Shown here piece after piece: positions 1 to 64,000 of a DNA stretch of 64,000 bases. Both the position numbers and the translations under genes were made by a program. This DNA comes from Streptomyces sp. SAI-127. Lineage in GTDB: Bacteria > Actinomycetota > Actinomycetes > Streptomycetales > Streptomycetaceae. The notes below the pieces were generated by a model. The model did no database searches and had not been told where the DNA came from. It was given only the letters and a program-made list of their open reading frames with translations. Position 1 is the first letter of the stretch. Every line of letters starts with the position of its first letter. The stretch is from positions 7,336,501-7,400,500 of the forward strand of contig NZ_JARXYJ010000001.1 of assembly GCF_029894425.1 (NCBI RefSeq). The letters are read 5' to 3'.

Positions 1-368
1 TCCGTCACCCGGACCGCTCCCCAAAGCCCCGAGAACACGAGCAACGAACGCCCGGCGCGCTTCTTCGCGGCCGCGTCCAGGGAGGCCAGGTCGAGGGCGT
101 CGTAGAGCACGCCTGTGTAGATCTGCCCGGCCGGCCGGGCCCCCGCCGTCCTGAGCTCGGTGTTCTTCGCGATCTCGCCGCGCAGTCCCTCACTCAGACC
201 GAGCACCTCGCGGGCCTTCTCCTCGTCCCCGGCGCACAGCTCGACGAGTTCCTCGAGGATCGCCGCACGGGCCTCGGTGAGCCCCGGCAGCGACAGCGTC
301 TCCAGCTTCAGCGGGGCGCCACGACCGGAGGACGCCTTGCCTTCGGAGGGAGGCAGCAGGACAAGCAC
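1..368 (-). CDS. yaaA: peroxide stress protein YaaA (DUF328), 5' part only
   Basis: This gene is cut by the left edge, so only its first ~122 codons are present. The frame opens with GTG at 368, preceded by AAGGAG nine bases upstream. It reads VLVLLPPSEGKASSGRG at the N-terminus and later QIYTGVLYDALDL and LLVFSGLWGAVRVTD. These are hallmark segments of the YaaA/DUF328 family, where PPSEGK sits at the very N-terminus and the YxGxLYDAL and FSGLxG blocks follow in the same order. E. coli YaaA limits intracellular free iron during peroxide stress and binds DNA; the role here is transferred from the family. It is divergent from the ribonuclease gene at 446, with only 77 bases between the two starts, so they probably share a compact promoter region. 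Confidence 0.85.
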   Translation of the reverse strand, partial: MLVLLPPSEGKASSGRGAPLKLETLSLPGLTEARAAILEELVELCAGDEEKAREVLGLSEGLRGEIAKNTELRTAGARPAGQIYTGVLYDALDLASLDAAAKKRAGRSLLVFSGLWGAVRVT

Positions 369-445
369 GGGATCGATCTCCTTCGGTTGAGCTCCGAGAC
401 AGCGTACGGCGTGCCCCTCGGTGGTCCCGGTCCTACGCTCGCTGT

Positions 446-1873
446 ATGCCCCGCCGCCGCATACGCGTGACCGACGCCGCCTTCAGGAGCGCCTTCACGG
501 CCCTGCGCACCGAACTCGGCGTGCCGTCGGACTTCCCGCCCGAGGTGACGGCCGAGGCGGAACGGCCGCCTCTCCTCAAGGCGTACGACGACGCCACCGA
601 CATCCCCCTCTTCACCATCGACCCACCCGGCTCCACCGACCTCGACCAGGCGATGCACCTGACTCGACGGGGCACCGGCTACCGCGTCCGGTACGCCATC
701 GCCGACGTCGCCGCCTTCGTCGTACCGGGATCGGCGCTGGACGCGGAGACGCACCGACGCGTGCTGACCCTGTACTTCCCTGACACCCGGATTCCGTTGC
801 ATCCGCCGGTACTGAGTGAGGGCGCCGCGAGCCTGCTCCCGGACCAGGTCCGCCCGGCCGCCCTCTGGACGATCGACCTCGACGCGGACGGCCGTACGAC
901 TGCCGCCGACGTCCGCCGCGCCCTCGTCCGCAGCCGGGCCAGGCTCGACTACGAGGGTGTGCAGAAGGCGATCGACTCGGGCACCGCCGAGGAGCCGCTT
1001 TTCTTGCTGAAGGAGGTCGGTGAGCTCCGGGAACGGCTGGAGGTGGAGCGCGGCGGCATCTCACTGAACGTGCCGGAGCAGGAGATAGTCCAGCGGAACG
1101 GCACGTACGAACTGACGTACCGCGCCGGGGTTCCCGCCGACGGCTGGAACGCCCAGATCTCCCTGCTCACCGGCATGACGGCGGCCGACCTGATGCTCGC
1201 CTACGGCACGGGCGTCCTCCGCACCCTGCCCGCCGCCCCGGACGGCGCGGTGGGACGGCTGCGCCGTACCGCCCACGCCCTGCACATCGACTGGCCGCAC
1301 CATGTGTCGTACGCGGCGCTGGTGCGTTCCCTGGACCCACGGATCCCCCACCACGCGGCCTTCCTCCAGGAGTGCACGACCCTGCTGCGCGGCGCCGGTT
1401 ACACGGTCTTCCGGGACGGGGTCCTGCCGGCCATCACCACGCATGCGGCTGTGGCGTCCCCCTACGCCCATTGCACGGCGCCCCTGCGCCGCCTCGCCGA
1501 CCGGTACGCATCGGAGATCTGCCTGGCGGCGGTGGCGGGGAAGGCCGTACCGGACTGGGTGCTCGCGGCTTTCGAGGCGTTGCCCCGCGAGATGGCCGAG
1601 GGAGGTCGGCTCGCCGCGAAGGCCGAACGGGAGTGCGTCGACATCGTGGAGGCGGCGCTGCTGAAGGACCGGGTGGGGGAGGTGTTCGACGGCTGCGTGG
1701 TGGACGTGGAGGAAAGCCGACCGACCGTCGGGACCGTGCAGTTGGAGACACCGGCGGTGATCGGGCGGGTGGAGGGGGCGGGGCTTGAGTTGGGGGAGCG
1801 GCTGAGGGTGCGGCTGACGGAGGCGGATCCGGTGGGTTCGGGAGGGGCGAAGGTGCGGTTCGCGCCTGCCTGA
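446..1873 (+). CDS. RNB-domain ribonuclease (RNase II/R-like)
   Basis: This 475-residue protein carries the RNB catalytic domain that hydrolyses single-stranded RNA 3' to 5'. The segment DPPGSTDLDQAMHL near residues 58-71 is the RNB active-site signature, with closely spaced acidic residues that bind Mg2+. YRVRYAIADVAAFV and TLYFPDTRIPLHPP follow as expected, and YAHCTAPLRRLADRYAS near residue 340 is the conserved C-terminal RNB block. The protein is shorter than RNase R (about 800 residues). It lacks obvious N-terminal cold-shock domains and has at most a small S1-like tail. This is the compact actinobacterial form. No ribosome binding site is visible upstream of the ATG and a TACGCT hexamer lies about 10 bases before it, so a leaderless transcript is possible (inference). 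Confidence 0.85.
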   Translation: MPRRRIRVTDAAFRSAFTALRTELGVPSDFPPEVTAEAERPPLLKAYDDATDIPLFTIDPPGSTDLDQAMHLTRRGTGYRVRYAIADVAAFVVPGSALDAETHRRVLTLYFPDTRIPLHPPVLSEGAASLLPDQVRPAALWTIDLDADGRTTAADVRRALVRSRARLDYEGVQKAIDSGTAEEPLFLLKEVGELRERLEVERGGISLNVPEQEIVQRNGTYELTYRAGVPADGWNAQISLLTGMTAADLMLAYGTGVLRTLPAAPDGAVGRLRRTAHALHIDWPHHVSYAALVRSLDPRIPHHAAFLQECTTLLRGAGYTVFRDGVLPAITTHAAVASPYAHCTAPLRRLADRYASEICLAAVAGKAVPDWVLAAFEALPREMAEGGRLAAKAERECVDIVEAALLKDRVGEVFDGCVVDVEESRPTVGTVQLETPAVIGRVEGAGLELGERLRVRLTEADPVGSGGAKVRFAPA

Positions 1874-2043
1874 GTCGATGTCCTGTCGCGTGTACGAGGG
1901 TGCCGGCGTTATATAAGGCAGCGGGCTCGTCGACTGACGTCGCTCATGATCGTGTGCCACGATCGAGGGAACGGTTCCCGATCTCTCGGACAGGTGATCT
2001 TCCGATGTCCCAGTCTGGCGAGCGACCGAAGGAGGGGCGTGAC

Positions 2044-2622
2044 ATGACTGCCATGGCCCATGAGCCGCTCACGCAGGAAGAGGTCCTGCTGGAGGGCTTT
2101 CTCGCCCTGGACACGCCGGAGGGTTTCCGGGCCGAGCTGATCGAGGGGGAGATCGTTGTGACGCCGCCGCCGGACGGGGATCACGAGAACTACATCAACG
2201 TGATCGTGAAGCAGGTGATTCGACGCTCTCGGTCCGACATGGACTTCTCCGGCAACAAAGGGTTGAGGCTGAAGAGCGGAGACACCTGCCCGAAGAATCA
2301 TGTGGTCCCAGACACCACCTTCGCGCCCACTCACCTACGTCTTTTCAAAGGCGCCGACCCCTGGATGCCCTGCGAGGGTGTCGCCATGGTCCTGGAGGTG
2401 ACGTCCACCAAGCCCAAGGCCGACCGTGAGGCCAAGCGCCGCTGCTACGCGCGCGGAGGCATCCCCCTCTACCTGCTCGTCGACCGGGACGCCGACTCGA
2501 TCACGCTGTTCAGCGACCCGGAGAAGGACGACTACCGCGAGCACTGCACTCGCCCCTTCGGCAAGGCGCTCACCCTCCCGGAGCCGTTCGCCTTCGAGCT
2601 GGAGACCGCGGACTTTCTCTGA
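2044..2622 (+). CDS. Uma2 family PD-(D/E)XK nuclease-fold protein
   Basis: This 192-residue protein belongs to the Uma2 (formerly DUF820) family, a PD-(D/E)XK-like fold abundant in Streptomyces and cyanobacteria. Visible landmarks are the N-terminal helix LTQEEVLLEGFLALD, the strand pair AELIEGEIVVTPPP, the acid position in VPDTTFAP, and LEVTSTKPKADREAKRRCYARGGIPLYLLVD, which holds the second acid and the basic residues. The start is set at 2044 because GGAGGGG lies 7 bases upstream; the frame is open further upstream but has no ribosome binding site there. The substrate is unknown for the family, so nuclease activity is inferred only from the fold. It appears to be a single-gene unit ahead of the AraC regulator. 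Confidence 0.8.
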   Translation: MTAMAHEPLTQEEVLLEGFLALDTPEGFRAELIEGEIVVTPPPDGDHENYINVIVKQVIRRSRSDMDFSGNKGLRLKSGDTCPKNHVVPDTTFAPTHLRLFKGADPWMPCEGVAMVLEVTSTKPKADREAKRRCYARGGIPLYLLVDRDADSITLFSDPEKDDYREHCTRPFGKALTLPEPFAFELETADFL

Positions 2623-2670
2623 GTGCTGGGGCGTTGCATCCTCTGAGCAAGACGGACAGGGGGACGGACC

Positions 2671-3498
2671 GTGGCGGAACAGGCTCTGTGGACCAGGGCG
2701 CGGCTGGGCCGTTGCGGCCCCCCGCTGGACCTCCTGACCGCCCGCTTCGACCGCCACGTCTACGCCTCGCACACGCACGAGCAGTTCAGCATCGGCATCT
2801 GCGTCGGCGGCTCCGAGGTCATCGACTACCGGGGCGACCACCTCCGCCCAGGCCCGGGCTCCATCGTCGTACTGGCTCCCGGCGAGATGCACACAGGCCG
2901 TCCCGCAGCCTCCGACGGCGGCTACGCCTACCGCGCCCTGTACCCCGACCCGTCCCTCCTCACCGAAGGCACCCTCGGCGGCGGACTCCCGTACTTCCGC
3001 GAGCCGCTCCTGGACGACCCCGAACTAGCCGCCGCGCTCCGCCGAGCCCACACCGAACTGAGCGCCTGCCCCGACCCGTTGGAGATGGAGTCCCGACTCC
3101 CATGGCTGCTCACGGCCCTCGCCAGCCGCCACTCCACGGCCCGCGCGACAAGCGACGCGGTGCCAGGCGCCGCCCACATCGCCCACGCGGTACGGGACCG
3201 CCTGGCCGACGACCTCCTGGAGCCCCCCTCCCTCGCCGAACTAGCCACCGCTTTGGGCCTGTCCCGCTACCAACTCCTCCGAGCCTTCCGTACGACGATG
3301 GGGATACCCCCGTACGCCTGGCTGGCGCAGCATCGGGTCCACCGGGCCCGCGGCCTACTGGAGTCCGGCTTGAAGCCGGCCGAGGTCGCGGGCCTGGTGG
3401 GCTTCGCCGACCAGGCGCACCTGACCCGCTGGTTCCGGCGGGTCCTCGGGGTCACCCCGGCGGCGTACCGCAACAGCGTTCAAGACGGCCGCCGCTGA
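2671..3498 (+). CDS. AraC family transcriptional regulator
   Basis: This 275-residue regulator has an AraC-type N-terminal cupin (residues ~15-110, with HVYASHTHEQFSIGI and PGSIVVLAPGEMH) that would bind a small ligand. A C-terminal double helix-turn-helix spans residues ~170-270. The first HTH is SLAELATALGLSRYQLLRAF, and the second contains PAEVAGLVGFADQAHLTRWFRR followed by the family signature GVTPAAYR. The GTG start at 2671 lies downstream of a GGGGGA stretch. The gene ends 18 bases before an EamA-type exporter on the same strand. That pairing is common, and the regulator then usually controls the transporter; this link is an inference from neighbourhood. Confidence 0.88.
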   Translation: MAEQALWTRARLGRCGPPLDLLTARFDRHVYASHTHEQFSIGICVGGSEVIDYRGDHLRPGPGSIVVLAPGEMHTGRPAASDGGYAYRALYPDPSLLTEGTLGGGLPYFREPLLDDPELAAALRRAHTELSACPDPLEMESRLPWLLTALASRHSTARATSDAVPGAAHIAHAVRDRLADDLLEPPSLAELATALGLSRYQLLRAFRTTMGIPPYAWLAQHRVHRARGLLESGLKPAEVAGLVGFADQAHLTRWFRRVLGVTPAAYRNSVQDGRR

Positions 3499-3516
3499 CG
3501 CGACGAACATGGCCGC

Positions 3517-4593
3517 ATGACTGCACGCGGCTGGTTTCTGTTCTCCCTGATGGGAGTGGTCTGGGGCATCCCCTACCTGTTGATCAAGGTGGCGGTGGAC
3601 GCCCCGCTGTCCCCGTCGATGGTGGTGTTCACGCGCTGCGCGCTGGGCTCGGCCTTGCTCCTGCCCTTCGCGATACGGCAGGGCGGCCTGACCGCCACCG
3701 TTCGAACCCACTGGCGCCCGATGCTGGCCTTCGCGTGCATCGAGATCATCGGCCCCTGGTGGACCCTGACCGACGCGGAACGCCACCTGTCCAGCTCGAC
3801 AGCGGGCCTGCTGATCGCGGGCGTCCCGATCGTAGGAGTGGCCCTGGCCCGCTTCTTCGGCGAAACGGAGAGGCTGGGAGTGCGGCGCGTCGTCGGGCTC
3901 GGCCTGGGCCTGGCCGGCGTAGGAGTCCTCACGGTCCCGCACCTGACGGGCGGGGACGCCCGCTCCCTGGCGGAGGTCCTGGTGACGGTGATCGGCTACG
4001 CAACGGCCCCGTTGATCGCCGCGCGTTACCTCAAGGCTGTCCCGACCCTCCAGCTCATAGCCCCCTGCCTGGCCCTCGCGGCCCTGGTCTACGCCCCGGC
4101 GGCGGCGATGACCTGGCCATCGGCGATGCCCGCCGCCTCGGTCCTGACCGCGCTGGCCGTCCTGGGCGTGGTCTGCACCGCGGTCGCCTTCGTGGCCTTC
4201 CTGGAACTGATCAAGGAGGCGGGCCCGACCAGGGCAACCGTCTTCACGTACGTCAACCCGGCGGTAGCGGTGGCAGCGGGCGCGATCTTCCTGTCCGAGC
4301 CACTGACGGCGACCATCCTGGCGGCCTTCACCCTGATCCTGGCGGGCTCGGTACTGGCAACCGCCTCCGGTCAGCGAGCCGCCACCCGCCCGGTGCTGGA
4401 TCACCCTAGGGGCAAGGCCGCGCACAGCGACTCCGCCGCGGGCCGGACCCCGGCCGGACAGGCGGGACAGAGGCGAGGCGCGCGCCCGGTAACATGGTCG
4501 ACACGGCAGACGAGCCGGGCGGACGGCCGCGTGAAGTCCCTCAGGGGCCTTCCCGAGGAACGTCCGGGCTCCACAGGGCAGGGTGATGGCTAA
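3517..4593 (+). CDS. EamA/DMT superfamily transporter with C-terminal extension into rnpB
   Basis: This integral membrane protein has about ten hydrophobic segments in two EamA repeats. The first opens with GWFLFSLMGVVWGIPYLLIK and the second begins near residue 145. DMT transporters export amino acids, metabolites or drugs; the substrate cannot be read from sequence. The last membrane helix (TLILAGSVLATASG) ends near base 4370, where family members normally stop. Here the frame stays open for another ~70 polar residues rich in Arg, Gly and Pro and stops only at 4593. That is 87 bases inside the RNase P RNA gene on the same strand. Either the tail is translated and overlaps rnpB, or the natural stop has been lost. 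It is probably controlled by the AraC gene just upstream. Confidence 0.8.
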   Translation: MTARGWFLFSLMGVVWGIPYLLIKVAVDAPLSPSMVVFTRCALGSALLLPFAIRQGGLTATVRTHWRPMLAFACIEIIGPWWTLTDAERHLSSSTAGLLIAGVPIVGVALARFFGETERLGVRRVVGLGLGLAGVGVLTVPHLTGGDARSLAEVLVTVIGYATAPLIAARYLKAVPTLQLIAPCLALAALVYAPAAAMTWPSAMPAASVLTALAVLGVVCTAVAFVAFLELIKEAGPTRATVFTYVNPAVAVAAGAIFLSEPLTATILAAFTLILAGSVLATASGQRAATRPVLDHPRGKAAHSDSAAGRTPAGQAGQRRGARPVTWSTRQTSRADGRVKSLRGLPEERPGSTGQGDG

Positions 4594-4915
4594 CGGCCAC
4601 CCGGGGTGACCCGCGGGAAAGTGCCACAGAAAACAAACCGCCGGGGACTTCGGTCCTCGGTAAGGGTGAAACGGCGGTGTAAGAGACCACCAGTGCCCAG
4701 GGCGACCTGAGCAGCTAGGTAAACCCCACCCGGAGCAAGGTCAAAAGGGGCCGCTGTAATGGTGGCCCTGCGGGGACGTTCGAGGGCTGCCCGCCCGAGT
4801 CCCCGGGTAGACCGCACGAGACCGGCGGCAACACCGGTCCTAGATGGATGGCCGTCGCTGAGGGATTCGCGAGAACCCCTCAGAACAGAACCCGGCGTAC
4901 AGCCCGACTCGTCTG
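4507..4915 (+). ncRNA. rnpB: RNase P RNA, bacterial type A
   Basis: The sequence carries the conserved RNase P core. A 5' block GAGGAACGTCCGGGCTCCA sits near 4556, ACAGAAAACAAACCGCC near 4626, GTGAAACGGCGGTGTAAGAG near 4667, and the 3' block CCTAGATGGATGGCCGTC followed by ACAGAACCCGGCGTACAG. The ends are set by helix P1: CAGACGAGCCGGGC at 4507-4520 pairs with GCCCGACTCGTCTG at 4902-4915, with one non-Watson-Crick position. This RNA is the catalytic subunit that trims the 5' leader of pre-tRNAs. A TAACAT hexamer at 4490-4495 is a plausible -10 element and lies inside the end of the EamA frame. The transcript ends at the hairpin at 4941-4970. Confidence 0.97.
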
Positions 4916-4940
4916 CCGCCAGCTGCGGCTTTGCCTGGTA

Positions 4941-4970
4941 AAGGGCCTCTGACCTGCGTCGGAGGCCCTT
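4941..4970 (+). terminator. rho-independent-like terminator of rnpB
   Basis: AAGGGCCTC (4941-4949) and GAGGCCCTT (4962-4970) form a perfect 9-bp stem around a 12-base loop, 26 bases after the end of the RNase P RNA, followed by a short T-containing run. Confidence 0.85.
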
Positions 4971-5255
4971 TCCGATCTTTCAGGGGCTTGCCGCGTCAGG
5001 TGGCGAAAAGTCCCTCGAAAGTCCCCCAGGCAGCACTGGAAGTCCCTGAAAGGTCCCTGGAGCGGAGGGGCGAGGGACACCTCTGAGCTGGTACGTCTGC
5101 AGAGGGCGCCAGGGATGCGATCAGCTCAGAGCCCCTTGCTCGATGACGCGCCAGCGATAGGCGCGGTCGTCGCGACGCAGATCGACCAGATGCAGGTGAT
5201 CGACTGGAACTCCAGTCCGACTCGGCTGCCCTCCGCGGGCCGGAAGATACGGATG
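4971..5255. other. gene-poor gap between rnpB and the Mce operon
   Basis: No convincing gene is visible. Short direct repeats of AAGTCCC occur at 5009, 5019 and 5040, with a relative (AAGGTCCC) near 5050, and GTCCCT/AGGGAC (5053-5078) could form a weak hairpin. On the minus strand between about 5110 and 5250 a frame without a start reads HLHLVDLRRDDRAYRWRVIEQGALS. It looks protein-like, is bounded upstream by a stop, and may be the remnant of a lost gene. Confidence 0.4.
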
Positions 5256-6062
5256 TCAGAGCGCGTCGACCGCGCTCACCCTCCAGCCGTCGGACGTACG
5301 GGTCAGCGTCATCCGCACCCGGTTCAGGTCCACGCGGGAGCCCGAGACCTGGGTGCTCGTGGTCACCTGGTTGACGAAGAGGAGGACGACGGCGCGGTCC
5401 GCCGAGGCCGAGATCACGGAGGCTGCCGGGGAGCCGCCGGTGGGAGCCGCCACCGTCGCCTTCACCACCCCGTGGTATTTCCTGGCCGTCGGGCCGACCA
5501 CCGCCGTGGTGGTCTTCGCGTACTCGTCGCGGAAGTGGCCGGTGAGCCGGGCGCGGGCCGCGGCGAAGTCGCGGTCCAGGTGACGGTAGTCGTACGACAG
5601 CACGACGGGCGCCGCCTGCCGCGCGGCCGCGAGCGCCTGTCCCCGGGCCTGTTCGGCCCGCGCCCCCTCCCGGTACCGCCATCCGAGCACGGCGGCCGCG
5701 ACCAGGCCCGCCACGAGCAGGACGCACAGGGTCGTGGTGAGCAGGCGCCGCCGACCGTACCGCGTTGGCGCAGCGGGGCCGCCGGGTTCGCACTCCTGCT
5801 GCGGCGCGTCCTCCTCGAAGGACTCCGGCGAGGGCTCGGGCGGGTCGTCCCAGCCGTTCTCGTCCTTGGGCTCGATGAGCACGGTGCGTCCGGCTTCCGG
5901 GGCCTCCGGCCGTCCCGGGGTTTCCTTGTTGGCGGCCGCCGGGTCCGGTTCGCGGTGGCCGCGCTCCGCGCGCTTGGCCGCCGCGCGGGCGGCTGCGGTC
6001 ATGGTGCGCCCGGTGCCGGATCCGGAACCGGAGCCGCGGCTTCGGGTGGTCGTCTTTGTCAC
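5256..6062 (-). CDS. Mce-associated membrane protein
   Basis: This is the last gene of the Mce operon, 268 residues when begun at the GTG at 6062, which has GAGGAG seven bases upstream. The N-terminal ~110 residues are cytoplasmic, charged and Pro/Gly-rich. One transmembrane helix follows (RRLLTTTLCVLLVAGLVAAAVLGW). The outer ~130-residue domain begins QALAAARQAAPVVLSYDYRHLDRD, the pattern of Mas proteins that are always co-encoded with MCE proteins in actinobacteria. Mas proteins such as mycobacterial Mas/LucA-linked subunits stabilise or couple Mce transporters. That role is family knowledge, not visible here. A 63-base gap separates it from the preceding gene, which shares the same architecture and probably arose by duplication. 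Confidence 0.8.
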   Translation of the reverse strand: MTKTTTRSRGSGSGSGTGRTMTAAARAAAKRAERGHREPDPAAANKETPGRPEAPEAGRTVLIEPKDENGWDDPPEPSPESFEEDAPQQECEPGGPAAPTRYGRRRLLTTTLCVLLVAGLVAAAVLGWRYREGARAEQARGQALAAARQAAPVVLSYDYRHLDRDFAAARARLTGHFRDEYAKTTTAVVGPTARKYHGVVKATVAAPTGGSPAASVISASADRAVVLLFVNQVTTSTQVSGSRVDLNRVRMTLTRTSDGWRVSAVDAL

Positions 6063-6125
6063 GGTCTTGCTCCTCAAGTACTCATGGGGCGTGCGGCGGT
6101 CGGGGCGCGGTCAGCCGACCCGCGG

Positions 6126-6641
6126 TCAGCCGACGAACTCGACGTCGGAAGTCAGCCAGCGGCCGTCCCGGTGCACCAGGTCGAGCTGCAGCCGATAGGT
6201 GCGCGCCTCGCCCTTGGGCGCGGCGATGTTGGTCACCCTGCTGTCGGCGACCACCAGGACGCGGGCCGAGTGCTCGTCGGACCGGACGATGCCCGCCTCC
6301 AGAACCTGGCCCTCGGAGACCGACTTGTTCTGGGCGACCAGCTGCGTCAGCTCCTCCGTCTGCGCGGCGAACTGCTTCTTGAAGTCGCCGGTGGCGCTCT
6401 CGAGGACGTTCGCGCTGTCCCGGTCGTAGTGCCGGTAGTCGAGCGAGGTGAAGTTCAGCGCCGACTGGCGGGCCGCGGCCAGGAGGTCCTGGCGCCGCTG
6501 CTCCGCCTCGCGCTGGTTGTAGAGCCCGAAGCTCAGCCAGATCGTCAGTGCGGTGGTGAGGACGGTCGCCACGGCCAGCCCCACCGACCAGGCTCTGCCC
6601 GTCCCTCTGCCCGACAGGGCACCTCTCATGATCCTGCTCAT
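6126..6641 (-). CDS. Mce-associated membrane protein
   Basis: This 171-residue protein starts with an ATG overlapping the stop of the preceding MCE gene in an ATGA quadruplet (6641-6638), which argues for translational coupling and fixes the start. A single N-terminal membrane helix (WSVGLAVATVLTTALTIWLSFGLY) is followed by an external domain with AAARQSALNFTSLDYRHYDRDS. This closely parallels the AAARQAAPVVLSYDYRHLDRD motif of the neighbour at 5256-6062. The pair therefore look like paralogous Mas subunits of the Mce transporter. No enzymatic motif is visible. Confidence 0.82.
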   Translation of the reverse strand: MSRIMRGALSGRGTGRAWSVGLAVATVLTTALTIWLSFGLYNQREAEQRRQDLLAAARQSALNFTSLDYRHYDRDSANVLESATGDFKKQFAAQTEELTQLVAQNKSVSEGQVLEAGIVRSDEHSARVLVVADSRVTNIAAPKGEARTYRLQLDLVHRDGRWLTSDVEFVG

Positions 6642-7915
6642 GCCATCGGTCCGACTAGCAGCCATTGCCACGACTCCCCTCCGAACACCGCCTGTTGACC
6701 GCCCGTCGAGCCGATCTCGACGGGCCTTCCGTCCGGGCCGGTTGCGGTGCCGGTCTCCGGGTCGTACGGCGTGACGTACGCCGCCTGGTTCGCACCGCCG
6801 GACGTGGTCGACGCGCCGGGGGCGTTCTGTGCGCCCCGCACCGACGTCTTGCTTCCGCGCGGGGCGGTGCAGCGTGCGTCGGTGTTCGCCTCGCGTGTGC
6901 TGGTGGCCGAGGGGTCACGCCGTGTTGTCCCGTATCCCTGGGTGCACGCCGGCGGGTCGTCGGCGTTCACCACCAGGCCGAAGTGGGTGGTGCCGTCGCC
7001 CGGGACGACCGTGTAGCTGCCCGCGACCAGCGCCGGGAAGGTGACCAGGGACTGCTCCACGCCGGGCAGTCGGGCCAGCGTGACCTGGCCGCCGCTGATC
7101 AGGTTGGCCAGCAGGACCGACAGCCGTGGGCCGGTGGATTTCAGCAGAGAGTTCACCTGTTGCGCGGCCGGCGTCGCGTTGCCGATCAGTTTGCGCAGGT
7201 CCCCGTCGCTCGATTTCAGCTGTGCGCTGAGCGCCGCCAGATCGTGCGCGAACGACTTGATGGACGAGCCCTGGTCGGCCTGTGTCCTGAGGACCTTTCG
7301 CGAGTCCTCGATCAGCGAGATCGTCTGGGGGAGTGACTCGGAGGCCGACTCCACGAGCGCGTTGCCCGAGTCCACCAGCCGGCTCAGGTTCGGGCCGGTG
7401 CCCGAGAATGCCTTGCCCAGCTCGTCGACGGTGATGCGTAGATCGTCCTTGCCGACGGAGTTCACCAGTCCGTCCAGGCTGAGGACCAAGTCCGTCGTTG
7501 CCAGCGGCACGCGGGTGCTGCCGCGCGGGATGGCGCTGCCGTCGAGGAGATACGGGCCATGCGAAGTTCGCGGCTGTAGATCTACGTACTGCTCGCCCAC
7601 CGCCGAGCGGTTCGCCACGACGGCCAGGGTGTCCGCCGGGATGCGCGGCGCGACGTCCTTGATGTCGAGGGCGACCGAGACGCCGTCGGAGCCGGTCAGC
7701 CGCAGCGCGCCGACGCGGCCCACCGGCACACCGCGGTAGGTGACCTCGGCGCCGGGGAAGATGCCCCCGGAGTCGGCGAAGTCCGCCCGCACGGTGTAGC
7801 CGCGGCCCAGGACGTCGTCCACCAGGCCCGTGTACTCGGCGCCGACGTACGAGACCCCGACGGCGGTGACGGTGGCGAAGGCGAGCAGCTGGGCCTTGAC
7901 CGTACGTGTGATCAC
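6638..7915 (-). CDS. MCE family protein (sixth subunit, MceF-like position)
   Basis: The GTG at 7915 overlaps the previous stop as GTGA and gives a 425-residue protein. It has an N-terminal signal anchor (VKAQLLAFATVTAVGVSYVGAEYTGL), then the MCE domain (residues ~35-115; VRADFADSGGIFPGAEVTYRGVPVGRVGAL), then a long helical region to about residue 300 and a low-complexity, Thr/Ser/Gly-rich C-terminus. MCE domains form rings through which lipids pass between membrane and envelope. In actinobacterial operons six different MCE subunits form one hetero-hexamer. This is the sixth in gene order. Its substrate (sterol, fatty acid or other lipid) cannot be deduced. Confidence 0.9.
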   Translation of the reverse strand: MITRTVKAQLLAFATVTAVGVSYVGAEYTGLVDDVLGRGYTVRADFADSGGIFPGAEVTYRGVPVGRVGALRLTGSDGVSVALDIKDVAPRIPADTLAVVANRSAVGEQYVDLQPRTSHGPYLLDGSAIPRGSTRVPLATTDLVLSLDGLVNSVGKDDLRITVDELGKAFSGTGPNLSRLVDSGNALVESASESLPQTISLIEDSRKVLRTQADQGSSIKSFAHDLAALSAQLKSSDGDLRKLIGNATPAAQQVNSLLKSTGPRLSVLLANLISGGQVTLARLPGVEQSLVTFPALVAGSYTVVPGDGTTHFGLVVNADDPPACTQGYGTTRRDPSATSTREANTDARCTAPRGSKTSVRGAQNAPGASTTSGGANQAAYVTPYDPETGTATGPDGRPVEIGSTGGQQAVFGGESWQWLLVGPMA

Positions 7916-9189
7916 GGCTGAATCCCCTTCAGCATCAGCTCTGCGAGCGCGAGGTCGATCCCCTCGGGCAGCTCTCCTCGGGTGGTGTAGCTGCTGGTGC
8001 ACACCGGCGGGCACAACGGACCGCCGCCGCCCGACGGGGCCGACGGCACCGAGGGGGACGACGGCAGGCTCGGTGTGCTGGGCAGCGCGGTGGGGGTCGG
8101 GACGGCCGGCAGGTCCGGGAGGTCGGGTATATCGGGGGTCTCGGGCTGCTTGGAATCGCCGTTCCCCTCCCCGGACTTGCCGGACCCGCCCGTCAAGTTC
8201 CCGTACAGGTCGGACAGATCGAGGTCGGCCGTGATGTCGAGGTTGACGTAGTCACCCCTGACGGCGTCCACCGCGTTGCGCGGGAACGGGTAAGTGGTCA
8301 GCAGCTCCAGGGAGTTGGGCAGATCGTCACCCGCCTTGTTCAGCTGCTTCAGGATCGGCCGCAGCTGTTTGAGGTTCGCGACCGTGTCGTCGTGCGAGGC
8401 CTTGACCACCTTGGTGCCCGTCTTGCCCAGCTTCGACAGGGCGGTGAGCATCTTTGTCAGATCGCGCCGCTGGTCGGCCAGGACCTTCAGCGCGGGCGGC
8501 ATCGCGTCGACGGCCTGGGCGATCGTCTTCTTCTCCTTACCGAGCCGCCCCGCGAGCCGGTCGACGGCCTTGAGGGCGCGAACGATGTCCTCGCGCTGGT
8601 CGTCCAGACCGCCGATGAACGTGTTCAGCTCCTTGAGCAGCGACCTGACCCGGTTCTCCCGGCCGTTCAGAGCCTTGTTCAGCTCCACGGTGATCGTCTT
8701 GAGCTGGGCCACTCCGCCACCGTTGAGCAGCGCCGACAGCGCGGACAGCACCTCCTCGATCTCCGGGTTGCGGCCGCTGCGGGACAGCGGGATGCGGTCG
8801 CCGTCGCCGAGCCGGCCCATGGGGGCCGTGCCGGACGGGGCGGAGAGCGCGACGTACTTCTCGCCGAGCATGCTGGTCTGCCGCAGCTCCGCGACCGCGT
8901 TGGCGGGCAGCTTCACCGAGTCGGCGACCCGCAGCCGTACGCGCGCGTGCCAGCCGTCCAGCTGCACCTTCTCGACCGCGCCCACGGTGACGTTGTTGAC
9001 CTTCACCGCCGACTGCGGCACCAGGTCGAGGACGTCGCGGAACTCGACGGTGACGTGGTACGCGTGGCCGTCGGCGGCGGCTCCACCGGGCAGCTGGACG
9101 TCGTACCAACCGTTGAACTCGCACCCGGACAGCAGCAGTGCTCCGACCGCGGCCCACGCGACCGTCCCGACCTTGCGCAGTGCGCTCAT
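7912..9189 (-). CDS. MCE family lipoprotein (MceE/LprK-like)
   Basis: This 425-residue protein has a signal peptide ending in the lipobox LLSGC (Cys about residue 23), so it should be lipid-anchored on the outer face of the membrane. In mycobacterial mce operons the fifth MCE gene is likewise a lipoprotein. The MCE domain follows (YHVTVEFRDVLDLVPQSAVKVNNVTVGAVEKV), then a long helical stretch and a Pro/Ser-rich tail with many PSxPS steps near residues 355-390. The ATG overlaps the stop of the upstream gene (ATGA), and its own stop overlaps the next start. It is the fifth MCE subunit in the operon. Confidence 0.92.
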   Translation of the reverse strand: MSALRKVGTVAWAAVGALLLSGCEFNGWYDVQLPGGAAADGHAYHVTVEFRDVLDLVPQSAVKVNNVTVGAVEKVQLDGWHARVRLRVADSVKLPANAVAELRQTSMLGEKYVALSAPSGTAPMGRLGDGDRIPLSRSGRNPEIEEVLSALSALLNGGGVAQLKTITVELNKALNGRENRVRSLLKELNTFIGGLDDQREDIVRALKAVDRLAGRLGKEKKTIAQAVDAMPPALKVLADQRRDLTKMLTALSKLGKTGTKVVKASHDDTVANLKQLRPILKQLNKAGDDLPNSLELLTTYPFPRNAVDAVRGDYVNLDITADLDLSDLYGNLTGGSGKSGEGNGDSKQPETPDIPDLPDLPAVPTPTALPSTPSLPSSPSVPSAPSGGGGPLCPPVCTSSYTTRGELPEGIDLALAELMLKGIQP

Positions 9190-10310
9190 GCGCTCGCCCC
9201 CAGAATTCCGCCGAGCGTCCGGTCGACCGTTCCCGTCACCGCGGAGCCCTGAGGCGCCTTCGGCAGGGAGTCGAAGAGATCCTTCAGTTCCTTGCAGTCA
9301 GGGCTCTTTCCGCCTTCGTCGCCGGTCGTCTTCAGCACGGAGCACAACAGCGAGGCCGGATCCTGCGCCTGCTGGGCGTTGTTGCGGGTGTCGAGGGTGC
9401 CCGCGGACGGGTTGTACGCGTTGTTCAGGTTCGACAGACCCGTAGGAGCGACCTCCAACAGCTCCTCCAGCGCGGCCCGTTGGGTGACGAGCACCTTGGT
9501 CACCTTGCTGAGGCCTTTCACGTTCGAGGTCAGCGACTTCTTGTTGTTCTTCACGAAGTCCGACACGTCGCCGAGCGCCGTCCCCAGGTTCCGCAGCGCG
9601 TCCGCGAGGTCCTCACGCTCGCCCGCGAGCTGCCCGGCGACCTCGGCGAGGCTGGTGTTGAACGACCGCACGCTCTTGTCGTCGGCGGCCAGTGCCGCCG
9701 TGAACACCTGAAGGTTCCGGACCGTGCCGAAGAGGTCTGTGCGGCCGTCGGACAGCGTGGTGACGGCCTGCGAGAGGTCCTCGACCGTCTGGTTGAGGTT
9801 CTCGCCCTGGCCGTCGAGGTTGTCCGCACTCACTCCGAGAAGCCGCGACAGCGAGCCGTCCTTGTTGGCGCCCTTGGGGCCAAGCGCGTCGGCCGTCGTG
9901 TGCAGACTGTCGAAGACGCGGTCCAGCTCGACCGGCACGGCGGTCCGCGTCTCGGGGATGACGGCGCCGTTTTGTAGCACCGGGCCTTTTCGGTACACCG
10001 GCAGCAGCTGCAGGTAACGGTCGCTGACCACCGAGGAGTTGATGATTGCGGCCTTCGCGTCCGCCGGGACCTTGCGGCCTTCGTCGTACGCCAGCTCCAC
10101 CCGCACCCGGTCGCCCTCCGGCGTGATCTTCTCGACCTCGCCGATCCGGACGCCGAGGACGCGGACGTCCGAGCCGGGGTAGATGCCGACGGTGCGCGGG
10201 AAGTACGCGGTGACGTGCACGGACTCGGAGCGCGGCCACAGCACGTAGGTGAGCGCGACGGCGAGGGCGAGTGCGGTGACCACGGCCACGCGCCTCTTCA
10301 GATTCTTCAC
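9186..10310 (-). CDS. MCE family protein (MceD-like position)
   Basis: This is a 374-residue MCE subunit with a short cytoplasmic N-terminus (MKNLKRRVAVV), one signal-anchor helix, and the MCE domain (residues ~32-110; VHVTAYFPRTVGIYPGSDVRVLGVRIGEVEKI). The remainder is predicted helical with heptad-like Leu/Val spacing, as expected for the needle-like helical barrel of Mce complexes. Starts and stops overlap the neighbours by four bases (ATGA) on both sides. The gene order places it as the fourth MCE subunit. Confidence 0.92.
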   Translation of the reverse strand: MKNLKRRVAVVTALALAVALTYVLWPRSESVHVTAYFPRTVGIYPGSDVRVLGVRIGEVEKITPEGDRVRVELAYDEGRKVPADAKAAIINSSVVSDRYLQLLPVYRKGPVLQNGAVIPETRTAVPVELDRVFDSLHTTADALGPKGANKDGSLSRLLGVSADNLDGQGENLNQTVEDLSQAVTTLSDGRTDLFGTVRNLQVFTAALAADDKSVRSFNTSLAEVAGQLAGEREDLADALRNLGTALGDVSDFVKNNKKSLTSNVKGLSKVTKVLVTQRAALEELLEVAPTGLSNLNNAYNPSAGTLDTRNNAQQAQDPASLLCSVLKTTGDEGGKSPDCKELKDLFDSLPKAPQGSAVTGTVDRTLGGILGASA

Positions 10311-11485
10311 TGCGCGCCTCCCGTCCGCGGCACCACCGGAGCGGCGACCAGGTTCTGGACGTAACTGTCGAACCAGCGGCCGTTGCCGACGGCGTTGGTG
10401 AAGACCCGGACGTACGGCGCGAGCAGCTTGACGCTCCGGTCGAGGCTGGACTGATTCCGTTCGAGCATCTGCACCACGCGGTTCAGGCCCTTGAGCGCGG
10501 GCCCGATCTCCTTTTCGTTGTCCGCGACCAGGCCGGAGAGCTCGATGCCGAGCACGGCCGAGCTCTTCAGTAGCTTGTGGATCGCCTCGCGCCGCAGGCT
10601 GATCTCCTTGAACAGTTTGTCGCCGTCCTTGACCAGCGCGGAGAAGTCCTCGGAGTGCTCGGCCAGCACGCCCGTGACTCCGTTCGCGTGGTCGAGGAGT
10701 TCACCCAGCGCCCTGTCGCGCGAGGCGACCGTCCGGGAGATCTTCGACAGGCCCTTGATGGACGCCCGTACCTCGGCGGGCGAGTCCTGGAAGGTGGTGG
10801 AGATGGTGTCCAGGGCCTTCGCCAACTGGTCGGTGTCGACCTTCTCCGTCGTTGTGGTGAGATCGCTGAACGCCTGCACGACGTCGTACGCCGGAACCGT
10901 CCTCTTCAGCGGTATCTCACTGCCGGGCTTCAGCTGCCCCGGTCCCTTGGGGCGCAGCGCGAGGTACTTCGCGCCGAGGATCGTCTTGACCCGGATCGAG
11001 GCGCCGGTCTCGGTACCGAACCCCGGATCGTCCTTGATCTTGAAGGTGACCTTGACGTGGTCACCGTCCAGATCGACGTCCTCGACCTTGCCGACCTTGA
11101 CGCCGGCGATCCGCACCTCGTCGCCGGGCTTGAGGCCGCCCGCCTCCGAGAAGGCCGCGCTGTACGTCTCGCCGCCGCCGATCAGCGGCAGGCTGTCGGC
11201 GTTGAACGCGGCCACGGTCAGCAGCCCGAGGATGGTGAGGCCGACGGCTCCGATCACCACGGGGTTGCGGTCGCGGAACGGGGTCAGGCGTGGGCGGCGT
11301 ATCCGTATGCGGGGCAGCTTGGGTGGGTCGACGCGGACTTTGACCAGGGGGTCGGGGCGGCGGGGGCGTGGTGCCCGGCGCGGCAGGAGCCGTATTTTCG
11401 GGAGCTTCGGTGGGTCGATGCGGACCTTGACCAGCGGCTCCGGGCGGCGCTTGCGGGTCCTGCGCGGAAGGAAGTGCTTCGTCAT
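10307..11485 (-). CDS. MCE family protein with long basic N-terminal repeat (MceC-like position)
   Basis: The start is placed at the ATG at 11485 because it overlaps the upstream stop as ATGA. The 392-residue product differs from its siblings by a ~75-residue Arg/Lys/Pro-rich cytoplasmic leader. The leader contains two near-copies of a 17-residue unit (PLVKVRIDPPKLPKIR and PLVKVRVDPPKLPRIR). A membrane helix (VVIGAVGLTILGLLTVAAF) and a canonical MCE domain (YSAAFSEAGGLKPGDEVRIAGVKVGKVEDV) follow, then helical sequence. The leader could contact the ATPase, nucleoid or membrane phospholipids; that is inference. It is the third MCE subunit in gene order. Confidence 0.9.
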   Translation of the reverse strand: MTKHFLPRRTRKRRPEPLVKVRIDPPKLPKIRLLPRRAPRPRRPDPLVKVRVDPPKLPRIRIRRPRLTPFRDRNPVVIGAVGLTILGLLTVAAFNADSLPLIGGGETYSAAFSEAGGLKPGDEVRIAGVKVGKVEDVDLDGDHVKVTFKIKDDPGFGTETGASIRVKTILGAKYLALRPKGPGQLKPGSEIPLKRTVPAYDVVQAFSDLTTTTEKVDTDQLAKALDTISTTFQDSPAEVRASIKGLSKISRTVASRDRALGELLDHANGVTGVLAEHSEDFSALVKDGDKLFKEISLRREAIHKLLKSSAVLGIELSGLVADNEKEIGPALKGLNRVVQMLERNQSSLDRSVKLLAPYVRVFTNAVGNGRWFDSYVQNLVAAPVVPRTGGAQ

Positions 11486-12519
11486 GCGCCGCACCTCGCC
11501 CTCGCCACGTGCAGCTCCGGTGTGAGCACCTGCTTCGTCTTCGGCAGCACGATCCGGCCGTCGAAGTCGCAGAGGTAGAAGTTGAACCAGGAGCCGTAGG
11601 ACGCCGTCCCCGTCAGCGCGTTGAGCTTGTTCGGCAGCCGCTTCAGGACGCCCTCCACGGTGTTCTCGTTCTTGTTGAGCGTTCCGGTGAGATCGGTCAG
11701 CTCGGCGATGTCGTCCTTCAGGGGCGGACGCGCGTCCTTGAGCAGCCCCGCGGTGGCGTCCGTCAGGTCGCCGATGCCCACCAGCGACTGTCCGATGGGC
11801 TTGCGGTCGGCGGACAGCCCCGAGATCACCCGACGCAGCTGCTTGAGGAGCCCGGAGAAGCGCGCATCGCGCTTGTCCAGCGTCTCCAGCACGGTGTTGA
11901 GGTTGTCGATCACCGACCCGATCAGCTTGTCGCGGCCGGCCAGGGTCGTGGTGAGCGAAGCCGTGTGCACGAGCAGGCTGTTGACGGTGCCGCCCTCACC
12001 CTGGAGAGTCCGGATGATCTCGGTGGCGAGCTGGTTGACGTCCTGCGGGCTGAGCGCGGCGAACAGTGGCTTGAAGCCGTTCAGCAGCGCGTTGAGGTCC
12101 AGCGCGGGCTGCGTGCGCGACAGCGGGATCGCGGCGCCTGGCCTCAGCAGGGTGCCGTCTCCCGCGCCCTCGGTCAGGGCGACGTAGCGCTGTCCGACCA
12201 GGTTCCGGTAGCGGATGACCGCGCCGGTGCTGTTCAGCAGCGGACGCTCCGCGCTGACGGTGAAGGTGACCTCCGCCAGCGTCCGGTCCTTGATCCGGAT
12301 GCCCTCGACCTCGCCGACCCGCACCCCGGCCACCCGGATGTCGTCGCCCTTCTCCAGGCCCGTCACATCGCTGAACACCGCGTGATACGTGTGCTCGGGG
12401 GTGAGGGAGATGTTGACGATGGTGGCGGCGAGCAGGGCGGTCGCCAGGATTGTCACCAGGGCGAAGAGGCTGAACTTGATCAGCGGGGCGGCGGCCTGCC
12501 GGGCTCCTGACGTCCTCAT
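11482..12519 (-). CDS. MCE family protein (MceB-like position)
   Basis: This 345-residue subunit has an N-terminal anchor (LIKFSLFALVTILATALLAATIV) and an MCE domain (YHAVFSDVTGLEKGDDIRVAGVRVGEVEGI). The remaining helical region contains YGSWFNFYLCDF near the C-terminus, a motif common in the second and third Mce subunits. ATGA overlaps occur with both neighbours. No catalytic residues are expected or seen; it is a structural subunit of the lipid channel. Confidence 0.92.
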   Translation of the reverse strand: MRTSGARQAAAPLIKFSLFALVTILATALLAATIVNISLTPEHTYHAVFSDVTGLEKGDDIRVAGVRVGEVEGIRIKDRTLAEVTFTVSAERPLLNSTGAVIRYRNLVGQRYVALTEGAGDGTLLRPGAAIPLSRTQPALDLNALLNGFKPLFAALSPQDVNQLATEIIRTLQGEGGTVNSLLVHTASLTTTLAGRDKLIGSVIDNLNTVLETLDKRDARFSGLLKQLRRVISGLSADRKPIGQSLVGIGDLTDATAGLLKDARPPLKDDIAELTDLTGTLNKNENTVEGVLKRLPNKLNALTGTASYGSWFNFYLCDFDGRIVLPKTKQVLTPELHVARARCGA

Positions 12520-13760
12520 GCGACGCTCACCGCCGTTCCGCGCGCCATCGGTCCGAACAGCAGGGTCGCGACCGGCGGCACCTCGTCGGCGGGTACGCCC
12601 ATGACGGGCGCCACGAGCGAGCCGACGGAGCGCTGCTCGGCCCGGGTGGCGGAGACGCCGACCGGACCGGACGAACTGCCCTTCGCCGAACCGTCGTTGA
12701 GGTGGACCCCGGGGGCGGGCACCGGGGGATGGGGCAGGTCGCGGCAGTCGGGCCCCGACCGGTCGTCGTAGCGGGGATACTCACCGGGTTCGTACGCCCC
12801 TTGCTGGCGGACGACTTCGAGCGTGATGTGCATCTTGCCGCCGCGGAACGCCTGCTCGGAGGCCTGCTCCTCATGGACCAGGCCGGCGAGAAGGCAGGGG
12901 TACTCGGGCGAGTAGCGGGCGAAGAGTTCGAGCGTGGGGCGGGAGACCCGGCCCAGGGTGATCAGCCGGTCACCGTTCGCGTCGAGGAAGTCGTCCGCGG
13001 TGGCCGCGGCGGTGGCCGTCGTGGTGAGCGCGGCCGCGAGCCGGTCCCGCTGCTCGACGATGGTGCGGCTGGTGGTGACGGTGTTGCGCAGGATCTCCAT
13101 CAGGTCGGGAGCCGCGTCGCCGTACACCTCGGCGACGTCGGCCAGGCGTGCGAAGTCCTCGGTGAGGGAGGGCAGGTGAGGATTGAGCCGGTGCAGATAG
13201 TCCCCCACGCGCGTGAGGTTGGCGCCGATCCGGTCGCCGCGCCCTTCGAGGGCGGTGGCGAACGCGGAGAGCGTGGCGTTGAGCTTGCCGGGCTGCACGG
13301 TCCGCAGCAGCGGCAGCAGGTCGTTCATCAGCTGCTGGAGCTCGATGCCGACGCGGGTGCGGTCCTGGGTGATGACGTCCCCCGCGCGGATGGGCCTGGC
13401 CGAGGGGCGCGCGGGCGCGACCAGGTCGACGTACTTCTCGCCGAACAGCGTCTTGGGCAGCAGGCGCGCGTGCACGTCGGACGGGATGTACGTGACGTAC
13501 TCCGGCTTGAGCGCGATGTCGAGCGTCGCCTTCGTCCCGTCGGCGTGCACCGCGCGCACCTCGCCGACCAGCAGTCCTCGCAGCTTGACGTCGGCGCGGG
13601 GATCGAGCTGGTTGCCGAGGCTGTCGGCCTCCAGCTCGATCCGTACGGCCGGGGTGAACACCTGCTGGTACACGGCGACCGACAGCGACAGCAGCAGCGC
13701 GAGCACGGCGAGGAACACGACGCCGTACAACCGCAGTCTCAGCACCCTCATTCGGCTCAC
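12516..13760 (-). CDS. MCE family protein (MceA-like position)
   Basis: The first MCE subunit in gene order, 414 residues from a GTG at 13760 that overlaps the permease stop as GTGA. An ATG nine bases later is an alternative start. After the anchor (LYGVVFLAVLALLLSLSVAVYQ) comes an MCE domain (VRIELEADSLGNQLDPRADVKLRGLLVGEV). LARYSPEYPCLLAGL, C-terminal to the helical region, is the block typical of MceA-type subunits. The final ~100 residues are extended and Pro/Ser-rich. It should assemble with the five downstream MCE proteins. Confidence 0.92.
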   Translation of the reverse strand: MSRMRVLRLRLYGVVFLAVLALLLSLSVAVYQQVFTPAVRIELEADSLGNQLDPRADVKLRGLLVGEVRAVHADGTKATLDIALKPEYVTYIPSDVHARLLPKTLFGEKYVDLVAPARPSARPIRAGDVITQDRTRVGIELQQLMNDLLPLLRTVQPGKLNATLSAFATALEGRGDRIGANLTRVGDYLHRLNPHLPSLTEDFARLADVAEVYGDAAPDLMEILRNTVTTSRTIVEQRDRLAAALTTTATAAATADDFLDANGDRLITLGRVSRPTLELFARYSPEYPCLLAGLVHEEQASEQAFRGGKMHITLEVVRQQGAYEPGEYPRYDDRSGPDCRDLPHPPVPAPGVHLNDGSAKGSSSGPVGVSATRAEQRSVGSLVAPVMGVPADEVPPVATLLFGPMARGTAVSVA

Positions 13761-14590
13761 CCCGCAATCCGTACGGTTGTGTTGGCGCCCCAGATCGCGA
13801 GCGACAGGAAGAAGTCCAGGACGTTGATCGCGACGATCGAGGTGCGCACGGCGCGGCCCACGGCGACGCCGACGCCCGCCGGGCCGCCGCTCGCGTAGTA
13901 GCCGTAGAAGCAGTGCACCAGGATGATCAGGACGGCGAAGACGAGCACCTTCCCGAAGGACCACAGCACGTCGACCGGCGGCAGGTACTGCTGGAAGTAG
14001 TGGTCGTAGGTGCCCGCCGACTGCCCGTAGTAGCCGGTGGTGATGGTGCGGGCGGCGAAGTACGAGGACAGCAGTCCGACGACGTACAGCGGGATCACCG
14101 CGACGAAACCGGCGATCATCCGGGTCGTCACCAGGAACGGCAGCGAGGGGACGCCCATGACTTCGAGGGCGTCCGTCTCCTCGCTGATCCGCATCGCGCC
14201 CAGCTGCGCCGTGAACCCGGCGCCCACCGTGGCGGACAGCGCGAGGCCGGCCACCAGCGGGGCGATCTCCCGGGTGTTGAAGTACGCCGAGAGGAACGCC
14301 ACGAAGTTGGAGGTGCCGAGCTGGTTGAGCGCGGCATACCCCTGCAGGCCCACCTCCGTGCCGGTGAAGAACGACAGGAAGGCGATGACGCCGACCGTGC
14401 CGCCCACGACGGCGAGGGCGCCGCGCCCGAAACTCACCTCGGCGAGCAGCCGCAGGATCTCCTTCTTGTAGCGGCGCAGGGTGCGGCCCGTCCAGGCCAA
14501 CGAGCGGCCGTAGAAGGAGAGTTGGGCGCCCAGCTCTTCGAGGGAACGGAGTGGTTGGTCGAGGAGTCCTTGAGGTCGTATCCGTCGCAT
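13757..14590 (-). CDS. MlaE/YrbE-family ABC permease (second)
   Basis: This 277-residue integral membrane protein has about five to six hydrophobic segments and the MlaE signature EETDALEVMGVPSLPFLVTTRMIAG near the centre, where E.DAL.VMG contacts the ATPase. It is the YrbEB-like permease of the Mce transporter and works as a heterodimer with the product of 14594-15364, moving lipid delivered through the MCE ring. It starts three bases after the upstream permease stop, and its own stop overlaps the first MCE gene. Confidence 0.93.
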   Translation of the reverse strand: MRRIRPQGLLDQPLRSLEELGAQLSFYGRSLAWTGRTLRRYKKEILRLLAEVSFGRGALAVVGGTVGVIAFLSFFTGTEVGLQGYAALNQLGTSNFVAFLSAYFNTREIAPLVAGLALSATVGAGFTAQLGAMRISEETDALEVMGVPSLPFLVTTRMIAGFVAVIPLYVVGLLSSYFAARTITTGYYGQSAGTYDHYFQQYLPPVDVLWSFGKVLVFAVLIILVHCFYGYYASGGPAGVGVAVGRAVRTSIVAINVLDFFLSLAIWGANTTVRIAG

Positions 14591-14593
14591 CGG

Positions 14594-15364
14594 CTAACCC
14601 CTCTGCGGGACGACTTGGAAGTACACCGCGGTCATCACGAAGTTCGTTACGAACAGCAACATGAAGGTGATCACCACCGACTGGTTCACCGCGTCGCCCA
14701 CACCCTTCGGACCGCCCTTCGCGGTGAGTCCCTTGTACGAGGCGACGATCGCGGCGATCGCACCGAACACCAGCGCCTTGATCTCCGCCGCCCACAGGTC
14801 GGAGAGCTGGGCGAGCGTGGTGAAGGAGGCGAGATAGGCGCCGGGTGTGCCGTTCTGCAGGACGACGTTGAAGAAGTAGCCGCCCGCGACGCCGACCACC
14901 GAGACCAGGCCGTTGAGCAGCACCGCCACCACCATCGACGCAAGGACCCGCGGAACGACCAGCCGGTGGATGGGGTCGATGCCCAGCACCTGCATCGCGT
15001 CGATCTCCTCGCGGATCTTCCGGGCCCCGAGGTCCGCGCAGATCGCCGTGCCGCCGGCGCCCGCGATCAGCAAGGCGGTGACGATCGGTGAGGCCTCCCG
15101 CAACACCGCAAGGACCGAGGCGGCCCCGGAGAAGGACTGGGCGCCCAGCTGCCGGGTCAGGCTGCCGATCTGCAGCGCGATGACCGCGCCGAAGGGGATG
15201 GACACGAGGGCCGTCGGCAGGATCGTGACGCTCGCGACGAACCAGGCCTGCTGGATGAACTCCCGCGCCTGGAAGGGCCGTCGGGGGATGGTCCGGACGA
15301 CGTCCAGCGCCATCGCGAAGAGGTTCCCGGATTGTCTGAGGGCTCCGGTCGGTGACAGCCTCAT
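14594..15364 (-). CDS. MlaE/YrbE-family ABC permease (first)
   Basis: This 256-residue membrane protein has the MlaE-family signature KIREEIDAMQVLGIDPIHRLVVPRV around residues 135-160 and several hydrophobic helices, including TILPTALVSIPFGAVIALQIG. It is the YrbEA-like half of the heterodimeric permease. The ATG at 15364 overlaps the ATPase stop (ATGA), so ATPase and permease are translationally coupled. This arrangement, with the ATPase inside the operon, is usual for Streptomyces and differs from mycobacteria, where the Mkl/MceG ATPase is encoded elsewhere. Confidence 0.93.
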   Translation of the reverse strand: MRLSPTGALRQSGNLFAMALDVVRTIPRRPFQAREFIQQAWFVASVTILPTALVSIPFGAVIALQIGSLTRQLGAQSFSGAASVLAVLREASPIVTALLIAGAGGTAICADLGARKIREEIDAMQVLGIDPIHRLVVPRVLASMVVAVLLNGLVSVVGVAGGYFFNVVLQNGTPGAYLASFTTLAQLSDLWAAEIKALVFGAIAAIVASYKGLTAKGGPKGVGDAVNQSVVITFMLLFVTNFVMTAVYFQVVPQRG

Positions 15365-16305
15365 GCGCCGGTCACCGCCTTTCGGCGCAGCTCGGCCTCG
15401 CGTCTCGCGATCGCCTCCCAGCGGGGTGGCCTGGTGATGCCTGGTCCCGGCAGCAGGCGGGGAGTCAGAGCCTGGCTGCCGGGAGATTTTGTGTGCGCTC
15501 CGTCGCCGAGCTGGGCCAGCTCCTGCTCGACCTGCGCGGCGTCCTTCTCCTCGGCCATCCCGATGGGGCCCTGCATCCGGCCGTTCAGGAACTGCCGTAC
15601 GACGGGCTCGTCGCTGGTCAGCAGCTCCTCGCGGGGGCCGAACATGATCAGCTCACGGCGGAACAACAGCCCGATGTTGTCCGGCACCTGGCGGGCCGAG
15701 GCGATGTCATGGGTGACGATCAGGAAGGTCGCATTGATCTGTGCGTTGAGGTCGACGATCAGTTGGTTGAGATAGGCGACGCGTACGGGGTCGAGGCCGG
15801 AGTCGGGTTCGTCGAAGAGGATGATCTCGGGGTCGAGGACCAGGGCTCGGGCGAGACCGGCCCGCTTTCGCATGCCGCCGGAGATCTCGCCGGGCAGCTT
15901 CCCCTCCGAACCGATCAGCCCGACCATGTCCATCTTCTCCAGCACGATGCGCCGGATCTGGCTCTCGGACTTACGGGTGTGCTCCCGCAGCGGAAAAGCG
16001 ATGTTGTCGTACAGGCTCATCGAGCCGAACAGCGCGCCGTCCTGGAACAGCACCCCGAACAGCTTCCGCACCTCGTACAGGTCGCGCTCGCGCAGCTTGG
16101 TGACGTCCCGGCCCGCGACCTTCACGGAACCCCGCTCCGGCTTCAGCAGTCCGACGAGCGTCTTGAGAAACACCGACTTGCCCGTGCCCGAGGGGCCGAG
16201 CATGACCGATACCTCCCCGGCGGGCAGCGTCAGCGAGACGTCCTGCCAGATGACCTGGTGACCGAAGGACTTGGTCAGCCCTTCCACACAGATCTCGACA
16301 CCCAT
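15361..16305 (-). CDS. ABC ATPase of the Mce lipid importer (Mkl/MceG-like)
   Basis: This ATPase powers the Mce transporter and is the first gene of the operon. Visible motifs are Walker A GPSGTGKS (residues ~37-44), Q-loop LFQDGALFGSM, signature EISGGMRKR (where LSGGQ is replaced by ISGGM, typical of MlaF/Mkl ATPases), Walker B IILFDEPDSGLDP, and the switch His in VTHD. A C-terminal ~70-residue extension ends in a charged region. I chose the ATG at 16305 because a GGTGG element lies just upstream and MGVEICVEGLTKSFG matches the usual start of the family. An in-frame ATG at 16341 lacks a ribosome binding site. Confidence 0.9.
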   Translation of the reverse strand: MGVEICVEGLTKSFGHQVIWQDVSLTLPAGEVSVMLGPSGTGKSVFLKTLVGLLKPERGSVKVAGRDVTKLRERDLYEVRKLFGVLFQDGALFGSMSLYDNIAFPLREHTRKSESQIRRIVLEKMDMVGLIGSEGKLPGEISGGMRKRAGLARALVLDPEIILFDEPDSGLDPVRVAYLNQLIVDLNAQINATFLIVTHDIASARQVPDNIGLLFRRELIMFGPREELLTSDEPVVRQFLNGRMQGPIGMAEEKDAAQVEQELAQLGDGAHTKSPGSQALTPRLLPGPGITRPPRWEAIARREAELRRKAVTGA

Positions 16306-16453
16306 CCAGTCCACCCTTCGGCCGTGGAGCAGCTCCGACATCTGCTCTACGGGGAGGGGCGGGGCGTCCGTCGCGACGGAGGCGGTTTTTTTCGGGGGTC
16401 TTGCGGCCGGGGTTCCGGCGGCTCGGCGGCCGCGCTTTTTCCGCTGGTTCTAC

Positions 16454-16500
16454 GGCAGTGCTCTTCCGGCGGTGCTGGGGCAGTGCTTTCCGGCGGTGCT
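16454..16500. repeat. two tandem copies of a ~23-bp unit
   Basis: A unit beginning GGCAGTGCT and ending CCGGCGGTGCT occurs at 16454-16476 and again at 16479-16500, with one base fewer in the second copy. It lies between the start of the Mce ATPase gene and the 3' end of the sigma factor gene, within the probable promoter region of the Mce operon. Confidence 0.75.
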
Positions 16501-17539
16501 ATGGCAGCGCGGTCGGGGTCGGTACGTCGGTCGGGGCGGCGGGCGTGGCGGGAGCCTTCGGGAGGGACGGAAGCGTCGTCGGGACCGTGGACGTGGCCGG
16601 CAGATCGGGGAGGCCGGGCACGCTAGGCAGGTCGGACACGCCGGGGACGTCGGGGACGGACGGCACTGGTGACAGCGAGGCATCCGGAAGCGGTGGCACC
16701 GACAGAGGCAGCAGCGACCGGTCGTGATCGCCGGGCGGCACCGCCGGCGTCGCTGCGGGAGACGTCGAGGCGGCCGAGAGATCACGGGCGTTCGGGGCGA
16801 TCCGGCTGACGCTGTCGGGCCGGACGGTCTGCGTGGTCGCCTGGGCCATGCGGGACACGGAGGGACGGGGAGCTGTGCCCTGCCCGTCCCCGTCGTGGAC
16901 GTACGGCAACACGAACCCCGCCACCACCAGGGTCGCGGCCGTCGAGGTCACCACCACGGCCTGCGCGTGTCCGCCCGCGCGCAGCTTGCCGCGCCCCCAC
17001 AAGAACAGGGTGAGCCCCAGCGTTCCGGCCAGCGAGTTGCGCAGCGTGCGCCGGGCCCGGGCGAGCAGCGACTCGACGGTGCGATAGCTCAGCCCCATGC
17101 GCACGGCGACCTGGCCGACGTCGAGGTCCTCGGACTTCAGCCGGAGTGCCTCGGCCTGGCGCGCGGGCAGTTCCCCGCTGCGCACGGCCAGCCACCTGGC
17201 CTCGGCCCGGTCGCACACCGCCTCCTCGACGGGCACCGGACCCGGCGCGGCGAGTGTGGGGCTGCGGTGTACCTCGATCTCACGGTTGACCTGGCGGTAT
17301 CGATCGACGCACAGCCGCATGGTCACAGTCGTCAGCCAGCCGCCGAGGCGCTCGTCGTCCAGGTCGGGGCGCTCCGCGGCGCGCAGCATCGCCTCGTGCA
17401 CCGCGTCCTCGGCGTCCTCCGGGCTCATCGACCTGCGCCGGGCCACCTTGAGCAGTTGCTCGCGGTGACTCCACATGCGCTGCCAACGGTCGTGGGCCGC
17501 CTGTATCTCAGCAGGCATGTCCGGCATGTCCGTCGCCAT
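16499..17539 (-). CDS. ECF-type sigma factor with transmembrane C-terminal tail
   Basis: This 346-residue protein has a sigma-70 region 2 at residues ~20-90 (EDAVHEAMLRAAERPD, LGGWLTTVTMRLCVDRYRQ) and region 4 at ~115-170 (LPARQAEALRLKSEDLDVGQVAVRMGLSYRTVESLLARAR). A hydrophobic segment follows at residues ~200-215 (AVVVTSTAATLVVAGFVLPYV). The remaining ~130 residues are Pro/Ser/Thr-rich with repeated VPxVPDVP-like steps and would lie outside the cell. The factor looks membrane-tethered, so it may need proteolytic release or may sense wall stress directly, with the tail replacing a separate anti-sigma factor. That regulatory idea is inference. No anti-sigma gene is adjacent. The ATG at 17539 follows a GGGG-containing leader. 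Confidence 0.85.
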   Translation of the reverse strand: MATDMPDMPAEIQAAHDRWQRMWSHREQLLKVARRRSMSPEDAEDAVHEAMLRAAERPDLDDERLGGWLTTVTMRLCVDRYRQVNREIEVHRSPTLAAPGPVPVEEAVCDRAEARWLAVRSGELPARQAEALRLKSEDLDVGQVAVRMGLSYRTVESLLARARRTLRNSLAGTLGLTLFLWGRGKLRAGGHAQAVVVTSTAATLVVAGFVLPYVHDGDGQGTAPRPSVSRMAQATTQTVRPDSVSRIAPNARDLSAASTSPAATPAVPPGDHDRSLLPLSVPPLPDASLSPVPSVPDVPGVSDLPSVPGLPDLPATSTVPTTLPSLPKAPATPAAPTDVPTPTALP

Positions 17540-17593
17540 GAGGGCCCCTTTGCGCTCACCCGCCGGTCCTGTGCCGTCCGGCGGGTGGCGACA

Positions 17594-18646
17594 TTACCGC
17601 CCAGTATCCGCGGTTGGGGAGGGGGAGGAGACCATCAAATCCAGATTGTTGCTGGTCAGCGGACCGTCGCTGGGCAGCAGATCGTCGCCGGGCAGCTCGA
17701 TGTCCGTGCCGGGCGGGGGGAGTTGGGGCTCCTCGGTCCTCTCGGCCCCGCCCGCCGGACGTGACCTGGTGGGGGCCGGCGAGTCAGGCGCGGACGGAGT
17801 CCGGGACGCGGAGGCGCTGGGGGAGGGGGACGATGTCGGCTCCGGCGTGGGTTTCGGCCGCGACGGCTCGGGGCGTGTCGACGCCTTCGCGGAGCTGTCC
17901 GGCACCACCCGGTGCCCCTCCAGGAAGTACGCGTACCAAGCCCTGACCGTGCGCAAATAGTCCTGCGAGTGGTTGTAACCGAGGACCGCCCGGTCCAGTT
18001 CGGCCGGGTCGGAGAGGTCTCGCCCGCCCGCACACAGGTAGCGCCCGGCGGCGAGCGCCGCGTCGAAGACGTTGTCCGGGTCCGCCCGCCCGTCGCCGTT
18101 GCCGTCCGTGCCCCAGCGGACCCAGGTCGACGGGATGAACTGCATCGGGCCGACCGCCCGGTCGTAGGCCGGGTCCCCGTCGTACGCGCCCCCGTCGGTG
18201 TCCCGCACGACGGCGAAAAGGCCGCCGTCCAGTCGCGGCCCGAGGATCGGCGCCACGGTCGTACCGTCCGCCGTCACCCGACCGCCACGCGCCTGCCCGG
18301 ACTCCACCTGGCCGATCGCGGCCAGCAACTGCCACCGCAGCCGGCAGCCGGGCGCGGTGCGCGCGAGCTCTGCCTCGGTCTGCCGGTAGGCGGCGAACAC
18401 GCTCACCGGCAGCGCGGCGCCCGCCACCGACGCCCCGCCCTTGCGTTTCCGGGTCCGCAGTGGCGGGAGCTCGGTGCGGTACCCGGTGTCGCCCGACACG
18501 CTCGGCCCGTGCTCGGCGGGCGCCTGCCGCGGGGGTACGGAGGCCCGTGCCGGAAGCGCCGCCGGCGCCTGTGACGCGGTCAGAGCCGCCATGGTCGCCG
18601 CCGCGATCGCCGTACCCCTGGCGCCTCTGACTCTGTGCCCTGCCAC
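17594..18646 (-). CDS. secreted lytic transglycosylase (SLT/MltB-like)
   Basis: This 350-residue exported protein starts at a GTG with GGGAGGGGAG upstream. It has an N-terminal signal sequence (TAIAAATMAALTASQAPAALPARA). Its catalytic domain spans residues ~80-250: LLAAIGQVESGQARGG holds the likely catalytic Glu, and VGPMQFIPSTWVRWGTDGNGDGRADPDNVFDAALAAGRYLC is characteristic of the transglycosylase SLT/MltB-like family. The C-terminal ~100 residues are Pro/Ser-rich and disordered. The enzyme would cleave the MurNAc-GlcNAc bond in peptidoglycan, forming anhydroMurNAc. It is downstream of the membrane-linked sigma factor in the same orientation, with a 54-base gap. Confidence 0.88.
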   Translation of the reverse strand: MAGHRVRGARGTAIAAATMAALTASQAPAALPARASVPPRQAPAEHGPSVSGDTGYRTELPPLRTRKRKGGASVAGAALPVSVFAAYRQTEAELARTAPGCRLRWQLLAAIGQVESGQARGGRVTADGTTVAPILGPRLDGGLFAVVRDTDGGAYDGDPAYDRAVGPMQFIPSTWVRWGTDGNGDGRADPDNVFDAALAAGRYLCAGGRDLSDPAELDRAVLGYNHSQDYLRTVRAWYAYFLEGHRVVPDSSAKASTRPEPSRPKPTPEPTSSPSPSASASRTPSAPDSPAPTRSRPAGGAERTEEPQLPPPGTDIELPGDDLLPSDGPLTSNNLDLMVSSPSPTADTGR

Positions 18647-19020
18647 GTCGTGCTCCCCTCCCGGTGAACTGATGTCGTCTGCTCTACGTGCCAGGGCGGC
18701 GGGTCCGTCGCACGGAGCGGGGCGATTTCAGGAAACGGGGTCCGCACGCACGTCCGTCAAGATCTCCCCGAGCGGCCGGGGCGGCGCGCTCGCGATGGCG
18801 GACCCGGCGAGACGCGCGGGTGCCGGCATGAGGGCTTCGCGGTGTCGGGCCGGCGGTAGTGGGATCGAATCCCCGCCGAGGGCTGCCTGGCGCTGCCGTA
18901 CGGTGCTGTTTTCCCTGGTCAGAACCGCGCGGCGAGCCGCTTGATCCGGCTCATGCCGCCCTGTTCGGGCAGTCCGCTCACGCATCGCTCACGCGTCGCC
19001 GACTGCCAAGCAGTGCATGG
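18647..19020. other. 374-base gap without a convincing gene
   Basis: No gene is supported. The only item noticed is a tiny frame on the minus strand (18919-18954, MSRIKRLAARF) and a GGGATCGAATCCCC stretch near 18860 that resembles a tRNA T-arm but cannot be extended to a cloverleaf. Confidence 0.4.
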
Positions 19021-19587
19021 TCAGACCTGGCCGAGGTCGACCTCCACCGGGAAGGGGGCCGCGACCTTGAGGACGCCGGTGAAGACGTCTCCGTCCCGGT
19101 AGGTCTTCGTCGCGGGGTCGAGAACATAGGTGTACACGAGAGGGACACCTGTCACGGCCTGCTCGATCCGCCAGTAGAAGGCAATGCCTGCCTTGGCGTA
19201 CTGGTCGACCTTCACGATCCGGTCGGTGGTCTCCGAGCCCGGCGACACCACCTCCGCGACCAGCAGCACGTGCTCAGGGCGGGTCGGGGTGATGTCGATC
19301 GTCTCTGCGCGGTACACGACGACGTCCGGGCGGCGATTGGTGAGCGGGACGTCCTGAAGCCGGACGTCGAAGTCCGTGTCGGCGTTCCATTCCGGGCCCG
19401 CGGCGGCATCCAGGGCGTTCGCCAGAATCCGGGCCAGCCGGTTGTGCCGCTTGGAGGCGCTCGGACTCACAACGACCATCCCGTCCACGATCTCGATCCC
19501 GGCGCACTGCTCCTCGGACCAGGACTCGTACTCCTCCGCCGTGATCTGCTCATGCATCCACGCCGGGGCCACCATCTCGGCCGTCAT
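19021..19587 (-). CDS. Uma2 family PD-(D/E)XK nuclease-fold protein
   Basis: This 188-residue Uma2 protein is the second in the window. The start at 19587 has GGAGG six bases upstream. The order of motifs is standard: QITAEEYESWSEEQ, then GIEIVDGMVVVSPSAS, then NRRPDVVVY (first acid), LLVAEVVSPGSETTDRIVKVDQYAKAGIAFYWRIE (second acid and Lys), and a C-terminal beta strand. It appears complete. The catalytic acids are present, so a metal-dependent nuclease activity is possible but unproven for the family. It is followed downstream by a gap and has no operon partner. Confidence 0.85.
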   Translation of the reverse strand: MTAEMVAPAWMHEQITAEEYESWSEEQCAGIEIVDGMVVVSPSASKRHNRLARILANALDAAAGPEWNADTDFDVRLQDVPLTNRRPDVVVYRAETIDITPTRPEHVLLVAEVVSPGSETTDRIVKVDQYAKAGIAFYWRIEQAVTGVPLVYTYVLDPATKTYRDGDVFTGVLKVAAPFPVEVDLGQV

Positions 19588-19893
19588 GAAGCACCTCCCG
19601 GACACTGTGCCGCGGGCCCGATCCCGCTGGATTCAGCGTACTGTCTGCCATCCGTCCGGAACGCTGATCTCGCTCACGCTCCCTCCCGGCGGCCGACATC
19701 CGACCAGCAAGCCCACGACAAGGGGGAGACCGGCGCGGTGGACTCGCCGCCAGAGGATCGGAACACGGCCGGCGGCACCACTGACCTGGCGGCCACACCG
19801 GTGAGCGCTGAACCACCCGGCGACGTGACCGTCGCGAAACCCTCGGCCGCAGAGCGGCATGGTGTTGGCGATGTCGCTTGTGCAGGAAGCGGG
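19588..19893. other. 306-base gap without a convincing gene
   Basis: No coding pattern or strong hairpin was found between the kinase stop and the Uma2 start. It should contain the Uma2 promoter. Confidence 0.4.
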
Positions 19894-21480
19894 TCAGGAA
19901 GCCGAACCGTCGAGGTCGAGGCGGATCACGGCGAGCGCCTCGGCGATCTCGACGGTCATCTCGTCCTCCGGGCCGAACACCATGCACATGTCCTGGTGGA
20001 GTGGTTCGAGGACCTGCCGCGCCTCGGCGGTCCGGCCCTGGGCGAGCAGCAGCATCCCGATGTTGTGCCGCAGCTCCACGGCTTCCTCGCTCACGTCGCT
20101 GTCGACGGCCCGCACGACGTTCAGCACACCCTGGAGCGCGGCCAGCGCGTCGGTGACCTGGCCGAGCTCGGCGCGGCACCGGGCCGCTTGGGCGCGGCAG
20201 GCGCGGGCCTGCTCGCTGGTGGGCCCGGCGATACGGGCGTAGGCGTCGGCGAGGGCGTCGAACTCGGGCAGGGCGGCCCGGTAGTCGCCGCCGAGGAGGC
20301 GGATGGCCGCTCGCTGGCGGCGCAGCGCCAGGACCTGCTTGCTCTCGGAGCCGAGGGCGAGGGCGGCGGGTGCGATGACTTCGCCGAGCACCTCGGCGGC
20401 CTGCGCGAACCGCTCCTCCTCCAGCAGGGCGTCGGAGTGGGCGTACGCCTCCTTGATGTCCTCGCGCAGCCGGGCGGGGACGGGCACCGGCGGGGACCCC
20501 GGGAGGACGGCCGTCGGAGCCGGGCCTCCGGGCGCCGGGGCCTGGGCGCGGGCGCGGGGCGCGAAGGGGCGACGGAACACGTCCGTCGGGTCGGGCGCGC
20601 CGGTCGGCCCGGCATCCGCCGTGCCCGGCTCCTGGCCTGCCGGCGGGAGGAACGGCAGCAGCCGCGCGTACACCTCCTGCGTGTCTGCGGGCCGCGCCTC
20701 GGGTGCCTTGCGCAGCAGGTGCAGGACCAGCTCCTCCAGCGCCTCGGGGACGTCGGACCGCAGGTGTCGCAGCGGGGTGGGGGCGGCGTTGACGTGCTGG
20801 TACATCAGCAGGTACTCGCTCTCCGCCTCGAACACGAGGCGCCCGCTGAGGAGTTCGTGCAGCACACAGCCGAGCGCGTACAGGTCGGTCTGCGGGGTGA
20901 TGCGTCCGCCGCGGACCTGCTCCGGCGACATGTACTGGTGGGTGCCGATGGGGCTGCCGGTGGCGGTCAGCTTGGTGACGTCGGTGCGCAGAATCGCCGC
21001 GATGCCGAAGTCGAGGACCTTCACGGTGCCGTCGCGGGCGACGAGGATGTTGCCCGGCTTGAGGTCCCGGTGGATCACCGGCACGTCGTGCGCGTACGAC
21101 AGCACGGTCGCGACCTGCGCGGCGACGGCTGCCGCCCAGCTGACCGGCAGCGGCCGGTCGGGGTCGAGGTAGGCGGACAGCGGTACGCCGTCGACGAGTT
21201 CCATCACCAGGAACAGCCGCTCGAAGGACGCGTCGAGCACCGCGTCGTACACCTGCGGCACGCCGGGGTGCTGGATGCGCGCGGTGATGCGGGCCTCGCG
21301 ACGGAAGCGCTTGGCGAACTCCTCGGCCAGCTGCGGGGAGGTGACCGACGCCTGCCGGATCAGCTTCACGGCGACGGGCCGGTCGAGCACGGCGTCGTAG
21401 CCGCGCCACACGTCGCCCATGCCGCCGTGGCTGAGCTCCTCCAGGAGTTCGTAACGGTCGGAGATCGCCTCCTGCGGCAC
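19894..21480 (-). CDS. Hanks-type serine/threonine protein kinase with C-terminal helical repeats
   Basis: This 528-residue cytoplasmic kinase starts at GTG 21480. The catalytic domain spans residues ~8-265: glycine loop ELSHGGMGDVW, ATP-binding Lys in VAVKLI, catalytic loop VIHRDLKPGN, DFG in VLDFGIAA, activation segment GSPIGTHQYMSPEQVRG, and TDLYALGCVLHELLSG. A Pro/Ala linker (~275-345) leads to ~180 residues of alternating helices with TPR-like spacing (EERFAQAAEVLGEV, YRAALPEFDALADAYARI, TDALAALQGVLNVV, GRTAEARQVLEPL). Such tails usually recruit partner proteins. No transmembrane helix is present, unlike PknB-type sensors. Substrates cannot be told from context. Confidence 0.92.
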   Translation of the reverse strand: MPQEAISDRYELLEELSHGGMGDVWRGYDAVLDRPVAVKLIRQASVTSPQLAEEFAKRFRREARITARIQHPGVPQVYDAVLDASFERLFLVMELVDGVPLSAYLDPDRPLPVSWAAAVAAQVATVLSYAHDVPVIHRDLKPGNILVARDGTVKVLDFGIAAILRTDVTKLTATGSPIGTHQYMSPEQVRGGRITPQTDLYALGCVLHELLSGRLVFEAESEYLLMYQHVNAAPTPLRHLRSDVPEALEELVLHLLRKAPEARPADTQEVYARLLPFLPPAGQEPGTADAGPTGAPDPTDVFRRPFAPRARAQAPAPGGPAPTAVLPGSPPVPVPARLREDIKEAYAHSDALLEEERFAQAAEVLGEVIAPAALALGSESKQVLALRRQRAAIRLLGGDYRAALPEFDALADAYARIAGPTSEQARACRAQAARCRAELGQVTDALAALQGVLNVVRAVDSDVSEEAVELRHNIGMLLLAQGRTAEARQVLEPLHQDMCMVFGPEDEMTVEIAEALAVIRLDLDGSAS

Positions 21481-21661
21481 CTTGCCCCCGGTGTGCGTGA
21501 TGAACAGTCACGGTCAGGGGTCAAGTGTGACCGCTGCGTCAGGATGCCGTCCAGGGTTCGCGGTGCGACATGGACATGAGCCCGGCGGTGGACGACGGGC
21601 AGGAGGGGGCGGCGGCCGGCCTCCCGCCGCAGGAACAGCCCCGTGCCGCGGTCGGTGGACG

Positions 21662-21693
21662 GTGGGTGCCCAGGAGGAACCCCGGGCACCCAC
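21662..21693 (-). terminator. hairpin terminator after the small-protein pair
   Basis: GTGGGTGCCC (21662-21671) and GGGCACCCAC (21684-21693) form a perfect 10-bp stem with a 12-base loop, 39 bases beyond the stop of the gene ending at 21732. The kinase GTG lies a further 180 bases along. Confidence 0.65.
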
Positions 21694-21731
21694 GGCACCA
21701 CCGGCCCTGCGGCCGAATTGCCTCTACGCCG

Positions 21732-21995
21732 TCACTCCCTGTCCGCCGCCATGATGCCGACGCATTCTTCGAGCGCGGCGTGCAACGGCGTTACGAAGGC
21801 GGCGAGCTCGGTGTCCGACGCCTTCCCCACCTCCAGCACTGCGCCGACGACCGTCACCAGGACAGCGGCGGCCTTCAGCGCGTGCGCGTCGGCCAGCTCC
21901 TCAAGACGGCCGCCGGGGTGCGTGACCGCCAGGGCCTCCTTGCCGGTGGCCGGGTCGAGGCCGAGACTGCGCAGACGCGGCGTACTCGTGCTCAT
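21732..21995 (-). CDS. small conserved hypothetical protein
   Basis: This 87-residue protein starts at an ATG that overlaps the upstream stop (ATGA at 21995-21992). It is predicted mostly helical, with ADAHALKAAAVLVTVVGAVLEVGKASDTELAAFVTPLHAALEECVGIMAADRE as its second half (split here: a hydrophobic helix, then an acidic helix). I do not recognise a characterised family. It is co-encoded with the 104-residue protein upstream and divergent from a small GntR regulator, a grouping often seen in Streptomyces. Confidence 0.65.
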   Translation of the reverse strand: MSTSTPRLRSLGLDPATGKEALAVTHPGGRLEELADAHALKAAAVLVTVVGAVLEVGKASDTELAAFVTPLHAALEECVGIMAADRE

Positions 21996-22306
21996 GCGGC
22001 GACCTCCCACGGAACCGGAACGTAGTCCTGCCCCAGCGTCGCCAGGACCGCCGCCCGGCGCCGCTCGCGCTGAAGGTGGCGCCGGTCATGTTCGTCCCGC
22101 TCGCGTTCCCATTCGACGACGTACGGCCGGACCAGGGGCATGCCGTCGGCGGTGATGACGTCCGCCGGATGCGGACACGTGATCACGGGCGGGGGTTCCG
22201 GAGCGGGGGGACAGGAGATAGGGGGCAGTGACGGCGGTGCTGCGGCGCGATGGGCACCCCGGGCGGGCAGGAACAGGGCCAGAATCGCGGCCAGTAGGCT
22301 GCGCAT
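21992..22306 (-). CDS. small conserved hypothetical protein with N-terminal hydrophobic segment
   Basis: The start at 22306 gives MRSLLAAILALFLPARG, a short hydrophobic segment that could be a membrane anchor or signal, then a Pro-rich stretch and a charged helical C-terminus (EWERERDEHDRRHLQRERRR). GGGAG lies eight bases upstream; a longer frame begins at 22384 without a ribosome binding site. Proteins of this layout occur widely in Streptomyces next to small regulators, but no function is established as far as I know. Confidence 0.6.
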   Translation of the reverse strand: MRSLLAAILALFLPARGAHRAAAPPSLPPISCPPAPEPPPVITCPHPADVITADGMPLVRPYVVEWERERDEHDRRHLQRERRRAAVLATLGQDYVPVPWEVAA

Positions 22307-22461
22307 AGGTCGACTCCCAATCAGTCGGCTCAGCCCCGGCATGGAAGCTCTCACCCTTCCGGCCGGGGTGTTTCTTTGGGGCATGGTATCGCCTTGTATC
22401 GATTCGTCGCGAGACGTATCTCAAAGAGCGTGCATCAGTCGGCTTGCCTAGCGTCAAGTCC

Positions 22462-22743
22462 ATGAACCCTGATGCTGAGATCGACCATGGCGCGCCGCTG
22501 ACCCCGTACCGGCAACTGGCCGAGATCCTGCGTGGGCAGATTCAGCGCGGTGATTGGCAGCCCGGGCGGATGCTGCCGAGTGAGGCCCAGCTTGTGCAGC
22601 GATACGGGATCGCGCGTACGACCGTGCGGCGGGGGCTCGGACTGCTGGCCGAAGAAGGCTGGGTGTACGCCGTACCCCAGCGGGGGTGGTTCGTCGCCGA
22701 CCCCCTGCCGCCCTCCTCCGAAACCCCCGCCCCCTCCGCATAG
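22462..22743 (+). CDS. GntR-family DNA-binding protein, winged-helix only
   Basis: This 93-residue protein consists almost entirely of a GntR winged helix: YRQLAEILRGQIQRGDWQPG, MLPSEAQLVQRYGIARTTVRRGLGLLAEEGW, then VPQRGWFVA. The effector domain (FadR, HutC or other type, normally 120 or more residues) is missing, so it may bind DNA constitutively or use a partner. It is divergent from the two small proteins at 21732-22306, which are the likely targets (inference). No ribosome binding site is seen upstream of the ATG, so the message may be leaderless. Confidence 0.82.
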   Translation: MNPDAEIDHGAPLTPYRQLAEILRGQIQRGDWQPGRMLPSEAQLVQRYGIARTTVRRGLGLLAEEGWVYAVPQRGWFVADPLPPSSETPAPSA

Positions 22744-22788
22744 CCAAGCTCGGTCTGAGTCGGCGATCACGGGCCTGATGCGGCGCTG

Positions 22789-23457
22789 CTACTTCACATC
22801 CTTGGCCAGGACGGCGACGGCAACCCTGCCCACCACCCTCGTCAGTACGTAGTTGGTCGAGCTGCTGAAAGCGACACCCACGCCTGCCGGAATCGCCTTG
22901 GCCATCGCCTTCTGGGTGAAGGTGATGGACACCCGCTTGAACAGCTGCTTGATCGTGACCAGGGCGGGCCCTGTGAGGTACTGGTAGACCAGCTTCTGGG
23001 CGATCTTCTGTACCGCCGCCTTGCCGCCCTTCGACGCCATCTGTTCCGCCGAACCCGCCAAGGCGATGGTGAAGGCGAGGTGCTTCTTGTCCTCGGTGCT
23101 CAGCTCGGTCTCGAACACCTCGACCAGGCACATGCACATGTCGACCTGGAGCTTGAGCGTCACGGCGACGTCGGTGGCACCACCGCCCAGGATCGCGACC
23201 GCGGTCCCGACTCCCGGAATCACGCTCGGGGCGGCGGTGGCAGCCCCAGCGGCTGCCGACATCTTGGAGTACCGGCCTATGATCTTGGCCGCGATCCGGC
23301 GCTTGTCCTCCAGGCTCTCGGGCTTCCGCTCGTTCTTGTCCTCGAAGGCCCCGCGGTAACCGTCCACGACCTTTTCGGCTGCTGCCGGTGTCATGACGAT
23401 CGTCTCGACGGCTTTCTGGAGCCGAGAGCCTGCGGGCTCGTCCACCGCGTTGTCCAT
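22789..23457 (-). CDS. EcsC-like/DUF697-like helical protein
   Basis: This 222-residue protein starts at an ATG preceded by GGAGGGG. It is helical with small-residue-rich hydrophobic segments: AAAGAATAAPSVIPGVGTAVA, FTIALAGSAEQMASKGG, and near the C-terminus AIPAGVGVAFSSSTNYVLTRVVGRVA. The IPGVG and PAGVGVAFSSSTNYVLTR patterns resemble EcsC and DUF697 proteins, which associate with membranes. The assignment is tentative and the function unknown. It lies between the small regulator cluster and the restriction genes and is transcribed in the same direction as hsdR, but a terminator-like hairpin at 23534-23563 comes before it. Confidence 0.55.
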   Translation of the reverse strand: MDNAVDEPAGSRLQKAVETIVMTPAAAEKVVDGYRGAFEDKNERKPESLEDKRRIAAKIIGRYSKMSAAAGAATAAPSVIPGVGTAVAILGGGATDVAVTLKLQVDMCMCLVEVFETELSTEDKKHLAFTIALAGSAEQMASKGGKAAVQKIAQKLVYQYLTGPALVTIKQLFKRVSITFTQKAMAKAIPAGVGVAFSSSTNYVLTRVVGRVAVAVLAKDVK

Positions 23458-23533
23458 TTACCCCTCCCCATTTGCTGCACCTCGTGCTGAGGGCAACCTG
23501 TACTTACGGCTGTACTGGTGACGTTCTCGAAGG

Positions 23534-23563
23534 ACGCCCCGGCCGGTCACCCAGCCGGGGCGT
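23534..23563 (-). terminator. hairpin terminator of the hsdMSR operon
   Basis: ACGCCCCGGC (23534-23543) pairs perfectly with GCCGGGGCGT (23554-23563) around a 10-base loop, five bases beyond the hsdR stop. Confidence 0.75.
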
Positions 23564-23568
23564 ACACG

Positions 23569-26500
23569 TCAGATGTCGTCGTCCAACCCCTCCTCGCGGC
23601 GGATCATCCGCCAGGCCGCCTTGCGGGCGCTGCGGTCCAGGCTGGACTTGAAGCCCTTGTCCGGGCCGAAGTACTGGCGGCCCATGCCCGCGATGGTGTC
23701 GATGTGGTCGGCCATCTTGTCGGCGAAGACGTTGTCGAAGACGAGGCCGAAGTTCTCCTCGTCGTTGACGACGGCCGCCGCCCGCACCTTCGGATCGGCC
23801 TTGGCCTCCTCGAATGGCCGGATGACGTCCTGCTCGGTGAACTCGGTGCCGAAACGCTCGTTGAACTTCTCGATCAACTGCGAGAGCAGCGACTTCTCCG
23901 CCTCCTTCGCCCCGCCCGAGCCGTCGCCGAAGCCCTTCAGCGTCGTCGACCCGTCCGCGGTGAGGGAGACGTCGTACTCGCCGGTCTTCTCCACCCGCAT
24001 GTGGCTGAGGTCGACCTCCCCTATGTCGACGCCGCCGTCGGCGCTGCGCGGCAGCCGGTTGAGGAGGTAGCGGCCGTAGAGGTGCAGCCGTTCCAGCTCG
24101 GGGTCCTGGTAGGGGACGATCTGCGCGAGGAAGCCGTACTTCCTGACGAAGTCGTTGAGGTCGGCGCGGAACGTCTCCGCCACCTCCTGGTCGTCCTCGT
24201 CCTCGCTCTCCAGCAGGTGCGTGAAGCGGGCGACGGCCGGCGAGAGCAGCCGGTACAACTCCGCGTGCAGCTTCTCCCACTTGGACTGCGAGCCGGCCGC
24301 CTTCTCCTTGGCGGCGAAGAACGCGGCGGCGAACTCGTCCATCTCCTGCCCGGACAGGATCGCCGCCCGCATGACCTTGCTCTGCGCGGTGTAGAGCAGG
24401 TTGGGGTCGGAGGGGAGGGCGTCCGCCTCCTCGAAGTACGGGCGGAAGGCGGCCTGGATGTCCTCGGCGTCGTTGACGAAGTCGAGCACGGCCAGGTCTG
24501 CCTGGGTCTTGCGCTCGGCGGTCCGGTTCAGCCGGGACAGCGTCTGCACGGCGGAGATGCCGGTCAGCGACTTGTTCACGTACATCGTCGTCAGCAGCGG
24601 CTGGTCGAAGCCGGTCTGGTACTTCTCCGCGACGACCAGAATCCGGTACTCGGGCCGGCCCGCACCGCCGGCCCGCGCGGCCTTGTCGTCGGCACGCGTG
24701 TAGCCGAACGCCTTCGGCAGCGCGCTCTCCGACAGACCGCCGTTCTCCTTCGACTCGGTGGTCTCCTCGCCGTCGACCGTGAGCGAACCGGAGAAGGCGA
24801 CCAGGACGCCCAGGTCGGGGTACTTGGTGTCGTAGTCCCGGTCCTTGAGGTAGCTCTTGATCGCGCGGGCCATCTGGACGGCGGACTGCCGCGAGGCGGT
24901 CACCACCATGGACTTGGCCCGCCCGCCGAGACGGCCCCTGCTGTGCGCCACGAAGTGCTCAACGATCACTTGGGCGTGCTGGGCGACCGTCGAGTCGTGG
25001 GTGAGCGCGTACCGGGCGAGCAGCGAGTTGGCCTTGGAGGGGTCGACCTCCCGCTCGTCGGGGTTCTGGTTCACCAGCTTCCAGTACGTGTTGTACGTGA
25101 CGTAGTTGCGCAGCGGGTCGAGGATGAACCCCTCCTCGATCGCCTGCCGCATCGAGTACGTGTGGAAGGGCCGGTAGGTGGCCGTGCCGTTGACGTCCTG
25201 GAGCGTGCCGAAGAGTTCGAGGGTCTTGGCCTTCGGCGTGGCGGTGAAGGCGAAGTAGGAGAGGTTCGCGGCGCGGGAGCGGTCCTCGGCCCGCTTCCGG
25301 AGCTTCTTCCGCAGCTCGGCGGCCGGAACCTCGACCTCGGTCGCGCCGCCCTCGTCCGAGTCGGAGTCCAGGCCCAGTTCACGTAGCACGGCCCGTACGT
25401 CGGTCGCGGCATCGCCGGCCTGCGAGGAGTGCGCCTCGTCCACGATGATCGCGAAGTGAGTGCCCCGGAGCTCGGTCGGGTTGCGCAGCAGGTAGTCCAG
25501 CAGCGCGGGGAACGAGTGCAGCGTGACGGTGACGATCTTCCCGGTGTCCCGGGAGAGCGCCTTCGCGAGCTGCTCGCCCTTCGCCCCGTGCTTCTCGTCG
25601 ATCTTCACGACGAGACCGGCGGTCTGCTCGAAACTGCCTATCGTTTCCCGGAGTTGGGCGTCCAGGTTACGACGGTCGGTGATGACGATGACCTTGTCGA
25701 AGACCGGAACGCCCGGCTTGAGGCCCTTGGACGACACGGCCTCGGGGTCGAGTTCACGGGGGTCGGCGGCGGTGTGCAGGTCGCTGAGCCGGTGCGCGAG
25801 CCAGCCGATGGTGTTCGACTTGCCCGAGCCGGCCGACGCCATCACCAGGTAGTCGTGCCCGGCACCGTGCGACGCGGCGTGCGCGGTGAGCTTCTTGACT
25901 GCGTCCCATTGCTGGAACCGCGGGAACACCATCGTTTTCGTCGTGCCGCCGCCGGGCGTCTTGGTCTTGTGCAGGTGCACGAAGCGCTGGAGCAGGTCCA
26001 GCCAGTTGTCCGGCTGCCAGACCTGCTCCCAGAGGTAGGAGGTCGCGTACGTGCCGTAGGCGGTCGGAGCCGGGTTGCCCGCGCCGCCCGGCTGGCCGGG
26101 GCCGTTGGAGCCGGTGTTGAACGGGAGGAAGCGGGTGTTCTTGCCCTTGAGCTGGGTGGCGACGAAGACCAGGTCCGGGTCGACGGCGAAGTTTGCGACT
26201 ACCCGGCGCGTGAAGATCAGCTCGGTGGGGTCGCGGTCCGTGCGGTACTGCTCCTTGGCCTGCTCCACCCCCTGCTTGGTGAGCGGGTTCTTCAACTCGG
26301 CCGTGGCTACGGGGATTCCGTTGAGGAAGAGGGCGAGGTCGAGCCGGTTGCCCCAGTCTGCCTGCTTGGTCGCGTATTCGAGTTCGCGGACGACGGTGAG
26401 GCGGTTGGCCCGGTAGCCGTCCAGCACCGAGTCGTGGGCGACGAGGTTCGGCTTGAAGTACGCGAGGCGGAGCAGGACCCCCCGGTCCTTGACGCCGTTG

Positions 26501-26769
26501 CGGAGGACGTCGAGGAGTCCGTTGGTGGCGATGGCCTGGTCGAGACGACCGGCGAATCCGCGCTGCGCCTCGTTCGGGTCGCCGCCGTAGACGGTGAGCA
26601 GCTCGCTCCACTCGTCGGGCTGGGTCGCGCCGATGAAGGTGAACAACTCGTTGGTGTCCAGGCCGAGATCGGCCCGGTAGTCCTGCGGGCGCGCTTCGCG
26701 CCAGCCGCGCTCGACCATGGCGGCGACGATGGCTTCACCGAAGGCGGACTCCGTGTGGATGGGGCTCAT
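23569..26769 (-). CDS. hsdR: type I restriction enzyme R subunit (HsdR)
   Basis: This 1066-residue motor and nuclease subunit makes ATP-dependent double-strand breaks in DNA lacking the host methylation. The N-terminal nuclease domain shows LDLALFLNGIPVATAELKNPLTKQ (the D...ExK core) at residues ~140-165. The SF2 translocase has Walker A ASAGSGKSN (~310), motif II VDEAHSSQAG (DEAH), and motif III FAFTATPKAKT. Later motifs include EKYQTGFDQPLL and QTLSRLNR, and the C-terminal assembly region follows. The start is two bases after the hsdS stop. Full length and intact motifs suggest an active enzyme. It forms R2M2S with the two upstream genes. Confidence 0.95.
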   Translation of the reverse strand: MSPIHTESAFGEAIVAAMVERGWREARPQDYRADLGLDTNELFTFIGATQPDEWSELLTVYGGDPNEAQRGFAGRLDQAIATNGLLDVLRNGVKDRGVLLRLAYFKPNLVAHDSVLDGYRANRLTVVRELEYATKQADWGNRLDLALFLNGIPVATAELKNPLTKQGVEQAKEQYRTDRDPTELIFTRRVVANFAVDPDLVFVATQLKGKNTRFLPFNTGSNGPGQPGGAGNPAPTAYGTYATSYLWEQVWQPDNWLDLLQRFVHLHKTKTPGGGTTKTMVFPRFQQWDAVKKLTAHAASHGAGHDYLVMASAGSGKSNTIGWLAHRLSDLHTAADPRELDPEAVSSKGLKPGVPVFDKVIVITDRRNLDAQLRETIGSFEQTAGLVVKIDEKHGAKGEQLAKALSRDTGKIVTVTLHSFPALLDYLLRNPTELRGTHFAIIVDEAHSSQAGDAATDVRAVLRELGLDSDSDEGGATEVEVPAAELRKKLRKRAEDRSRAANLSYFAFTATPKAKTLELFGTLQDVNGTATYRPFHTYSMRQAIEEGFILDPLRNYVTYNTYWKLVNQNPDEREVDPSKANSLLARYALTHDSTVAQHAQVIVEHFVAHSRGRLGGRAKSMVVTASRQSAVQMARAIKSYLKDRDYDTKYPDLGVLVAFSGSLTVDGEETTESKENGGLSESALPKAFGYTRADDKAARAGGAGRPEYRILVVAEKYQTGFDQPLLTTMYVNKSLTGISAVQTLSRLNRTAERKTQADLAVLDFVNDAEDIQAAFRPYFEEADALPSDPNLLYTAQSKVMRAAILSGQEMDEFAAAFFAAKEKAAGSQSKWEKLHAELYRLLSPAVARFTHLLESEDEDDQEVAETFRADLNDFVRKYGFLAQIVPYQDPELERLHLYGRYLLNRLPRSADGGVDIGEVDLSHMRVEKTGEYDVSLTADGSTTLKGFGDGSGGAKEAEKSLLSQLIEKFNERFGTEFTEQDVIRPFEEAKADPKVRAAAVVNDEENFGLVFDNVFADKMADHIDTIAGMGRQYFGPDKGFKSSLDRSARKAAWRMIRREEGLDDDI

Positions 26770-26771
26770 GT

Positions 26772-27983
26772 TTAGGCGGTGACTCCGTCCGTTACGTTGC
26801 GCCCGCTGGCGGTGGATACGTCGAACTGGCCGGTTACAGCGGCGGTGATGAGGGCTTGGCGGCGTTCGGTAAGCAGTTGCTTAAGCCGCTGGATACGCTC
26901 ATGCGCCACGTGAAATTTGACCATTTCGGAATCCATAGCTTCAGCAACTGACTCCTGGAGAGACTGCGGAACCATCGCAACTTTTAGCCGATGGAGGTCA
27001 TTCCGATTAACCCCAGGGATTGCAGACTTGACCTGCTCCATCTCGTATGGGAGGGCGCGGAGAAGATGGTAACAGTACCGACGACTGTTTCCGTTGAAAT
27101 TCTTCACGTAAAGCGTCGTATTGTGCGGCCAGTAGTCGCTGTCTACCCAGTGAACGTTGCCTCGCGACCCGTACCTCCGGATTACGACTCCCGGGCCCTC
27201 GGCAATCGCTCGATTGTGCCAACCACTGAGGCCGGCTGTTGTGACAACCGGCACAGGACCGTCAATGCGCTGGTCGTCCGATAGGTCCACGCCGCGCTGC
27301 AGTTGCAGCACTCTGAGCAAGGGGATAATCTGGGCATCTGGATTCATGAAAGGCATCCAAGGAAGCCCTGTTCTCACTTTTGTGGTGCACAGAAGGGCGC
27401 CAGCAACCCCCATGGGGATAGAGGCATCCTCCCGCTCGGTAACCAGTTGACTCTGCCGATGAAGCTTTGCTGCTAGATGGTCGATGCGGGCAGTCTCGGC
27501 GTCAAGGAAGTCGGCGATGCGGCGCTGCTCATCCAGCGACGGAGAGGGGATCTCGAGCTCACCAATGAGCGCAGCGCTCAGATTCTGCAGCCCAGTTGTC
27601 GTGGAGCTCAACTTCCGAATCTGCTGCTTGGCGTACGTACTATTCATGAAGTACCACGCGAATCGCGAGTTGTGGGTTGGTGCGAGGCGGAGCCTCTGCA
27701 GGAAGTTCGAAAATGAAGCTCCTGCCGATTCGTCGCCAACGTATCCGGTCTTACCCAGGTGGGCATCGCTACCACTGGATCGCACAACCAGAAGGTCACC
27801 TTTGGTCAGGCGCGTTCGTGAAATCTCCCGTTCGGTCAATGAGCGATTTGCGGTGTCCTTAAGATCCAGGTTTCCGTCGAGGTCAATCTCCGTAGACCGT
27901 AGTACAGGAACGCCGCGACCATCTTCAGGGTCATCGCCCCAAGCTCCCGAATCTGTATCCGCAAGGCAGTGCTTGAGCTTCAT
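26772..27983 (-). CDS. hsdS: type I restriction specificity subunit (HsdS)
   Basis: This 403-residue specificity subunit has two target-recognition domains, each followed by a conserved helical spacer: LDEQRRIADFLDAETARIDHLAAKL near residue 150-175, and ERIQRLKQLLTERRQALITAAVTGQ near 360-385. The two domains read the two halves of a bipartite DNA site. The ATG at 27983 overlaps the hsdM stop (TGATG); a TTG one codon earlier is an alternative. The DNA is visibly richer in A/T than its neighbours, with rarer codons. This is common for hsdS genes, which exchange recognition domains by recombination. Confidence 0.92.
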   Translation of the reverse strand: MKLKHCLADTDSGAWGDDPEDGRGVPVLRSTEIDLDGNLDLKDTANRSLTEREISRTRLTKGDLLVVRSSGSDAHLGKTGYVGDESAGASFSNFLQRLRLAPTHNSRFAWYFMNSTYAKQQIRKLSSTTTGLQNLSAALIGELEIPSPSLDEQRRIADFLDAETARIDHLAAKLHRQSQLVTEREDASIPMGVAGALLCTTKVRTGLPWMPFMNPDAQIIPLLRVLQLQRGVDLSDDQRIDGPVPVVTTAGLSGWHNRAIAEGPGVVIRRYGSRGNVHWVDSDYWPHNTTLYVKNFNGNSRRYCYHLLRALPYEMEQVKSAIPGVNRNDLHRLKVAMVPQSLQESVAEAMDSEMVKFHVAHERIQRLKQLLTERRQALITAAVTGQFDVSTASGRNVTDGVTA

Positions 27984-29992
27984 CAATTCGTTACCTCACC
28001 CAACAGTGCCTGAATCTCCGCCTCCAGCGACTTCAACTCCGCATCGATTTCCGGCAATGGCCGCGGCGGCTTGTACACGTAGAAGTGCCGCGCGAACGGA
28101 ATCTCGTATCCGATCTTCGTCTTCGCGTGGTCGATCCAAGCGTCCGGAACGTGCGGCAGGACCTCCCGCTTGAGGTACTCCTCAGCGTCCTCGCCCAGCG
28201 GGACGTTCTCGTAGTCCCGCAGGTCCGTGTCCGGCTCCGCCGCGCCCTTGACCTTCTGAACCTCGCCCTCGGGATCCCGGACGCCGATCGTCTCCCGAAC
28301 CGCCTTCGCGAACGGCGCTCCCGAAGGCCACGTCAGCCCGGCCGCGACCACCGCGTCCTTGAGGGCGATGAACGCCTCGGACTTCGTCGTCCAGGACGAG
28401 CCGAGCAACGTACGCACCGCCGCGACGAACTCCTCGCTCCGCTCCAGCCTCGCCACCGGCTTGGCCTCCGCCAGCGCCGCCAACGTCTCCTCCGTCACCT
28501 CGAAGCGCAGCTTCAGCGGCCGCTCCACGGTGATGCGTTGGTAGCCGAAGTCCTCGTTGGCGAAGAGCTTGACCTTGCCGTGCAGCGGGTGCTCGGGGTC
28601 CTTGGCGACCTGGACGGCCTCCGCGTACAGCCGGGTAATGGCGCCGATGTGGTCGGGGCGGCCGTTCGTCCCGTCGCCCAGCTCCTTGCGCTTGTCGCCG
28701 AGCGACTTGCGCATCTTCTGCCACTGGTCGCGCGCGTCGACCAGGATGACCTTGCCCTTGTGGTCGGCGTCCTTGCGGTTGGTGAGGATCCAGAAGTACG
28801 TGGAGATGCCGGTGTTGTAGAAGAGCTGGTCCGGCAGGGCGACGATGGCCTCCAGCCAGTCGTTCTCCAGGATCCAACGTCGGATCTCCGACTCACCAGA
28901 CCCCGCCGCACCGCTGAACAGCGGGGAGCCATTGAAGACGATGGCGATGCGTGAGCCGCCCCCGCCGTTGACATCCACCGGCTTCATCTTCGAGATCATG
29001 TGCTGGAGGAAGAGCAGCGAGCCGTCGTTGATACGCGGCAGGCCCGCGCCGAAGCGGCCGGCGTCGCCGAGCGACTTGTGCTCGTACTCGACCTCCTCCT
29101 TGACCTTCTTCCACTCCACGCCGAACGGCGGGTTGGCGAGGATGTAGTCGAACTTCCGGCGGGCGTGGCCGTCGTCGGAGAAGGAGTTGCCGAAGCGGAT
29201 GTTCTCCGGGTCCTGACCCTTGATCATGAGGTCGGACCGGCAGATCGCCCAGGACTCGGGGTTGAGCTCCTGCCCGTACACCTCGACCGTCGCGTCCGGG
29301 TTGAGGGCCTTGATGCGGTCGTCGGCGGCGCTGAGCATGCCGCCCGTGCCGCAGGCCGGGTCCATGACCGTGCGGACGACACCCGGCACGGTGAGGGCGT
29401 CCGCGTCCGGTGCGACCAGCAGGTTGACCATCAGCTTGATGACCTCGCGCGGGGTGAAGTGCTCACCCGCGGTCTCGTTCGACTGCTCGGCGAAGCGGCG
29501 GATCAACTCCTCGAAGATGTAGCCCATGTTGTGGTTGGGCACGACATCGGGGTGCAGGTCGAGGTCGGTGAACCTGCCGATGACCTGGTAGAGCAGGTTC
29601 GCGCTGTCGAGCTTCCTGACCTGCTGGTTGAACTCGTACTTGTCGAGGACCTCGCGGGCGTTTTCGGAGAAGGCGCCGACGTAGATCTGCAGGTTCTTCG
29701 CCGCGTTCTGCGGGTCGGCCGCGATCTTCCGCAGCGTGAGATCGCTCTTGTTGTAGAAGGAGTGGCCCGAGGCCTTGCGCAGGAAGTGGTCGGTGTCGAT
29801 CTCCTGGCCCGCGAACTTGGCGACGGTCTCGACGACCTTCTCGCGCGTCGGCTCAAGGACGCACTCCAGGCGGCGCAGCACGGTGAACGGCAGGATGACC
29901 TTGCCGTAGTCGGACTGCTTGTAGTCGCCGCGCAGGAGATCGGCGACGGACCAGGCGTGGTTCGCCAGCTCCGTGTGCTTGCTGCTGTTCAA
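27983..29992 (-). CDS. hsdM: type I restriction-modification methyltransferase subunit (HsdM)
   Basis: This 669-residue N6-adenine methyltransferase has an N-terminal helical HsdM_N domain (LANHAWSVADLLRGDYKQSDYGKVILPFTVLRRLE, shown in part). The AdoMet site follows at residues ~205-225 (VMDPACGTGGML), and the catalytic motif NPPFGVEW is near residue 285. YGQELNPESWAICRSDLMIKG lies between them. The C-terminal ~100 residues are charged and helical and contact HsdS. The frame opens with TTG at 29992. It is the first gene of the MSR operon, 91 bases downstream of a separate methylase fusion. With HsdS it protects host DNA. Confidence 0.95.
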   Translation of the reverse strand: MNSSKHTELANHAWSVADLLRGDYKQSDYGKVILPFTVLRRLECVLEPTREKVVETVAKFAGQEIDTDHFLRKASGHSFYNKSDLTLRKIAADPQNAAKNLQIYVGAFSENAREVLDKYEFNQQVRKLDSANLLYQVIGRFTDLDLHPDVVPNHNMGYIFEELIRRFAEQSNETAGEHFTPREVIKLMVNLLVAPDADALTVPGVVRTVMDPACGTGGMLSAADDRIKALNPDATVEVYGQELNPESWAICRSDLMIKGQDPENIRFGNSFSDDGHARRKFDYILANPPFGVEWKKVKEEVEYEHKSLGDAGRFGAGLPRINDGSLLFLQHMISKMKPVDVNGGGGSRIAIVFNGSPLFSGAAGSGESEIRRWILENDWLEAIVALPDQLFYNTGISTYFWILTNRKDADHKGKVILVDARDQWQKMRKSLGDKRKELGDGTNGRPDHIGAITRLYAEAVQVAKDPEHPLHGKVKLFANEDFGYQRITVERPLKLRFEVTEETLAALAEAKPVARLERSEEFVAAVRTLLGSSWTTKSEAFIALKDAVVAAGLTWPSGAPFAKAVRETIGVRDPEGEVQKVKGAAEPDTDLRDYENVPLGEDAEEYLKREVLPHVPDAWIDHAKTKIGYEIPFARHFYVYKPPRPLPEIDAELKSLEAEIQALLGEVTN

Positions 29993-30083
29993 GAGGTCCC
30001 GGCTTCCTTCCGAAGAGCGCCGTCCGGGCGTAGGGACGGCAGGGATCCAGTGTGGTCGTGTGCGGTGGGACGCGTTGGGCGTT

Positions 30084-32333
30084 TCAGGCGGAATCGCTGT
30101 CCCGGGTGTCCGGCGGCAGGAGTACGCCTGCGGTCAGGCCGGTGGTGAGGGTGGACGCGGTGTCAGCGGCTAGGTCGGCGGTTCGGCGGACTGCCGCGCG
30201 CAGCTCGTACACGCGGCGGAACGCCTCCCCGTAGCGCCGCTGTTCCTCCAGCGGCAGCAGCGGTACGCGCAGGCGGCCCGGTGTGACGTGCACGAGGGTG
30301 GAGCCGGTGGACGCGGAGGCGATGTTGTCGTCGGCGCCGAGGAACCCGGCCAGGAACCACGGGTCGAGGCGGGCCGGGTCGGGGCGCAGGAGGTGGATGT
30401 GCTGACCGAGCAGCGCTCCGGCGTCCCGGTCGTCCGCGACCCGGGTCATCGCGGACTCGTTGCCGCTGCCCGCGAGGGCGCGTACCAGGACGTCCCCGGC
30501 GGCGACGGGCTGCGCAGCGTCGGCGTGGAGGTCCACGGCCCCGCCGGACGGGGGGTTGCCGGTGGAGACGTCCTGGGCGGTGAGGACCGGCCGGTCCACG
30601 GTGGGGGCGGCGGAGCCCTTTGAGCCGCGGGTGCCGGGCGGCGCCGCCCGCAGCACGGTCAGGGCCCCGCCGCGCGCCAGGTCGGAGACGGTCGCCGTAC
30701 GCCACTCGCGGGCCGATGCTCCGGACGGCTGCCAGCCGCCGGACGCGGAGGCGGATGCCAGGGCGGCGACCTGCTCGGCCAGTTGGTCGTGCAGGTCGTG
30801 GGCGCGCCGGGCCAGGGCTACCGGGTCGATGTCGGCCGCGGTCGCCCGGACATGGCGGGCCGGGGTGACGTCGACGACGTCGTCGAGGAGGTCGACGAGC
30901 GGCACCGCGCGGGCGACGCTGGGCTCGTCGGCGTAGGTGTCGGGGGCGGTGGTGAACGCGGTCCACTGGCCGAGGACCCGCTCCGTCAGCCCCTCCCAGT
31001 CGAAGGTGGCGGCGGAGACCGAAGAGGTGGTGGTGGAGGCGGCGGAAGCGGAAGGGCCGGACCGGCGGGAGCGCGAGCCGCCGCGGGATCCGGCACCCAC
31101 CGTGGCCGTACCGGTGGCGGACGGCGTACCCGCGGCGCCGTCCCGCTGCTCGCCCTCCCCGTCGACGAACAGCACCGCCGCACGGTCCGTGCCGCCCGGC
31201 TCGGGGCGCTGGAACACCCAGATCTGCAGGCCGATGTGGAGCGGATACGCGGCACGCGCCGGAAGGGAGACGACGGCGCGCAGGGCCCCGCCGCGGATGA
31301 GTTCCGCGCGGACGCGGCGGCCGGAGGAGCGGAAGGCGAGCGCGGGAGGCAGCAGCATGACGGCGTGGCCGCCCGGCTCCAGGTGCGCGAGGGCGTGCTG
31401 CACCCACGCCAGTTCGGACTCGAAGCGGGGCGGGACCCCGTACGCCCACCTCGGGTCGTAGGCCAGCTCGTCGTGACCCCAGTCGCGGTCGCCGAACGGC
31501 GGGTTGCACAGGACGGCGTCCACGGTGACGTCGGGGAAGGCGTCGGCGCGCAGGCTGTCGCCGACGCGGATCGCCGTCTCGGCCTCGGGTGCGGCGATCA
31601 GCAGCCGGACCGCGGTGCGTTGGCCCTGGACGGGGAGCGAGTCTTGTCCGAACAGCTCCCGCACGCCCTGCCGTGCGGCGGCGGCGAGGAGCGTACCGCT
31701 GCCACAGGCGGGGTCGAGGACGCGGGACACGTCGGCGGGCAGGAGACGTGCCATGAGCCGGGCCAGCCCCTCCGGGGTCTGGTAGACGCCGCTGGCGGCG
31801 CCCTCGTCCAGTTCGCGTTCGGCGAGGACGTCGAGGGCGGCCTGGGCCCCCGCCTCACGGACGCAGCCCAGCAGCGCGCGGACCGCGCCCGCGTCGTCCG
31901 GGCCGTAGTGGACCGGCTCGGCCTCGGGCACGGTGGCCGGGAGCTCGCCCGCGGCCTTCTCCGCTCGGGCGAGCAGCTGGTCGTCGGGCACGGCGGCGAG
32001 TTCGGCCAGCTCCTCCTGCGTACGGCGGGACGCGGCAGCCACCAGCGGGAAGAGTCGCGCGGCCACCCCCGAGCCGGGCCCCAGCAGCCGTAGTGCCGTC
32101 CGCAGCTCCTCGGTCGGCGAGGCGGCGGAGGTGTGACCGCGGCCACGCAGCCATGCCTGGACGGCCGACAGATCGTAGAGCGGGCTGGCCTCCGTGCCTG
32201 CGCTGGGCGCGGGGAAATCGTCGTGGCGGCGACGCCAGTTGCTGACGGTGGCGCGTGTGACCCCCGCGATGCGGGAGATCTCGGCGGCTGTCACGTGTGC
32301 GGAGGGCGCCGGTCGGGCTGGTGGCTGGGGCAT
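30084..32333 (-). CDS. HTH - N6-adenine methylase - specificity-like fusion protein
   Basis: This 749-residue protein combines three parts. Residues ~12-45 form a helix-turn-helix of MerR/Xre style (AAEISRIAGVTRATVSNWRRRHDDFP). Residues ~175-400 form a type I-like adenine methylase: YQTPEGLARLMARLL, AdoMet motif VLDPACGSGTLL, FGQD, catalytic NPPFGD. After a low-complexity Ser/Thr/Gly linker (~400-440), the C-terminus resembles an HsdS half: WRTATVSDLARGGALTVL, HLLRPDPARLDPWFLAGFLG, LPLLPLEEQRRYGEAFRRVYEL. Methylase and specificity are thus in one chain, as in some type IIG/type I-derived enzymes, but no nuclease domain is visible. It precedes hsdM on the same strand and is divergent from the Rad50-like ATPase gene. 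The role is open: orphan methylase, regulator or part of a larger defence unit. Confidence 0.85.
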   Translation of the reverse strand: MPQPPARPAPSAHVTAAEISRIAGVTRATVSNWRRRHDDFPAPSAGTEASPLYDLSAVQAWLRGRGHTSAASPTEELRTALRLLGPGSGVAARLFPLVAAASRRTQEELAELAAVPDDQLLARAEKAAGELPATVPEAEPVHYGPDDAGAVRALLGCVREAGAQAALDVLAERELDEGAASGVYQTPEGLARLMARLLPADVSRVLDPACGSGTLLAAAARQGVRELFGQDSLPVQGQRTAVRLLIAAPEAETAIRVGDSLRADAFPDVTVDAVLCNPPFGDRDWGHDELAYDPRWAYGVPPRFESELAWVQHALAHLEPGGHAVMLLPPALAFRSSGRRVRAELIRGGALRAVVSLPARAAYPLHIGLQIWVFQRPEPGGTDRAAVLFVDGEGEQRDGAAGTPSATGTATVGAGSRGGSRSRRSGPSASAASTTTSSVSAATFDWEGLTERVLGQWTAFTTAPDTYADEPSVARAVPLVDLLDDVVDVTPARHVRATAADIDPVALARRAHDLHDQLAEQVAALASASASGGWQPSGASAREWRTATVSDLARGGALTVLRAAPPGTRGSKGSAAPTVDRPVLTAQDVSTGNPPSGGAVDLHADAAQPVAAGDVLVRALAGSGNESAMTRVADDRDAGALLGQHIHLLRPDPARLDPWFLAGFLGADDNIASASTGSTLVHVTPGRLRVPLLPLEEQRRYGEAFRRVYELRAAVRRTADLAADTASTLTTGLTAGVLLPPDTRDSDSA

Positions 32334-32395
32334 GGCGTGGAGTTCCGCACCTCTCGGGCCAGTCGGACAGGGACGGTTAACACGTTACAACAGCC

Positions 32396-32444
32396 GTCAA
32401 GTTCGTCAAGCTGTTTGACAGTGCTTTCACGGCTATGCTTATCT
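32396..32444 (+). promoter_or_regulatory. promoter with overlapping GTCAA half-sites for the ATPase gene
   Basis: TTGACA at 32415-32420 and TTATCT at 32439-32444 are 18 bases apart and fit a housekeeping promoter pointing toward 32635. The half-site GTCAA appears at 32396 and 32405 and inverted (TTGAC) at 32415, so a regulator site overlaps the -35 box. The whole divergent gap spans 32334-32634 and holds nothing else evident. The HTH of the divergent methylase is a candidate binder (inference). Confidence 0.5.
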
Positions 32445-32634
32445 GGTCACGCTTCCGGATGGAAGCATGGCCGCGACTCCGCAACCTCAACGTGAAGCGT
32501 CCTGGCGCCGTACCGCGCCACGCATCCGATCTCTCCCGGTCCCTTCTCGTCGCAACGCCATACCTCGGGGCCGTCCACTTCGCGTCCATTCCGCACCGCA
32601 GTCGCCACCCACCGCACACACGGGAGGAACCCGC

Positions 32635-35100
32635 ATGACCGTGACGGAACAGCCCCGGCAGAACGCACACCACCCCACCGACCCCGCCCGTCCGGCCCCG
32701 TCCGACCAGTCCGTGCCCGTGGCTGGTCTGGTGGAGGCCCGCCTGGCGGAGGAGGCGCTCACCGAGCCCGTGAAGGTGCTCCTGAAGGAGGCCATGGGCG
32801 ACGGCGAGCCCCGGGGGACCTCCCCTGCCGGCCGGATCTACCTCGAGTCCGTCGCCGTCGCCCGGTTCCGTGGCATCGGACCGCGCGCCTGGCTCAAGCT
32901 CAGCCCCAGACCCGGCGTGAACCTGGTCGTGGGGCGCAACGGCTCCGGCAAGTCCAGCATCGCTGAGGGCATCGAGACAGCCTTCACCGGTGTGAACATG
33001 CGCTGGCAGGGGCAGCACGCGATGCGCAGCAGCAACTGGCGCAACCTTCACGACACCGACGGCAGGCCGGAGATCGAGGTCAAGCTCGCCATCGAGGGCG
33101 ACACCGGCCGCAGCACCCTTACCCGCACCTGGGAGGGCGACGACTTCGACGTCTCCCGGGCCGAACTCAGGCGACCCGGGCACGGCCGCGCCCCCCTCGA
33201 CGAGGCGGACTGGAAGCAGGCCCTGCGGGACTTCCGGCCCTTCCTGTCCTACGTCGACCTCGACCGCATGATCAGTGGCAAGCCCTCCGAGATGTACGAC
33301 GCCATCGCCACCATCCTCGGCCTGGGGCAGCTCAATGCCGCCGACGGCCGGCTCCGCCAGGAGGCCAAGGCGCTCGAAGACGCGGAGAAGGTGGCGAAGG
33401 CGGAGCTGCCGGACCTCAAGGAGGCGCTGTACGAGTTGGAGGATGACGACCGCGCGGTCCAGGCACTCGTCGCCGTCGACACGGGGGGAACCCCCGACTT
33501 CGCGACCGTCGAAGCCCTCATCGCCGGTCTGCCCACCGACGCGGACGATGGCCTGCTCGCCCGGCTGCGTGCCGAGGCCGACGTGCAGGGACCCGAGATG
33601 GCGCAGGTCCATGCGGCCCTGGACCGCCTGCGCAATGCCCTCGCCGATGCCGAGGACCTGCGCGGCACCGGCACCGAGGACGCCCTGCGGCGTGCGGAAC
33701 TCCTCGAACGGGCTGTGGCGCACCACGACCGTCACCCCGACGCGGCCGCCTGCCCCGTGTGCGGGACCGACGGGATGCTGGACCCGGCATGGACCGCGGA
33801 CGCCATCGCGCAGATCGCCGCACTGCGGCAGGAGGCGGAGGCAGCAGCGGGCGCGCGGAGCGAACTCCGGTCGGCCGCGCGGGCCGTGCAGGACCTCGTC
33901 CACACGCCCCGACAGATCCCCGCCGCCCTGGCCGACCCGTGGCGCGCCTGGACCGCCTGCCGGACGATCAGTGATCCCGGCGAGCTCGCCCAGCGCGCCC
34001 ACGAGGCGGCCGCCACCCTGGCCGATGCCTGCGCCGCGGTCAAGGAGAACGCCGTCAGGGAACTGGAGAAGCGGGACGAACGCTGGCGCGGGCTCGTCAC
34101 CCGCCTGGCGGGCTGGGCGGAGAGGGCTCGTGCCGTGGAGGCGAACAAGCCCCGGCTGCGGGACATCAGGAAGGCGAGCACCTGGATCAAGGCGCTGGCC
34201 GCCGAGTTGCGGGAACAGCGGATGGAAGGCTTCGCCGACCAGTCGCAGCGCATCTGGGAGCGGCTCCGCCAGGAGAGCAACATCGACCTCAAGGCCGTGA
34301 GCCTGAAGGGCAGCGAGAAGGCCACTGTCCGCAAGCTCGTCATGGATGTCACCGTCGACGGCCAGGAGGCCTCGGCTCTCAGCGTCATGAGCCAGGGCGA
34401 GCAGCACTCCCTCGCGCTGTCTCTGTTCCTGCCCCGGGCCGCCACCGCCGACAGCCCGTTCGGCTTCATCGTCATCGATGACCCCGTGCAGTCCATGGAC
34501 CCCGCCAAGGTCAACGGACTCGCCCAGGTCCTGCACGAGCTCGGTGAGCACCGGCAGGTCGTCGTGTTCACCCACGACACCCGGCTCCAGCGGGCGTTCA
34601 CCAGCCAGGGTCTGCCCGTGACGGTGTTCGAGGTCGAGCGGGGCAAGTCGTCCAAGGTGAAGGTCAAGCCGGTGACAGACCCGGTACGGCAGGCACTCGA
34701 CGACGCGCGGGCCCTCGCCAGTTCCGGTGACCTGCCGTCGGCGGCACGGACCCACGTGCTGCCCAGCCTGTGCCGTATCGCCCTGGAGAACGCCTTCCTC
34801 GAAGCCGCCTGGATCCGGCATCACCGCTCCGGCGCGCCCGAGGACGAGCTGCAGGCCGCCGTCGGCAGCGCCGACAAGCTCATGAAGGTCGCGGCACTGG
34901 CCCTGTTCGGCGACGCCGGCCGGACCGGCGACGTCTACCGGGAACTGCGCACCCTTTGCGGACCGCGTGCTGTGGACCTCCTCAAGGAGTGCCAGAACGG
35001 CGCCCACGCCACGGGAGCGCAGATCACCGACCCCCACCGATTCGTGGACGACATCGAGATCATGGCGCAGAAGGTGCGCAAGCCGGGGGTGACCGCGTGA
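32635..35100 (+). CDS. Rad50/SMC-like ATPase with single CxxC hook
   Basis: This 821-residue ABC-class ATPase starts at the ATG with GGAGGAA upstream. Walker A is GRNGSGKSS (residues ~100-108), preceded by VARFRGIG. Helical arms follow on both sides of a CPVCG motif at residues ~373-377, which resembles the zinc hook of Rad50. The ABC signature is MSQGEQHSLALS (~584), Walker B FIVIDDPVQSMD (~610), and the switch His is in VVVFTHD (~643). About 135 residues after the head are helical and contain IALENAFLEAAWIRHH and KECQNGAHA. The stop overlaps the next start (TGATG). Such ATPases with small partners next to restriction genes belong to phage-defence-type systems. It could also be a DNA repair factor. 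Confidence 0.85.
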   Translation: MTVTEQPRQNAHHPTDPARPAPSDQSVPVAGLVEARLAEEALTEPVKVLLKEAMGDGEPRGTSPAGRIYLESVAVARFRGIGPRAWLKLSPRPGVNLVVGRNGSGKSSIAEGIETAFTGVNMRWQGQHAMRSSNWRNLHDTDGRPEIEVKLAIEGDTGRSTLTRTWEGDDFDVSRAELRRPGHGRAPLDEADWKQALRDFRPFLSYVDLDRMISGKPSEMYDAIATILGLGQLNAADGRLRQEAKALEDAEKVAKAELPDLKEALYELEDDDRAVQALVAVDTGGTPDFATVEALIAGLPTDADDGLLARLRAEADVQGPEMAQVHAALDRLRNALADAEDLRGTGTEDALRRAELLERAVAHHDRHPDAAACPVCGTDGMLDPAWTADAIAQIAALRQEAEAAAGARSELRSAARAVQDLVHTPRQIPAALADPWRAWTACRTISDPGELAQRAHEAAATLADACAAVKENAVRELEKRDERWRGLVTRLAGWAERARAVEANKPRLRDIRKASTWIKALAAELREQRMEGFADQSQRIWERLRQESNIDLKAVSLKGSEKATVRKLVMDVTVDGQEASALSVMSQGEQHSLALSLFLPRAATADSPFGFIVIDDPVQSMDPAKVNGLAQVLHELGEHRQVVVFTHDTRLQRAFTSQGLPVTVFEVERGKSSKVKVKPVTDPVRQALDDARALASSGDLPSAARTHVLPSLCRIALENAFLEAAWIRHHRSGAPEDELQAAVGSADKLMKVAALALFGDAGRTGDVYRELRTLCGPRAVDLLKECQNGAHATGAQITDPHRFVDDIEIMAQKVRKPGVTA

Positions 35101-35468
35101 TGAGCACTCCCACCACCTCGGTCGAGGAGCTCCTGCTGACGGCCGATCAGCTGCTTGCCGCCCGTACGGGCGCCACGGCCGCCGGCCGGCACCGCGGAGC
35201 CTCCCTCGCTCTGCGGACCGCCCTGGAGCTCTCCGTCGACCGCGTGCTCGACGCCGCGGTGCCAGGGCTCGCCGACACCACGATGCGGGCCAAGCTGCTG
35301 TGCCTCCACTGCTACACCGCGGCGGAGACCGCTCGCCGCACCAACGCCGTCTGGTCGCACCTCTGCCTGGGATGCCACTACCACCAGTACGAGATCGGCC
35401 CTACCCACGACCAGGTTCGCGCCTGGCGGACGGAGGTCGGTGAGCTGGTCGGGACGTTGACCATCTGA
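35100..35468 (+). CDS. small Cys/His-rich partner of the Rad50-like ATPase
   Basis: This 122-residue protein is translationally coupled to the ATPase (TGATG overlap). Its first half is helical (VEELLLTADQLLAARTGA, GASLALRTALELSVDRVLDAAVPGL), reminiscent of HEPN-type or other four-helix folds. The second half carries LLCLHCY, then HLCLGCHYHQYE. These give two CxxC pairs plus His residues, enough for a zinc site. The final TI-stop is normal, so the gene looks complete. I do not recognise a named family. Coupling implies equimolar production and a stable complex with the ATPase. Confidence 0.7.
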   Translation: MSTPTTSVEELLLTADQLLAARTGATAAGRHRGASLALRTALELSVDRVLDAAVPGLADTTMRAKLLCLHCYTAAETARRTNAVWSHLCLGCHYHQYEIGPTHDQVRAWRTEVGELVGTLTI

Positions 35469-35562
35469 CTGTTTGTTATCAGCAGGTCTCTGATAGTTAT
35501 TTCGGCGGGGCCGGGCGTATGCCCGTCGCAGCGTCCTCCGGGGTGTTGCAAGGGGAGGGGAT

Positions 35563-35814
35563 ATGTACATGGGCACCACCACGCGCGAAGAGATCATCGC
35601 CTTCGAGCAGAAGGCGGTGGATCGTGCCTACGACTGCTATGCCGCGCGGCTGGCCGAAATGACCGGGGGCTCGGTCGCGTGCTCTGACCGGGAAGGTTCA
35701 CCGGGGCGCAGGTCGGGACGAGTGGATGGGACGCGATCTGGTCGGGGGCATGCATCAGCCACTGTGGAAACAGTTGGACACGTCCTGGACTCTCCACGAC
35801 GATTCGAGCTGTGA
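35563..35814 (+). pseudogene. truncated N-terminal gene fragment (possibly HelD-type helicase)
   Basis: A good ribosome binding site (GGGGAGGGG) precedes the ATG, and the first ~35 residues (REEIIAFEQKAVDRAYDCYAARLAEMTGG) look like a genuine protein start. They resemble the N-terminal coiled segment of HelD-type superfamily 1 ATPases, where EQ..VD..Y..L recurs. After that the frame turns into Arg/Gly/Ser-rich sequence without structure and stops at 35814. Most likely a larger gene was cut off by a deletion or rearrangement. The HelD link is tentative. The stop overlaps the GTG of the GNAT gene. Confidence 0.45.
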
Positions 35815-36359
35815 CAGACAAAGTCGAGCGCCGGACCCCGGCACCCACGAGCCCGAAGTCCGTGCGATTTGTTGAGTTGTCGAGCACGACCATGAGGGCC
35901 TTGCTGAAGGACGACCTGGCTCGCGCGAGTGCCGAAGCAGGTGTCGCTCTCACCGAGTACTTCGTCACCGACACGGCAAAGTGGGTGTGGCAGTATCGGG
36001 TCAATCAGCTGACCTCGGACCCGGGTTACACGGGGTGGCTCACTGAGATTGTGGTGGCCGAGCCGGAAGGTGCCGTCGTGGGGTATGCCGGGTTCCATGG
36101 GCCGCCGGATGAGGCGGGGATGGTGGAGCTCGGTTACTCGGTGGTCCCCGTCTACCGTCGTCAGGGCTACGCCAGGGCGATGCTGACCGCGTTGGTGCAT
36201 CGGGCCGTTGCCGAAGCCCGAGTCGGGACCGTGCGGGTGACGATCAGTCCTGACAACGCCGCATCCCTGGCCACGATTTCGGGGTTTGGCTTTGTGGAGG
36301 TCGGAGAGCAATGGGACGAGGAAGACGGCCTCGAAGTCATATTTGAAGTTCCTGTCTGA
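35811..36359 (+). CDS. GNAT family N-acetyltransferase
   Basis: This 182-residue protein has a GNAT fold. GWLTEIVVAEPEGAVVGYAGFHGPPDEAGMVELGYSVVP forms the central strands (residues ~75-115). YRRQGYARAMLTALVHRAV is the acetyl-CoA pyrophosphate loop (Q/RxxGxG/A type) with its helix, and VRVTISPDNAASLATISGFGFVEVG gives the C-terminal strand and alpha4. The fold and order match RimJ-like small-molecule or protein acetyltransferases. The start is GTG at 35811, overlapping the upstream fragment by four bases. The substrate is unknown. The next gene, an IS630 transposase on the other strand, ends one base after this stop. Confidence 0.85.
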   Translation: MTDKVERRTPAPTSPKSVRFVELSSTTMRALLKDDLARASAEAGVALTEYFVTDTAKWVWQYRVNQLTSDPGYTGWLTEIVVAEPEGAVVGYAGFHGPPDEAGMVELGYSVVPVYRRQGYARAMLTALVHRAVAEARVGTVRVTISPDNAASLATISGFGFVEVGEQWDEEDGLEVIFEVPV

Positions 36360-37538
36360 TCAAGCTGCTGCTGGAAGAGGTCGGCCTCCCCAGCGGATGC
36401 CTCTCTCGCTTCGGATGCGGGCGCGTTCCTTGCGCTGGGCGGCGAGCACGTCGGGGTGGCGGGCGTTGGCGTTGCGCCAGCGCAGGTAGGCGTGCAGGGC
36501 GCGGGTCTGCACGGTGTGGTTGTGGTGGTTCGAGTTGGCGATGGTGAACTGCCTCAGCGGTCCAAAGTGTGCCTCGATCGGGTTTGTCCACGAGGCGTAG
36601 GTCGGGGTGAAGCACAACTCGACCTTGTGCTTCTTCGCCCAGCGCCGGATGTCGGCGCCCTTGTGGGCGGACAGGTTGTCCATGATCACGTAGATCGGGG
36701 CGCCGTCGGGCCGTGCGGCGCGGATCGATTTCAGCGCGGCGAGAGTGTTCGCGGCGCCCTTCTTGCGGCGGTTGACGCCCCACAAGCGGTCGTCGCCGAC
36801 CGAGTAGCAGCCGTGGAAGTACCGGACTCCGTGGGTGCGATGGTAGGTGGCGGGCAACCGGTCGGGACGCCGTTGCTCGGCCCAGCCAGAGCCCGCAATG
36901 GGGCGGATGCCGAGCGGGCCGAACTCGTCGAAGGCAAAGACGCGGTCCGGGAAGCGGTCCAGGACGTGCTCGATGCGGTCGAGTTTGGTGTCGCGCTCGG
37001 GGTCTGGTGATTCCTTCCAGGTCTTGGTGCGCTGGAAGGTGATGCCGCGGCGGGCGAGCAGGCAGCGTAATGCTTCGCGGCCGATGCGGATGATCCGGCC
37101 GTGGATTTTACGCAGGTAGGCGGCGAGTTTGCGGATCGACCAGCGGGTGAAGGGCTGGCCGAGCTTGGCGGGTCGGGTGGTGGCCGTTTGGATGACGAAG
37201 TCCTCGTCGTCAGGGCTGAGTTGGCGGGGACGGCCTCCCGCCCATTGAGGGTCCAGGCAGGCCAGGCCGATCTCGTTGAACCGGTGGATCACGTCCCGGA
37301 CGGTGTCCTCGTCGGCCTGCACCAGTTGCGCGATCACCGGCACGCGGTTCCCGCCGGCCGAGGCCAGCAGCATCATCGCGCGCCGGTATCGCACCGAACT
37401 CGTGCTGCCACGACGCACGATCTGCTGCAGCCGCTGACCTTCCTGGTCGGTCAGTCTGCGCACACGGACAGGCTCAGCCACCGCGTCTCCAGCGGTCGGA
37501 TCGGACGTCACCGCACATCCAACCGCCACGACCACCAA
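36360..37538 (-). mobile_element. IS630-family transposase
   Basis: The 392-residue product has an N-terminal HTH region (RVPVIAQLVQADEDTVRDVIHRFNEIGLACLDPQWAGGRPRQLS) and a winged helix (GQPFTRWSIRKLAAYLRK). Its DDE catalytic domain shows FAFDEFGPLG (first D), YVIMDNLSAHKGADIRRW (second D), and TPTYASWTNPIEAHFGPLRQFT (E), the IS630/Tc1-mariner signature. The frame is complete, so the element may still be active. I could not identify matching terminal inverted repeats or the TA duplication by eye. The exact start is uncertain; the first ~25 residues may not be translated. Confidence 0.92.
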
Positions 37539-38068
37539 CCCGGCGAACCTACGCGGTCACAGCATTAGCGAACGGCACCTCTGCACGGTGCGGCCCCTGG
37601 ATGCGTCCGGGGGCCTTCGCCGTTCCCAGGGTTGAGCAGGGACAACGTCTCAGATCGTGTCCACAAGTAGTCCACGGACCCCGGCATACGGCCACTCAGA
37701 GCGGCATACGGCTGCACATACGCGAAGACCCCGGCCTCAGCGTTTCCGCTGGTGACGGGATCTTTGGGCACCTCATGAAGGGTGCCCCCGGCAGGATTCG
37801 AACCTGCGCACACGGCTCCGGTGGCCCCGTGTCTCCTCACAGGAGATCAGGGGCGCGCGGAGCCCATGAACGTCGCGCTGGAGACTGGCTATGGGACGGC
37901 GGACATGTTCACGAAGGACCGCCAGTTTCCGCAGGATGCGCTCGCTGACTGATCATCCCGCGTTCTGGCTACTCCCGGACGATCTTGACCTGCTCTGACT
38001 TTCCGCATCCGTCGCCGTGTCTGTGCCTGCTCCTGGTTGGAATTGGACCAGGAGCGGTGCCCGTGCGC
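37539..38068. other. gap holding a tRNA scar and short remnants
   Basis: Besides the tRNA fragment listed separately, the gap has GGGCACC/GGTGCCC (37766-37787), a hairpin at the tRNA 3' end, and a short plus-strand frame (37866-37952, MNVALETGYGTADMFTKDRQ...) that looks like a protein C-terminus but is not recognised. Nothing else is supported. Confidence 0.45.
37784..37821 (-). tRNA. 3' fragment of tRNA-Arg(CCG), probable attachment-site remnant
   Basis: On the minus strand 38 bases read from CCGG of the anticodon loop through the 3' anticodon stem (GCCGT), variable loop, the T-arm GCAGGTTCGAATCCTGC and the acceptor strand CGGGGGC. This matches the 3' half of actinobacterial tRNA-Arg(CCG). 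The 5' half (acceptor strand and D-arm) is absent, and the sequence beyond CCGG is unrelated. Integrases of actinobacterial elements recombine in tRNA 3' ends, so this is most simply an att remnant. It is not a functional tRNA. Confidence 0.8.
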
Positions 38069-40642
38069 TCAGACTGTGCCCCGCTCCTCCCAGCAACCCC
38101 GGAACCACGCCAGTGTCTCGGCGAGCGATTCGCGGTTGCGGTCCTTCTCCAGCACTGACAGACGGAAGTTGGGGCGCAGCTCCAGCTTGCCCTCCGGGAT
38201 GTCTACGCCCTCCAATTCGTTGAGGCGGGTGAGGAGTTCGGCGCGCAGTGCTCGGTCGGTGAACGGTTCGCGTGCGGCCAGGTACTGGAACACCACCTCC
38301 GCCGTGCCGCCTCGCCCACCGCCCGGGTAGAGCGTCATCGGCCAGATACCGCGGCCCGGCGCGCCCGCCTCCCCGAGCATGAGGAACGCGCTCGTCATGA
38401 CCTGGCCCGCCCCGTGCCCGATCCAGCCGCCGAGCTTCTCCCATCGGGCGAAGAGCGCGCGTACCGCCTCGACCGTCTCGGGGGAGTCGTCCGCCGCGAG
38501 CTGGCGGAAGAACCGGTCGGCGCGCGTCTCCTCGCCCTGGCTGCCGCCCGGCGTCCGCTGTGCGGTGTCCTCGCCCTCAGTCCGGTCGTCGTCCTCATTG
38601 ACCAGCAGCGCGAGGTCGTCGGCGGTGAGGCGCTGGACCGGATCGGCGGATCCGGTCGCCGTGAACCTGATGCCGTCGGCGGTCAGCCGGGAGCGGACGT
38701 CGCCGCCCTCGTCCTCAGATGTCCAGCGGAATCCCTCGGAGACCCTGCCCTCGGAGGTGAGCACCCGATACGCGTTGGCCAACCCCGGTGTTCCCGCCAG
38801 GTGGTTGCCCACAGCCTGGGCTCCGGAGCCGAGGAACGCGGCGAGATCCCCGTACGACGTCCACATGCCGTGGGGGAGCGCCGCGAGCACCTGGTGTGCC
38901 AAGTGCCAGTCCCGGCTGCGCTCCGCGCGGCCGACTCCGCGCAGAGGGGCCGGCCACAACGCGACTGCACGGTCAGTGAGTTCGTCGGCGCGCGCGAAGA
39001 TCTCCTTTGCGCCCCACCGTTCGGTGGCGGCGATGCGGCGGTTCATCTCCAGGTGGCTGCCTTGGAGCAAGCCCTGTTTGCGCTCGAAGGGGTGGTTCGA
39101 CAGCTCCGAGTTGACTGCGGTGAGCGTCAAGTTGCCGAGGGTGTGCTGCAGCCGGGAGTGCAGGTCCTCCACGCGCTCTCCGGCGGCCACATCCTCGGCC
39201 AGCATCCGGAGCCACTCGTCGCCGGGCGACTGCGGCATGACGTGCTCGATGGTGAGCTGCGCGGCGGCGAAGTCCACCGGTTCCGGATGCTCGTAGCTCT
39301 CCTCCAGCCGCTGTAGCACCATCTTGCGCTGCTGGGGCCGTCCGAACTGGTAGAAGGGTGCCTTCCGGATCTTCTCGCGCAGCTCGTCGTCGGCGGGCCA
39401 GAACCGGTTGTCGGCGGAAAGCAACTGGTGCAGTCCGTCGGCGACGGGCACGTCGAGAGGGAGCTGCCCGGGCACGGCCTGGAAGATCCTGTTGAGGTTG
39501 TTGGGCGGCACCCGGCAGATCATCCGGCGCACCAGGAAGCTCTCGATGTACGACATCGCACGGGCCGTGTCCGAGGAGTCGAGGGACCCCCGCTCGCGCC
39601 GGTCGAGCAGCAGCATCAGCGCGGGATAGGTGACCTGGGCCTGCCAGGCGTCCAGGCGGTGCAGTTGGGCGCGGACCGATGTGTCCGGCTCCTCCTCGGG
39701 GTGCAGCAGGCGGCGGAAGAGAGCGGCACTGCGGTGCAACTCCCTGATGTAGGCCTCGATGTCCTCCTCGCTCGCCTTGCTGCGCTCGAAGCGTTGCTGC
39801 TGAGCCGCATAGAGGTCCTGGCGGCGCACCCGGTCGTCGCCGTCGAGGACCAGTTGCAGCCACATGAGCTGTTCCAGCTCTTCGTTGCTCAGACTGGCCT
39901 GCAGCGGCAGCCAATAGGTCTCGTAGACGTGCTCACCGCGGGTGGGCAACTTCATGAACAGGTAGTTGCGCAGCAGGTCCGCCTGGCTGAGCTTGAGTCC
40001 GGTGTTGTTCAGGGACTCGAAGATGCGGTGCACGTTGTCCCCGCGCTCGGCGGTCACCGCCACCAGCGTCAGCCGGGAGGTGATGGCCTGCTCGATGCGG
40101 AACACGTCCTGCGGGGCGGCGGGATCGGCCGCCTCGACCAGCTTGCGGCGGAAGAAGGTGTAGGCAGCTGCGACACCGCCGCCGGCGGCCTGTTCCGTGA
40201 GCGGGCCACGGACGTGCGCGGCGAACTGCGACCGGTCCGCCTGGGTCGGCAGCAGCCGGAAGTGGTCACTGCCGTTCTGCCACTTGTTGATCAGGTATTG
40301 CTCGTCGATGCGCTCGGCATCACGCGGCTGGGCGTCCCTGACGTGATCGCGGATCGCGGCCAGGGCGAGGGAGAGTGTGGTCAGCCTCTGCTGGCCATCG
40401 ACGACAAGCCAGCGAGGGAACGTCGCATCGTTCTGCGGCGACGGCGCGAGGACGACGGACCCCAGGAAATGCGTGTTCGCCTTCTCGCCGCGCTCGATCA
40501 ACTCGGCCTGCTCCAGGATGTCGCTCCACAGCTGCTTGAGCTGCTTATCCGTCCAGGAGTACGTCCGCTGGTAGAGCGGCACCTGGAACTGCTGGGCCCT
40601 CCCCTGCACGAGATCGGCGAACAGCGTCTCCTTCGCCTGCAT
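38069..40642 (-). CDS. GmrSD-like DUF262/DUF1524 nuclease with alkyltransferase-like domain
   Basis: This 857-residue protein starts at 40642 with GGGGGGA upstream. Residues ~1-330 form the DUF262 (ParB-like) domain with the diagnostic WLVVDGQQRLTTL (~78-90) and VPLYQRTYSW. Residues ~440-560 hold DUF1524, an HNH-type nuclease: LTIEHVMPQSP (His), then LGNLTLTAVNSELSNHPFERK. Both are the parts of GmrSD type IV enzymes that cut modified phage DNA using NTP. Residues ~578-645 (LAHQVLAALPHGMWTSYGDLAAFLGSGAQAVGNHLAG) resemble the DNA-binding half of MGMT/ATL proteins but lack the PCHR cysteine, so they would bind rather than repair. A ~160-residue C-terminal domain follows, also found in related proteins. 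Confidence 0.85.
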   Translation of the reverse strand: MQAKETLFADLVQGRAQQFQVPLYQRTYSWTDKQLKQLWSDILEQAELIERGEKANTHFLGSVVLAPSPQNDATFPRWLVVDGQQRLTTLSLALAAIRDHVRDAQPRDAERIDEQYLINKWQNGSDHFRLLPTQADRSQFAAHVRGPLTEQAAGGGVAAAYTFFRRKLVEAADPAAPQDVFRIEQAITSRLTLVAVTAERGDNVHRIFESLNNTGLKLSQADLLRNYLFMKLPTRGEHVYETYWLPLQASLSNEELEQLMWLQLVLDGDDRVRRQDLYAAQQQRFERSKASEEDIEAYIRELHRSAALFRRLLHPEEEPDTSVRAQLHRLDAWQAQVTYPALMLLLDRRERGSLDSSDTARAMSYIESFLVRRMICRVPPNNLNRIFQAVPGQLPLDVPVADGLHQLLSADNRFWPADDELREKIRKAPFYQFGRPQQRKMVLQRLEESYEHPEPVDFAAAQLTIEHVMPQSPGDEWLRMLAEDVAAGERVEDLHSRLQHTLGNLTLTAVNSELSNHPFERKQGLLQGSHLEMNRRIAATERWGAKEIFARADELTDRAVALWPAPLRGVGRAERSRDWHLAHQVLAALPHGMWTSYGDLAAFLGSGAQAVGNHLAGTPGLANAYRVLTSEGRVSEGFRWTSEDEGGDVRSRLTADGIRFTATGSADPVQRLTADDLALLVNEDDDRTEGEDTAQRTPGGSQGEETRADRFFRQLAADDSPETVEAVRALFARWEKLGGWIGHGAGQVMTSAFLMLGEAGAPGRGIWPMTLYPGGGRGGTAEVVFQYLAAREPFTDRALRAELLTRLNELEGVDIPEGKLELRPNFRLSVLEKDRNRESLAETLAWFRGCWEERGTV

Positions 40643-40938
40643 CGTGGTCCCCCCTTGGCAGTTGATGCGGTCGTGGCACGTGGGAACGACCATAGGGCTT
40701 CCCGCTTACAGCCACGGAAATGCTTCAGTTCTCGTCCAACACGCGCACCACAGCGCGTAGGCGCCATGCTGACCGGAAGACCAGTACGAGGTGCTCTGGC
40801 TGCTCATCGAGGGCATCGCCCCGACGACATCTCACTACGGCGCGTGGCCGTCGTACGGCCGGAGCCGTCCGCACGCTTGAGACCTTGGGAGCGATTGAGT
40901 TCGGGGCGCGCTGGCCTGGCGGATCGGCTGTTGGGTGA

Positions 40939-41130
40939 TCAGCAGGCGGCCTGTCGGGCGAGCACGAGTTCGGTGCTGGGCTTGCGGTGGGTCGCCGTGC
41001 GGGTGGAGCGGTCGGAGAGGAGTCCGACGATGGCGAGGTGGGTCTCGGTGTAGGTCTCGCGCCGTTCGGTGAATCTCTGGAGGGGCCGCCACCGCTTGTA
41101 CCCGGCGGTGGTGTGCTCCACGCAGCAGCT
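40939..41130 (-). pseudogene. C-terminal remnant of an IS5-type transposase
   Basis: The minus strand reads CVEHTTAGYKRWRPLQRFTERRETYTETHLAIVGLLSD to a stop at 40939. The pattern VE.T...Y.R...LQR..ERRE matches the C-terminal DDE block (VERT...LxRxxERR) of IS5-family transposases. No start or N-terminal part is adjacent. The rest of the 40643-40938 gap shows no gene. Confidence 0.6.
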
Positions 41131-41132
41131 TC

Positions 41133-44100
41133 CTAGCAATGACTGCGAGCAGTAGCAGTCGGTTGTATGGCACTTCTGTCGGTCTGCGGGGCGTTGGTTC
41201 GACTCGATGGTTCGGCGGTGGCTGCGAGCAGGGCGGCGTCGTCGTCGACCCGGTCGGGGGTGTTCAGCAGTTCCAGGGCCCGTTCGGTGATTCGCTGGGG
41301 GTCGGAGCGGGCGGTGGCGGGCAGCGTGGCGCAGGTTCGGCGCAGGGCCGCCAGGCCGTCGTCCAGGGACAGGGACCGGTTTTCCACCAGGCCGTCGGTG
41401 TACAGCAGCAGGCCTGTGCCGGGCGGGAACGCCACCTCGCGGTCGACCGGGGTGCTGCCCAGACCCAGGGGCAGTGCCGGGGGCAGCTCCAGGTAGGCGG
41501 TGTCGGCGGCTATCAGGAGGGGCGGCAGGTGTCCGCTGGCGGCGTAGCGCAGGCGGTGCTGGTTGGGGTTGTAGACCGCGTAGAGGCAGGTGGCGAAGCG
41601 GTCGGTGGCGAGCGACTGCAGATAGGCGTCCAGCCTGGTCAGCACCTGGGCCGGGCCGGCGCCCTCCAGGGCGAGGCTGTGCAGGGCGGAGCGGAGTTGG
41701 CCCATCAGGGTGGCGGCTTCCACGTCGTGGCCCATGACGTCGCCGATGGCCAGCCCCACGGCGCCGTCGGGCAGGGCGAGAACGTCGTACCAGTCGCCGC
41801 CGACCTCGGCGCCGCGGTTGCTGGCCCGATAGTGGGTGGCCAGGCGCACTCCGGGCAGCTGGGGCAGGCGGTGGGGCAGCAGGGCGCGCTGCAGGGTCAG
41901 GGCGAGGCGGCGCTCGTTGTGGTACCGGGTGGCGTTGTCGTAGGCCAGGGCCAGGCGGTGGGCGAGGTTCTCCAGATACTTGTGTTCGACCGCGGAATAG
42001 CCGCCGGTGTGCCGGACCAGTACCAGGGCCCCCAGCGTCTGGTCGTGGGCGTGCAGCGGCAGGGCCAGCACGGCGGCGGGCGCCGGGTGCGGGCCGACTG
42101 GGGCTGGGGCGTTGCCGTTGATCGCGCGGGTGGCGGCGGTGGCCAGGGCCTCGCGGGCAAGAAGGGGGGTGCCGGCGATGTACGGCGGGGGCGACTGCGC
42201 CGGGGCGGGTGCCGCAGAGGTGAGGTGGATGCTGATCTGGTCGGCGAAGTCGGGCAGCAGGATCTGACCGGCGGTCTGCAGTATCTGGTCCGGGTCGAGG
42301 GTGGCGGACAATCGCAGGCCCGCGTCGGCCAGGGAGGCCAGCACGGCCAGCTGGTTGCGGGTCTCGGTCAGGGCCTGTTCGCGCAGCCGGGACAGTTCCA
42401 ACCCGGTGCGGACACGCGCCAGCAGCTGGCGTGCGGAGAAGGGTTTGGCCAGGTAGTCGTCGGCGCCGGCGTGCCGGCCCTGCATGGATTCCTCCTCGCC
42501 GGCGCGGGCGGTGAGCAGGACGATGGGCAGGCGGGCGGTGCGCGGGTCGGCGCGGAGCGCCCGGACCAGCTCGAAGCCGTCCATGCGGGGCATCATCACG
42601 TCGCTGAGCACCATCTCCACCGGCTGCGCCAGGGCCGTCTCCAGGGCGGCCCGGCCGTCGGCGGCGAGCAGCACGTCGTAGTCGGGCTGTAGGAGCTGGG
42701 TGAGGTAGGCGCGCATGTCGGCGTTGTCGTCGACGACCAGCAGGCGGGCCCGGTGGGGGCGGTCGTGGGGGCGGTCGGATTCGTGCGGGCCGGGACCGTG
42801 GAGGGCATCGTGGGTCGCGGGAGCGTGCGGGGTGCGTGCCGCGGAGGTGGCCGCGGCGGGGACGGGGTCGGCCGCCAGCCAGCCCAGCGCCTCGTCCACG
42901 TAGGCCGCCGTGCGGCCGGGCCGGTCGCCTCCGCCTTCCCTGGGGATCTCCCCGGGGGATCCGGCGCCGGCCTCGGGCGGGGCCGGGCGGGGCCGCTGGG
43001 CGGTGGCGAAGGGGAGGTCCACGGTGAGGGTGGTGCCCTGGCCGAGGCGGCTGTCCACGCCGACGGTGCCGCCGTGCGCTTCCACCAGATCCTTGACCAG
43101 CACCAGGCCCAGGCCGCTGCCCTCGTGGGAGCGGGAGCGGGCGCCGCGGACCCTGTGGAAGCGCTCGAACAGGCGCGGCAGCTCGTCCGCGGGGATGCCG
43201 GTGCCGGTATCGGTCACGGTCAGCCTGGCCCAGTCGCTGGCCGCGGCCACCTGGACCTGGGCGCCGCCGGTGAAGGTGAACTTCAGGGCGTTGCTGAGCA
43301 GGTTGAGGATGACCTTCTCCCACATCTCCCGGTCCAGGGGCACCGGCTTGGGCAGCGGCGGGCAGTCCACGTCCAGCGTCAGCCCTGCCGCCTCGAAGGC
43401 GGACCGGAACACCCCGGCCAGCTCGGCCGTGGCGCTGGCGAGGTCGACCGGCTCGAGGGCCGGGTGCGTCTGCCCGGCCTCGGCACGGGCGACGTCCAGG
43501 AGGGTGTTGACCTGCTTCAGCAGGCGCAGGGCGCCGCGCTCGGCCAGCTCCAGCTGCTCGCGCCGCTCGGGCCGGTCCTCGTCGGCCAGGGCCTGCTGGA
43601 GCGGGCCCAGGAGCAGGGTGAGCGGGGTGCGGAACTCGTGGCTGACGTTGGCGAAGAAGGTGGTCTTGGCCCGGTCGAGCTCGGCCAGCGCCTCCGCCCG
43701 CCTGCGCTGCTCTTCGTGCGCGAGCGCGGCCGACAGCGCCCCGGCCACAGCTGAGGCGAGCACCTCCAGGAAGTCGTAGTAGGCCCCGCCCGGGGGGAAG
43801 CAGGGGTTGACGCCCACCACCAGCACGCCCTCCACCTGGCCCGCGCAGTGCAGCGGAAGGGCCAGAGCCTGCTCGACCGGGAGCAGGGAGGCCGCGGCGT
43901 GCTGCCCGGCCATGCTGCCGCCGGTGAACGCGGCGGCCGGCAGCGTGGCCGGGGCACCGTCGGCGACCACCTGCGCCAGCCGGGCCGCCGCCTCCGGCCC
44001 GTCGGCCGCATTCAGCGAGACGGTCTCGGGCGCCGACCGGAGCCCGGTGGAGGCCGCCGGCCGCTGCATCCCTGGCTCGGAAGCCAGATACACGCCCAGA

Positions 44101-44720
44101 AACGGGATCTCGTCGGGGTAGGAGCCCGCCACCTCGGCGACCACACGGGCGACCTCGCCCGGAGTGGGCAGCCCGGCCGTGCGCGTGCCGGTCTCGCTCA
44201 GCAGGCGCAGCCGGCGCTCGCCCAGTACCCGGCCGGTGGTCTCGGTGAGGATCTGCAGCACGCCGCCGGCGGTGCCGTCATCCAGCAGCACGGGCTGGAA
44301 GGCGGAGTCGAAGTAGCACTGCTCCAAAAAGCCGTGGCGCTCCATGATGAGCAGCTCATCCGGGACCAGCAGGGGCTTGCGGGTGTCGGTCACATAGTGG
44401 AAGTGGGAGCTCACGGGGTGGGCCCAGACCTCGGGGAACACTTCCTTATAGGGCCTGCCGAGCGCCCAGGGGTGTTTGGCGCCGACAATGGGTGTGGAGC
44501 CCAAGTTGTACAGCGTGGCGAATTCCGCCCCCCAGTACAGAGCCATCCCATGCGCAGAGGTGAGCATGAGGCGCAGGGTGTCCACCAGGGGCCCCGGCCA
44601 GGAGACGGGGGGCCCGAGCGGCGTCGCCGCCCAGTCGATCCCTGACAGCAGCTCGCCGAACGCGCCGCCCTCGGAGAACACCCGGGCCGCCGCGGTGCGC
44701 GGGTCATCGCGCCGGGTCAT
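41133..44720 (-). CDS. hybrid histidine kinase / receiver / SpoIIE-type PP2C phosphatase
   Basis: This 1195-residue signalling protein starts at the ATG with GGAGG eight bases upstream. It has an N-terminal PAS-like region (~25-165) and a GAF-like region (~180-340). HisKA carries the phosphoacceptor H361 in FFANVSHEFRTP. HATPase has NLLSNALKF (N box), VTDTGTGIP and GSGLGLVLVK. The receiver's Asp is in MVLSDVMMPRMDG (~707), with LLTA and KPF following. A second GAF (~790-920) leads to a C-terminal SpoIIE PP2C domain (~945-1170) with GGDWYDV, IGDVMGHD, SGHLPPLL and LLLYTDGLVE. All key residues are present. SpoIIE-type phosphatases act on anti-anti-sigma factors, so the protein may feed a sigma-B-like stress switch; no such partner is nearby. 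IS5-type debris flanks it on both sides. Confidence 0.92.
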   Translation of the reverse strand: MTRRDDPRTAAARVFSEGGAFGELLSGIDWAATPLGPPVSWPGPLVDTLRLMLTSAHGMALYWGAEFATLYNLGSTPIVGAKHPWALGRPYKEVFPEVWAHPVSSHFHYVTDTRKPLLVPDELLIMERHGFLEQCYFDSAFQPVLLDDGTAGGVLQILTETTGRVLGERRLRLLSETGTRTAGLPTPGEVARVVAEVAGSYPDEIPFLGVYLASEPGMQRPAASTGLRSAPETVSLNAADGPEAAARLAQVVADGAPATLPAAAFTGGSMAGQHAAASLLPVEQALALPLHCAGQVEGVLVVGVNPCFPPGGAYYDFLEVLASAVAGALSAALAHEEQRRRAEALAELDRAKTTFFANVSHEFRTPLTLLLGPLQQALADEDRPERREQLELAERGALRLLKQVNTLLDVARAEAGQTHPALEPVDLASATAELAGVFRSAFEAAGLTLDVDCPPLPKPVPLDREMWEKVILNLLSNALKFTFTGGAQVQVAAASDWARLTVTDTGTGIPADELPRLFERFHRVRGARSRSHEGSGLGLVLVKDLVEAHGGTVGVDSRLGQGTTLTVDLPFATAQRPRPAPPEAGAGSPGEIPREGGGDRPGRTAAYVDEALGWLAADPVPAAATSAARTPHAPATHDALHGPGPHESDRPHDRPHRARLLVVDDNADMRAYLTQLLQPDYDVLLAADGRAALETALAQPVEMVLSDVMMPRMDGFELVRALRADPRTARLPIVLLTARAGEEESMQGRHAGADDYLAKPFSARQLLARVRTGLELSRLREQALTETRNQLAVLASLADAGLRLSATLDPDQILQTAGQILLPDFADQISIHLTSAAPAPAQSPPPYIAGTPLLAREALATAATRAINGNAPAPVGPHPAPAAVLALPLHAHDQTLGALVLVRHTGGYSAVEHKYLENLAHRLALAYDNATRYHNERRLALTLQRALLPHRLPQLPGVRLATHYRASNRGAEVGGDWYDVLALPDGAVGLAIGDVMGHDVEAATLMGQLRSALHSLALEGAGPAQVLTRLDAYLQSLATDRFATCLYAVYNPNQHRLRYAASGHLPPLLIAADTAYLELPPALPLGLGSTPVDREVAFPPGTGLLLYTDGLVENRSLSLDDGLAALRRTCATLPATARSDPQRITERALELLNTPDRVDDDAALLAATAEPSSRTNAPQTDRSAIQPTATARSHC

Positions 44721-44876
44721 CGAGAAATCCTCCTGGCGCCTGCGTGATCCGCCCGCGCCTCCCAAGGCTGCCGACGGCCACTCGCTGCGGACCTCCCAGG
44801 CAGATCGGACGCCGGATCCGACAGTTCTGACGACACTTCTGCCCGAATTGTCCATATGTAGCAATTAAAAACCTAT

Positions 44877-45083
44877 TTGATCAGAAGTGTACGCCTGCAA
44901 CCGCACGCCGACGGCGATGATCGTCGACTCACAGTCCCTGCGGCCGGCCGACACGTCGGCGCCGACGGGCAAGGCCGGGACCGCGCGAAGAAGGCGGCCG
45001 GCCGCAAGGGGCACGTGGCCGTGGACTGCCTGGGCCAACTGCTCCTGGTGCTGGCCACCGCTCGGGCATGGCTTCGCCGGTGA
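44877..45083 (+). pseudogene. frameshifted middle fragment of an IS5-type transposase
   Basis: One frame reads AMIVDSQSLRPADTSAPTG, and the next frame continues RDRAKKAAGRKGHVAVDCLGQLLLVLATA. Together they match the first DDE block of IS5-family enzymes (DSQS...GRK.H..VD.LG). A single-base shift near 44970 breaks it. No start is adjacent. This fragment lies in the 44721-45390 gap upstream of the kinase gene. Confidence 0.7.
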
Positions 45084-45266
45084 GCGGTTGTACTGGACGA
45101 CGAACCGCGTGGCGTGATCGGCGCGTTTGTGGGCCCAGTCGACGAGCGGGTCAGCGTATCCGCCGCTGTCCCACACCAGGGTGATCCTGCGGTGCGGTGA
45201 GCGGAGCCGGGTAACCCCGACCACCAAGGCCAGCGGCTCCGCGTGACCGTCTCTGATCAGCACCAC
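45069..45266 (-). pseudogene. second IS5-type transposase fragment, opposite strand
   Basis: The minus strand reads RSPHRRITLVWDSGGYADPLVDWAHKRADHATRFVVQ, the block that normally follows the one at 44877-45083 in IS5-type transposases (I.LVWAD.GY...LV.W). It is in the opposite orientation and abuts the first fragment, so an inversion has scrambled the element. Confidence 0.65.
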
Positions 45267-45334
45267 TTCGGAAGCACAGAGCCTTCCGTTGAGATCACCA
45301 ACATTCAGACTGGCTGAGGTGGCCCAGCTGACGA

Positions 45335-45364
45335 AAGGGCCTCCGGTTCGGAACGGAGGCCCTT
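45335..45364 (-). terminator. terminator downstream of the GH51 gene
   Basis: AAGGGCCTCCG (45335-45345) pairs perfectly with CGGAGGCCCTT (45354-45364) around an 8-base loop, 27 bases beyond the GH51 stop. Because it is symmetrical it could also stop transcription from the left. Confidence 0.85.
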
Positions 45365-45390
45365 ACTGAGCCTTCGGAGGCTTGCAGGTC

Positions 45391-48000
45391 TCAGGTCAAG
45401 GTGAGCTCGAGCACCGTCACCGACAGCGGTGGCAGCGTGCTCGTGAACGTCGCCGCCGCGCCGGTCACCGTGCGGGAAGTGGGCACGAGCGTGTCGGGCG
45501 CGGTCAGGGTGTTCGTCGTAGCAGGGGACGGGCCCGACAGGACCGTGGCCGTGGCGGTCTTCCTGACCCCCTTCGCCAAGCCCTGGAGTTCCACCGGCAC
45601 ATCCACCTTCTCCGTCCCGTAGTTCACCAGCGCCAGATACAGCCGCTTCCCGGAGCGCGTGGCCACCGTCGCCAAGCCCGGCAGCGCGCGTGCCGTGGCC
45701 GGAAGGACCGTGTCGCCCAGGTTGCTCGTCAGCATCTGCTGGGCCCAGTAGCTGGGGGAGACATAGCTCGTGAGGTTGTCGTAGGCGATCAGGTTCGTAG
45801 CCCAGACGTTGTTCTTCACGTGGGAGAACAACGGGGCGTAGCACTCCATCAAGACCTGGTCCGAGTTGCGGATCAGGCCTGCCAGCCAAGCCGCGTCGCC
45901 CAGAGCTGCGTTCAGGTCGGGGGTCGGGCGGCCCTCCTGCGCCGCCCACTCGCCTACGAAGACCTTCGTCGAGGCGCGGTCCCTGTTGTCGTACTTGTGG
46001 GTGGCGGCCTGGGCTGCGGACGGGGCCAGGTAATAGTGCTCGTCTATCAGGTCCGGGGTGCGGCTCGTCACCGTTGTCGTCGCGATCAGCTTCAGGTGTG
46101 GGTACTTCGCCTTGATCGCGTCGTAGAAGTCCGTGAAGCGGGAGTCGTACGAGCCCGATCCGTCGAACCAGTCCTCGTTGCCTATCTCCACGTACTCCAG
46201 GGGGAACGGCTTCGGGTGGCCGTCGGCCGCACGCCGGGCGCCCCAGGTGCTGGTGACCGGGCCCGTGACGTACTCAATCTCGTCCAGGGCGTCCTGGATG
46301 TACGGCTTGAGTGCGTCGCCCGTGACGTGTTCGCCCTTCAGGGTGTAGCCGGCGAAGACGGCCAGGACCGGTTGGGCCTTCATGTCCTCGACCCACTGCA
46401 GGTACTCCAGAACACCCAGTCCGTCCGTGGACCAGTAGCCCCACGCGTCGTCCATGTGGCCGGGGCGCTCCCAGACCGGGCCGATCGTGTTCTTCCAGTT
46501 GAAGCGGGTCGCGATCGTGTTGCCCTCGAGGAAGTTGCCGCCGGGGAAGCGCAGGAACTTCGGCTTCAGGGCTACCAGTTTCTCCATCAGGTCGATGCGC
46601 AGGCCGTTGGGGCGGTTGTTGTACGTGGGCGGGAAGAGGGAGACGTGCTGGAGCCACAGCGTCTCGCCCGCGGCGGTCGGGTCGGTCGTGGTTACGGTCA
46701 GCCTTGCGTCGCCCGTTATCGGGGCGCCCGAACCCGTGCTCAGGGTCAGTTCGAAGGGGCGGTCGGGGAAGGCCGTACCGATGTGCGCGATCCTCGCGGA
46801 GGCGTACACCGTTCCCCCGTCCGCCGACTCGATCGACACCGTCAGGGGACCGATCCCGCGCGATGCCTTCGCGAACAGGCGGGCCGTGTACGTGGTTCGG
46901 GGGCGCACCGGGATGCCCCAGAAGCCGTCGTTCGCAACACCGGCTCGGCTGCCGGCCCCTGTGCCGCTCGGCAGTACCACCTTGAGGGAGCGGTTCAGCG
47001 CCTCGTTCAACGGCGTGGCCGTGTCCAGCGTCAGCGTCGTGCCGCCCACCGCGGACCAGTGGACCGGTGACGTGTCGCTGGCCATCATCGAGCGGTTCTG
47101 CACCAGTTCGGCGTAGATGCCGCCCTCGCCGGAGTGGTTGATGTCCTCGAACATCAGGCCCGGGAGGATGGGGGAGACCGCGTGAGCAGGATTCGCTACG
47201 TCCACGCTGAGCAGTGGGGTCGTGGTCTCCACCGGGACGCCGGCCAGCGTTGCCACCTGTTCTGAGGTGAGAGCTGTCGGGAACATTTGTACGTCGTCGA
47301 TCAGGCCGTGCCACTGGTCTACCTGTCCGCCGCCGTACAGCGCGCGGCCGATGGCGGTGGCGCCTGTGCCTGCCCAGCCTGCCGTGTAGGCGGTCTCGCC
47401 TTCGAGCACGCCGTTGACGTACAGGCGGGTGACGCCTGCCGCGGCGTCGCTGACGCCGACCAGGTGGGTCCAGGTTCCGGCGGTCGGGGCGGAGGCGGCG
47501 GCCGCGACAGCGGCTCCCTGGGTGGCGTCGGACGCGAGGCGGGCGAAGGCGAAGGTGCCGGTGTCGTCTCGTAGGCCCAGGTAGAAGGCGCTGACCACCT
47601 TGCCGTCGATGCTGACTGCGGTCTGGTAGCCGCCCAGTTGGGCGAGGTTGACCCAGGCAGACACCGAGAAGGCCTTCGAGGTGTCGACGACCGGTCCGGA
47701 CGCGGTGGCGTTGCCGCCCGCCGTGAGGCTCAGGCTGTGGGCGCCGACCTTGCCGGTGTCCCAGCCGGCCGCGCCCTGGAGCGTGGCGGTGTGGGCGTTG
47801 CCGGACGCGTCGGCGGCGGTGGTGCCGGAGCCTTCGTCGAAGCTCCAGTGCGCGGCCGCGGCGGGGAGGACGACGGGAGCGGCCACGGCTGCGGGAGCGG
47901 CGACAGCGGGAACGGATCCGGCGAAGGTCCCGGCCAGGGACGTGACACCGATGGCGGTCAGGACGGTCCTGCGGGACGGTCCGGCGGCTTCTGAGGGCAT
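45391..48000 (-). CDS. secreted GH51 alpha-L-arabinofuranosidase with LamG domain
   Basis: This 869-residue exported enzyme has a twin-arginine-type signal (SRRTVLTAIGVTSLAG, Ala-rich cleavage region near 40). Residues ~48-250 are a concanavalin-like LamG domain (WSFDEGSG, FSVSAWVNL, WHGLIDDVQMFPTALT) that probably binds polysaccharide. The GH51 barrel follows: GLMFEDINHSGEGGIYAELVQNRS, LRFPGGNFLEGN, the acid/base Glu in VEIGNEDWF, the nucleophile Glu in VFVGEWAA, and a C-terminal beta domain. It removes alpha-L-arabinofuranosyl side groups from arabinan or arabinoxylan. Most GH51 enzymes are intracellular and ~500 residues; the export signal and extra domain place this one outside the cell. 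A terminator separates it from the GH54 gene, so it has its own promoter within 48001-48065. Confidence 0.92.
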   Translation of the reverse strand: MPSEAAGPSRRTVLTAIGVTSLAGTFAGSVPAVAAPAAVAAPVVLPAAAAHWSFDEGSGTTAADASGNAHTATLQGAAGWDTGKVGAHSLSLTAGGNATASGPVVDTSKAFSVSAWVNLAQLGGYQTAVSIDGKVVSAFYLGLRDDTGTFAFARLASDATQGAAVAAAASAPTAGTWTHLVGVSDAAAGVTRLYVNGVLEGETAYTAGWAGTGATAIGRALYGGGQVDQWHGLIDDVQMFPTALTSEQVATLAGVPVETTTPLLSVDVANPAHAVSPILPGLMFEDINHSGEGGIYAELVQNRSMMASDTSPVHWSAVGGTTLTLDTATPLNEALNRSLKVVLPSGTGAGSRAGVANDGFWGIPVRPRTTYTARLFAKASRGIGPLTVSIESADGGTVYASARIAHIGTAFPDRPFELTLSTGSGAPITGDARLTVTTTDPTAAGETLWLQHVSLFPPTYNNRPNGLRIDLMEKLVALKPKFLRFPGGNFLEGNTIATRFNWKNTIGPVWERPGHMDDAWGYWSTDGLGVLEYLQWVEDMKAQPVLAVFAGYTLKGEHVTGDALKPYIQDALDEIEYVTGPVTSTWGARRAADGHPKPFPLEYVEIGNEDWFDGSGSYDSRFTDFYDAIKAKYPHLKLIATTTVTSRTPDLIDEHYYLAPSAAQAATHKYDNRDRASTKVFVGEWAAQEGRPTPDLNAALGDAAWLAGLIRNSDQVLMECYAPLFSHVKNNVWATNLIAYDNLTSYVSPSYWAQQMLTSNLGDTVLPATARALPGLATVATRSGKRLYLALVNYGTEKVDVPVELQGLAKGVRKTATATVLSGPSPATTNTLTAPDTLVPTSRTVTGAAATFTSTLPPLSVTVLELTLT

Positions 48001-48065
48001 GCTCAGTTCCTTCGTGTCAGATGTAACTAGATGAACCCAAATAAACCCAGGTGAACCGATGAAGC

Positions 48066-48102
48066 GCGGGCCCGTCGGCGGGGAGGGGGCCGACGGGCCC
48101 GC
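48066..48102 (-). terminator. terminator downstream of the GH54 gene
   Basis: GCGGGCCCGTCGGC (48066-48079) pairs with GCCGACGGGCCCGC (48089-48102), a perfect 14-bp stem with a 9-base loop, 19 bases beyond the GH54 stop and 65 bases before the GH51 start. Confidence 0.85.
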
Positions 48103-48121
48103 GATGGCCCCGACCGTCAGG

Positions 48122-49675
48122 TCACGGCGCGATGTTCCACTGCTGGCACGCGTTGTCGAGCTGCTGCCACTGGCGGACCGCCGTGCCGTTGGCCGTTCCG
48201 CAGTTCGCCACGTCCAACGCCATGCCGGTGTTGACGTTGGTGATCGTGTAGTGGCTGCCGGCCTTGGTGACGTCCCACTGCTGGCAGGTGTTACCGAGCG
48301 AGGCCCAGAGTTGGACGGCCGTGCCGTTGCTCTGCCCGCAGTTCTTGTCGTCCAGGACCGTGCCGCTGTTGGCGTTGGTGATCGTGTAGTGGCCGTTGCC
48401 CGCGCTGGCGAACTTCCACTGCTGGCAGGTGTTGCCGAGTGAGGCCCAGATGTCGATCGACGTGCCGTTGGCGGTGCCGCAGTTGACCGCGTCCAGGACC
48501 TTGCCGGAGTTGGCGTTGGTCAGGCGGTAGGCGGTGCCGGTGACCGGGAAGTTCGCGGCGGGGGTGGTGTAGCCGACGGAGGTGATGTTGGCCTGTACGG
48601 CGTTGTCGGCGGCGTCGGTCGGGTAGCCGGAGGTCATGACGCCCTCGAAGAAGGAGCCGTCGGAGCCGTTGCTGTTGTCACCGCCGGTGCCGAGGACGAT
48701 GGCGCCCTCCAAGTGCATCGGGGTGTATCCGCCGAGGTTGGGCAAGGCCCCGTTGTACCAGGTGGTCAGTGAGCCTGATTGGGCGTTGCCGCCCTTGATC
48801 GCGTAGGTGGTCGTGCCGTTGTTCTTCTCCAAGGCGGTGACGTACTCGCTGGAGTTGCCCTTGTTGTTCGAGTTCGAGCCGTTCCCTCCGAAGAAGAGCC
48901 CGTTCTCCAGGTCCGCCTCGACCCAGGGGCCCGATCCGGCGCCGGAACACGAGAACCAGCACTCCGTACCGAAGTTGATCGCGTCCATGTGGCCATTGCC
49001 GGTGTCGTTGCCGGAAGTCTCGGCGTTGCCGTAGTCGAAGCAGCACCGGTTGTTCACGTGGTGGCCGCTGGTCACCATGTACGCGCCCTCGGGCGAGCTG
49101 CCGGTGGCGATGCCCGTGGTGCTGTTGTCGCGGTAGCCGACGCCGGCGGACACGAAGACGCCGTACGCCGCGTGGCCGCCGACCGTGACCGGAAGGGCGT
49201 TGGCGATCGCGCCCACATCCTGGCCGCCGTTGCCGCCGGGCCCCTCGATGGTCAGGTCGTTGTGGTTCGAGCTCTGGTCGTAGATCTCGGTGATGGTGCA
49301 GGTCGTCCCGGAGCAGAAGGAGTCCTGGGCCGCCGCGTTGGCGTAGCCGCCGGTGCTGAGGACGCCGATGTTGGTGGTCGCGCCGTCCGAAGCGCGTTTG
49401 ACCTGGTAGAGGGAGCCGCTGTAGGAGGCGTAGAGCGCCCGCGTGGTGCTGTGTGCCGCGGCGCACGGTGTCCCCGCGGAGGCGTAGATGTCGCAGGGCA
49501 GGGAGGTGGCGGCCGCTGCTGTGCCCGCGGTGCCGACGACCCCGGCCAGGATGCCCCCGATGAGCGTGAGGATCGCGCCCAGTGTCAGCAGGAGCCCTCT
49601 CTGGCGCGGGCCTCGCAGTCGGCTTCTCACCCGACTGCTCACTCGGCCTGTCACTCGACTCACTCGACCTGTCAC
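48122..49675 (-). CDS. secreted GH54 alpha-L-arabinofuranosidase with ricin-type lectin tail
   Basis: From the GTG at 49675 (GAAGAGG upstream) the product has 517 residues. The leader is unusually Arg-rich (TGRVSRVTGRVSSRVRSRLRG) before the hydrophobic core (LLLTLGAILTLIGGILAGVVG) and AAAA cleavage region. The GH54 catalytic domain spans ~60-375: LPCDIYASAGTPCAAAHSTTRALY, EIYDQSSNHNDL, INFGTECWFS (probable nucleophile Glu) and GGDNSNGSDGSFFEGVMTSGYP (probable acid/base Asp). Fungal GH54 enzymes carry a CBM42; here the C-terminal ~130 residues are ricin-type/CBM13 repeats with three QxW motifs (CQQWKF, CQQWDV, CQQWNI). It should trim arabinose from arabinoxylan or arabinan. An operator-like palindrome lies 60 bases upstream. 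Confidence 0.9.
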   Translation of the reverse strand: MTGRVSRVTGRVSSRVRSRLRGPRQRGLLLTLGAILTLIGGILAGVVGTAGTAAAATSLPCDIYASAGTPCAAAHSTTRALYASYSGSLYQVKRASDGATTNIGVLSTGGYANAAAQDSFCSGTTCTITEIYDQSSNHNDLTIEGPGGNGGQDVGAIANALPVTVGGHAAYGVFVSAGVGYRDNSTTGIATGSSPEGAYMVTSGHHVNNRCCFDYGNAETSGNDTGNGHMDAINFGTECWFSCSGAGSGPWVEADLENGLFFGGNGSNSNNKGNSSEYVTALEKNNGTTTYAIKGGNAQSGSLTTWYNGALPNLGGYTPMHLEGAIVLGTGGDNSNGSDGSFFEGVMTSGYPTDAADNAVQANITSVGYTTPAANFPVTGTAYRLTNANSGKVLDAVNCGTANGTSIDIWASLGNTCQQWKFASAGNGHYTITNANSGTVLDDKNCGQSNGTAVQLWASLGNTCQQWDVTKAGSHYTITNVNTGMALDVANCGTANGTAVRQWQQLDNACQQWNIAP

Positions 49676-49734
49676 GGTGAACCTCTTCCGTCGTTGGTTC
49701 TTCTCTCGTCCGGCGCCTTGTGCTCCGGGAGACA

Positions 49735-49756
49735 GAAATGTGGGCGCTAACATTTC
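49735..49756. promoter_or_regulatory. LacI-type operator upstream of the GH54 gene
   Basis: GAAATGT (49735-49741) and ACATTTC (49750-49756) form a perfect inverted repeat around GGGCGCTA. It lies 60 bases before the GH54 start and shares 18 of 21 positions with the site at 50182-50202. LacI-family sites typically centre on a CG step within such palindromes. Binding by the regulator at 50275 is inferred. Confidence 0.65.
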
Positions 49757-50181
49757 GGGCCCTCGGATCGGCACACATGCGAGTCGGCGCACATGCGAGC
49801 TGTACGGGAGGGCGAGGGGAGGGGGAGGGCCGGACTGGGCGATCCGCAGATCGTGCAGCGTCGTCGAGAGTGTCACTGCTGGTCAGGGCGGCGGATCGGT
49901 CCGGAGTGGGGGGCTTGTGCGGGTGCCGTTCTCGCGCGGTCGGCGAGTTGGGCGGCCGCTTTTGTGGCACCGTCTTTTTACGGCCGGATGAATACCGGGT
50001 CAACATGGTCGAACAGTCAAGAGTGCGGAAACAAAAGCTGTGCCGTCTGTTTACCCGGGTGCGCGGCGTTGCCGGAAGGGGCGTTCGCGTGGACAGTACT
50101 GCCAGGTCACAAGCCTCTTTGCCTGCGCGTCGAAGTCCGCAAAACGCGGAATCGAGGGACCCGACCTGCCTTGCCGCCGAG

Positions 50182-50202
50182 GAATGTGTGCGCTAACAAT
50201 TC
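50182..50202. promoter_or_regulatory. LacI-type operator upstream of the regulator gene
   Basis: GAATGT, GTGCGCTA and ACAATTC follow one another at 50182-50202, with the same spacing as at 49735-49756. The site lies 72 bases before the regulator start, so the regulator probably controls itself. Confidence 0.65.
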
Positions 50203-50274
50203 GTCACAGCCTGCCGCTCCCACCGGAGAAGCAGCTGATCGACGACAACACGACGGTGTGTGAGGAGGCGGGAC

Positions 50275-51324
50275 ATGGACGGCGATCGCGCACCGGTGAT
50301 GGCGGACGTGGCCCGGATCGCGGGGGTCTCGCACCAGACCGTCTCCCGGGTCCTCAACGACCACCCCAACGTCCGCCCCCGCACCCGGGAACGCGTGCTC
50401 GCCGCCGTCCGCGAACTCGGCTACCGGCCCAACGCCGCCGCCCGCACCCTGGCGTCCCGCCGCACCCGCACCCTGGGTGTGATCAGCTTCAACACCACGC
50501 TCTACGGCCCCGCTTGCATGCTCTACGGCATCGAGCAGGCGGCCAGGGAGCACGAGTACTCCGTCACCGTGGCCGCGGTCGGCACACTCGACCGGCACTC
50601 GGTGCTGGACGCCGTGGACCGGCTGCGCGACCAGAACGTGGCGGGGATCGTCGTCATCGCGCCGCAGACCGCGGCGGTGGGCGCACTCGCCAACGTGCCT
50701 GCGGACGTGCCCCTGGTCGCGGTCGGCTGCGGCACCCACACCGCGCTGGTCTCGGTCGCCGTGGACAACGAGGCGGGTGCCGAACTGGCCACCTCCTACC
50801 TGCTCGACCTCGGCCATCGCACGGTGCACCACCTGGTCGGGCCGCGTTCCTGGCTCGACGCGCAGGAACGCGAGGCCGGCTGGCGCGCCGCCCTGGAGAA
50901 GCGGGGGGCTCCCGTGCCCGAACCGCTGGCCGGTGCCGACTGGACGGCTCGTACCGGATACGAGCACGGCCGTCGGATCGCCGCCGACCCCGAGGTCACC
51001 GCGGTGTTCTGCGCCAACGACCACCTGGCCCTCGGCCTGCTGCGGGCCCTGCAGCAGGCAGGACGCCGGGTGCCGGAGGACATCAGCGTCGTGGGTTTCG
51101 ACGACATGCCGGAGGCCGAGTACTTCGGCCCGTCGCTGACCACCGTCCGCCAGGACTTCGACGAACTCGGCCGCCGCGCCCTGCGGGCGCTGATCGAGCT
51201 CGTCGGTGATCCGGATTCCGGGATCCCGGCATCCGGCGAGAGACCCCACATCGTCATACCGCCCAGCCTCGTCGTGCGGACCTCGGCGACCCGCCCGCGA
51301 CCTCGAACGGAAAGTCCCACATGA
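50275..51324 (+). CDS. LacI family transcriptional regulator of the arabinose locus
   Basis: This 349-residue regulator begins at an ATG with GAGGAGG six bases upstream. The N-terminal LacI HTH and hinge are canonical (MADVARIAGVSHQTVSRVLNDHPNVRPRTRERVLAAVRELGYRPNAAARTLAS, shown in parts: AGVSHQTVSRVLN is the recognition helix region). Residues ~65-340 are a periplasmic-binding-like sensor (LGVISFNTTLYGP, VFCANDHLALGLLRAL, VVGFDDMPEAEYFGPSLTTVRQ). It lies between secreted arabinofuranosidases and the arabinose import/catabolic genes and is preceded by an operator-like palindrome. It most likely represses the locus until arabinose or a derivative binds. It resembles repressors rather than AraC activators, so control is of the AraR type functionally but from the LacI family. 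Confidence 0.9.
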   Translation: MDGDRAPVMADVARIAGVSHQTVSRVLNDHPNVRPRTRERVLAAVRELGYRPNAAARTLASRRTRTLGVISFNTTLYGPACMLYGIEQAAREHEYSVTVAAVGTLDRHSVLDAVDRLRDQNVAGIVVIAPQTAAVGALANVPADVPLVAVGCGTHTALVSVAVDNEAGAELATSYLLDLGHRTVHHLVGPRSWLDAQEREAGWRAALEKRGAPVPEPLAGADWTARTGYEHGRRIAADPEVTAVFCANDHLALGLLRALQQAGRRVPEDISVVGFDDMPEAEYFGPSLTTVRQDFDELGRRALRALIELVGDPDSGIPASGERPHIVIPPSLVVRTSATRPRPRTESPT

Positions 51325-51738
51325 CCCGACGTCGCTGCTAGCGCTCCGGCGCCAAATCCCTTATTAACAGGCCTTGTTGTGAGCCGTGTGCCCTTCGGGC
51401 AGCCGCCGCGCCGACCATGAGCTTTCGGCCGTGACGTCCCCGACACACGACGGCTCCACCCCCGCCCACCGCCCCGAGCGGTCGGCTCCTCCCCGGTCCT
51501 GAGACTCCGTCAGGCATCCCGCGCCCTCGCCGCGCTCACCCCGATGAGCCCCCCGCCCGGCGACGCCGACGCCCTACGCCACGTACCGCTTCCAAGTGGC
51601 CCCCACACCTGCCCCGCCTCCCCGGCACCGGCATGCCCCTGAACAGGTGTGCCTTCCCAGCGTTCCCACTCATCCCGAGACACCAAACAGACACGCGAAC
51701 CAGACACGCCAGACACGCCAAGAAGGGCGCTGATTCCC
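51325..51738. other. leader region of the arabinose importer operon
   Basis: The 414-base gap contains no gene. TGCTAGCGC at 51336-51344 is, on the minus strand, GCGCTAGCA and matches the GCGCTAACA core of the two operators upstream. It may be a weaker operator for the same regulator. AACAGGCCTTGTT near 51366 is a near-palindrome of unknown meaning. Confidence 0.45.
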
Positions 51739-52881
51739 ATGCTCCGCACCAGAAGGTCCCGCACCCTCGCCACCGCGACCGCCGTGCTCCTCTCGCTCGC
51801 CGCCGCAGGCTGCTCCAAGAGCGCGGGCGGCTCCGACGCGTCCAGCTCGGCCGGTACCAAGGCCGCCGCGCCGGTCGCGCTGGCCGGCTCGGTCACCTTC
51901 AACCAGGCGAACCTCGCCAAGCTCGACGCGGCGCTGAAGTCCGCGCTGGCCGGCAAGGACCTGTCCAAGGTCGACATCGCGATGGTCGTGAACGTGGCCG
52001 CCGACTACTGGAAGGCCGGTCAGGTCGGCTTCCTCAAGGGCTGCTCCGACCTCGGCATCGCGAAGAGCAAGTGCACCTACTTCGCCCCGCCCGGCGGCAA
52101 GCTGACCGAGCAGAACTCGGAGCTGGAGACCCTGCGTTCGCAGGGCGTCACCGGCTACTCGATCTCGGCGATCGACCCGACCTCGGCCGCGGGGACCATC
52201 CACACCGACGTCCAGAAGGGCATCGGCGTCCTGGCGATCGACTCCCCGCTGCCGGGCACCGACGCCGCCTCGCTCTACCTGGGCACCCCGAACTACACCG
52301 CCGGCTTCCAGGCGGGCACCGCGATGAAGCAGGTGCTCGGCGGCAAGGGCAAGGTGGCCATCCTGGTCGGTTCCCTCACCGCGTCCAACGCCACCCAGCG
52401 GATCGCCGGCTTCGAGGCCGCGCTCAAGGGCACCAAGATCACGGTCGCCCAGAAGGTCAACGACAACCTCCAGGCCAGTACGGCGACTTCGGACGCGGAG
52501 ACCATCCTCGCCAACAACCCGGACGTCAACGGCCTGTACGGCGTCTACTCCTACGACGGTCCCGCGCTGGCGCAGGCGGTCACCTCGGCGGGCAAGACGG
52601 CCTCCGTGCACATCGTCTCCGACGACTCCGACGCCCAGACGCTGAAGTTCATCAAGTCCGGCGTGATCTCCGGGACCGTCGTGCAGATGCCGTACCAGCA
52701 GGGCTACACCGGGGCGTACATCCTGGCCGCGGAGAAGGTGCTGGGCAAGGACAAGACGATGGCGCTCGTCAAGCCGTACCTGGAGAAGGACGGTTCGACG
52801 CTGAGCTCCGGCGTGGGCCTGGTCACCAAGTCCGACCTGAGCGCGTACCAGTCCCTCGAGTCGCAGCTCGGGATCGGCTGA
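51739..52881 (+). CDS. sugar ABC transporter substrate-binding lipoprotein (arabinose type)
   Basis: This 380-residue binding protein has a lipoprotein signal peptide with lipobox LAAAGC (Cys about residue 26), followed by a Ser/Ala/Gly linker and a two-lobe periplasmic-binding fold of the RbsB/AraF type: IAMVVNVAADYWKAGQVGFLKGC, YSISAIDPTSA, LAIDSPLPGTDAASLYLGTPNYTAGFQAGTA, VYSYDGPALAQAV, SVHIVSDDSD. Anchored outside the membrane, it delivers the sugar to the permease. Together with araBAD the likely ligand is L-arabinose, but ribose-like or galactose-like specificity cannot be excluded. AAGGGCG precedes the ATG. The ATPase gene starts two bases after its stop. Confidence 0.88.
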   Translation: MLRTRRSRTLATATAVLLSLAAAGCSKSAGGSDASSSAGTKAAAPVALAGSVTFNQANLAKLDAALKSALAGKDLSKVDIAMVVNVAADYWKAGQVGFLKGCSDLGIAKSKCTYFAPPGGKLTEQNSELETLRSQGVTGYSISAIDPTSAAGTIHTDVQKGIGVLAIDSPLPGTDAASLYLGTPNYTAGFQAGTAMKQVLGGKGKVAILVGSLTASNATQRIAGFEAALKGTKITVAQKVNDNLQASTATSDAETILANNPDVNGLYGVYSYDGPALAQAVTSAGKTASVHIVSDDSDAQTLKFIKSGVISGTVVQMPYQQGYTGAYILAAEKVLGKDKTMALVKPYLEKDGSTLSSGVGLVTKSDLSAYQSLESQLGIG

Positions 52882-52883
52882 GC

Positions 52884-54524
52884 ATGACGGCCACCAAGAA
52901 CGCCCCGGACGACGTCCCGGACAACGCCCCGAACGACGTCCCGGACAACGCCCCGGACCGCGCGGTCACCGCGCGGCTGCGGGGGGTGCACAAGTCCTAC
53001 GGGCCGGTGCGCGTCCTCGACCTGCCCGAACTCGACCTCTACGCCGGCCAGGTGATCGGCGTGGTCGGCGAGAACGGCGCCGGGAAGTCCACGCTCATGG
53101 GCACGCTGGCCGGATCGGTGCACCGGGACGGCGGCGAGATCCTGATCGACGGGGAACCACTCGCCGCCGGGTCCACCGAGGCCGCGGGGCAGCTCGGCAT
53201 CGCCATGGTCTCCCAGGAGTTCCCCCTGGTCGGACAGCTCTCGGTGGCCGAGAACCTGCTCCTCGGCCGCCGCCCGCGCCAGTCGAAGCGACGGCTGCTG
53301 GTGGACCGTACGGCACAGCGGGCCGAGGCGAAGGCGATGCTCGCGGAGATCGGTCTGTCCGCCGAGACGATCGAGGTGAACCGGGAGGTCCGCACCCTTC
53401 CGGTGCCGACCCGCCAGATGATCGAGATCGCCAAGGCCTGGGGCCGCGAACCCAAGCTGCTGATCCTGGACGAGCCGACCTCCTCACTGGGGCCGGTCGA
53501 GGCCCAGATGGTGCTGGGCCTGGCCCGCCAACTCGCCGACCGCGGCGGGACCGTGCTGTTCATCGGACACCGCCTCGACGAGGTGCGGGAGATCAGCGAC
53601 CGCGTCCTGGTGCTGCGCAACGGCAGGCTGGTAGCCGACCTCGAACCGGCCGAGGCCGACGAGGAACGGCTGATCCGGGAGATGGTCGGCGGCGAGGTCG
53701 CGCAGGGCGAACCGAAGGCACCGCCCGCGACGAGCCCGGTCCTGCTTCAGACCGAGGGCCTGACCGCGGACGGTCTCGGACCGGTCGACCTGGACGTACG
53801 GGAGGGCGAGATCCTGGGCGTGGCCGGGCTGATGGGTTCGGGCCGCAGCCGCCTGGTCCACACGATCGCCGGGGCACAGCCCTCGACGGGTGGCCGGATG
53901 CTGCTGGGCGGCACGCCCTACCGGCCGCGGGGCGCGGGCGACGGCGTGGCGGCGGGGATCGCGCTGATCCCCGAGGACCGCAAGGAGCAGTCGCTCGTCC
54001 TGTTCGCGTCGATCCGGGCGAACGTCGTCGTCTCGGTGCTCAAGCGGATCAGCACCCGGGGTCTGCTCGCACCGGGCCGGGAACGTGCCGAGGCACGGAA
54101 GATCACCGAGAACGTCAACGTGCGGATGCAGTCGGTGGAGCAGCCGATCGGCTCGCTGTCCGGCGGCAACCAGCAACGCGCCATCTTCGGCCGGGCGTTC
54201 GCCGCCGAACCGCGTCTGCTGCTGCTCGACGAGCCGACCCGTGGCGTGGACGTGGGCGCGAAGGCGGAGATCTACAAGCTGATCGACCACGCGGCGGAGC
54301 AGGGCATGGGGATCGTGGTCGCCTCCTCCGAACTGGAGGAGCTGCTGTGGATCTGCCACCGCATCGCGGTGATGAACCACGGGCGGGTGGTCACGGTCAT
54401 CGACCGGGCCGACGCCACCAAGGAACGGATCATGACGGCCGCGGCCGGCACCTCCTCACTCGACCAGCACCGACCGACGAGTTCCCTCGACGAGCACCAC
54501 GTGACGAACGGAGCCACAGCATGA
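52884..54524 (+). CDS. sugar ABC transporter ATPase, duplicated (AraG/RbsA type)
   Basis: This 546-residue protein holds two ABC domains in one chain, the layout of AraG, RbsA and MglA. The first has Walker A GENGAGKST, Q-loop VSQEFPLVGQLS, Walker B LLILDEPTSSLG and H-loop FIGHR. The second, starting near residue 285, has a degenerate Walker A (GLMGSGRSRL, as usual in the family), signature SLSGGNQQRA and LLLLDEPTRGVDVG. The first 26 residues contain two copies of the motif DVPDNAP, encoded by a short direct repeat, and are likely a disordered leader. The stop overlaps the permease start (ATGA). It energises uptake of the sugar bound by the upstream lipoprotein. Confidence 0.93.
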   Translation: MTATKNAPDDVPDNAPNDVPDNAPDRAVTARLRGVHKSYGPVRVLDLPELDLYAGQVIGVVGENGAGKSTLMGTLAGSVHRDGGEILIDGEPLAAGSTEAAGQLGIAMVSQEFPLVGQLSVAENLLLGRRPRQSKRRLLVDRTAQRAEAKAMLAEIGLSAETIEVNREVRTLPVPTRQMIEIAKAWGREPKLLILDEPTSSLGPVEAQMVLGLARQLADRGGTVLFIGHRLDEVREISDRVLVLRNGRLVADLEPAEADEERLIREMVGGEVAQGEPKAPPATSPVLLQTEGLTADGLGPVDLDVREGEILGVAGLMGSGRSRLVHTIAGAQPSTGGRMLLGGTPYRPRGAGDGVAAGIALIPEDRKEQSLVLFASIRANVVVSVLKRISTRGLLAPGRERAEARKITENVNVRMQSVEQPIGSLSGGNQQRAIFGRAFAAEPRLLLLDEPTRGVDVGAKAEIYKLIDHAAEQGMGIVVASSELEELLWICHRIAVMNHGRVVTVIDRADATKERIMTAAAGTSSLDQHRPTSSLDEHHVTNGATA

Positions 54525-55540
54525 GCGCGCAGACCACGCTCGCCCCGAACGAGGTCGCACCGCGCTCCCGTTCGGCCGTATCGACCCTCGCCCGCAGACT
54601 CGCCGCCTCCCCGGAGGCCGGCGTGATCATCGCCTGCGTGGTGGTGTTCGCGGCGATCGCCGCCAACGCGGAGACGTACACGGCGGTGGGCAACCTCCAG
54701 GTGATGGGCCGCGACCTCTCGCAGGTCGGGATCCTCGCGATCGGTGAGGCGCTGGTCATCCTGACCGGTGGCATCGACCTGTCGGTGGGCGCGCTGGCCG
54801 GTCTGGCCGGCATCCTGGCCGGCTGGCTGAACGTCAACGAGGGCCTGCCCGCCCCCCTCGCGATCCTGCTCACACTGGTGATCACCGCCTGCGTCGGTCT
54901 CTGGCACGGCGTCATGGTCACCCGCCTCAACGTGCCGCCCTTCGTGATCACCCTGGTCACCTACACCGTGGCGCAGGGCACGGCGCTCGCTATCACCAGC
55001 GGCTCGCCCATCAACAACCTCGACCCGATGTTCAGCAACCTGAGCCAGTTCTACCTCGGCGAAGTACCGGTCCCCGCCCTGTTCTTCGTCGGTGCGGCGG
55101 CCGTCGCCTGGTTCGTGCTGGAGCGCACCTACGTGGGCCGCCAGATCTACGCGGTCGGCGGCAACAAGGAGGCCGCCCGGCTGGCCGGCATCCCGACCGC
55201 CCGCCGGATCACCTCCACCTACGTCGCCAGCGCGGCCCTCGCCGGCCTGGTCGGCATCCTGGTGATCGGCCGTATGAACGTGGCCGACCCCTCCGTCGGC
55301 GCCGGCTGGGAACTGACCGCGATCGCCGCCGCGGTGGTCGGCGGGATGTCACTCTCGGGCGGTGAGGGCCGTATCGCGGGGATCGCGGCGGGCGCCATCC
55401 TGCTGGAGTTCATCACCAACGGCCTGCTCGCCCTCAAGGTCAGCCCCTACGACCAGCAGGTCGTCCAGGGAGCGGTCCTCGGCGTCGCCATCCTGCTGGA
55501 CCGGGCGCGCGCTCGTTACTTCGGCAGGAGTCGGAGTTAG
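54521..55540 (+). CDS. sugar ABC transporter permease (AraH/RbsC type)
   Basis: This 339-residue integral membrane protein of the BPD_transp_2 family has about eight to ten hydrophobic helices. Characteristic segments are VGILAIGEALVILTGGIDLSVGALAGLAG (residues ~65-95), LNVPPFVITLVTYTVAQG, and IYAVGGNKEAARLAGIPTARRITSTYVASAALAGLVGIL. It is the channel subunit of the sugar importer and probably works as a homodimer with the fused ATPase. The ATG overlaps the ATPase stop by four bases. A 92-base gap follows before araB, so the two sets could be one transcript or two. Confidence 0.92.
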   Translation: MSAQTTLAPNEVAPRSRSAVSTLARRLAASPEAGVIIACVVVFAAIAANAETYTAVGNLQVMGRDLSQVGILAIGEALVILTGGIDLSVGALAGLAGILAGWLNVNEGLPAPLAILLTLVITACVGLWHGVMVTRLNVPPFVITLVTYTVAQGTALAITSGSPINNLDPMFSNLSQFYLGEVPVPALFFVGAAAVAWFVLERTYVGRQIYAVGGNKEAARLAGIPTARRITSTYVASAALAGLVGILVIGRMNVADPSVGAGWELTAIAAAVVGGMSLSGGEGRIAGIAAGAILLEFITNGLLALKVSPYDQQVVQGAVLGVAILLDRARARYFGRSRS

Positions 55541-55632
55541 TACGTCGGGTGTGGGTTTGGAAGTCGCCCGCGTCCCCATCTCTTCGAACGTAGATCGATA
55601 TGTCGAACACCTCAGTGTGGAGGAGGCCGCCG

Positions 55633-57312
55633 GTGAACGCCGGACAAGAGACAGTCACGAACCCCGAACCCTGCGTCGTAGGAGTCGACTTCGGGACGCT
55701 GTCCGGAAGGGCTGTGGTGGTCCGCGTGCGGGACGGCGCGGAGTTGGGGACGGCCGAGCACGCGTACCGGCACGCGGTCCTGGACCGGGAACTGCCGGAC
55801 GGTACGGGACTGCCCCCGGACTGGGCCCTCCAGATCCCGTCGGACTACGTCGACGTGCTCCGCCACGCGGTGCCGGCAGCGCTCGCGGCAGCCGGTGTGC
55901 GCCCTGAGCAAGTGATCGGCATCGGCACGGACTTCACCGCCTGCACGGTGCTGCCGGTGCTCGCCGACGGCACACCCCTGTGCGAGCTGCCCGAATACGC
56001 CTCCCGCCCCCACTCCTACGTCAAGCTCTGGCGCCACCACGCCGCCCAGGCCCAGGCCGACCGGATCACCGCACTGGCCGCCGAACGGAAGGAGACGTGG
56101 CTGCCGCGGTACGGCGGGAAGATCTCCTCCGAGTGGGAGTTCGCCAAGGCCCTCCAGGTGCTGGAGGAGGACCCCGAGATCTACGACCGCACGGAGCGGT
56201 GGGTGGAAGCGGCGGACTGGATCGTCTGGCGGCTGTGCGGCACGTACGTCCGCAACGCCTGCACCGCCGGTTACAAGGGCCAGCTCCAGGACGGCGCCTA
56301 CCCCTCCCGTGCCTACCTGGAGGCGCTCAACCCCGGCTTCGCCGACTTCGTGACGGAGAAGCTGGAGCAGCCGATCGGCCAACTCGGTGGTTTCGCGGGT
56401 GGGTTGACGTCCGAGGCGGCGGCCTGGACCGGACTGCCCGAGGGCATCGCGGTCTGCGTGGGCAACGTCGACGCCCATGTGACGGCACCCGCGGCGGGCG
56501 CGGTGGAGCCGGGGCAGATGGTGGCCATCATGGGCACCTCGACCTGCCATGTGATGAGCTCCGACCGCCACGAGACGGTGCCCGGCATGTGCGGCGTGGT
56601 CGACGGCGGCATCCTGCCGGGGCTGTGGGGTTACGAGGCCGGGCAGAGCGGCGTAGGCGACATCTTCGGCTGGTTCGTCCGCACCGGATTCCCCGCCGCG
56701 TACGCCGAACAGGCCGCCGTCCTCGGCCGTGACGCGCACGAACACCTGACGGCTCTCGCGGCCGGGCAACGGGTGGGCGAGCACGGGCTGATCGCGTTGG
56801 ACTGGCACAGCGGCAACCGTTCCGTCCTGGTCGACCACGACCTCAGCGGTGTGATGGTCGGCCTGACACTGTCGACCCGGCCCGAGGACGTCTACCGCGC
56901 GCTCCTGGAGGCCACCGCCTTCGGTACCCGGACCATCATCGAGGCGTTCGAGACGTCCGGGGTGCCGGTCGGCGAGCTGATCATCGCGGGCGGCCTGACG
57001 AAGAACGCGCTGCTCATGCAGATCTACGCCGACGTCACCCGCCGCCCCCTCGGCGTCATCGGCTCCGCCCAGGGCCCCGCCCTCGGCGCGGCGATGCACG
57101 CCGCGGTGGCGGCGGGGGCGTACCCCGACATCCAGGCGGCCGCCCGGTCCATGGGCAAGGCCGACCGCGGCGTTTACCAGCCGGACCCGGAACGCGCCGC
57201 AGCCTACGACCGCCTCTACGCCGAATACCGGCTCCTGCACGACTACTTCGGCCGCGGAGCCAACGAGGTCATGCACCGGCTAAGGCGTCTGCGCGCCGAG
57301 GCCTCCGCCTGA
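55633..57312 (+). CDS. araB: ribulokinase
   Basis: This 559-residue FGGY kinase phosphorylates L-ribulose to L-ribulose-5-phosphate. Signature segments are VVGVDFGTLSGRAVVV (ATP phosphate 1 loop), GIGTDFTACTVLPV, YGGKISSEWEFAKALQVLEE, GNVDAHVTAPAAG, MGTSTCHVM and, near the C-terminus, LIIAGGLTKNALLMQIYADV with GPALGAAMHAAV. GKISSEW and the DAH motif separate AraB from xylulokinases and glycerol kinases. The GTG at 55633 is chosen because GGAGGAGG lies about 8 bases upstream; an ATG at 55600 lacks a ribosome binding site. Cytosolic second step of arabinose catabolism. Confidence 0.95.
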   Translation: MNAGQETVTNPEPCVVGVDFGTLSGRAVVVRVRDGAELGTAEHAYRHAVLDRELPDGTGLPPDWALQIPSDYVDVLRHAVPAALAAAGVRPEQVIGIGTDFTACTVLPVLADGTPLCELPEYASRPHSYVKLWRHHAAQAQADRITALAAERKETWLPRYGGKISSEWEFAKALQVLEEDPEIYDRTERWVEAADWIVWRLCGTYVRNACTAGYKGQLQDGAYPSRAYLEALNPGFADFVTEKLEQPIGQLGGFAGGLTSEAAAWTGLPEGIAVCVGNVDAHVTAPAAGAVEPGQMVAIMGTSTCHVMSSDRHETVPGMCGVVDGGILPGLWGYEAGQSGVGDIFGWFVRTGFPAAYAEQAAVLGRDAHEHLTALAAGQRVGEHGLIALDWHSGNRSVLVDHDLSGVMVGLTLSTRPEDVYRALLEATAFGTRTIIEAFETSGVPVGELIIAGGLTKNALLMQIYADVTRRPLGVIGSAQGPALGAAMHAAVAAGAYPDIQAAARSMGKADRGVYQPDPERAAAYDRLYAEYRLLHDYFGRGANEVMHRLRRLRAEASA

Positions 57313-57318
57313 ATGGCG

Positions 57319-57354
57319 GCCCCAACTCCCGCCCCAACTTCCGCCCCAACTCCC
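57319..57354. repeat. three tandem copies of a 12-bp unit between araB and araA
   Basis: GCCCCAACTCCC, GCCCCAACTTCC and GCCCCAACTCCC follow without a gap at 57319, 57331 and 57343, just after the araB stop and before the araA ribosome binding site. They are C-rich and unstructured on the sense strand. Confidence 0.85.
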
Positions 57355-57389
57355 TTCCCCAGTAGTCCCCTTCGAAAGGAACCTCCGTC

Positions 57390-58907
57390 ATGACCGCTCC
57401 CGAAATACCGTCCGCCGGCCAGGAGATCTGGTTTCTCACCGGCAGCCAGGGCCTGTACGGCGAGGAGACCCTGAACCAGGTCGCCCACCAGGCACGGATG
57501 ATCGCCGAACGACTCGACGCGGCCGAGCCGATCCCCCTGCGGATCGTGTGGAAACCGGTGCTCACCGACGCCGACTCGATCCGGCGGCTGTGCCAGGAGG
57601 CCTCCGCCTCCGACAGCTGCGTGGGGGTGATCGTGTGGATGCACACCTTCTCCCCGGCGAAGATGTGGATCGCGGGCCTGAGCGCGCTGGACCGCCCCGT
57701 GCTGCACCTGCACACCCAGTACAACCTGTCGCTGCCCTGGTCGAGCATCGACATGGACTTCATGAACCTCAACCAGGCCGCCCACGGCGACCGCGAGTTC
57801 GCCCACATCGAGTCCCGGCTCGGCATCGACCGCAAGATCGTCGCCGGACACGCGACCGACCCCCGCGTGATCCGGCGGCTCGCCGCCTGGACGAGAGCCG
57901 CCGCGGGCCGCCAGGCGGCGCGCACCCTGCGCCTGGCACGCTTCGGCGACAACATGCGCGACGTCGCCGTCACCGAAGGCGACAAGGTCGAAGCGCAGAT
58001 GCGGTTCGGGTTCTCCGTGAACACCTACGCCGTCAACGACCTGGTCGCCGTCGTCGACGCCGTCGAGGACAAGGCGGCCGCCGAACTCGCCGCCGAATAC
58101 GTCGAGTCCTACGACGTCGTGCCCTCCCTGCACCCCGGCGGTATCCGCCACGACTCGCTCCTGTACGCCGCCCGCCAGGAACTGGGCCTGCGCACCTTTC
58201 TCACCGAGGGCGGCTTCACCGCCTTCACCACCAACTTCGAGGACCTCGGCGGGCTGCGCCAGCTGCCCGGCCTGGCCGTCCAGCGCCTGATGGCCGACGG
58301 CTACGGCTTCGGCGGCGAAGGCGACTGGAAGACCTCCGCGCTGCTGCGCACGATGAAGGTCATGGGCCAGGGTCAGTCCGGCGGCACCACCTTCATGGAG
58401 GACTACACCTACCACCTCGGCCCGGGCGTCCCGCGCATCCTCGGCGCGCACATGCTGGAGGTCTGCCCCTCGGTGGCCGCCGCCCGCCCCCGCTGCGAGA
58501 TCCACCCGCTGTCGATCGGTGGCCGCGAGGACCCGGTCCGCCTGGTCTTCGACGCGGCCGAGGGCCCCGCCGTGGTCGTCGGCCTCTGTGACCTCGGTGA
58601 CCGCTTCCGGCTGACCGCCAACGCCGTCGACGTCGTCGGCCCCAGCGAGCCCCTGCCCCACCTGCCCGTCGCCCGGGCGGTGTGGAAGCCGCGCCCCTCA
58701 CTCGCGGAGTCCGCGGAGAGCTGGCTGCTGGCCGGCGCCCCACACCACACCGTGCTCAGCTCGGCCGTCGACGTCGAGACGCTCACCGACTACGCCGCCA
58801 TGACCGGCGTCGAACTGCTCACCATCGACGAGCACACCAGCACCGACCAGTTCGCCAAGGAGCTCCGCTGGAACGCCGCGTACCACCGTCTCGCACAGGC
58901 TCTGTGA
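57390..58907 (+). CDS. araA: L-arabinose isomerase
   Basis: This 505-residue enzyme interconverts L-arabinose and L-ribulose with Mn2+. Length matches the family (about 500). Recognisable segments are [23 protein letters not shown] at the N-terminus, [71 protein letters not shown], and [41 protein letters not shown] with HMLEVCPS supplies catalytic/metal ligands (Glu, His). AAAGGA lies about nine bases before the ATG. It is the first catabolic step and lies between kinase and epimerase, the order B-A-D. Confidence 0.96.
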
Positions 58908-58941
58908 TCATGACCGACGGCCGCGTCGAAGGAGACGAGCG

Positions 58942-59697
58942 ATGACCGTACGAGTCCGTGACGGCCTGCGAGAGGAGGTCCTGAGGGCGAACCTCGCCAT
59001 CCCCCAGGTAGGCCTGGCAACCCTGACGTGGGGCAACGTCAGCGGGGTCGACCGCGAGGCGGGGGTCTTCGTCATCAAGCCGTCGGGCGTGCCCTACGAG
59101 GATCTCGCTCTCGACGACCTGGTGACGGTCCGTCTGTCCGACGGCGCCGTGGTGGACGGCGACCTGCGCCCCTCCACGGACACCGAGACCCACCGCTGCC
59201 TCTACCGCGCCTTCCCCTCCATCGGCGGCGTCACCCACACCCACTCCACGCATGCTGTCGCGTTCGCCCAGGCCCGCCGCGACATCCCCGTCCTCGGCAC
59301 CACCCACGCCGACACCTTCAACGGACCCATCCCCGTCACTCGTGACCTCACCGCCGAGGAGTGCACGAAGGACTACGAGTACAACACCGGCGTCGTCATC
59401 GTGGACCTGTTGGGGGAGGAGGACCAGAAGGCGGTCGAGGTCCCGGCGGCCCTCGTGGCGAACCACGGCCCCTTCACCTGGGGCACCACCGCCCGCAAGT
59501 CCCTGGAACACGCGATCATCTGCGAAGCCGTCGCCGACATCGCCCTGCACACCCTGTCCCTGTCCCCGGCCGCCCCACCTCCCAGCCACCTGCTCGACCG
59601 CCACTACACCCGCAAACACGGACCTGACGCGTACTACGGCAACCCGGACATACCTACGGCTCGACCTGGTGGAGAGAAGTCTATGGAACAGCGCTGA
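58942..59697 (+). CDS. araD: L-ribulose-5-phosphate 4-epimerase
   Basis: This 251-residue class II aldolase/epimerase converts L-ribulose-5-phosphate to D-xylulose-5-phosphate, the entry to the pentose phosphate pathway. It has LTWGNVSGVDREAGVFVIKPSGVPYEDL (phosphate site), THTHSTHAVAFAQARRDIPVLGTTHAD (HxH zinc ligands) and ALVANHGPFTWGTTARKSLEHAIICEAVA (third His). GGAG lies 7 bases upstream of the ATG. The gene follows araA by 34 bases. The last ~20 residues (DIPTARPGGEKSMEQR) extend past the usual YGQ C-terminus. It converges with the gene at 59723-60631, with only 25 bases between stops and no terminator seen. Confidence 0.95.
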   Translation: MTVRVRDGLREEVLRANLAIPQVGLATLTWGNVSGVDREAGVFVIKPSGVPYEDLALDDLVTVRLSDGAVVDGDLRPSTDTETHRCLYRAFPSIGGVTHTHSTHAVAFAQARRDIPVLGTTHADTFNGPIPVTRDLTAEECTKDYEYNTGVVIVDLLGEEDQKAVEVPAALVANHGPFTWGTTARKSLEHAIICEAVADIALHTLSLSPAAPPPSHLLDRHYTRKHGPDAYYGNPDIPTARPGGEKSMEQR

Positions 59698-59722
59698 AAG
59701 CGGGCACCCAAAGTGGTGTGGT

Positions 59723-60631
59723 TCAGGGGCCTTCGCGGTGCCGCTGCCGCAGTTCTTCCAGCCTGGCGCGAGCCGTGTCGTCCTGCCTGGTCGGTGCGGT
59801 TGCGTGTGCCGGACGAGGTACTTGGGGTGGCGTGGGCATGCGCAGAGACGTGGATACGAGTGCGAGAACTGCGTCCAGATCCGTGGTTGCGAGGTAGGCG
59901 AGACGGCTCTTGTTCAGCCCACGGAAGCGAGAACCGCTCCTGCGGAACGAGGCCCAAGCCCGTCCTTTTCGTGTAGCGACGCGACTGTTTTCCGCCTGTG
60001 AGGTGTAATCGATATCGATTTCCAAGCTGAGCTGCTCGGCGCTCGACCACCAGGCCCGCCACTGTGGATCGTCGTGGATCATCTCAACTACAGTGCCGGC
60101 CGCATCGAAATACGCTGAGGGAATCTCGTTCTCACCGTGCAGCGCGAGGTTGAGCCAGGGTGTTTCACTCTTCGCGATGGCCGTCGGATCCTCTGGTTCG
60201 TCCACAAGGAACCCTGGCAGTGGGCCCAGCCAGGGTTTTCCGGTGGCGACTTCGTAGGCTTTGGACACAGCCTCCGCAAGGCTGTCCGATTCACTGAAGT
60301 CCCAGGCGCGCTCAGCCACGTGACCCGGATTTCTCAGGATTTGTTGGAACTGTTCGATGCCTGCGGCTACCACCGCGAAATGAAGATTGATGAGAGCGTC
60401 ACCGGCCAGTGGCACCGGCTGTGCGCCTGACGGATCACTCACGTCTTGGGCAGGGATTCCCGACAGAGGTACATCCGCAAGCCGGCCCATCTTCTCCGTC
60501 AGCCTGTCGGCGAATTCTTCGACGCGAGCCTCCCCCTGGCGAGCCAGGGCCTCCTTCAAGGCGGGAGTGGTTCGCTGGTTTGCCGCACCTCCGAGAAGAT
60601 CGATGAGGGACCAGAAGTCTTCTTCTGTCAT
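59723..60631 (-). CDS. DUF4240-like protein, candidate RHS immunity
   Basis: This 302-residue protein begins MTEEDFWSLIDLLGG, the start pattern of DUF4240 proteins (FW.LI....). It continues ARQGEARVEEFADRLTEKMGRLADVPL, then FAVVAAGIEQFQQILRNPG, where DUF4240 has its AA.I..G...F. block. The C-terminus contains a tryptophan-rich segment (PQWRAWWSSAEQL) and a charged tail. No signal peptide or enzymatic motif is visible. It lies just downstream of the RHS toxin gene on the same strand, the usual place of an immunity gene, and DUF4240 genes often follow toxins. Immunity is therefore a reasonable inference. Its GC content is lower than that of the arabinose genes beside it. Confidence 0.6.
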   Translation of the reverse strand: MTEEDFWSLIDLLGGAANQRTTPALKEALARQGEARVEEFADRLTEKMGRLADVPLSGIPAQDVSDPSGAQPVPLAGDALINLHFAVVAAGIEQFQQILRNPGHVAERAWDFSESDSLAEAVSKAYEVATGKPWLGPLPGFLVDEPEDPTAIAKSETPWLNLALHGENEIPSAYFDAAGTVVEMIHDDPQWRAWWSSAEQLSLEIDIDYTSQAENSRVATRKGRAWASFRRSGSRFRGLNKSRLAYLATTDLDAVLALVSTSLRMPTPPQVPRPAHATAPTRQDDTARARLEELRQRHREGP

Positions 60632-60661
60632 GGATCAGGCTCTTTTCCCTTGATGGGTGCA

Positions 60662-60694
60662 GCGGGTGGGGTGCCTCCACGGCACCCCACCCGC
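60662..60694 (-). terminator. strong hairpin between RHS gene and its downstream gene
   Basis: GCGGGTGGGGTGCC (60662-60675) pairs perfectly over 14 bp with GGCACCCCACCCGC (60681-60694), with a 5-base loop. It lies 34 bases past the RHS stop and 31 bases before the start of the DUF4240-like gene. Confidence 0.85.
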
Positions 60695-60727
60695 CTGTCG
60701 TTCATTCATCCCGACGTGTGCGGGTCC

Positions 60728-63700
60728 TTACACGCAGATTTTCTTGGCCTGCCCTGGCGGGCAGTGGCGATGCCTGGCCACGTACTTGAGGATCATGGCT
60801 GTTTCCCAGCTGCGGGCGTTGAGCCAGCCCGTCATGCGCCTCATCACGGTGTACCTGCAACCACCGATGGTTCCGTAGTACCTGTTGCAGGTACTGATCT
60901 GACTGGCCGGCCTGCTCGTGCCGACGCGGGATATCCCGTATTTCCAGATCTTGCCCTTGTAGTGGATCATGTAGCCGATGTACGCGGTTTTCTTGTACTT
61001 CTTGGCCGAGTTGGAGTTCTTGTTCGGAATGGCGACGTTCGGACCGGGCAGGCTGATTGAGCACCCGATTTGCCCGCAGATCCAGCTCGTAGCCAGAAGG
61101 ATGACATAGGCGACCAGGATCGCGGTTCCGACACCGAGGAGGTAGGGGACCCCCAGAGGAATGGCGAACCGGCCGTCCGCATCCATGAAGTTGACCGGAT
61201 CGGTGGGGTAACCGTAGGCGTTGGCGTTTCCCCCCACCACGGGATCAGGTGAGAGGAAGAGCCCGGTTGCCGGGTTGTACACCCGAACTCCCGTGACCAG
61301 CAGACCACCCAAGGCGTCGTTGGAAACGCCTTGGCTTCCGAGCCAGTTGTAGCGGGCTTGGGTCTGGCCGACTTTGGAGTTGCCGTACTCGTCGGCGTCC
61401 AGGGCGGTCGGCGCGACGCTGGTGTCCAGAGGGAGCAGGAGGCTGACGTCCCCGTGGATGTTGGTGAACTGCAGGACGGTGCCGCCGGTCTTGCCCGTAG
61501 TGGCCGCCAGGCTGCCGTCGAGGCCCCTCACGTTGCGTGTCAGCGCGCCCGTGGTGGTGTCCTCCGTGATCCAGCGAGGACTGCCGTCGTCGCTGTCGTA
61601 GTGGTTGACCTTGGACGCGGTCTGGGTCCAGGTGGAGCCGCTGCCGGTCTCGGTCTTCCAGGAGCGGAACCGCAGGCTGGCGTCGAGCTGCCAGGTCTGG
61701 CGCTTTCCATTCTCGGTTTGCTGGTAGGCGAGGTCATTGGCGTAGTACGCGATCGTGCCGCTGCCGGGAGTCGTGATGGCTCGCCCGAAGGCGTCGTAGG
61801 TGTAGCCGGTGTCGACGATGCGGTCGGCACTGTCGTAGGTGTGGTTGTCGGCTGTGCCGCCCGTGGTGGGGCAGTCCAGGCCGGGGGCGCCGGCCGCGGT
61901 GGCCAGCGAAGTGCGGTTGTTGCGGTTGTCGAAGGCGTACGTCCGCCTGGTGCAGACGGTGCTGGTGGTGTCGTCCACGGTGGTGAGGCGACCGAGCTTG
62001 TCGTAGGTGTAGGACTGGTTGGACCAGCCCGCGTGGGTGATGGCCTGCCCGAGAACAGAGCGCGTCACGGTGTCGGCCATGACGCTGAGGCCGTCACTGT
62101 CGCGGGTGTATGTACGCCTGACGACAGCCCCAGTGGTGTCCTCCGTCTGCTGCAGGGTGTAGCCGCCGGGCAGCTTCTGCGAGGCGAGGGACGCATCGGC
62201 GTCGTAGGTGGCCTGGAAGACACCAGCGACGGAGTCGGTTGTCTTTGTGGCGAGGCCACGCGGCTCGATCGAGTGGTCGTAGGTGTACGTGACGGTCGAG
62301 GGCGAGTTGTCCGTTGTCCTGGCCGGGCGGTCGAGCAGGTCGTACTCGGTGGTCGTGACACCACCATCGGCGTCGGTGTAAGAGATCTGACGGCCGAGTT
62401 TGTCGTAAGCCTTGCTGATGGTGCCGCCGGTCGCTGAGGTCAGTTTCACGGGATGACCTGTCGCCGGATCGTACTCCGTGGTGGATTCGGGAACGGCTTG
62501 CCCGATGCCTCCGCTGATGGTCGTCTTGATGGGACGACCGGCCGTGTCGTACTGGATCGTGGTGGTTCGGGTGCTGCCGTTCGCAGTGTCGCGTACTGTC
62601 GCCGATCGGCCCCACCAGTTGTATTCGGTGGTGGTGGTCGGTACCTGGGACGGGTTGGTGCCGCCGCCGGTGATGGCACCGGCGACTCCGGTGGAGCAGA
62701 CCAGGTCGGCCCACTCCGGACGGCCCTGACAGGCACCCGAACCGGTGGCGCTCCAGTAAGTCGTCACTCGGGTCGCGGCGTCCGTGCCGGTGGCACCGGG
62801 CCGGAGCTGCTTGATGACGCGGCCCTGGGCGTCGTACTCCGTCTTGGTGGTGATCGCCAGGCCGCCGGGATCCTGCACGTTCTGGGTGGCGAGACCCCTT
62901 GCCCAGTCATAGGAGACCACGGATGTCTTGGTCTCGCCGTGCACCGTGGGGTGCTCCCGGACCTGCGCGCCTACGGTGCTCTTGGTGAGCTGGTCCCTGA
63001 CCGTCGCCGTGCCGTCCGTCGGTCGGCCCGTGTCGTACTCGTTGATGACCCAGCTGCGGGCCGTCACCGGGGAACCCGCGGGGACCAAGGTGGTGCTCCC
63101 CGACTTCAGGTCGGCGGTCAGGTCGATACGACGAAGCGGGCCCAGCTTCTCCAGTTCGCGTATGCCGGTCTCGTCGTAGAGCGAGGTGGCGGCCAGAAGG
63201 TTCGCCCGTTCGGCAGCGGACAGCGATCCGATGCCCAGGTCGGCCTGTACGGCTCGGTCTGCGGCACTGATTCCGAGGGCGACGGCGCGGTTGCCGGCCG
63301 AGAGTTCGCGAACAGTGTTGCCGAAGCGGTCGTACTCCGTCGTGCTGATGTATCCACCTGGAGCCGCTGTGTTGACCTCGTGGCCGGAGACCCCCAGGTA
63401 GCTGATCGTGGCGCGCGTATAGCCGGTGGAGGTCAGGGCACTGCCGTCGTGCGAGGCGGGTGCCACGTCTGCGGGGAACAGCGCTGTCGCATCGGTCGGG
63501 GCATCCAACTGCCCCCACTTCTTGACCTCCGCCGCGCTCATCGTGTGTGGAGCGGCCGTGCCGGTCAGCGGGACGTCGTACACGACAGACGTTGACGCGG
63601 TACCGGATACGACATCCTTGCTCCCCTGCTGAAGGCCGGAGCGGGACACCTTGAGCAGCATGCCCTCAGCTGCGGTGGCGGAGGTGCCCACCTTGCCGTA

Positions 63701-64000
63701 GGTGAACGTCCACGGCAGTTCCCCGGCCGGGGTCAGGCCGGTGACCCGCCCGGCCGTGTCGTAGGCGTACTCGGTCTTCAGCGCCGGGCTGATCTGCGGG
63801 TTCCACGCCTGACGCAGTCGGCCGGCGGTGTCGTAGGCGAAGGTCTGCACAGTCTTGGCACTGGCCGAGGCGGCAGCGGGCTCGGTGGACCACAGGCGGA
63901 CCTCCTTGACCTGGCGGAGGAAGTCGCCGAACGCGGAGGACGTGGCGGTGGTGGCGGTGGCGTAGACGAACTCCACCGAGCGGCAGCCCTTGGTCGACGG
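60728..64000 (-). CDS. RHS-repeat protein with C-terminal toxin domain, 3' part
   Basis: The frame is open to the right edge, so at least 1090 residues belong to the C-terminal part of a larger protein. It shows many YD repeats (FAYDTAGRLRQAWNP, EYAYDTAGRVTG, YTYDKLGRLTTVDD, YDAFGRAITT) that form the beta-cocoon shell of RHS/polymorphic toxins. The core ends with GVRVYNPATGLFLSPDPVVGGNANAYGYPTDPVNFMDADG. A hydrophobic segment (GVPYLLGVGTAILVAYVILLAT) follows. The variable tip has AYIGYMIHYKGKIWKYGIS, RPASQISTC and GWLNARSWETAMILKYVARHRHCPPGQ. The first block resembles the GIY-YIG nuclease signature. The tip would be released and injected or act by contact; this is family knowledge. The delivery module lies beyond the window. 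Confidence 0.9.
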   Translation of the reverse strand, partial: PSTKGCRSVEFVYATATTATSSAFGDFLRQVKEVRLWSTEPAAASASAKTVQTFAYDTAGRLRQAWNPQISPALKTEYAYDTAGRVTGLTPAGELPWTFTYGKVGTSATAAEGMLLKVSRSGLQQGSKDVVSGTASTSVVYDVPLTGTAAPHTMSAAEVKKWGQLDAPTDATALFPADVAPASHDGSALTSTGYTRATISYLGVSGHEVNTAAPGGYISTTEYDRFGNTVRELSAGNRAVALGISAADRAVQADLGIGSLSAAERANLLAATSLYDETGIRELEKLGPLRRIDLTADLKSGSTTLVPAGSPVTARSWVINEYDTGRPTDGTATVRDQLTKSTVGAQVREHPTVHGETKTSVVSYDWARGLATQNVQDPGGLAITTKTEYDAQGRVIKQLRPGATGTDAATRVTTYWSATGSGACQGRPEWADLVCSTGVAGAITGGGTNPSQVPTTTTEYNWWGRSATVRDTANGSTRTTTIQYDTAGRPIKTTISGGIGQAVPESTTEYDPATGHPVKLTSATGGTISKAYDKLGRQISYTDADGGVTTTEYDLLDRPARTTDNSPSTVTYTYDHSIEPRGLATKTTDSVAGVFQATYDADASLASQKLPGGYTLQQTEDTTGAVVRRTYTRDSDGLSVMADTVTRSVLGQAITHAGWSNQSYTYDKLGRLTTVDDTTSTVCTRRTYAFDNRNNRTSLATAAGAPGLDCPTTGGTADNHTYDSADRIVDTGYTYDAFGRAITTPGSGTIAYYANDLAYQQTENGKRQTWQLDASLRFRSWKTETGSGSTWTQTASKVNHYDSDDGSPRWITEDTTTGALTRNVRGLDGSLAATTGKTGGTVLQFTNIHGDVSLLLPLDTSVAPTALDADEYGNSKVGQTQARYNWLGSQGVSNDALGGLLVTGVRVYNPATGLFLSPDPVVGGNANAYGYPTDPVNFMDADGRFAIPLGVPYLLGVGTAILVAYVILLATSWICGQIGCSISLPGPNVAIPNKNSNSAKKYKKTAYIGYMIHYKGKIWKYGISRVGTSRPASQISTCNRYYGTIGGCRYTVMRRMTGWLNARSWETAMILKYVARHRHCPPGQAKKICV

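Follow-up and report, generated by a model that had tools for sequence, protein, structure and literature searches.

PrrC is the long-standing model of a suicide RNase that is guarded by a restriction enzyme. The coupling of HEPN proteins to restriction-modification (R-M) systems has precedent in the available sections of PMC3710099, and the available text of PMC2610378 gives the residues R320/E324/H356 for PrrC and R692/E696/H737 for RloC, a protein of 658-897 aa that is reported there as rarely linked to R-M genes (8/73). Here, we analysed a stretch of 64,000 nucleotides from Streptomyces sp. SAI-127 (the window), in which a type I R-M cassette lies beside divergently oriented genes for a Rad50-like ATPase and a small predicted HEPN protein. 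We consider it somewhat better than an even bet (probability roughly 0.55) that this pair is a second-line effector resembling PrrC and RloC but divided between two proteins: the ATPase would be the sensor of restriction or DNA ends and the HEPN protein the RNase that it unleashes.

Gene content and layout of the locus

Table 1. Features of the locus, with positions given in the coordinates of the window.
Feature	Positions	Strand	Description
hsdR	23569-26769	-	1066 aa; HSDR_N, SWI2_SNF2 and T1R_D3-like, all above Pfam cut-offs
hsdS	26772-27986	-	404 aa; Methylase_S; specificity subunit
hsdM	27983-29992	-	669 aa; HsdM_N and N6_Mtase; type I methylase
Mfus	30084-32333	-	749 aa; HTH - N6-adenine methylase - TRD-like fusion
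Divergent intergenic control region	32334-32634		301 bp, between Mfus and ATPase
Palindrome GCTTCC-N4-GGAAGC	32451-32466		candidate operator accompanying Mfus
Rad50/SMC-like ABC ATPase	32635-35100	+	821 aa; CPVCG hook, helical C-terminal domain
Small predicted HEPN protein	35100-35468	+	122 aa; translationally coupled to ATPase
UvrD-like helicase remnant	35563-35697	+	first 45 codons
GmrSD-family (type IV) gene	38069-40693	-	GmrSD_N and GmrSD_C; same defence island

The gene order and strands given in the initial annotation, from the type I genes and the methylase fusion (Mfus) to the ATPase and its small partner, were recovered with every gene in its place (Table 1). The ATPase ORF is open from 32467; a start at this position was rejected, as 32467-32634 holds frame-breaking indels between relatives, and translation probably begins at ATG 32635, behind GGAGG. 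The divergent gap therefore measures 301 bp, in agreement with the approximately 300 bp proposed before this refinement. The ATPase relatives listed are mostly 805-838 aa long. Chance can be dismissed as an explanation of the layout, since from about 28.0 to 35.68 kb the window is about 95% identical at the DNA level to contigs of three Streptomyces relatives, and the small protein has 207 homologues. The complete divergent gene set was found again in nine loci (L002-L007, L079, L083 and L085).

HsdR, HsdM and HsdS are encoded together, as expected for a type I R-M system, and hsdM matches PADLOC MTase_I PDLC03029 (917 bits). While hsdR matches at 91-93% in L002-L007, hsdS reaches 27-30% to the S genes of the same loci, with almost no DNA alignment over its length; hsdS is the gene swapped among these close relatives. 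On the other side of the locus, a UvrD-like helicase gene (~1130 aa in L002-L007, where it lies directly 3' of the small gene) follows the small gene in most close relatives. In the window only a remnant is left (tblastn, 87% over 45 aa), and synteny with the relatives breaks at 35678. The GmrSD gene of the island, which is found at 92-94% in L005 and L006, lies outside the transcription unit of the pair.

The stop codon of the ATPase gene overlaps the start of the small gene, and the small gene starts at an offset of -3 or 0 from this stop in 32/32 loci checked; in L086, the 819-aa ATPase ORF is intact and likewise coupled. The two genes also adjoin each other in 13/13 loci from outside the order to which the window belongs, one of which is a contig-end fragment. 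The coupling of the two genes that was noted in the initial annotation is thus real and conserved: the ATPase-HEPN pair is the invariant unit of the locus. No description of it was found in the open-licence literature searched, nor does the available text of PMC11090510, PMC12839542, PMC10853773 and PMC10586767 contain an account of it, and the module is apparently without a name in the literature.

Linkage of the pair to three restriction classes

The two genome samples, of 61 and 197 genomes, yielded 12 + 27 = 39 distinct loci (L080 and L081 being the contigs of L005 and L007), and the Streptomyces label of the sampled genomes follows from named relatives. Six loci with an ATPase below the threshold (L049, L084, L094, L103, L104 and L105) were dropped, leaving 33 loci, among which the pair is broken in L048 and the ATPase shortened in L082. 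The dropped loci are remnants or chance matches, and L084 holds a short ATPase fragment.

A restriction locus was present within ~10 kb of the ATPase in 29/33 loci of the Streptomyces genus (14 type I, 10 McrBC and 5 GmrSD), as assigned with bit-score thresholds chosen by us. These left L082, which has a GmrSD match at 29%, without a partner; in L086, an N6_Mtase match about 13 kb off fell past the stretch examined. For comparison, 384 N6_Mtase matches in 197 genomes, or 1.9 per genome, correspond to about a 0.5% chance per 20 kb. The 14 type I partners fall into two distant families (A and B), and the family of the window is missing beside the pair in 26/33 loci. On a quick ATPase tree (SH-aLRT only, long branches outside the genus, L048 and L086 left out), the three restriction classes require 2 changes, which is the minimum, and splitting type I into families A and B costs 3 more. 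The suspected link of the pair to restriction is thus strong within the genus, with clades that track the restriction class. Outside the genus, the pair persists and the restriction link is weak: 12/13 loci were without a recognised restriction gene, with Pfam scans covering 8 large neighbours from 5/13 loci (14 new matches, 13 of them fetched and G290 left out).

Could the pair be an independent module, of an anti-phage or toxin-antitoxin-like kind, which ends up beside restriction genes simply by landing in defence islands? The loci lacking a recognised restriction gene, four of the 33 in the genus and nearly all outside it, would fit this explanation, as would the existence of Mfus-hsdMSR cassettes without the pair and of another GmrSD gene in the same island. 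We nevertheless regard it as unlikely, given that the ATPase clades sort by restriction class with no more changes than the minimum and that the pair forms co-directional units with McrC (about 160 bp ahead of the ATPase in L039 and L087), McrB (40 bp past the small gene in L092) and GmrSD (directly upstream in L038, L088, L089 and L097). The divergent layout is, moreover, the same across the distinct family-A loci, whose ATPases share 63-96% identity.

The ATPase and its predicted HEPN partner

The ATPase is a Rad50-like ABC ATPase with a CXXC zinc hook, as in RloC, and this hook is kept in 42/43 sequences, with one gap. Its Walker B is DD, and AAA_13 matches the head alone; in the window's own genome, no AAA_13 match above the cut-off was found. 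For the C-terminus, a Pfam search gave no RloC- or PrrC-like domain, and RloC and PrrC structures were absent among the fold matches listed, which barely cover this domain. Three of its residues are nevertheless conserved across the phylum sample, namely R714 (43/43), E718 (41/43) and H791 (42/43, with one gap), the latter being 73 residues past E718.

For the small protein, the predicted structure (pLDDT 90.4) and a fold-match list dominated at its top by HEPN structures point to the all-helical HEPN fold. In place of the Rx4-6H ribonuclease motif, for which the alignment showed no conserved Arg 5-7 residues ahead of H93/H95, it keeps R39-x3-E43 together with H93, and these candidate active-site residues are conserved in 42/42 (R39), 42/42 (E or D43) and 40/42 (H93) sequences. 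An origin of the small protein by duplication of the ATPase C-terminus was rejected, as the hhalign probability was 0.1 both ways and did not exceed that of a coiled-coil control.

The Rad50/SMC head and hook, the UvrD-like helicase as a frequent partner and the departure from the Rx4-6H motif could also be read differently: the ATPase might be a Rad50/SbcC-like DNA-processing factor that, jointly with the helicase, clears restricted DNA or translocates it. The small protein would then be a non-catalytic HEPN adaptor, and RNA would not be cut. We consider this improbable, as both putative catalytic triplets are kept across the phylum sample and the occurrence is patchy, unlike that of housekeeping repair genes. 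Indeed, the small gene was found in 28/197 genomes (with at most 22 candidates scored per genome) and in 11/61 genomes. An ordinary SbcC/RecN was rejected on the same patchiness and because most of the weak ATPase matches belong to distinct ORFs of greater length (about 670-1300 aa), and the small HEPN gene as a partner also sets the ATPase apart from housekeeping SbcC/Rad50.

The HTH-methylase fusion as a separable module

Mfus carries an N6_Mtase domain (124 bits, Pfam) with the methylase motifs DPACGSG and NPPF, and matches PADLOC PDLC03037 over nearly its full length (1486 bits). Its C-terminus shows a weak match to S subunits, and its N-terminal HTH matches lie below the Pfam cut-offs, yet this segment is strongly conserved. 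Relatives of Mfus accompany both the type I and the McrBC versions of the pair, and one of them, Mfus3, lies within 9/10 McrBC stretches, the tenth genome having a match just past the stretch. In these relatives the methylase site is often degraded with the HTH intact; the methylase motifs were lost or altered in the family-B and McrBC-linked relatives examined (4/7 family-B stretches stop short of the expected position of the fusion gene). At the five GmrSD-linked loci, there was no match to the methylase references used. The ATPase and small genes were absent from seven loci with Mfus relatives that had been chosen irrespective of the pair; five of these relatives match at 42-62% and the other two more weakly.

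The palindrome of the divergent region is exact in 9/11 distinct family-A loci, among which its arms are constant and its spacer is variable, and it has 3 sites in the genome compared to 1 for a control pattern. The Mfus HTH probably binds this putative operator and controls the divergent region. For the family-B Mfus relative, TGATAACC-NN-GGTTATCA is a candidate for the counterpart DNA site.

As Mfus relatives occur without the pair and the pair occurs with other restriction classes, the locus consists of separable modules that have been joined repeatedly, and not of one obligate system. The initial annotation had envisaged that all these genes act together, perhaps with nuclease and ATPase both reading methylation as the self mark, and had named independent occurrence of pair and fusion as evidence against it; such independence is seen at least in part at the seven loci above. 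Although the whole set does recur in nine other loci (at about 95% DNA identity in the three compared), with a shared divergent region and with fusion relatives in McrBC-linked loci too, an obligate composite is very improbable and largely refuted by this separability. A general self-mark role of methylation looks unlikely as well, because of the lost or altered motifs of the fusion relatives and the GmrSD loci without a methylase match.

A proposed second-line effector

In the split-effector reading that we prefer, Mfus-hsdM-hsdS-hsdR would be a first module, a type I cassette that marks and cuts DNA, and the Rad50-like ATPase with the small HEPN protein would form a second one, a two-gene effector next to which most close relatives encode the UvrD-like helicase. 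The ATPase would keep the HEPN protein inactive until switched by restriction-made DNA ends, or by a restriction complex that fails or is occupied during infection; the freed HEPN protein would then cut RNA, perhaps tRNA, and growth would stop. PrrC and RloC would be one-polypeptide counterparts of this action. We infer, as parts of this proposal, the RNase activity, the logic of inhibition and activation, a contact with restriction proteins and a role in phage defence.

Since sister pairs adjoin three different restriction classes, the data suggest that the pair is an exchangeable second weapon acting alongside restriction. It is conceivable, if short of even odds, that the pair is a portable restriction-guard module with dedicated type I, McrBC and GmrSD lineages, which would sense restriction or its failure and add RNA cleavage. 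We hold, jointly with this idea and just as tentatively, that the HTH-methylase without a methylase site may serve in several versions as a DNA-reading regulator of the locus. If true, this two-gene version with lineages for three restriction classes would make the guarding of restriction a general, modular strategy, and one could then test directly which signal type I, McrBC and GmrSD enzymes share, be it DNA ends or failed restriction.

Comparison with described systems

The fusion, S, M and ATPase proteins give PADLOC matches to mad1, mad2, mad5, mad3 and mad8 of MADS (26-98 bits), but these are far below the NCBIfam cut-offs (32.9 versus 720 for the fusion and MAD2; 32.1 versus 400 for hsdS and MAD5), and a MAD1-MAD8 gene set above curated cut-offs is not present at the locus. 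With Lamassu and ABC-three-component systems, as presented in the available text of PMC10586767, the locus shares a Rad50-like ATPase with a CPxCG hook and a small partner, and in PADLOC the ATPase matches LmuB best (74 bits, residues 149-712). However, PADLOC gave no LmuA or LmuC match for the proteins scanned (part of the neighbours), the small partner is a predicted HEPN protein, and the ATPase has an extra C-terminal domain and a DD Walker B, compared to the E-to-Q change reported for LmuB. CoCoNuTs and other McrBC-HEPN systems tie McrBC to HEPN and type I R-M, with one branch tied to predicted methyltransferases, but place HEPN on CnuE or other proteins; the available text of PMC11090510, which supports these statements and announces a separate paper on R-M- and methylase-linked branches, does not describe a Rad50-like ATPase paired with a small HEPN protein.

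RloC is a Rad50-like ABC ATPase with a zinc hook whose C-terminal part is a HEPN anticodon nuclease with an R-E-H triad; it excises the wobble nucleotide from tRNA. As far as the available text of PMC2610378 describes RloC, the ATPase of the window resembles it in the ABC head with a CXXC hook, in a length that falls within the RloC size range, in the R-x3-E...H pattern, here conserved in a C-terminal helical domain, and in being linked to R-M, which RloC is on occasion (8/73). Unlike in RloC, the HEPN protein has a gene of its own, coupled to the ATPase gene in every locus checked, no RloC/PrrC domain is recognised in the ATPase C-terminus, the Glu-to-His distance is 73 residues instead of 41, and restriction linkage is the rule in the genus, across three classes. 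The arrangement of hsdMSR beside an ABC-ATPase/HEPN second-line effector is that of PrrC with the type Ic system EcoprrI, according to the available sections of PMC3710099. PrrC, however, joins a hookless ABC ATPase and an anticodon nuclease in one protein, whereas the locus described here encodes two proteins, the ATPase with a zinc hook, in a divergent operon with an additional HTH-methylase and with relatives beside McrBC and GmrSD.

The ATPase and the small gene as a unit

The gene calls in the window, which rest on ORFs together with Pfam and PADLOC matches, bear out the order proposed in the initial annotation: hsdR-hsdS-hsdM and an HTH/N6-adenine methylase/TRD-like fusion (Mfus) lie on the minus strand, and the plus strand encodes a Rad50/SMC-like ATPase followed by a 122-aa protein. 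The host genome measures 10.7 Mb, and the window's closest named relatives belong to Streptomyces. Translation of the ATPase most likely starts at ATG 32635, because GGAGG precedes this ATG, the relatives listed are mostly 805-838 aa long, and the open stretch upstream has frame-breaking indels among relatives.

The ATPase and the small gene constitute the unit. Measured from the ATPase stop, the start of the small gene lies at offset -3 or 0 in all 32 loci checked, and the two genes adjoin in 13/13 loci retrieved from beyond the window's order (L133 being a contig-end fragment). Within the genus, a single-sequence query found the small protein in 11 of 61 genomes; it occurred in 28/197 genomes of the order, all hits in one of 6 genera, and in 18/296 of the phylum (12/198 genera).

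Features of the window and of homologous loci (L-numbers)
Feature	Coordinates	Strand	Basis or remark
EcsC-like proteins near loci	22789-23457; L008:8110-9123		
hsdR	23569-26769	-	Pfam/PADLOC
hsdS	26772-27986	-	Pfam/PADLOC
hsdM	27983-29992	-	Pfam/PADLOC
Mfus	30084-32333	-	Pfam/PADLOC
Rad50/SMC-like ATPase	probable start 32635	+	Pfam/PADLOC
Small gene	overlaps ATPase stop	+	ORF
UvrD-like helicase remnant	35563-35697		first 45 codons
GNAT-like acetyltransferase	35811-36359		after helicase remnant
IS630-family transposase	36360-37538		after GNAT-like gene
GmrSD-family type IV gene	38069-40693	-	same island as type I genes; common to L005 and L006
963-aa ABC_tran-domain protein	51633-54524		outside island; PADLOC mad3/mad8-like, 118 and 72 bits
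McrBC-linked Mfus relatives	L046:14139-15842; L047:3625-5298; L087:1015-2712; L090; L092; L098		
Family-B HTH pseudo-methylases	L008:5707-8049; L009:6064-8214; L043 ~13039-15220		5' of hsdM; motifs I and IV lost
DUF6119 gene	L044:10548-12233; L093; L096; L100		after small HEPN gene
DUF6119 gene	L167:7292-8986; L169:12082-13530		divergent side (upstream) of pair-less Mfus cassettes
2102-aa protein, another actinobacterial family	L129:10577-16885		adjoins pair; Swt1-like HEPN, DUF4011, helicase, MTES_1575 REase

Exchange of hsdS among close relatives

Close relatives (L002-L007) were located with the ATPase as query and their proteins compared by tblastn. Identity to the window was 91-93% for hsdR, 95-96% for hsdM, 96-98% for the small protein, 80-97% for Mfus and 95-96% for the ATPase (but 87% in L007, and lower for short N-terminal pieces), and merely 27-30% for hsdS. 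In DNA alignments with L005, L003 and L006, identity was ~95% from ~28.0 kb to 35678 and 91-92% across hsdR, and hsdS hardly aligned; hsdS has been swapped in place between neighbours at 91-95% DNA identity, a clean specificity exchange. The alignment ends at 35678, where L002-L007 carry a ~1130-aa UvrD-helicase-domain protein (Pfam run on the L003 copy) whose gene is cut in the window.

Restriction partners and ATPase lineages

The genus and order samples comprised 39 distinct loci, or 33 after removal of six without a detectable ATPase. A restriction locus lay within ~10 kb of the ATPase in 29 of the 33, with partner families assigned by Pfam on example proteins: type I family A (n=7: window, L042, L079, L080, L081, L083, L085), type I family B (n=7: L043, L044, L093, L096, L100, L101, L102), McrBC (n=10: L039, L040, L046, L047, L087, L090, L091, L092, L095, L098) and GmrSD (n=5: L038, L048, L088, L089, L097). 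Besides occurring as an island gene in the window, GmrSD directly partners an ATPase-HEPN clade of its own. Family B is distant, its HsdR and HsdM being 23-25% and 28-29% identical to the window's. Within ~10 kb, L045, L082, L086 and L099 (4/33) lacked a partner, and reference matching found no restriction neighbour for 12/13 pairs outside the genus. Genes downstream of the pair vary (UvrD-like helicase, DUF6119 or a HEC-07-like gene), and DUF6119 genes recur either there or on the divergent side of pair-less Mfus cassettes, as though occupying an accessory slot.

In a tree built from 49 ATPases, the three labels (type I, McrBC, GmrSD) can be mapped with 2 changes, the fewest that three states allow; ATPase lineages therefore specialise by restriction class. 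Splitting type I into families A and B costs 3 more changes, and within type I the cassette is exchanged. The partnerless L045 falls inside the McrBC clade, and L099, likewise partnerless, next to GmrSD. The chance-linkage background was computed for N6_Mtase, whose 384 matches across the 197 genomes (between 0 and 8 in each) place one in roughly 0.5% of random 20-kb stretches. Passive clustering of the pair beside restriction genes, a less likely reading, does not predict such lineage specialisation, though tests for clustering are inflated by near-copies and common descent.

Mfus and its relatives

Seven Mfus-relative loci were fetched regardless of pair presence. Five of them, at 42-62%, come from other genomes (L164, L165, L166, L167, L169); L168, in the window's own genome, and L170 are weaker. 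Neither ATPase nor small gene was found by tblastn in any of the seven, and the Mfus-hsdMSR cassette is therefore separable from the pair. hsdM and hsdR follow the relative in L164, L165, L167 and L169; the L166 contig ends. These seven loci count against the single joint unit initially proposed, but fusion relatives are also frequent near the pair. There, they adjoin family A cassettes, lie beside family B wherever the stretch is long enough (L008, L009, L043, L044, L093) and occur in 9/10 McrBC stretches, the tenth genome having a match just outside; the five GmrSD loci gave no match to the methylase references used.

Family-A-type proteins keep both methylase motifs (4/4 examined). Family B relatives retain the HTH and have lost DPACGSG and NPPY (3 sequences examined). 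McrBC-linked relatives, with the HTH intact, motif I as DPACGIG and NPPY replaced by DPPA, DPPV, EPPA or EPPT (6 sequences examined), are probably inactive methylases. Retention of the HTH while the methylase degrades suggests a regulatory or DNA-reading role.

Of 11 distinct family-A loci, 9 carry the palindrome GCTTCC-N4-GGAAGC (32451-32466 in the window) without a mismatch; L083 departs from it at one position, L042 lacks it, and the spacer differs between loci. The palindrome stays beside Mfus in L085, where ~1 kb separates Mfus from the ATPase, and also lies 5' of the pair-less Mfus in L166; it was not found before those of L164, L165, L167, L168, L169 and L170. Genome-wide there are three such sites, versus one for a control pattern. 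Family-B loci L008, L009 and L043 instead carry TGATAACC-NN-GGTTATCA in front of the HTH pseudo-methylase, and the Mfus HTH may bind both candidate sites.

A proposed split effector beside restriction systems

A split effector of the RloC/PrrC kind, docked to restriction systems, is the reading that the evidence supports best. By structural modelling the small protein likely has a HEPN fold, its putative RNase action is plausible, and within the genus a working link to restriction is more probable than not. Counting against this reading, the small protein lacks the canonical HEPN RNase motif and belongs to no recognised RNase family, and its fold match has a weak Foldseek E-value and a Z unremarkable for a helical fold. 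The pairs without restriction neighbours (4/33, and by the references used 12/13 outside the genus) and the eroded copy in the window also count against it. HEPN RNases linked to R-M have been proposed as a second line of defence (PMC3710099); the present pair would be a further variant, made of two genes and with an unusually wide range of restriction partners.
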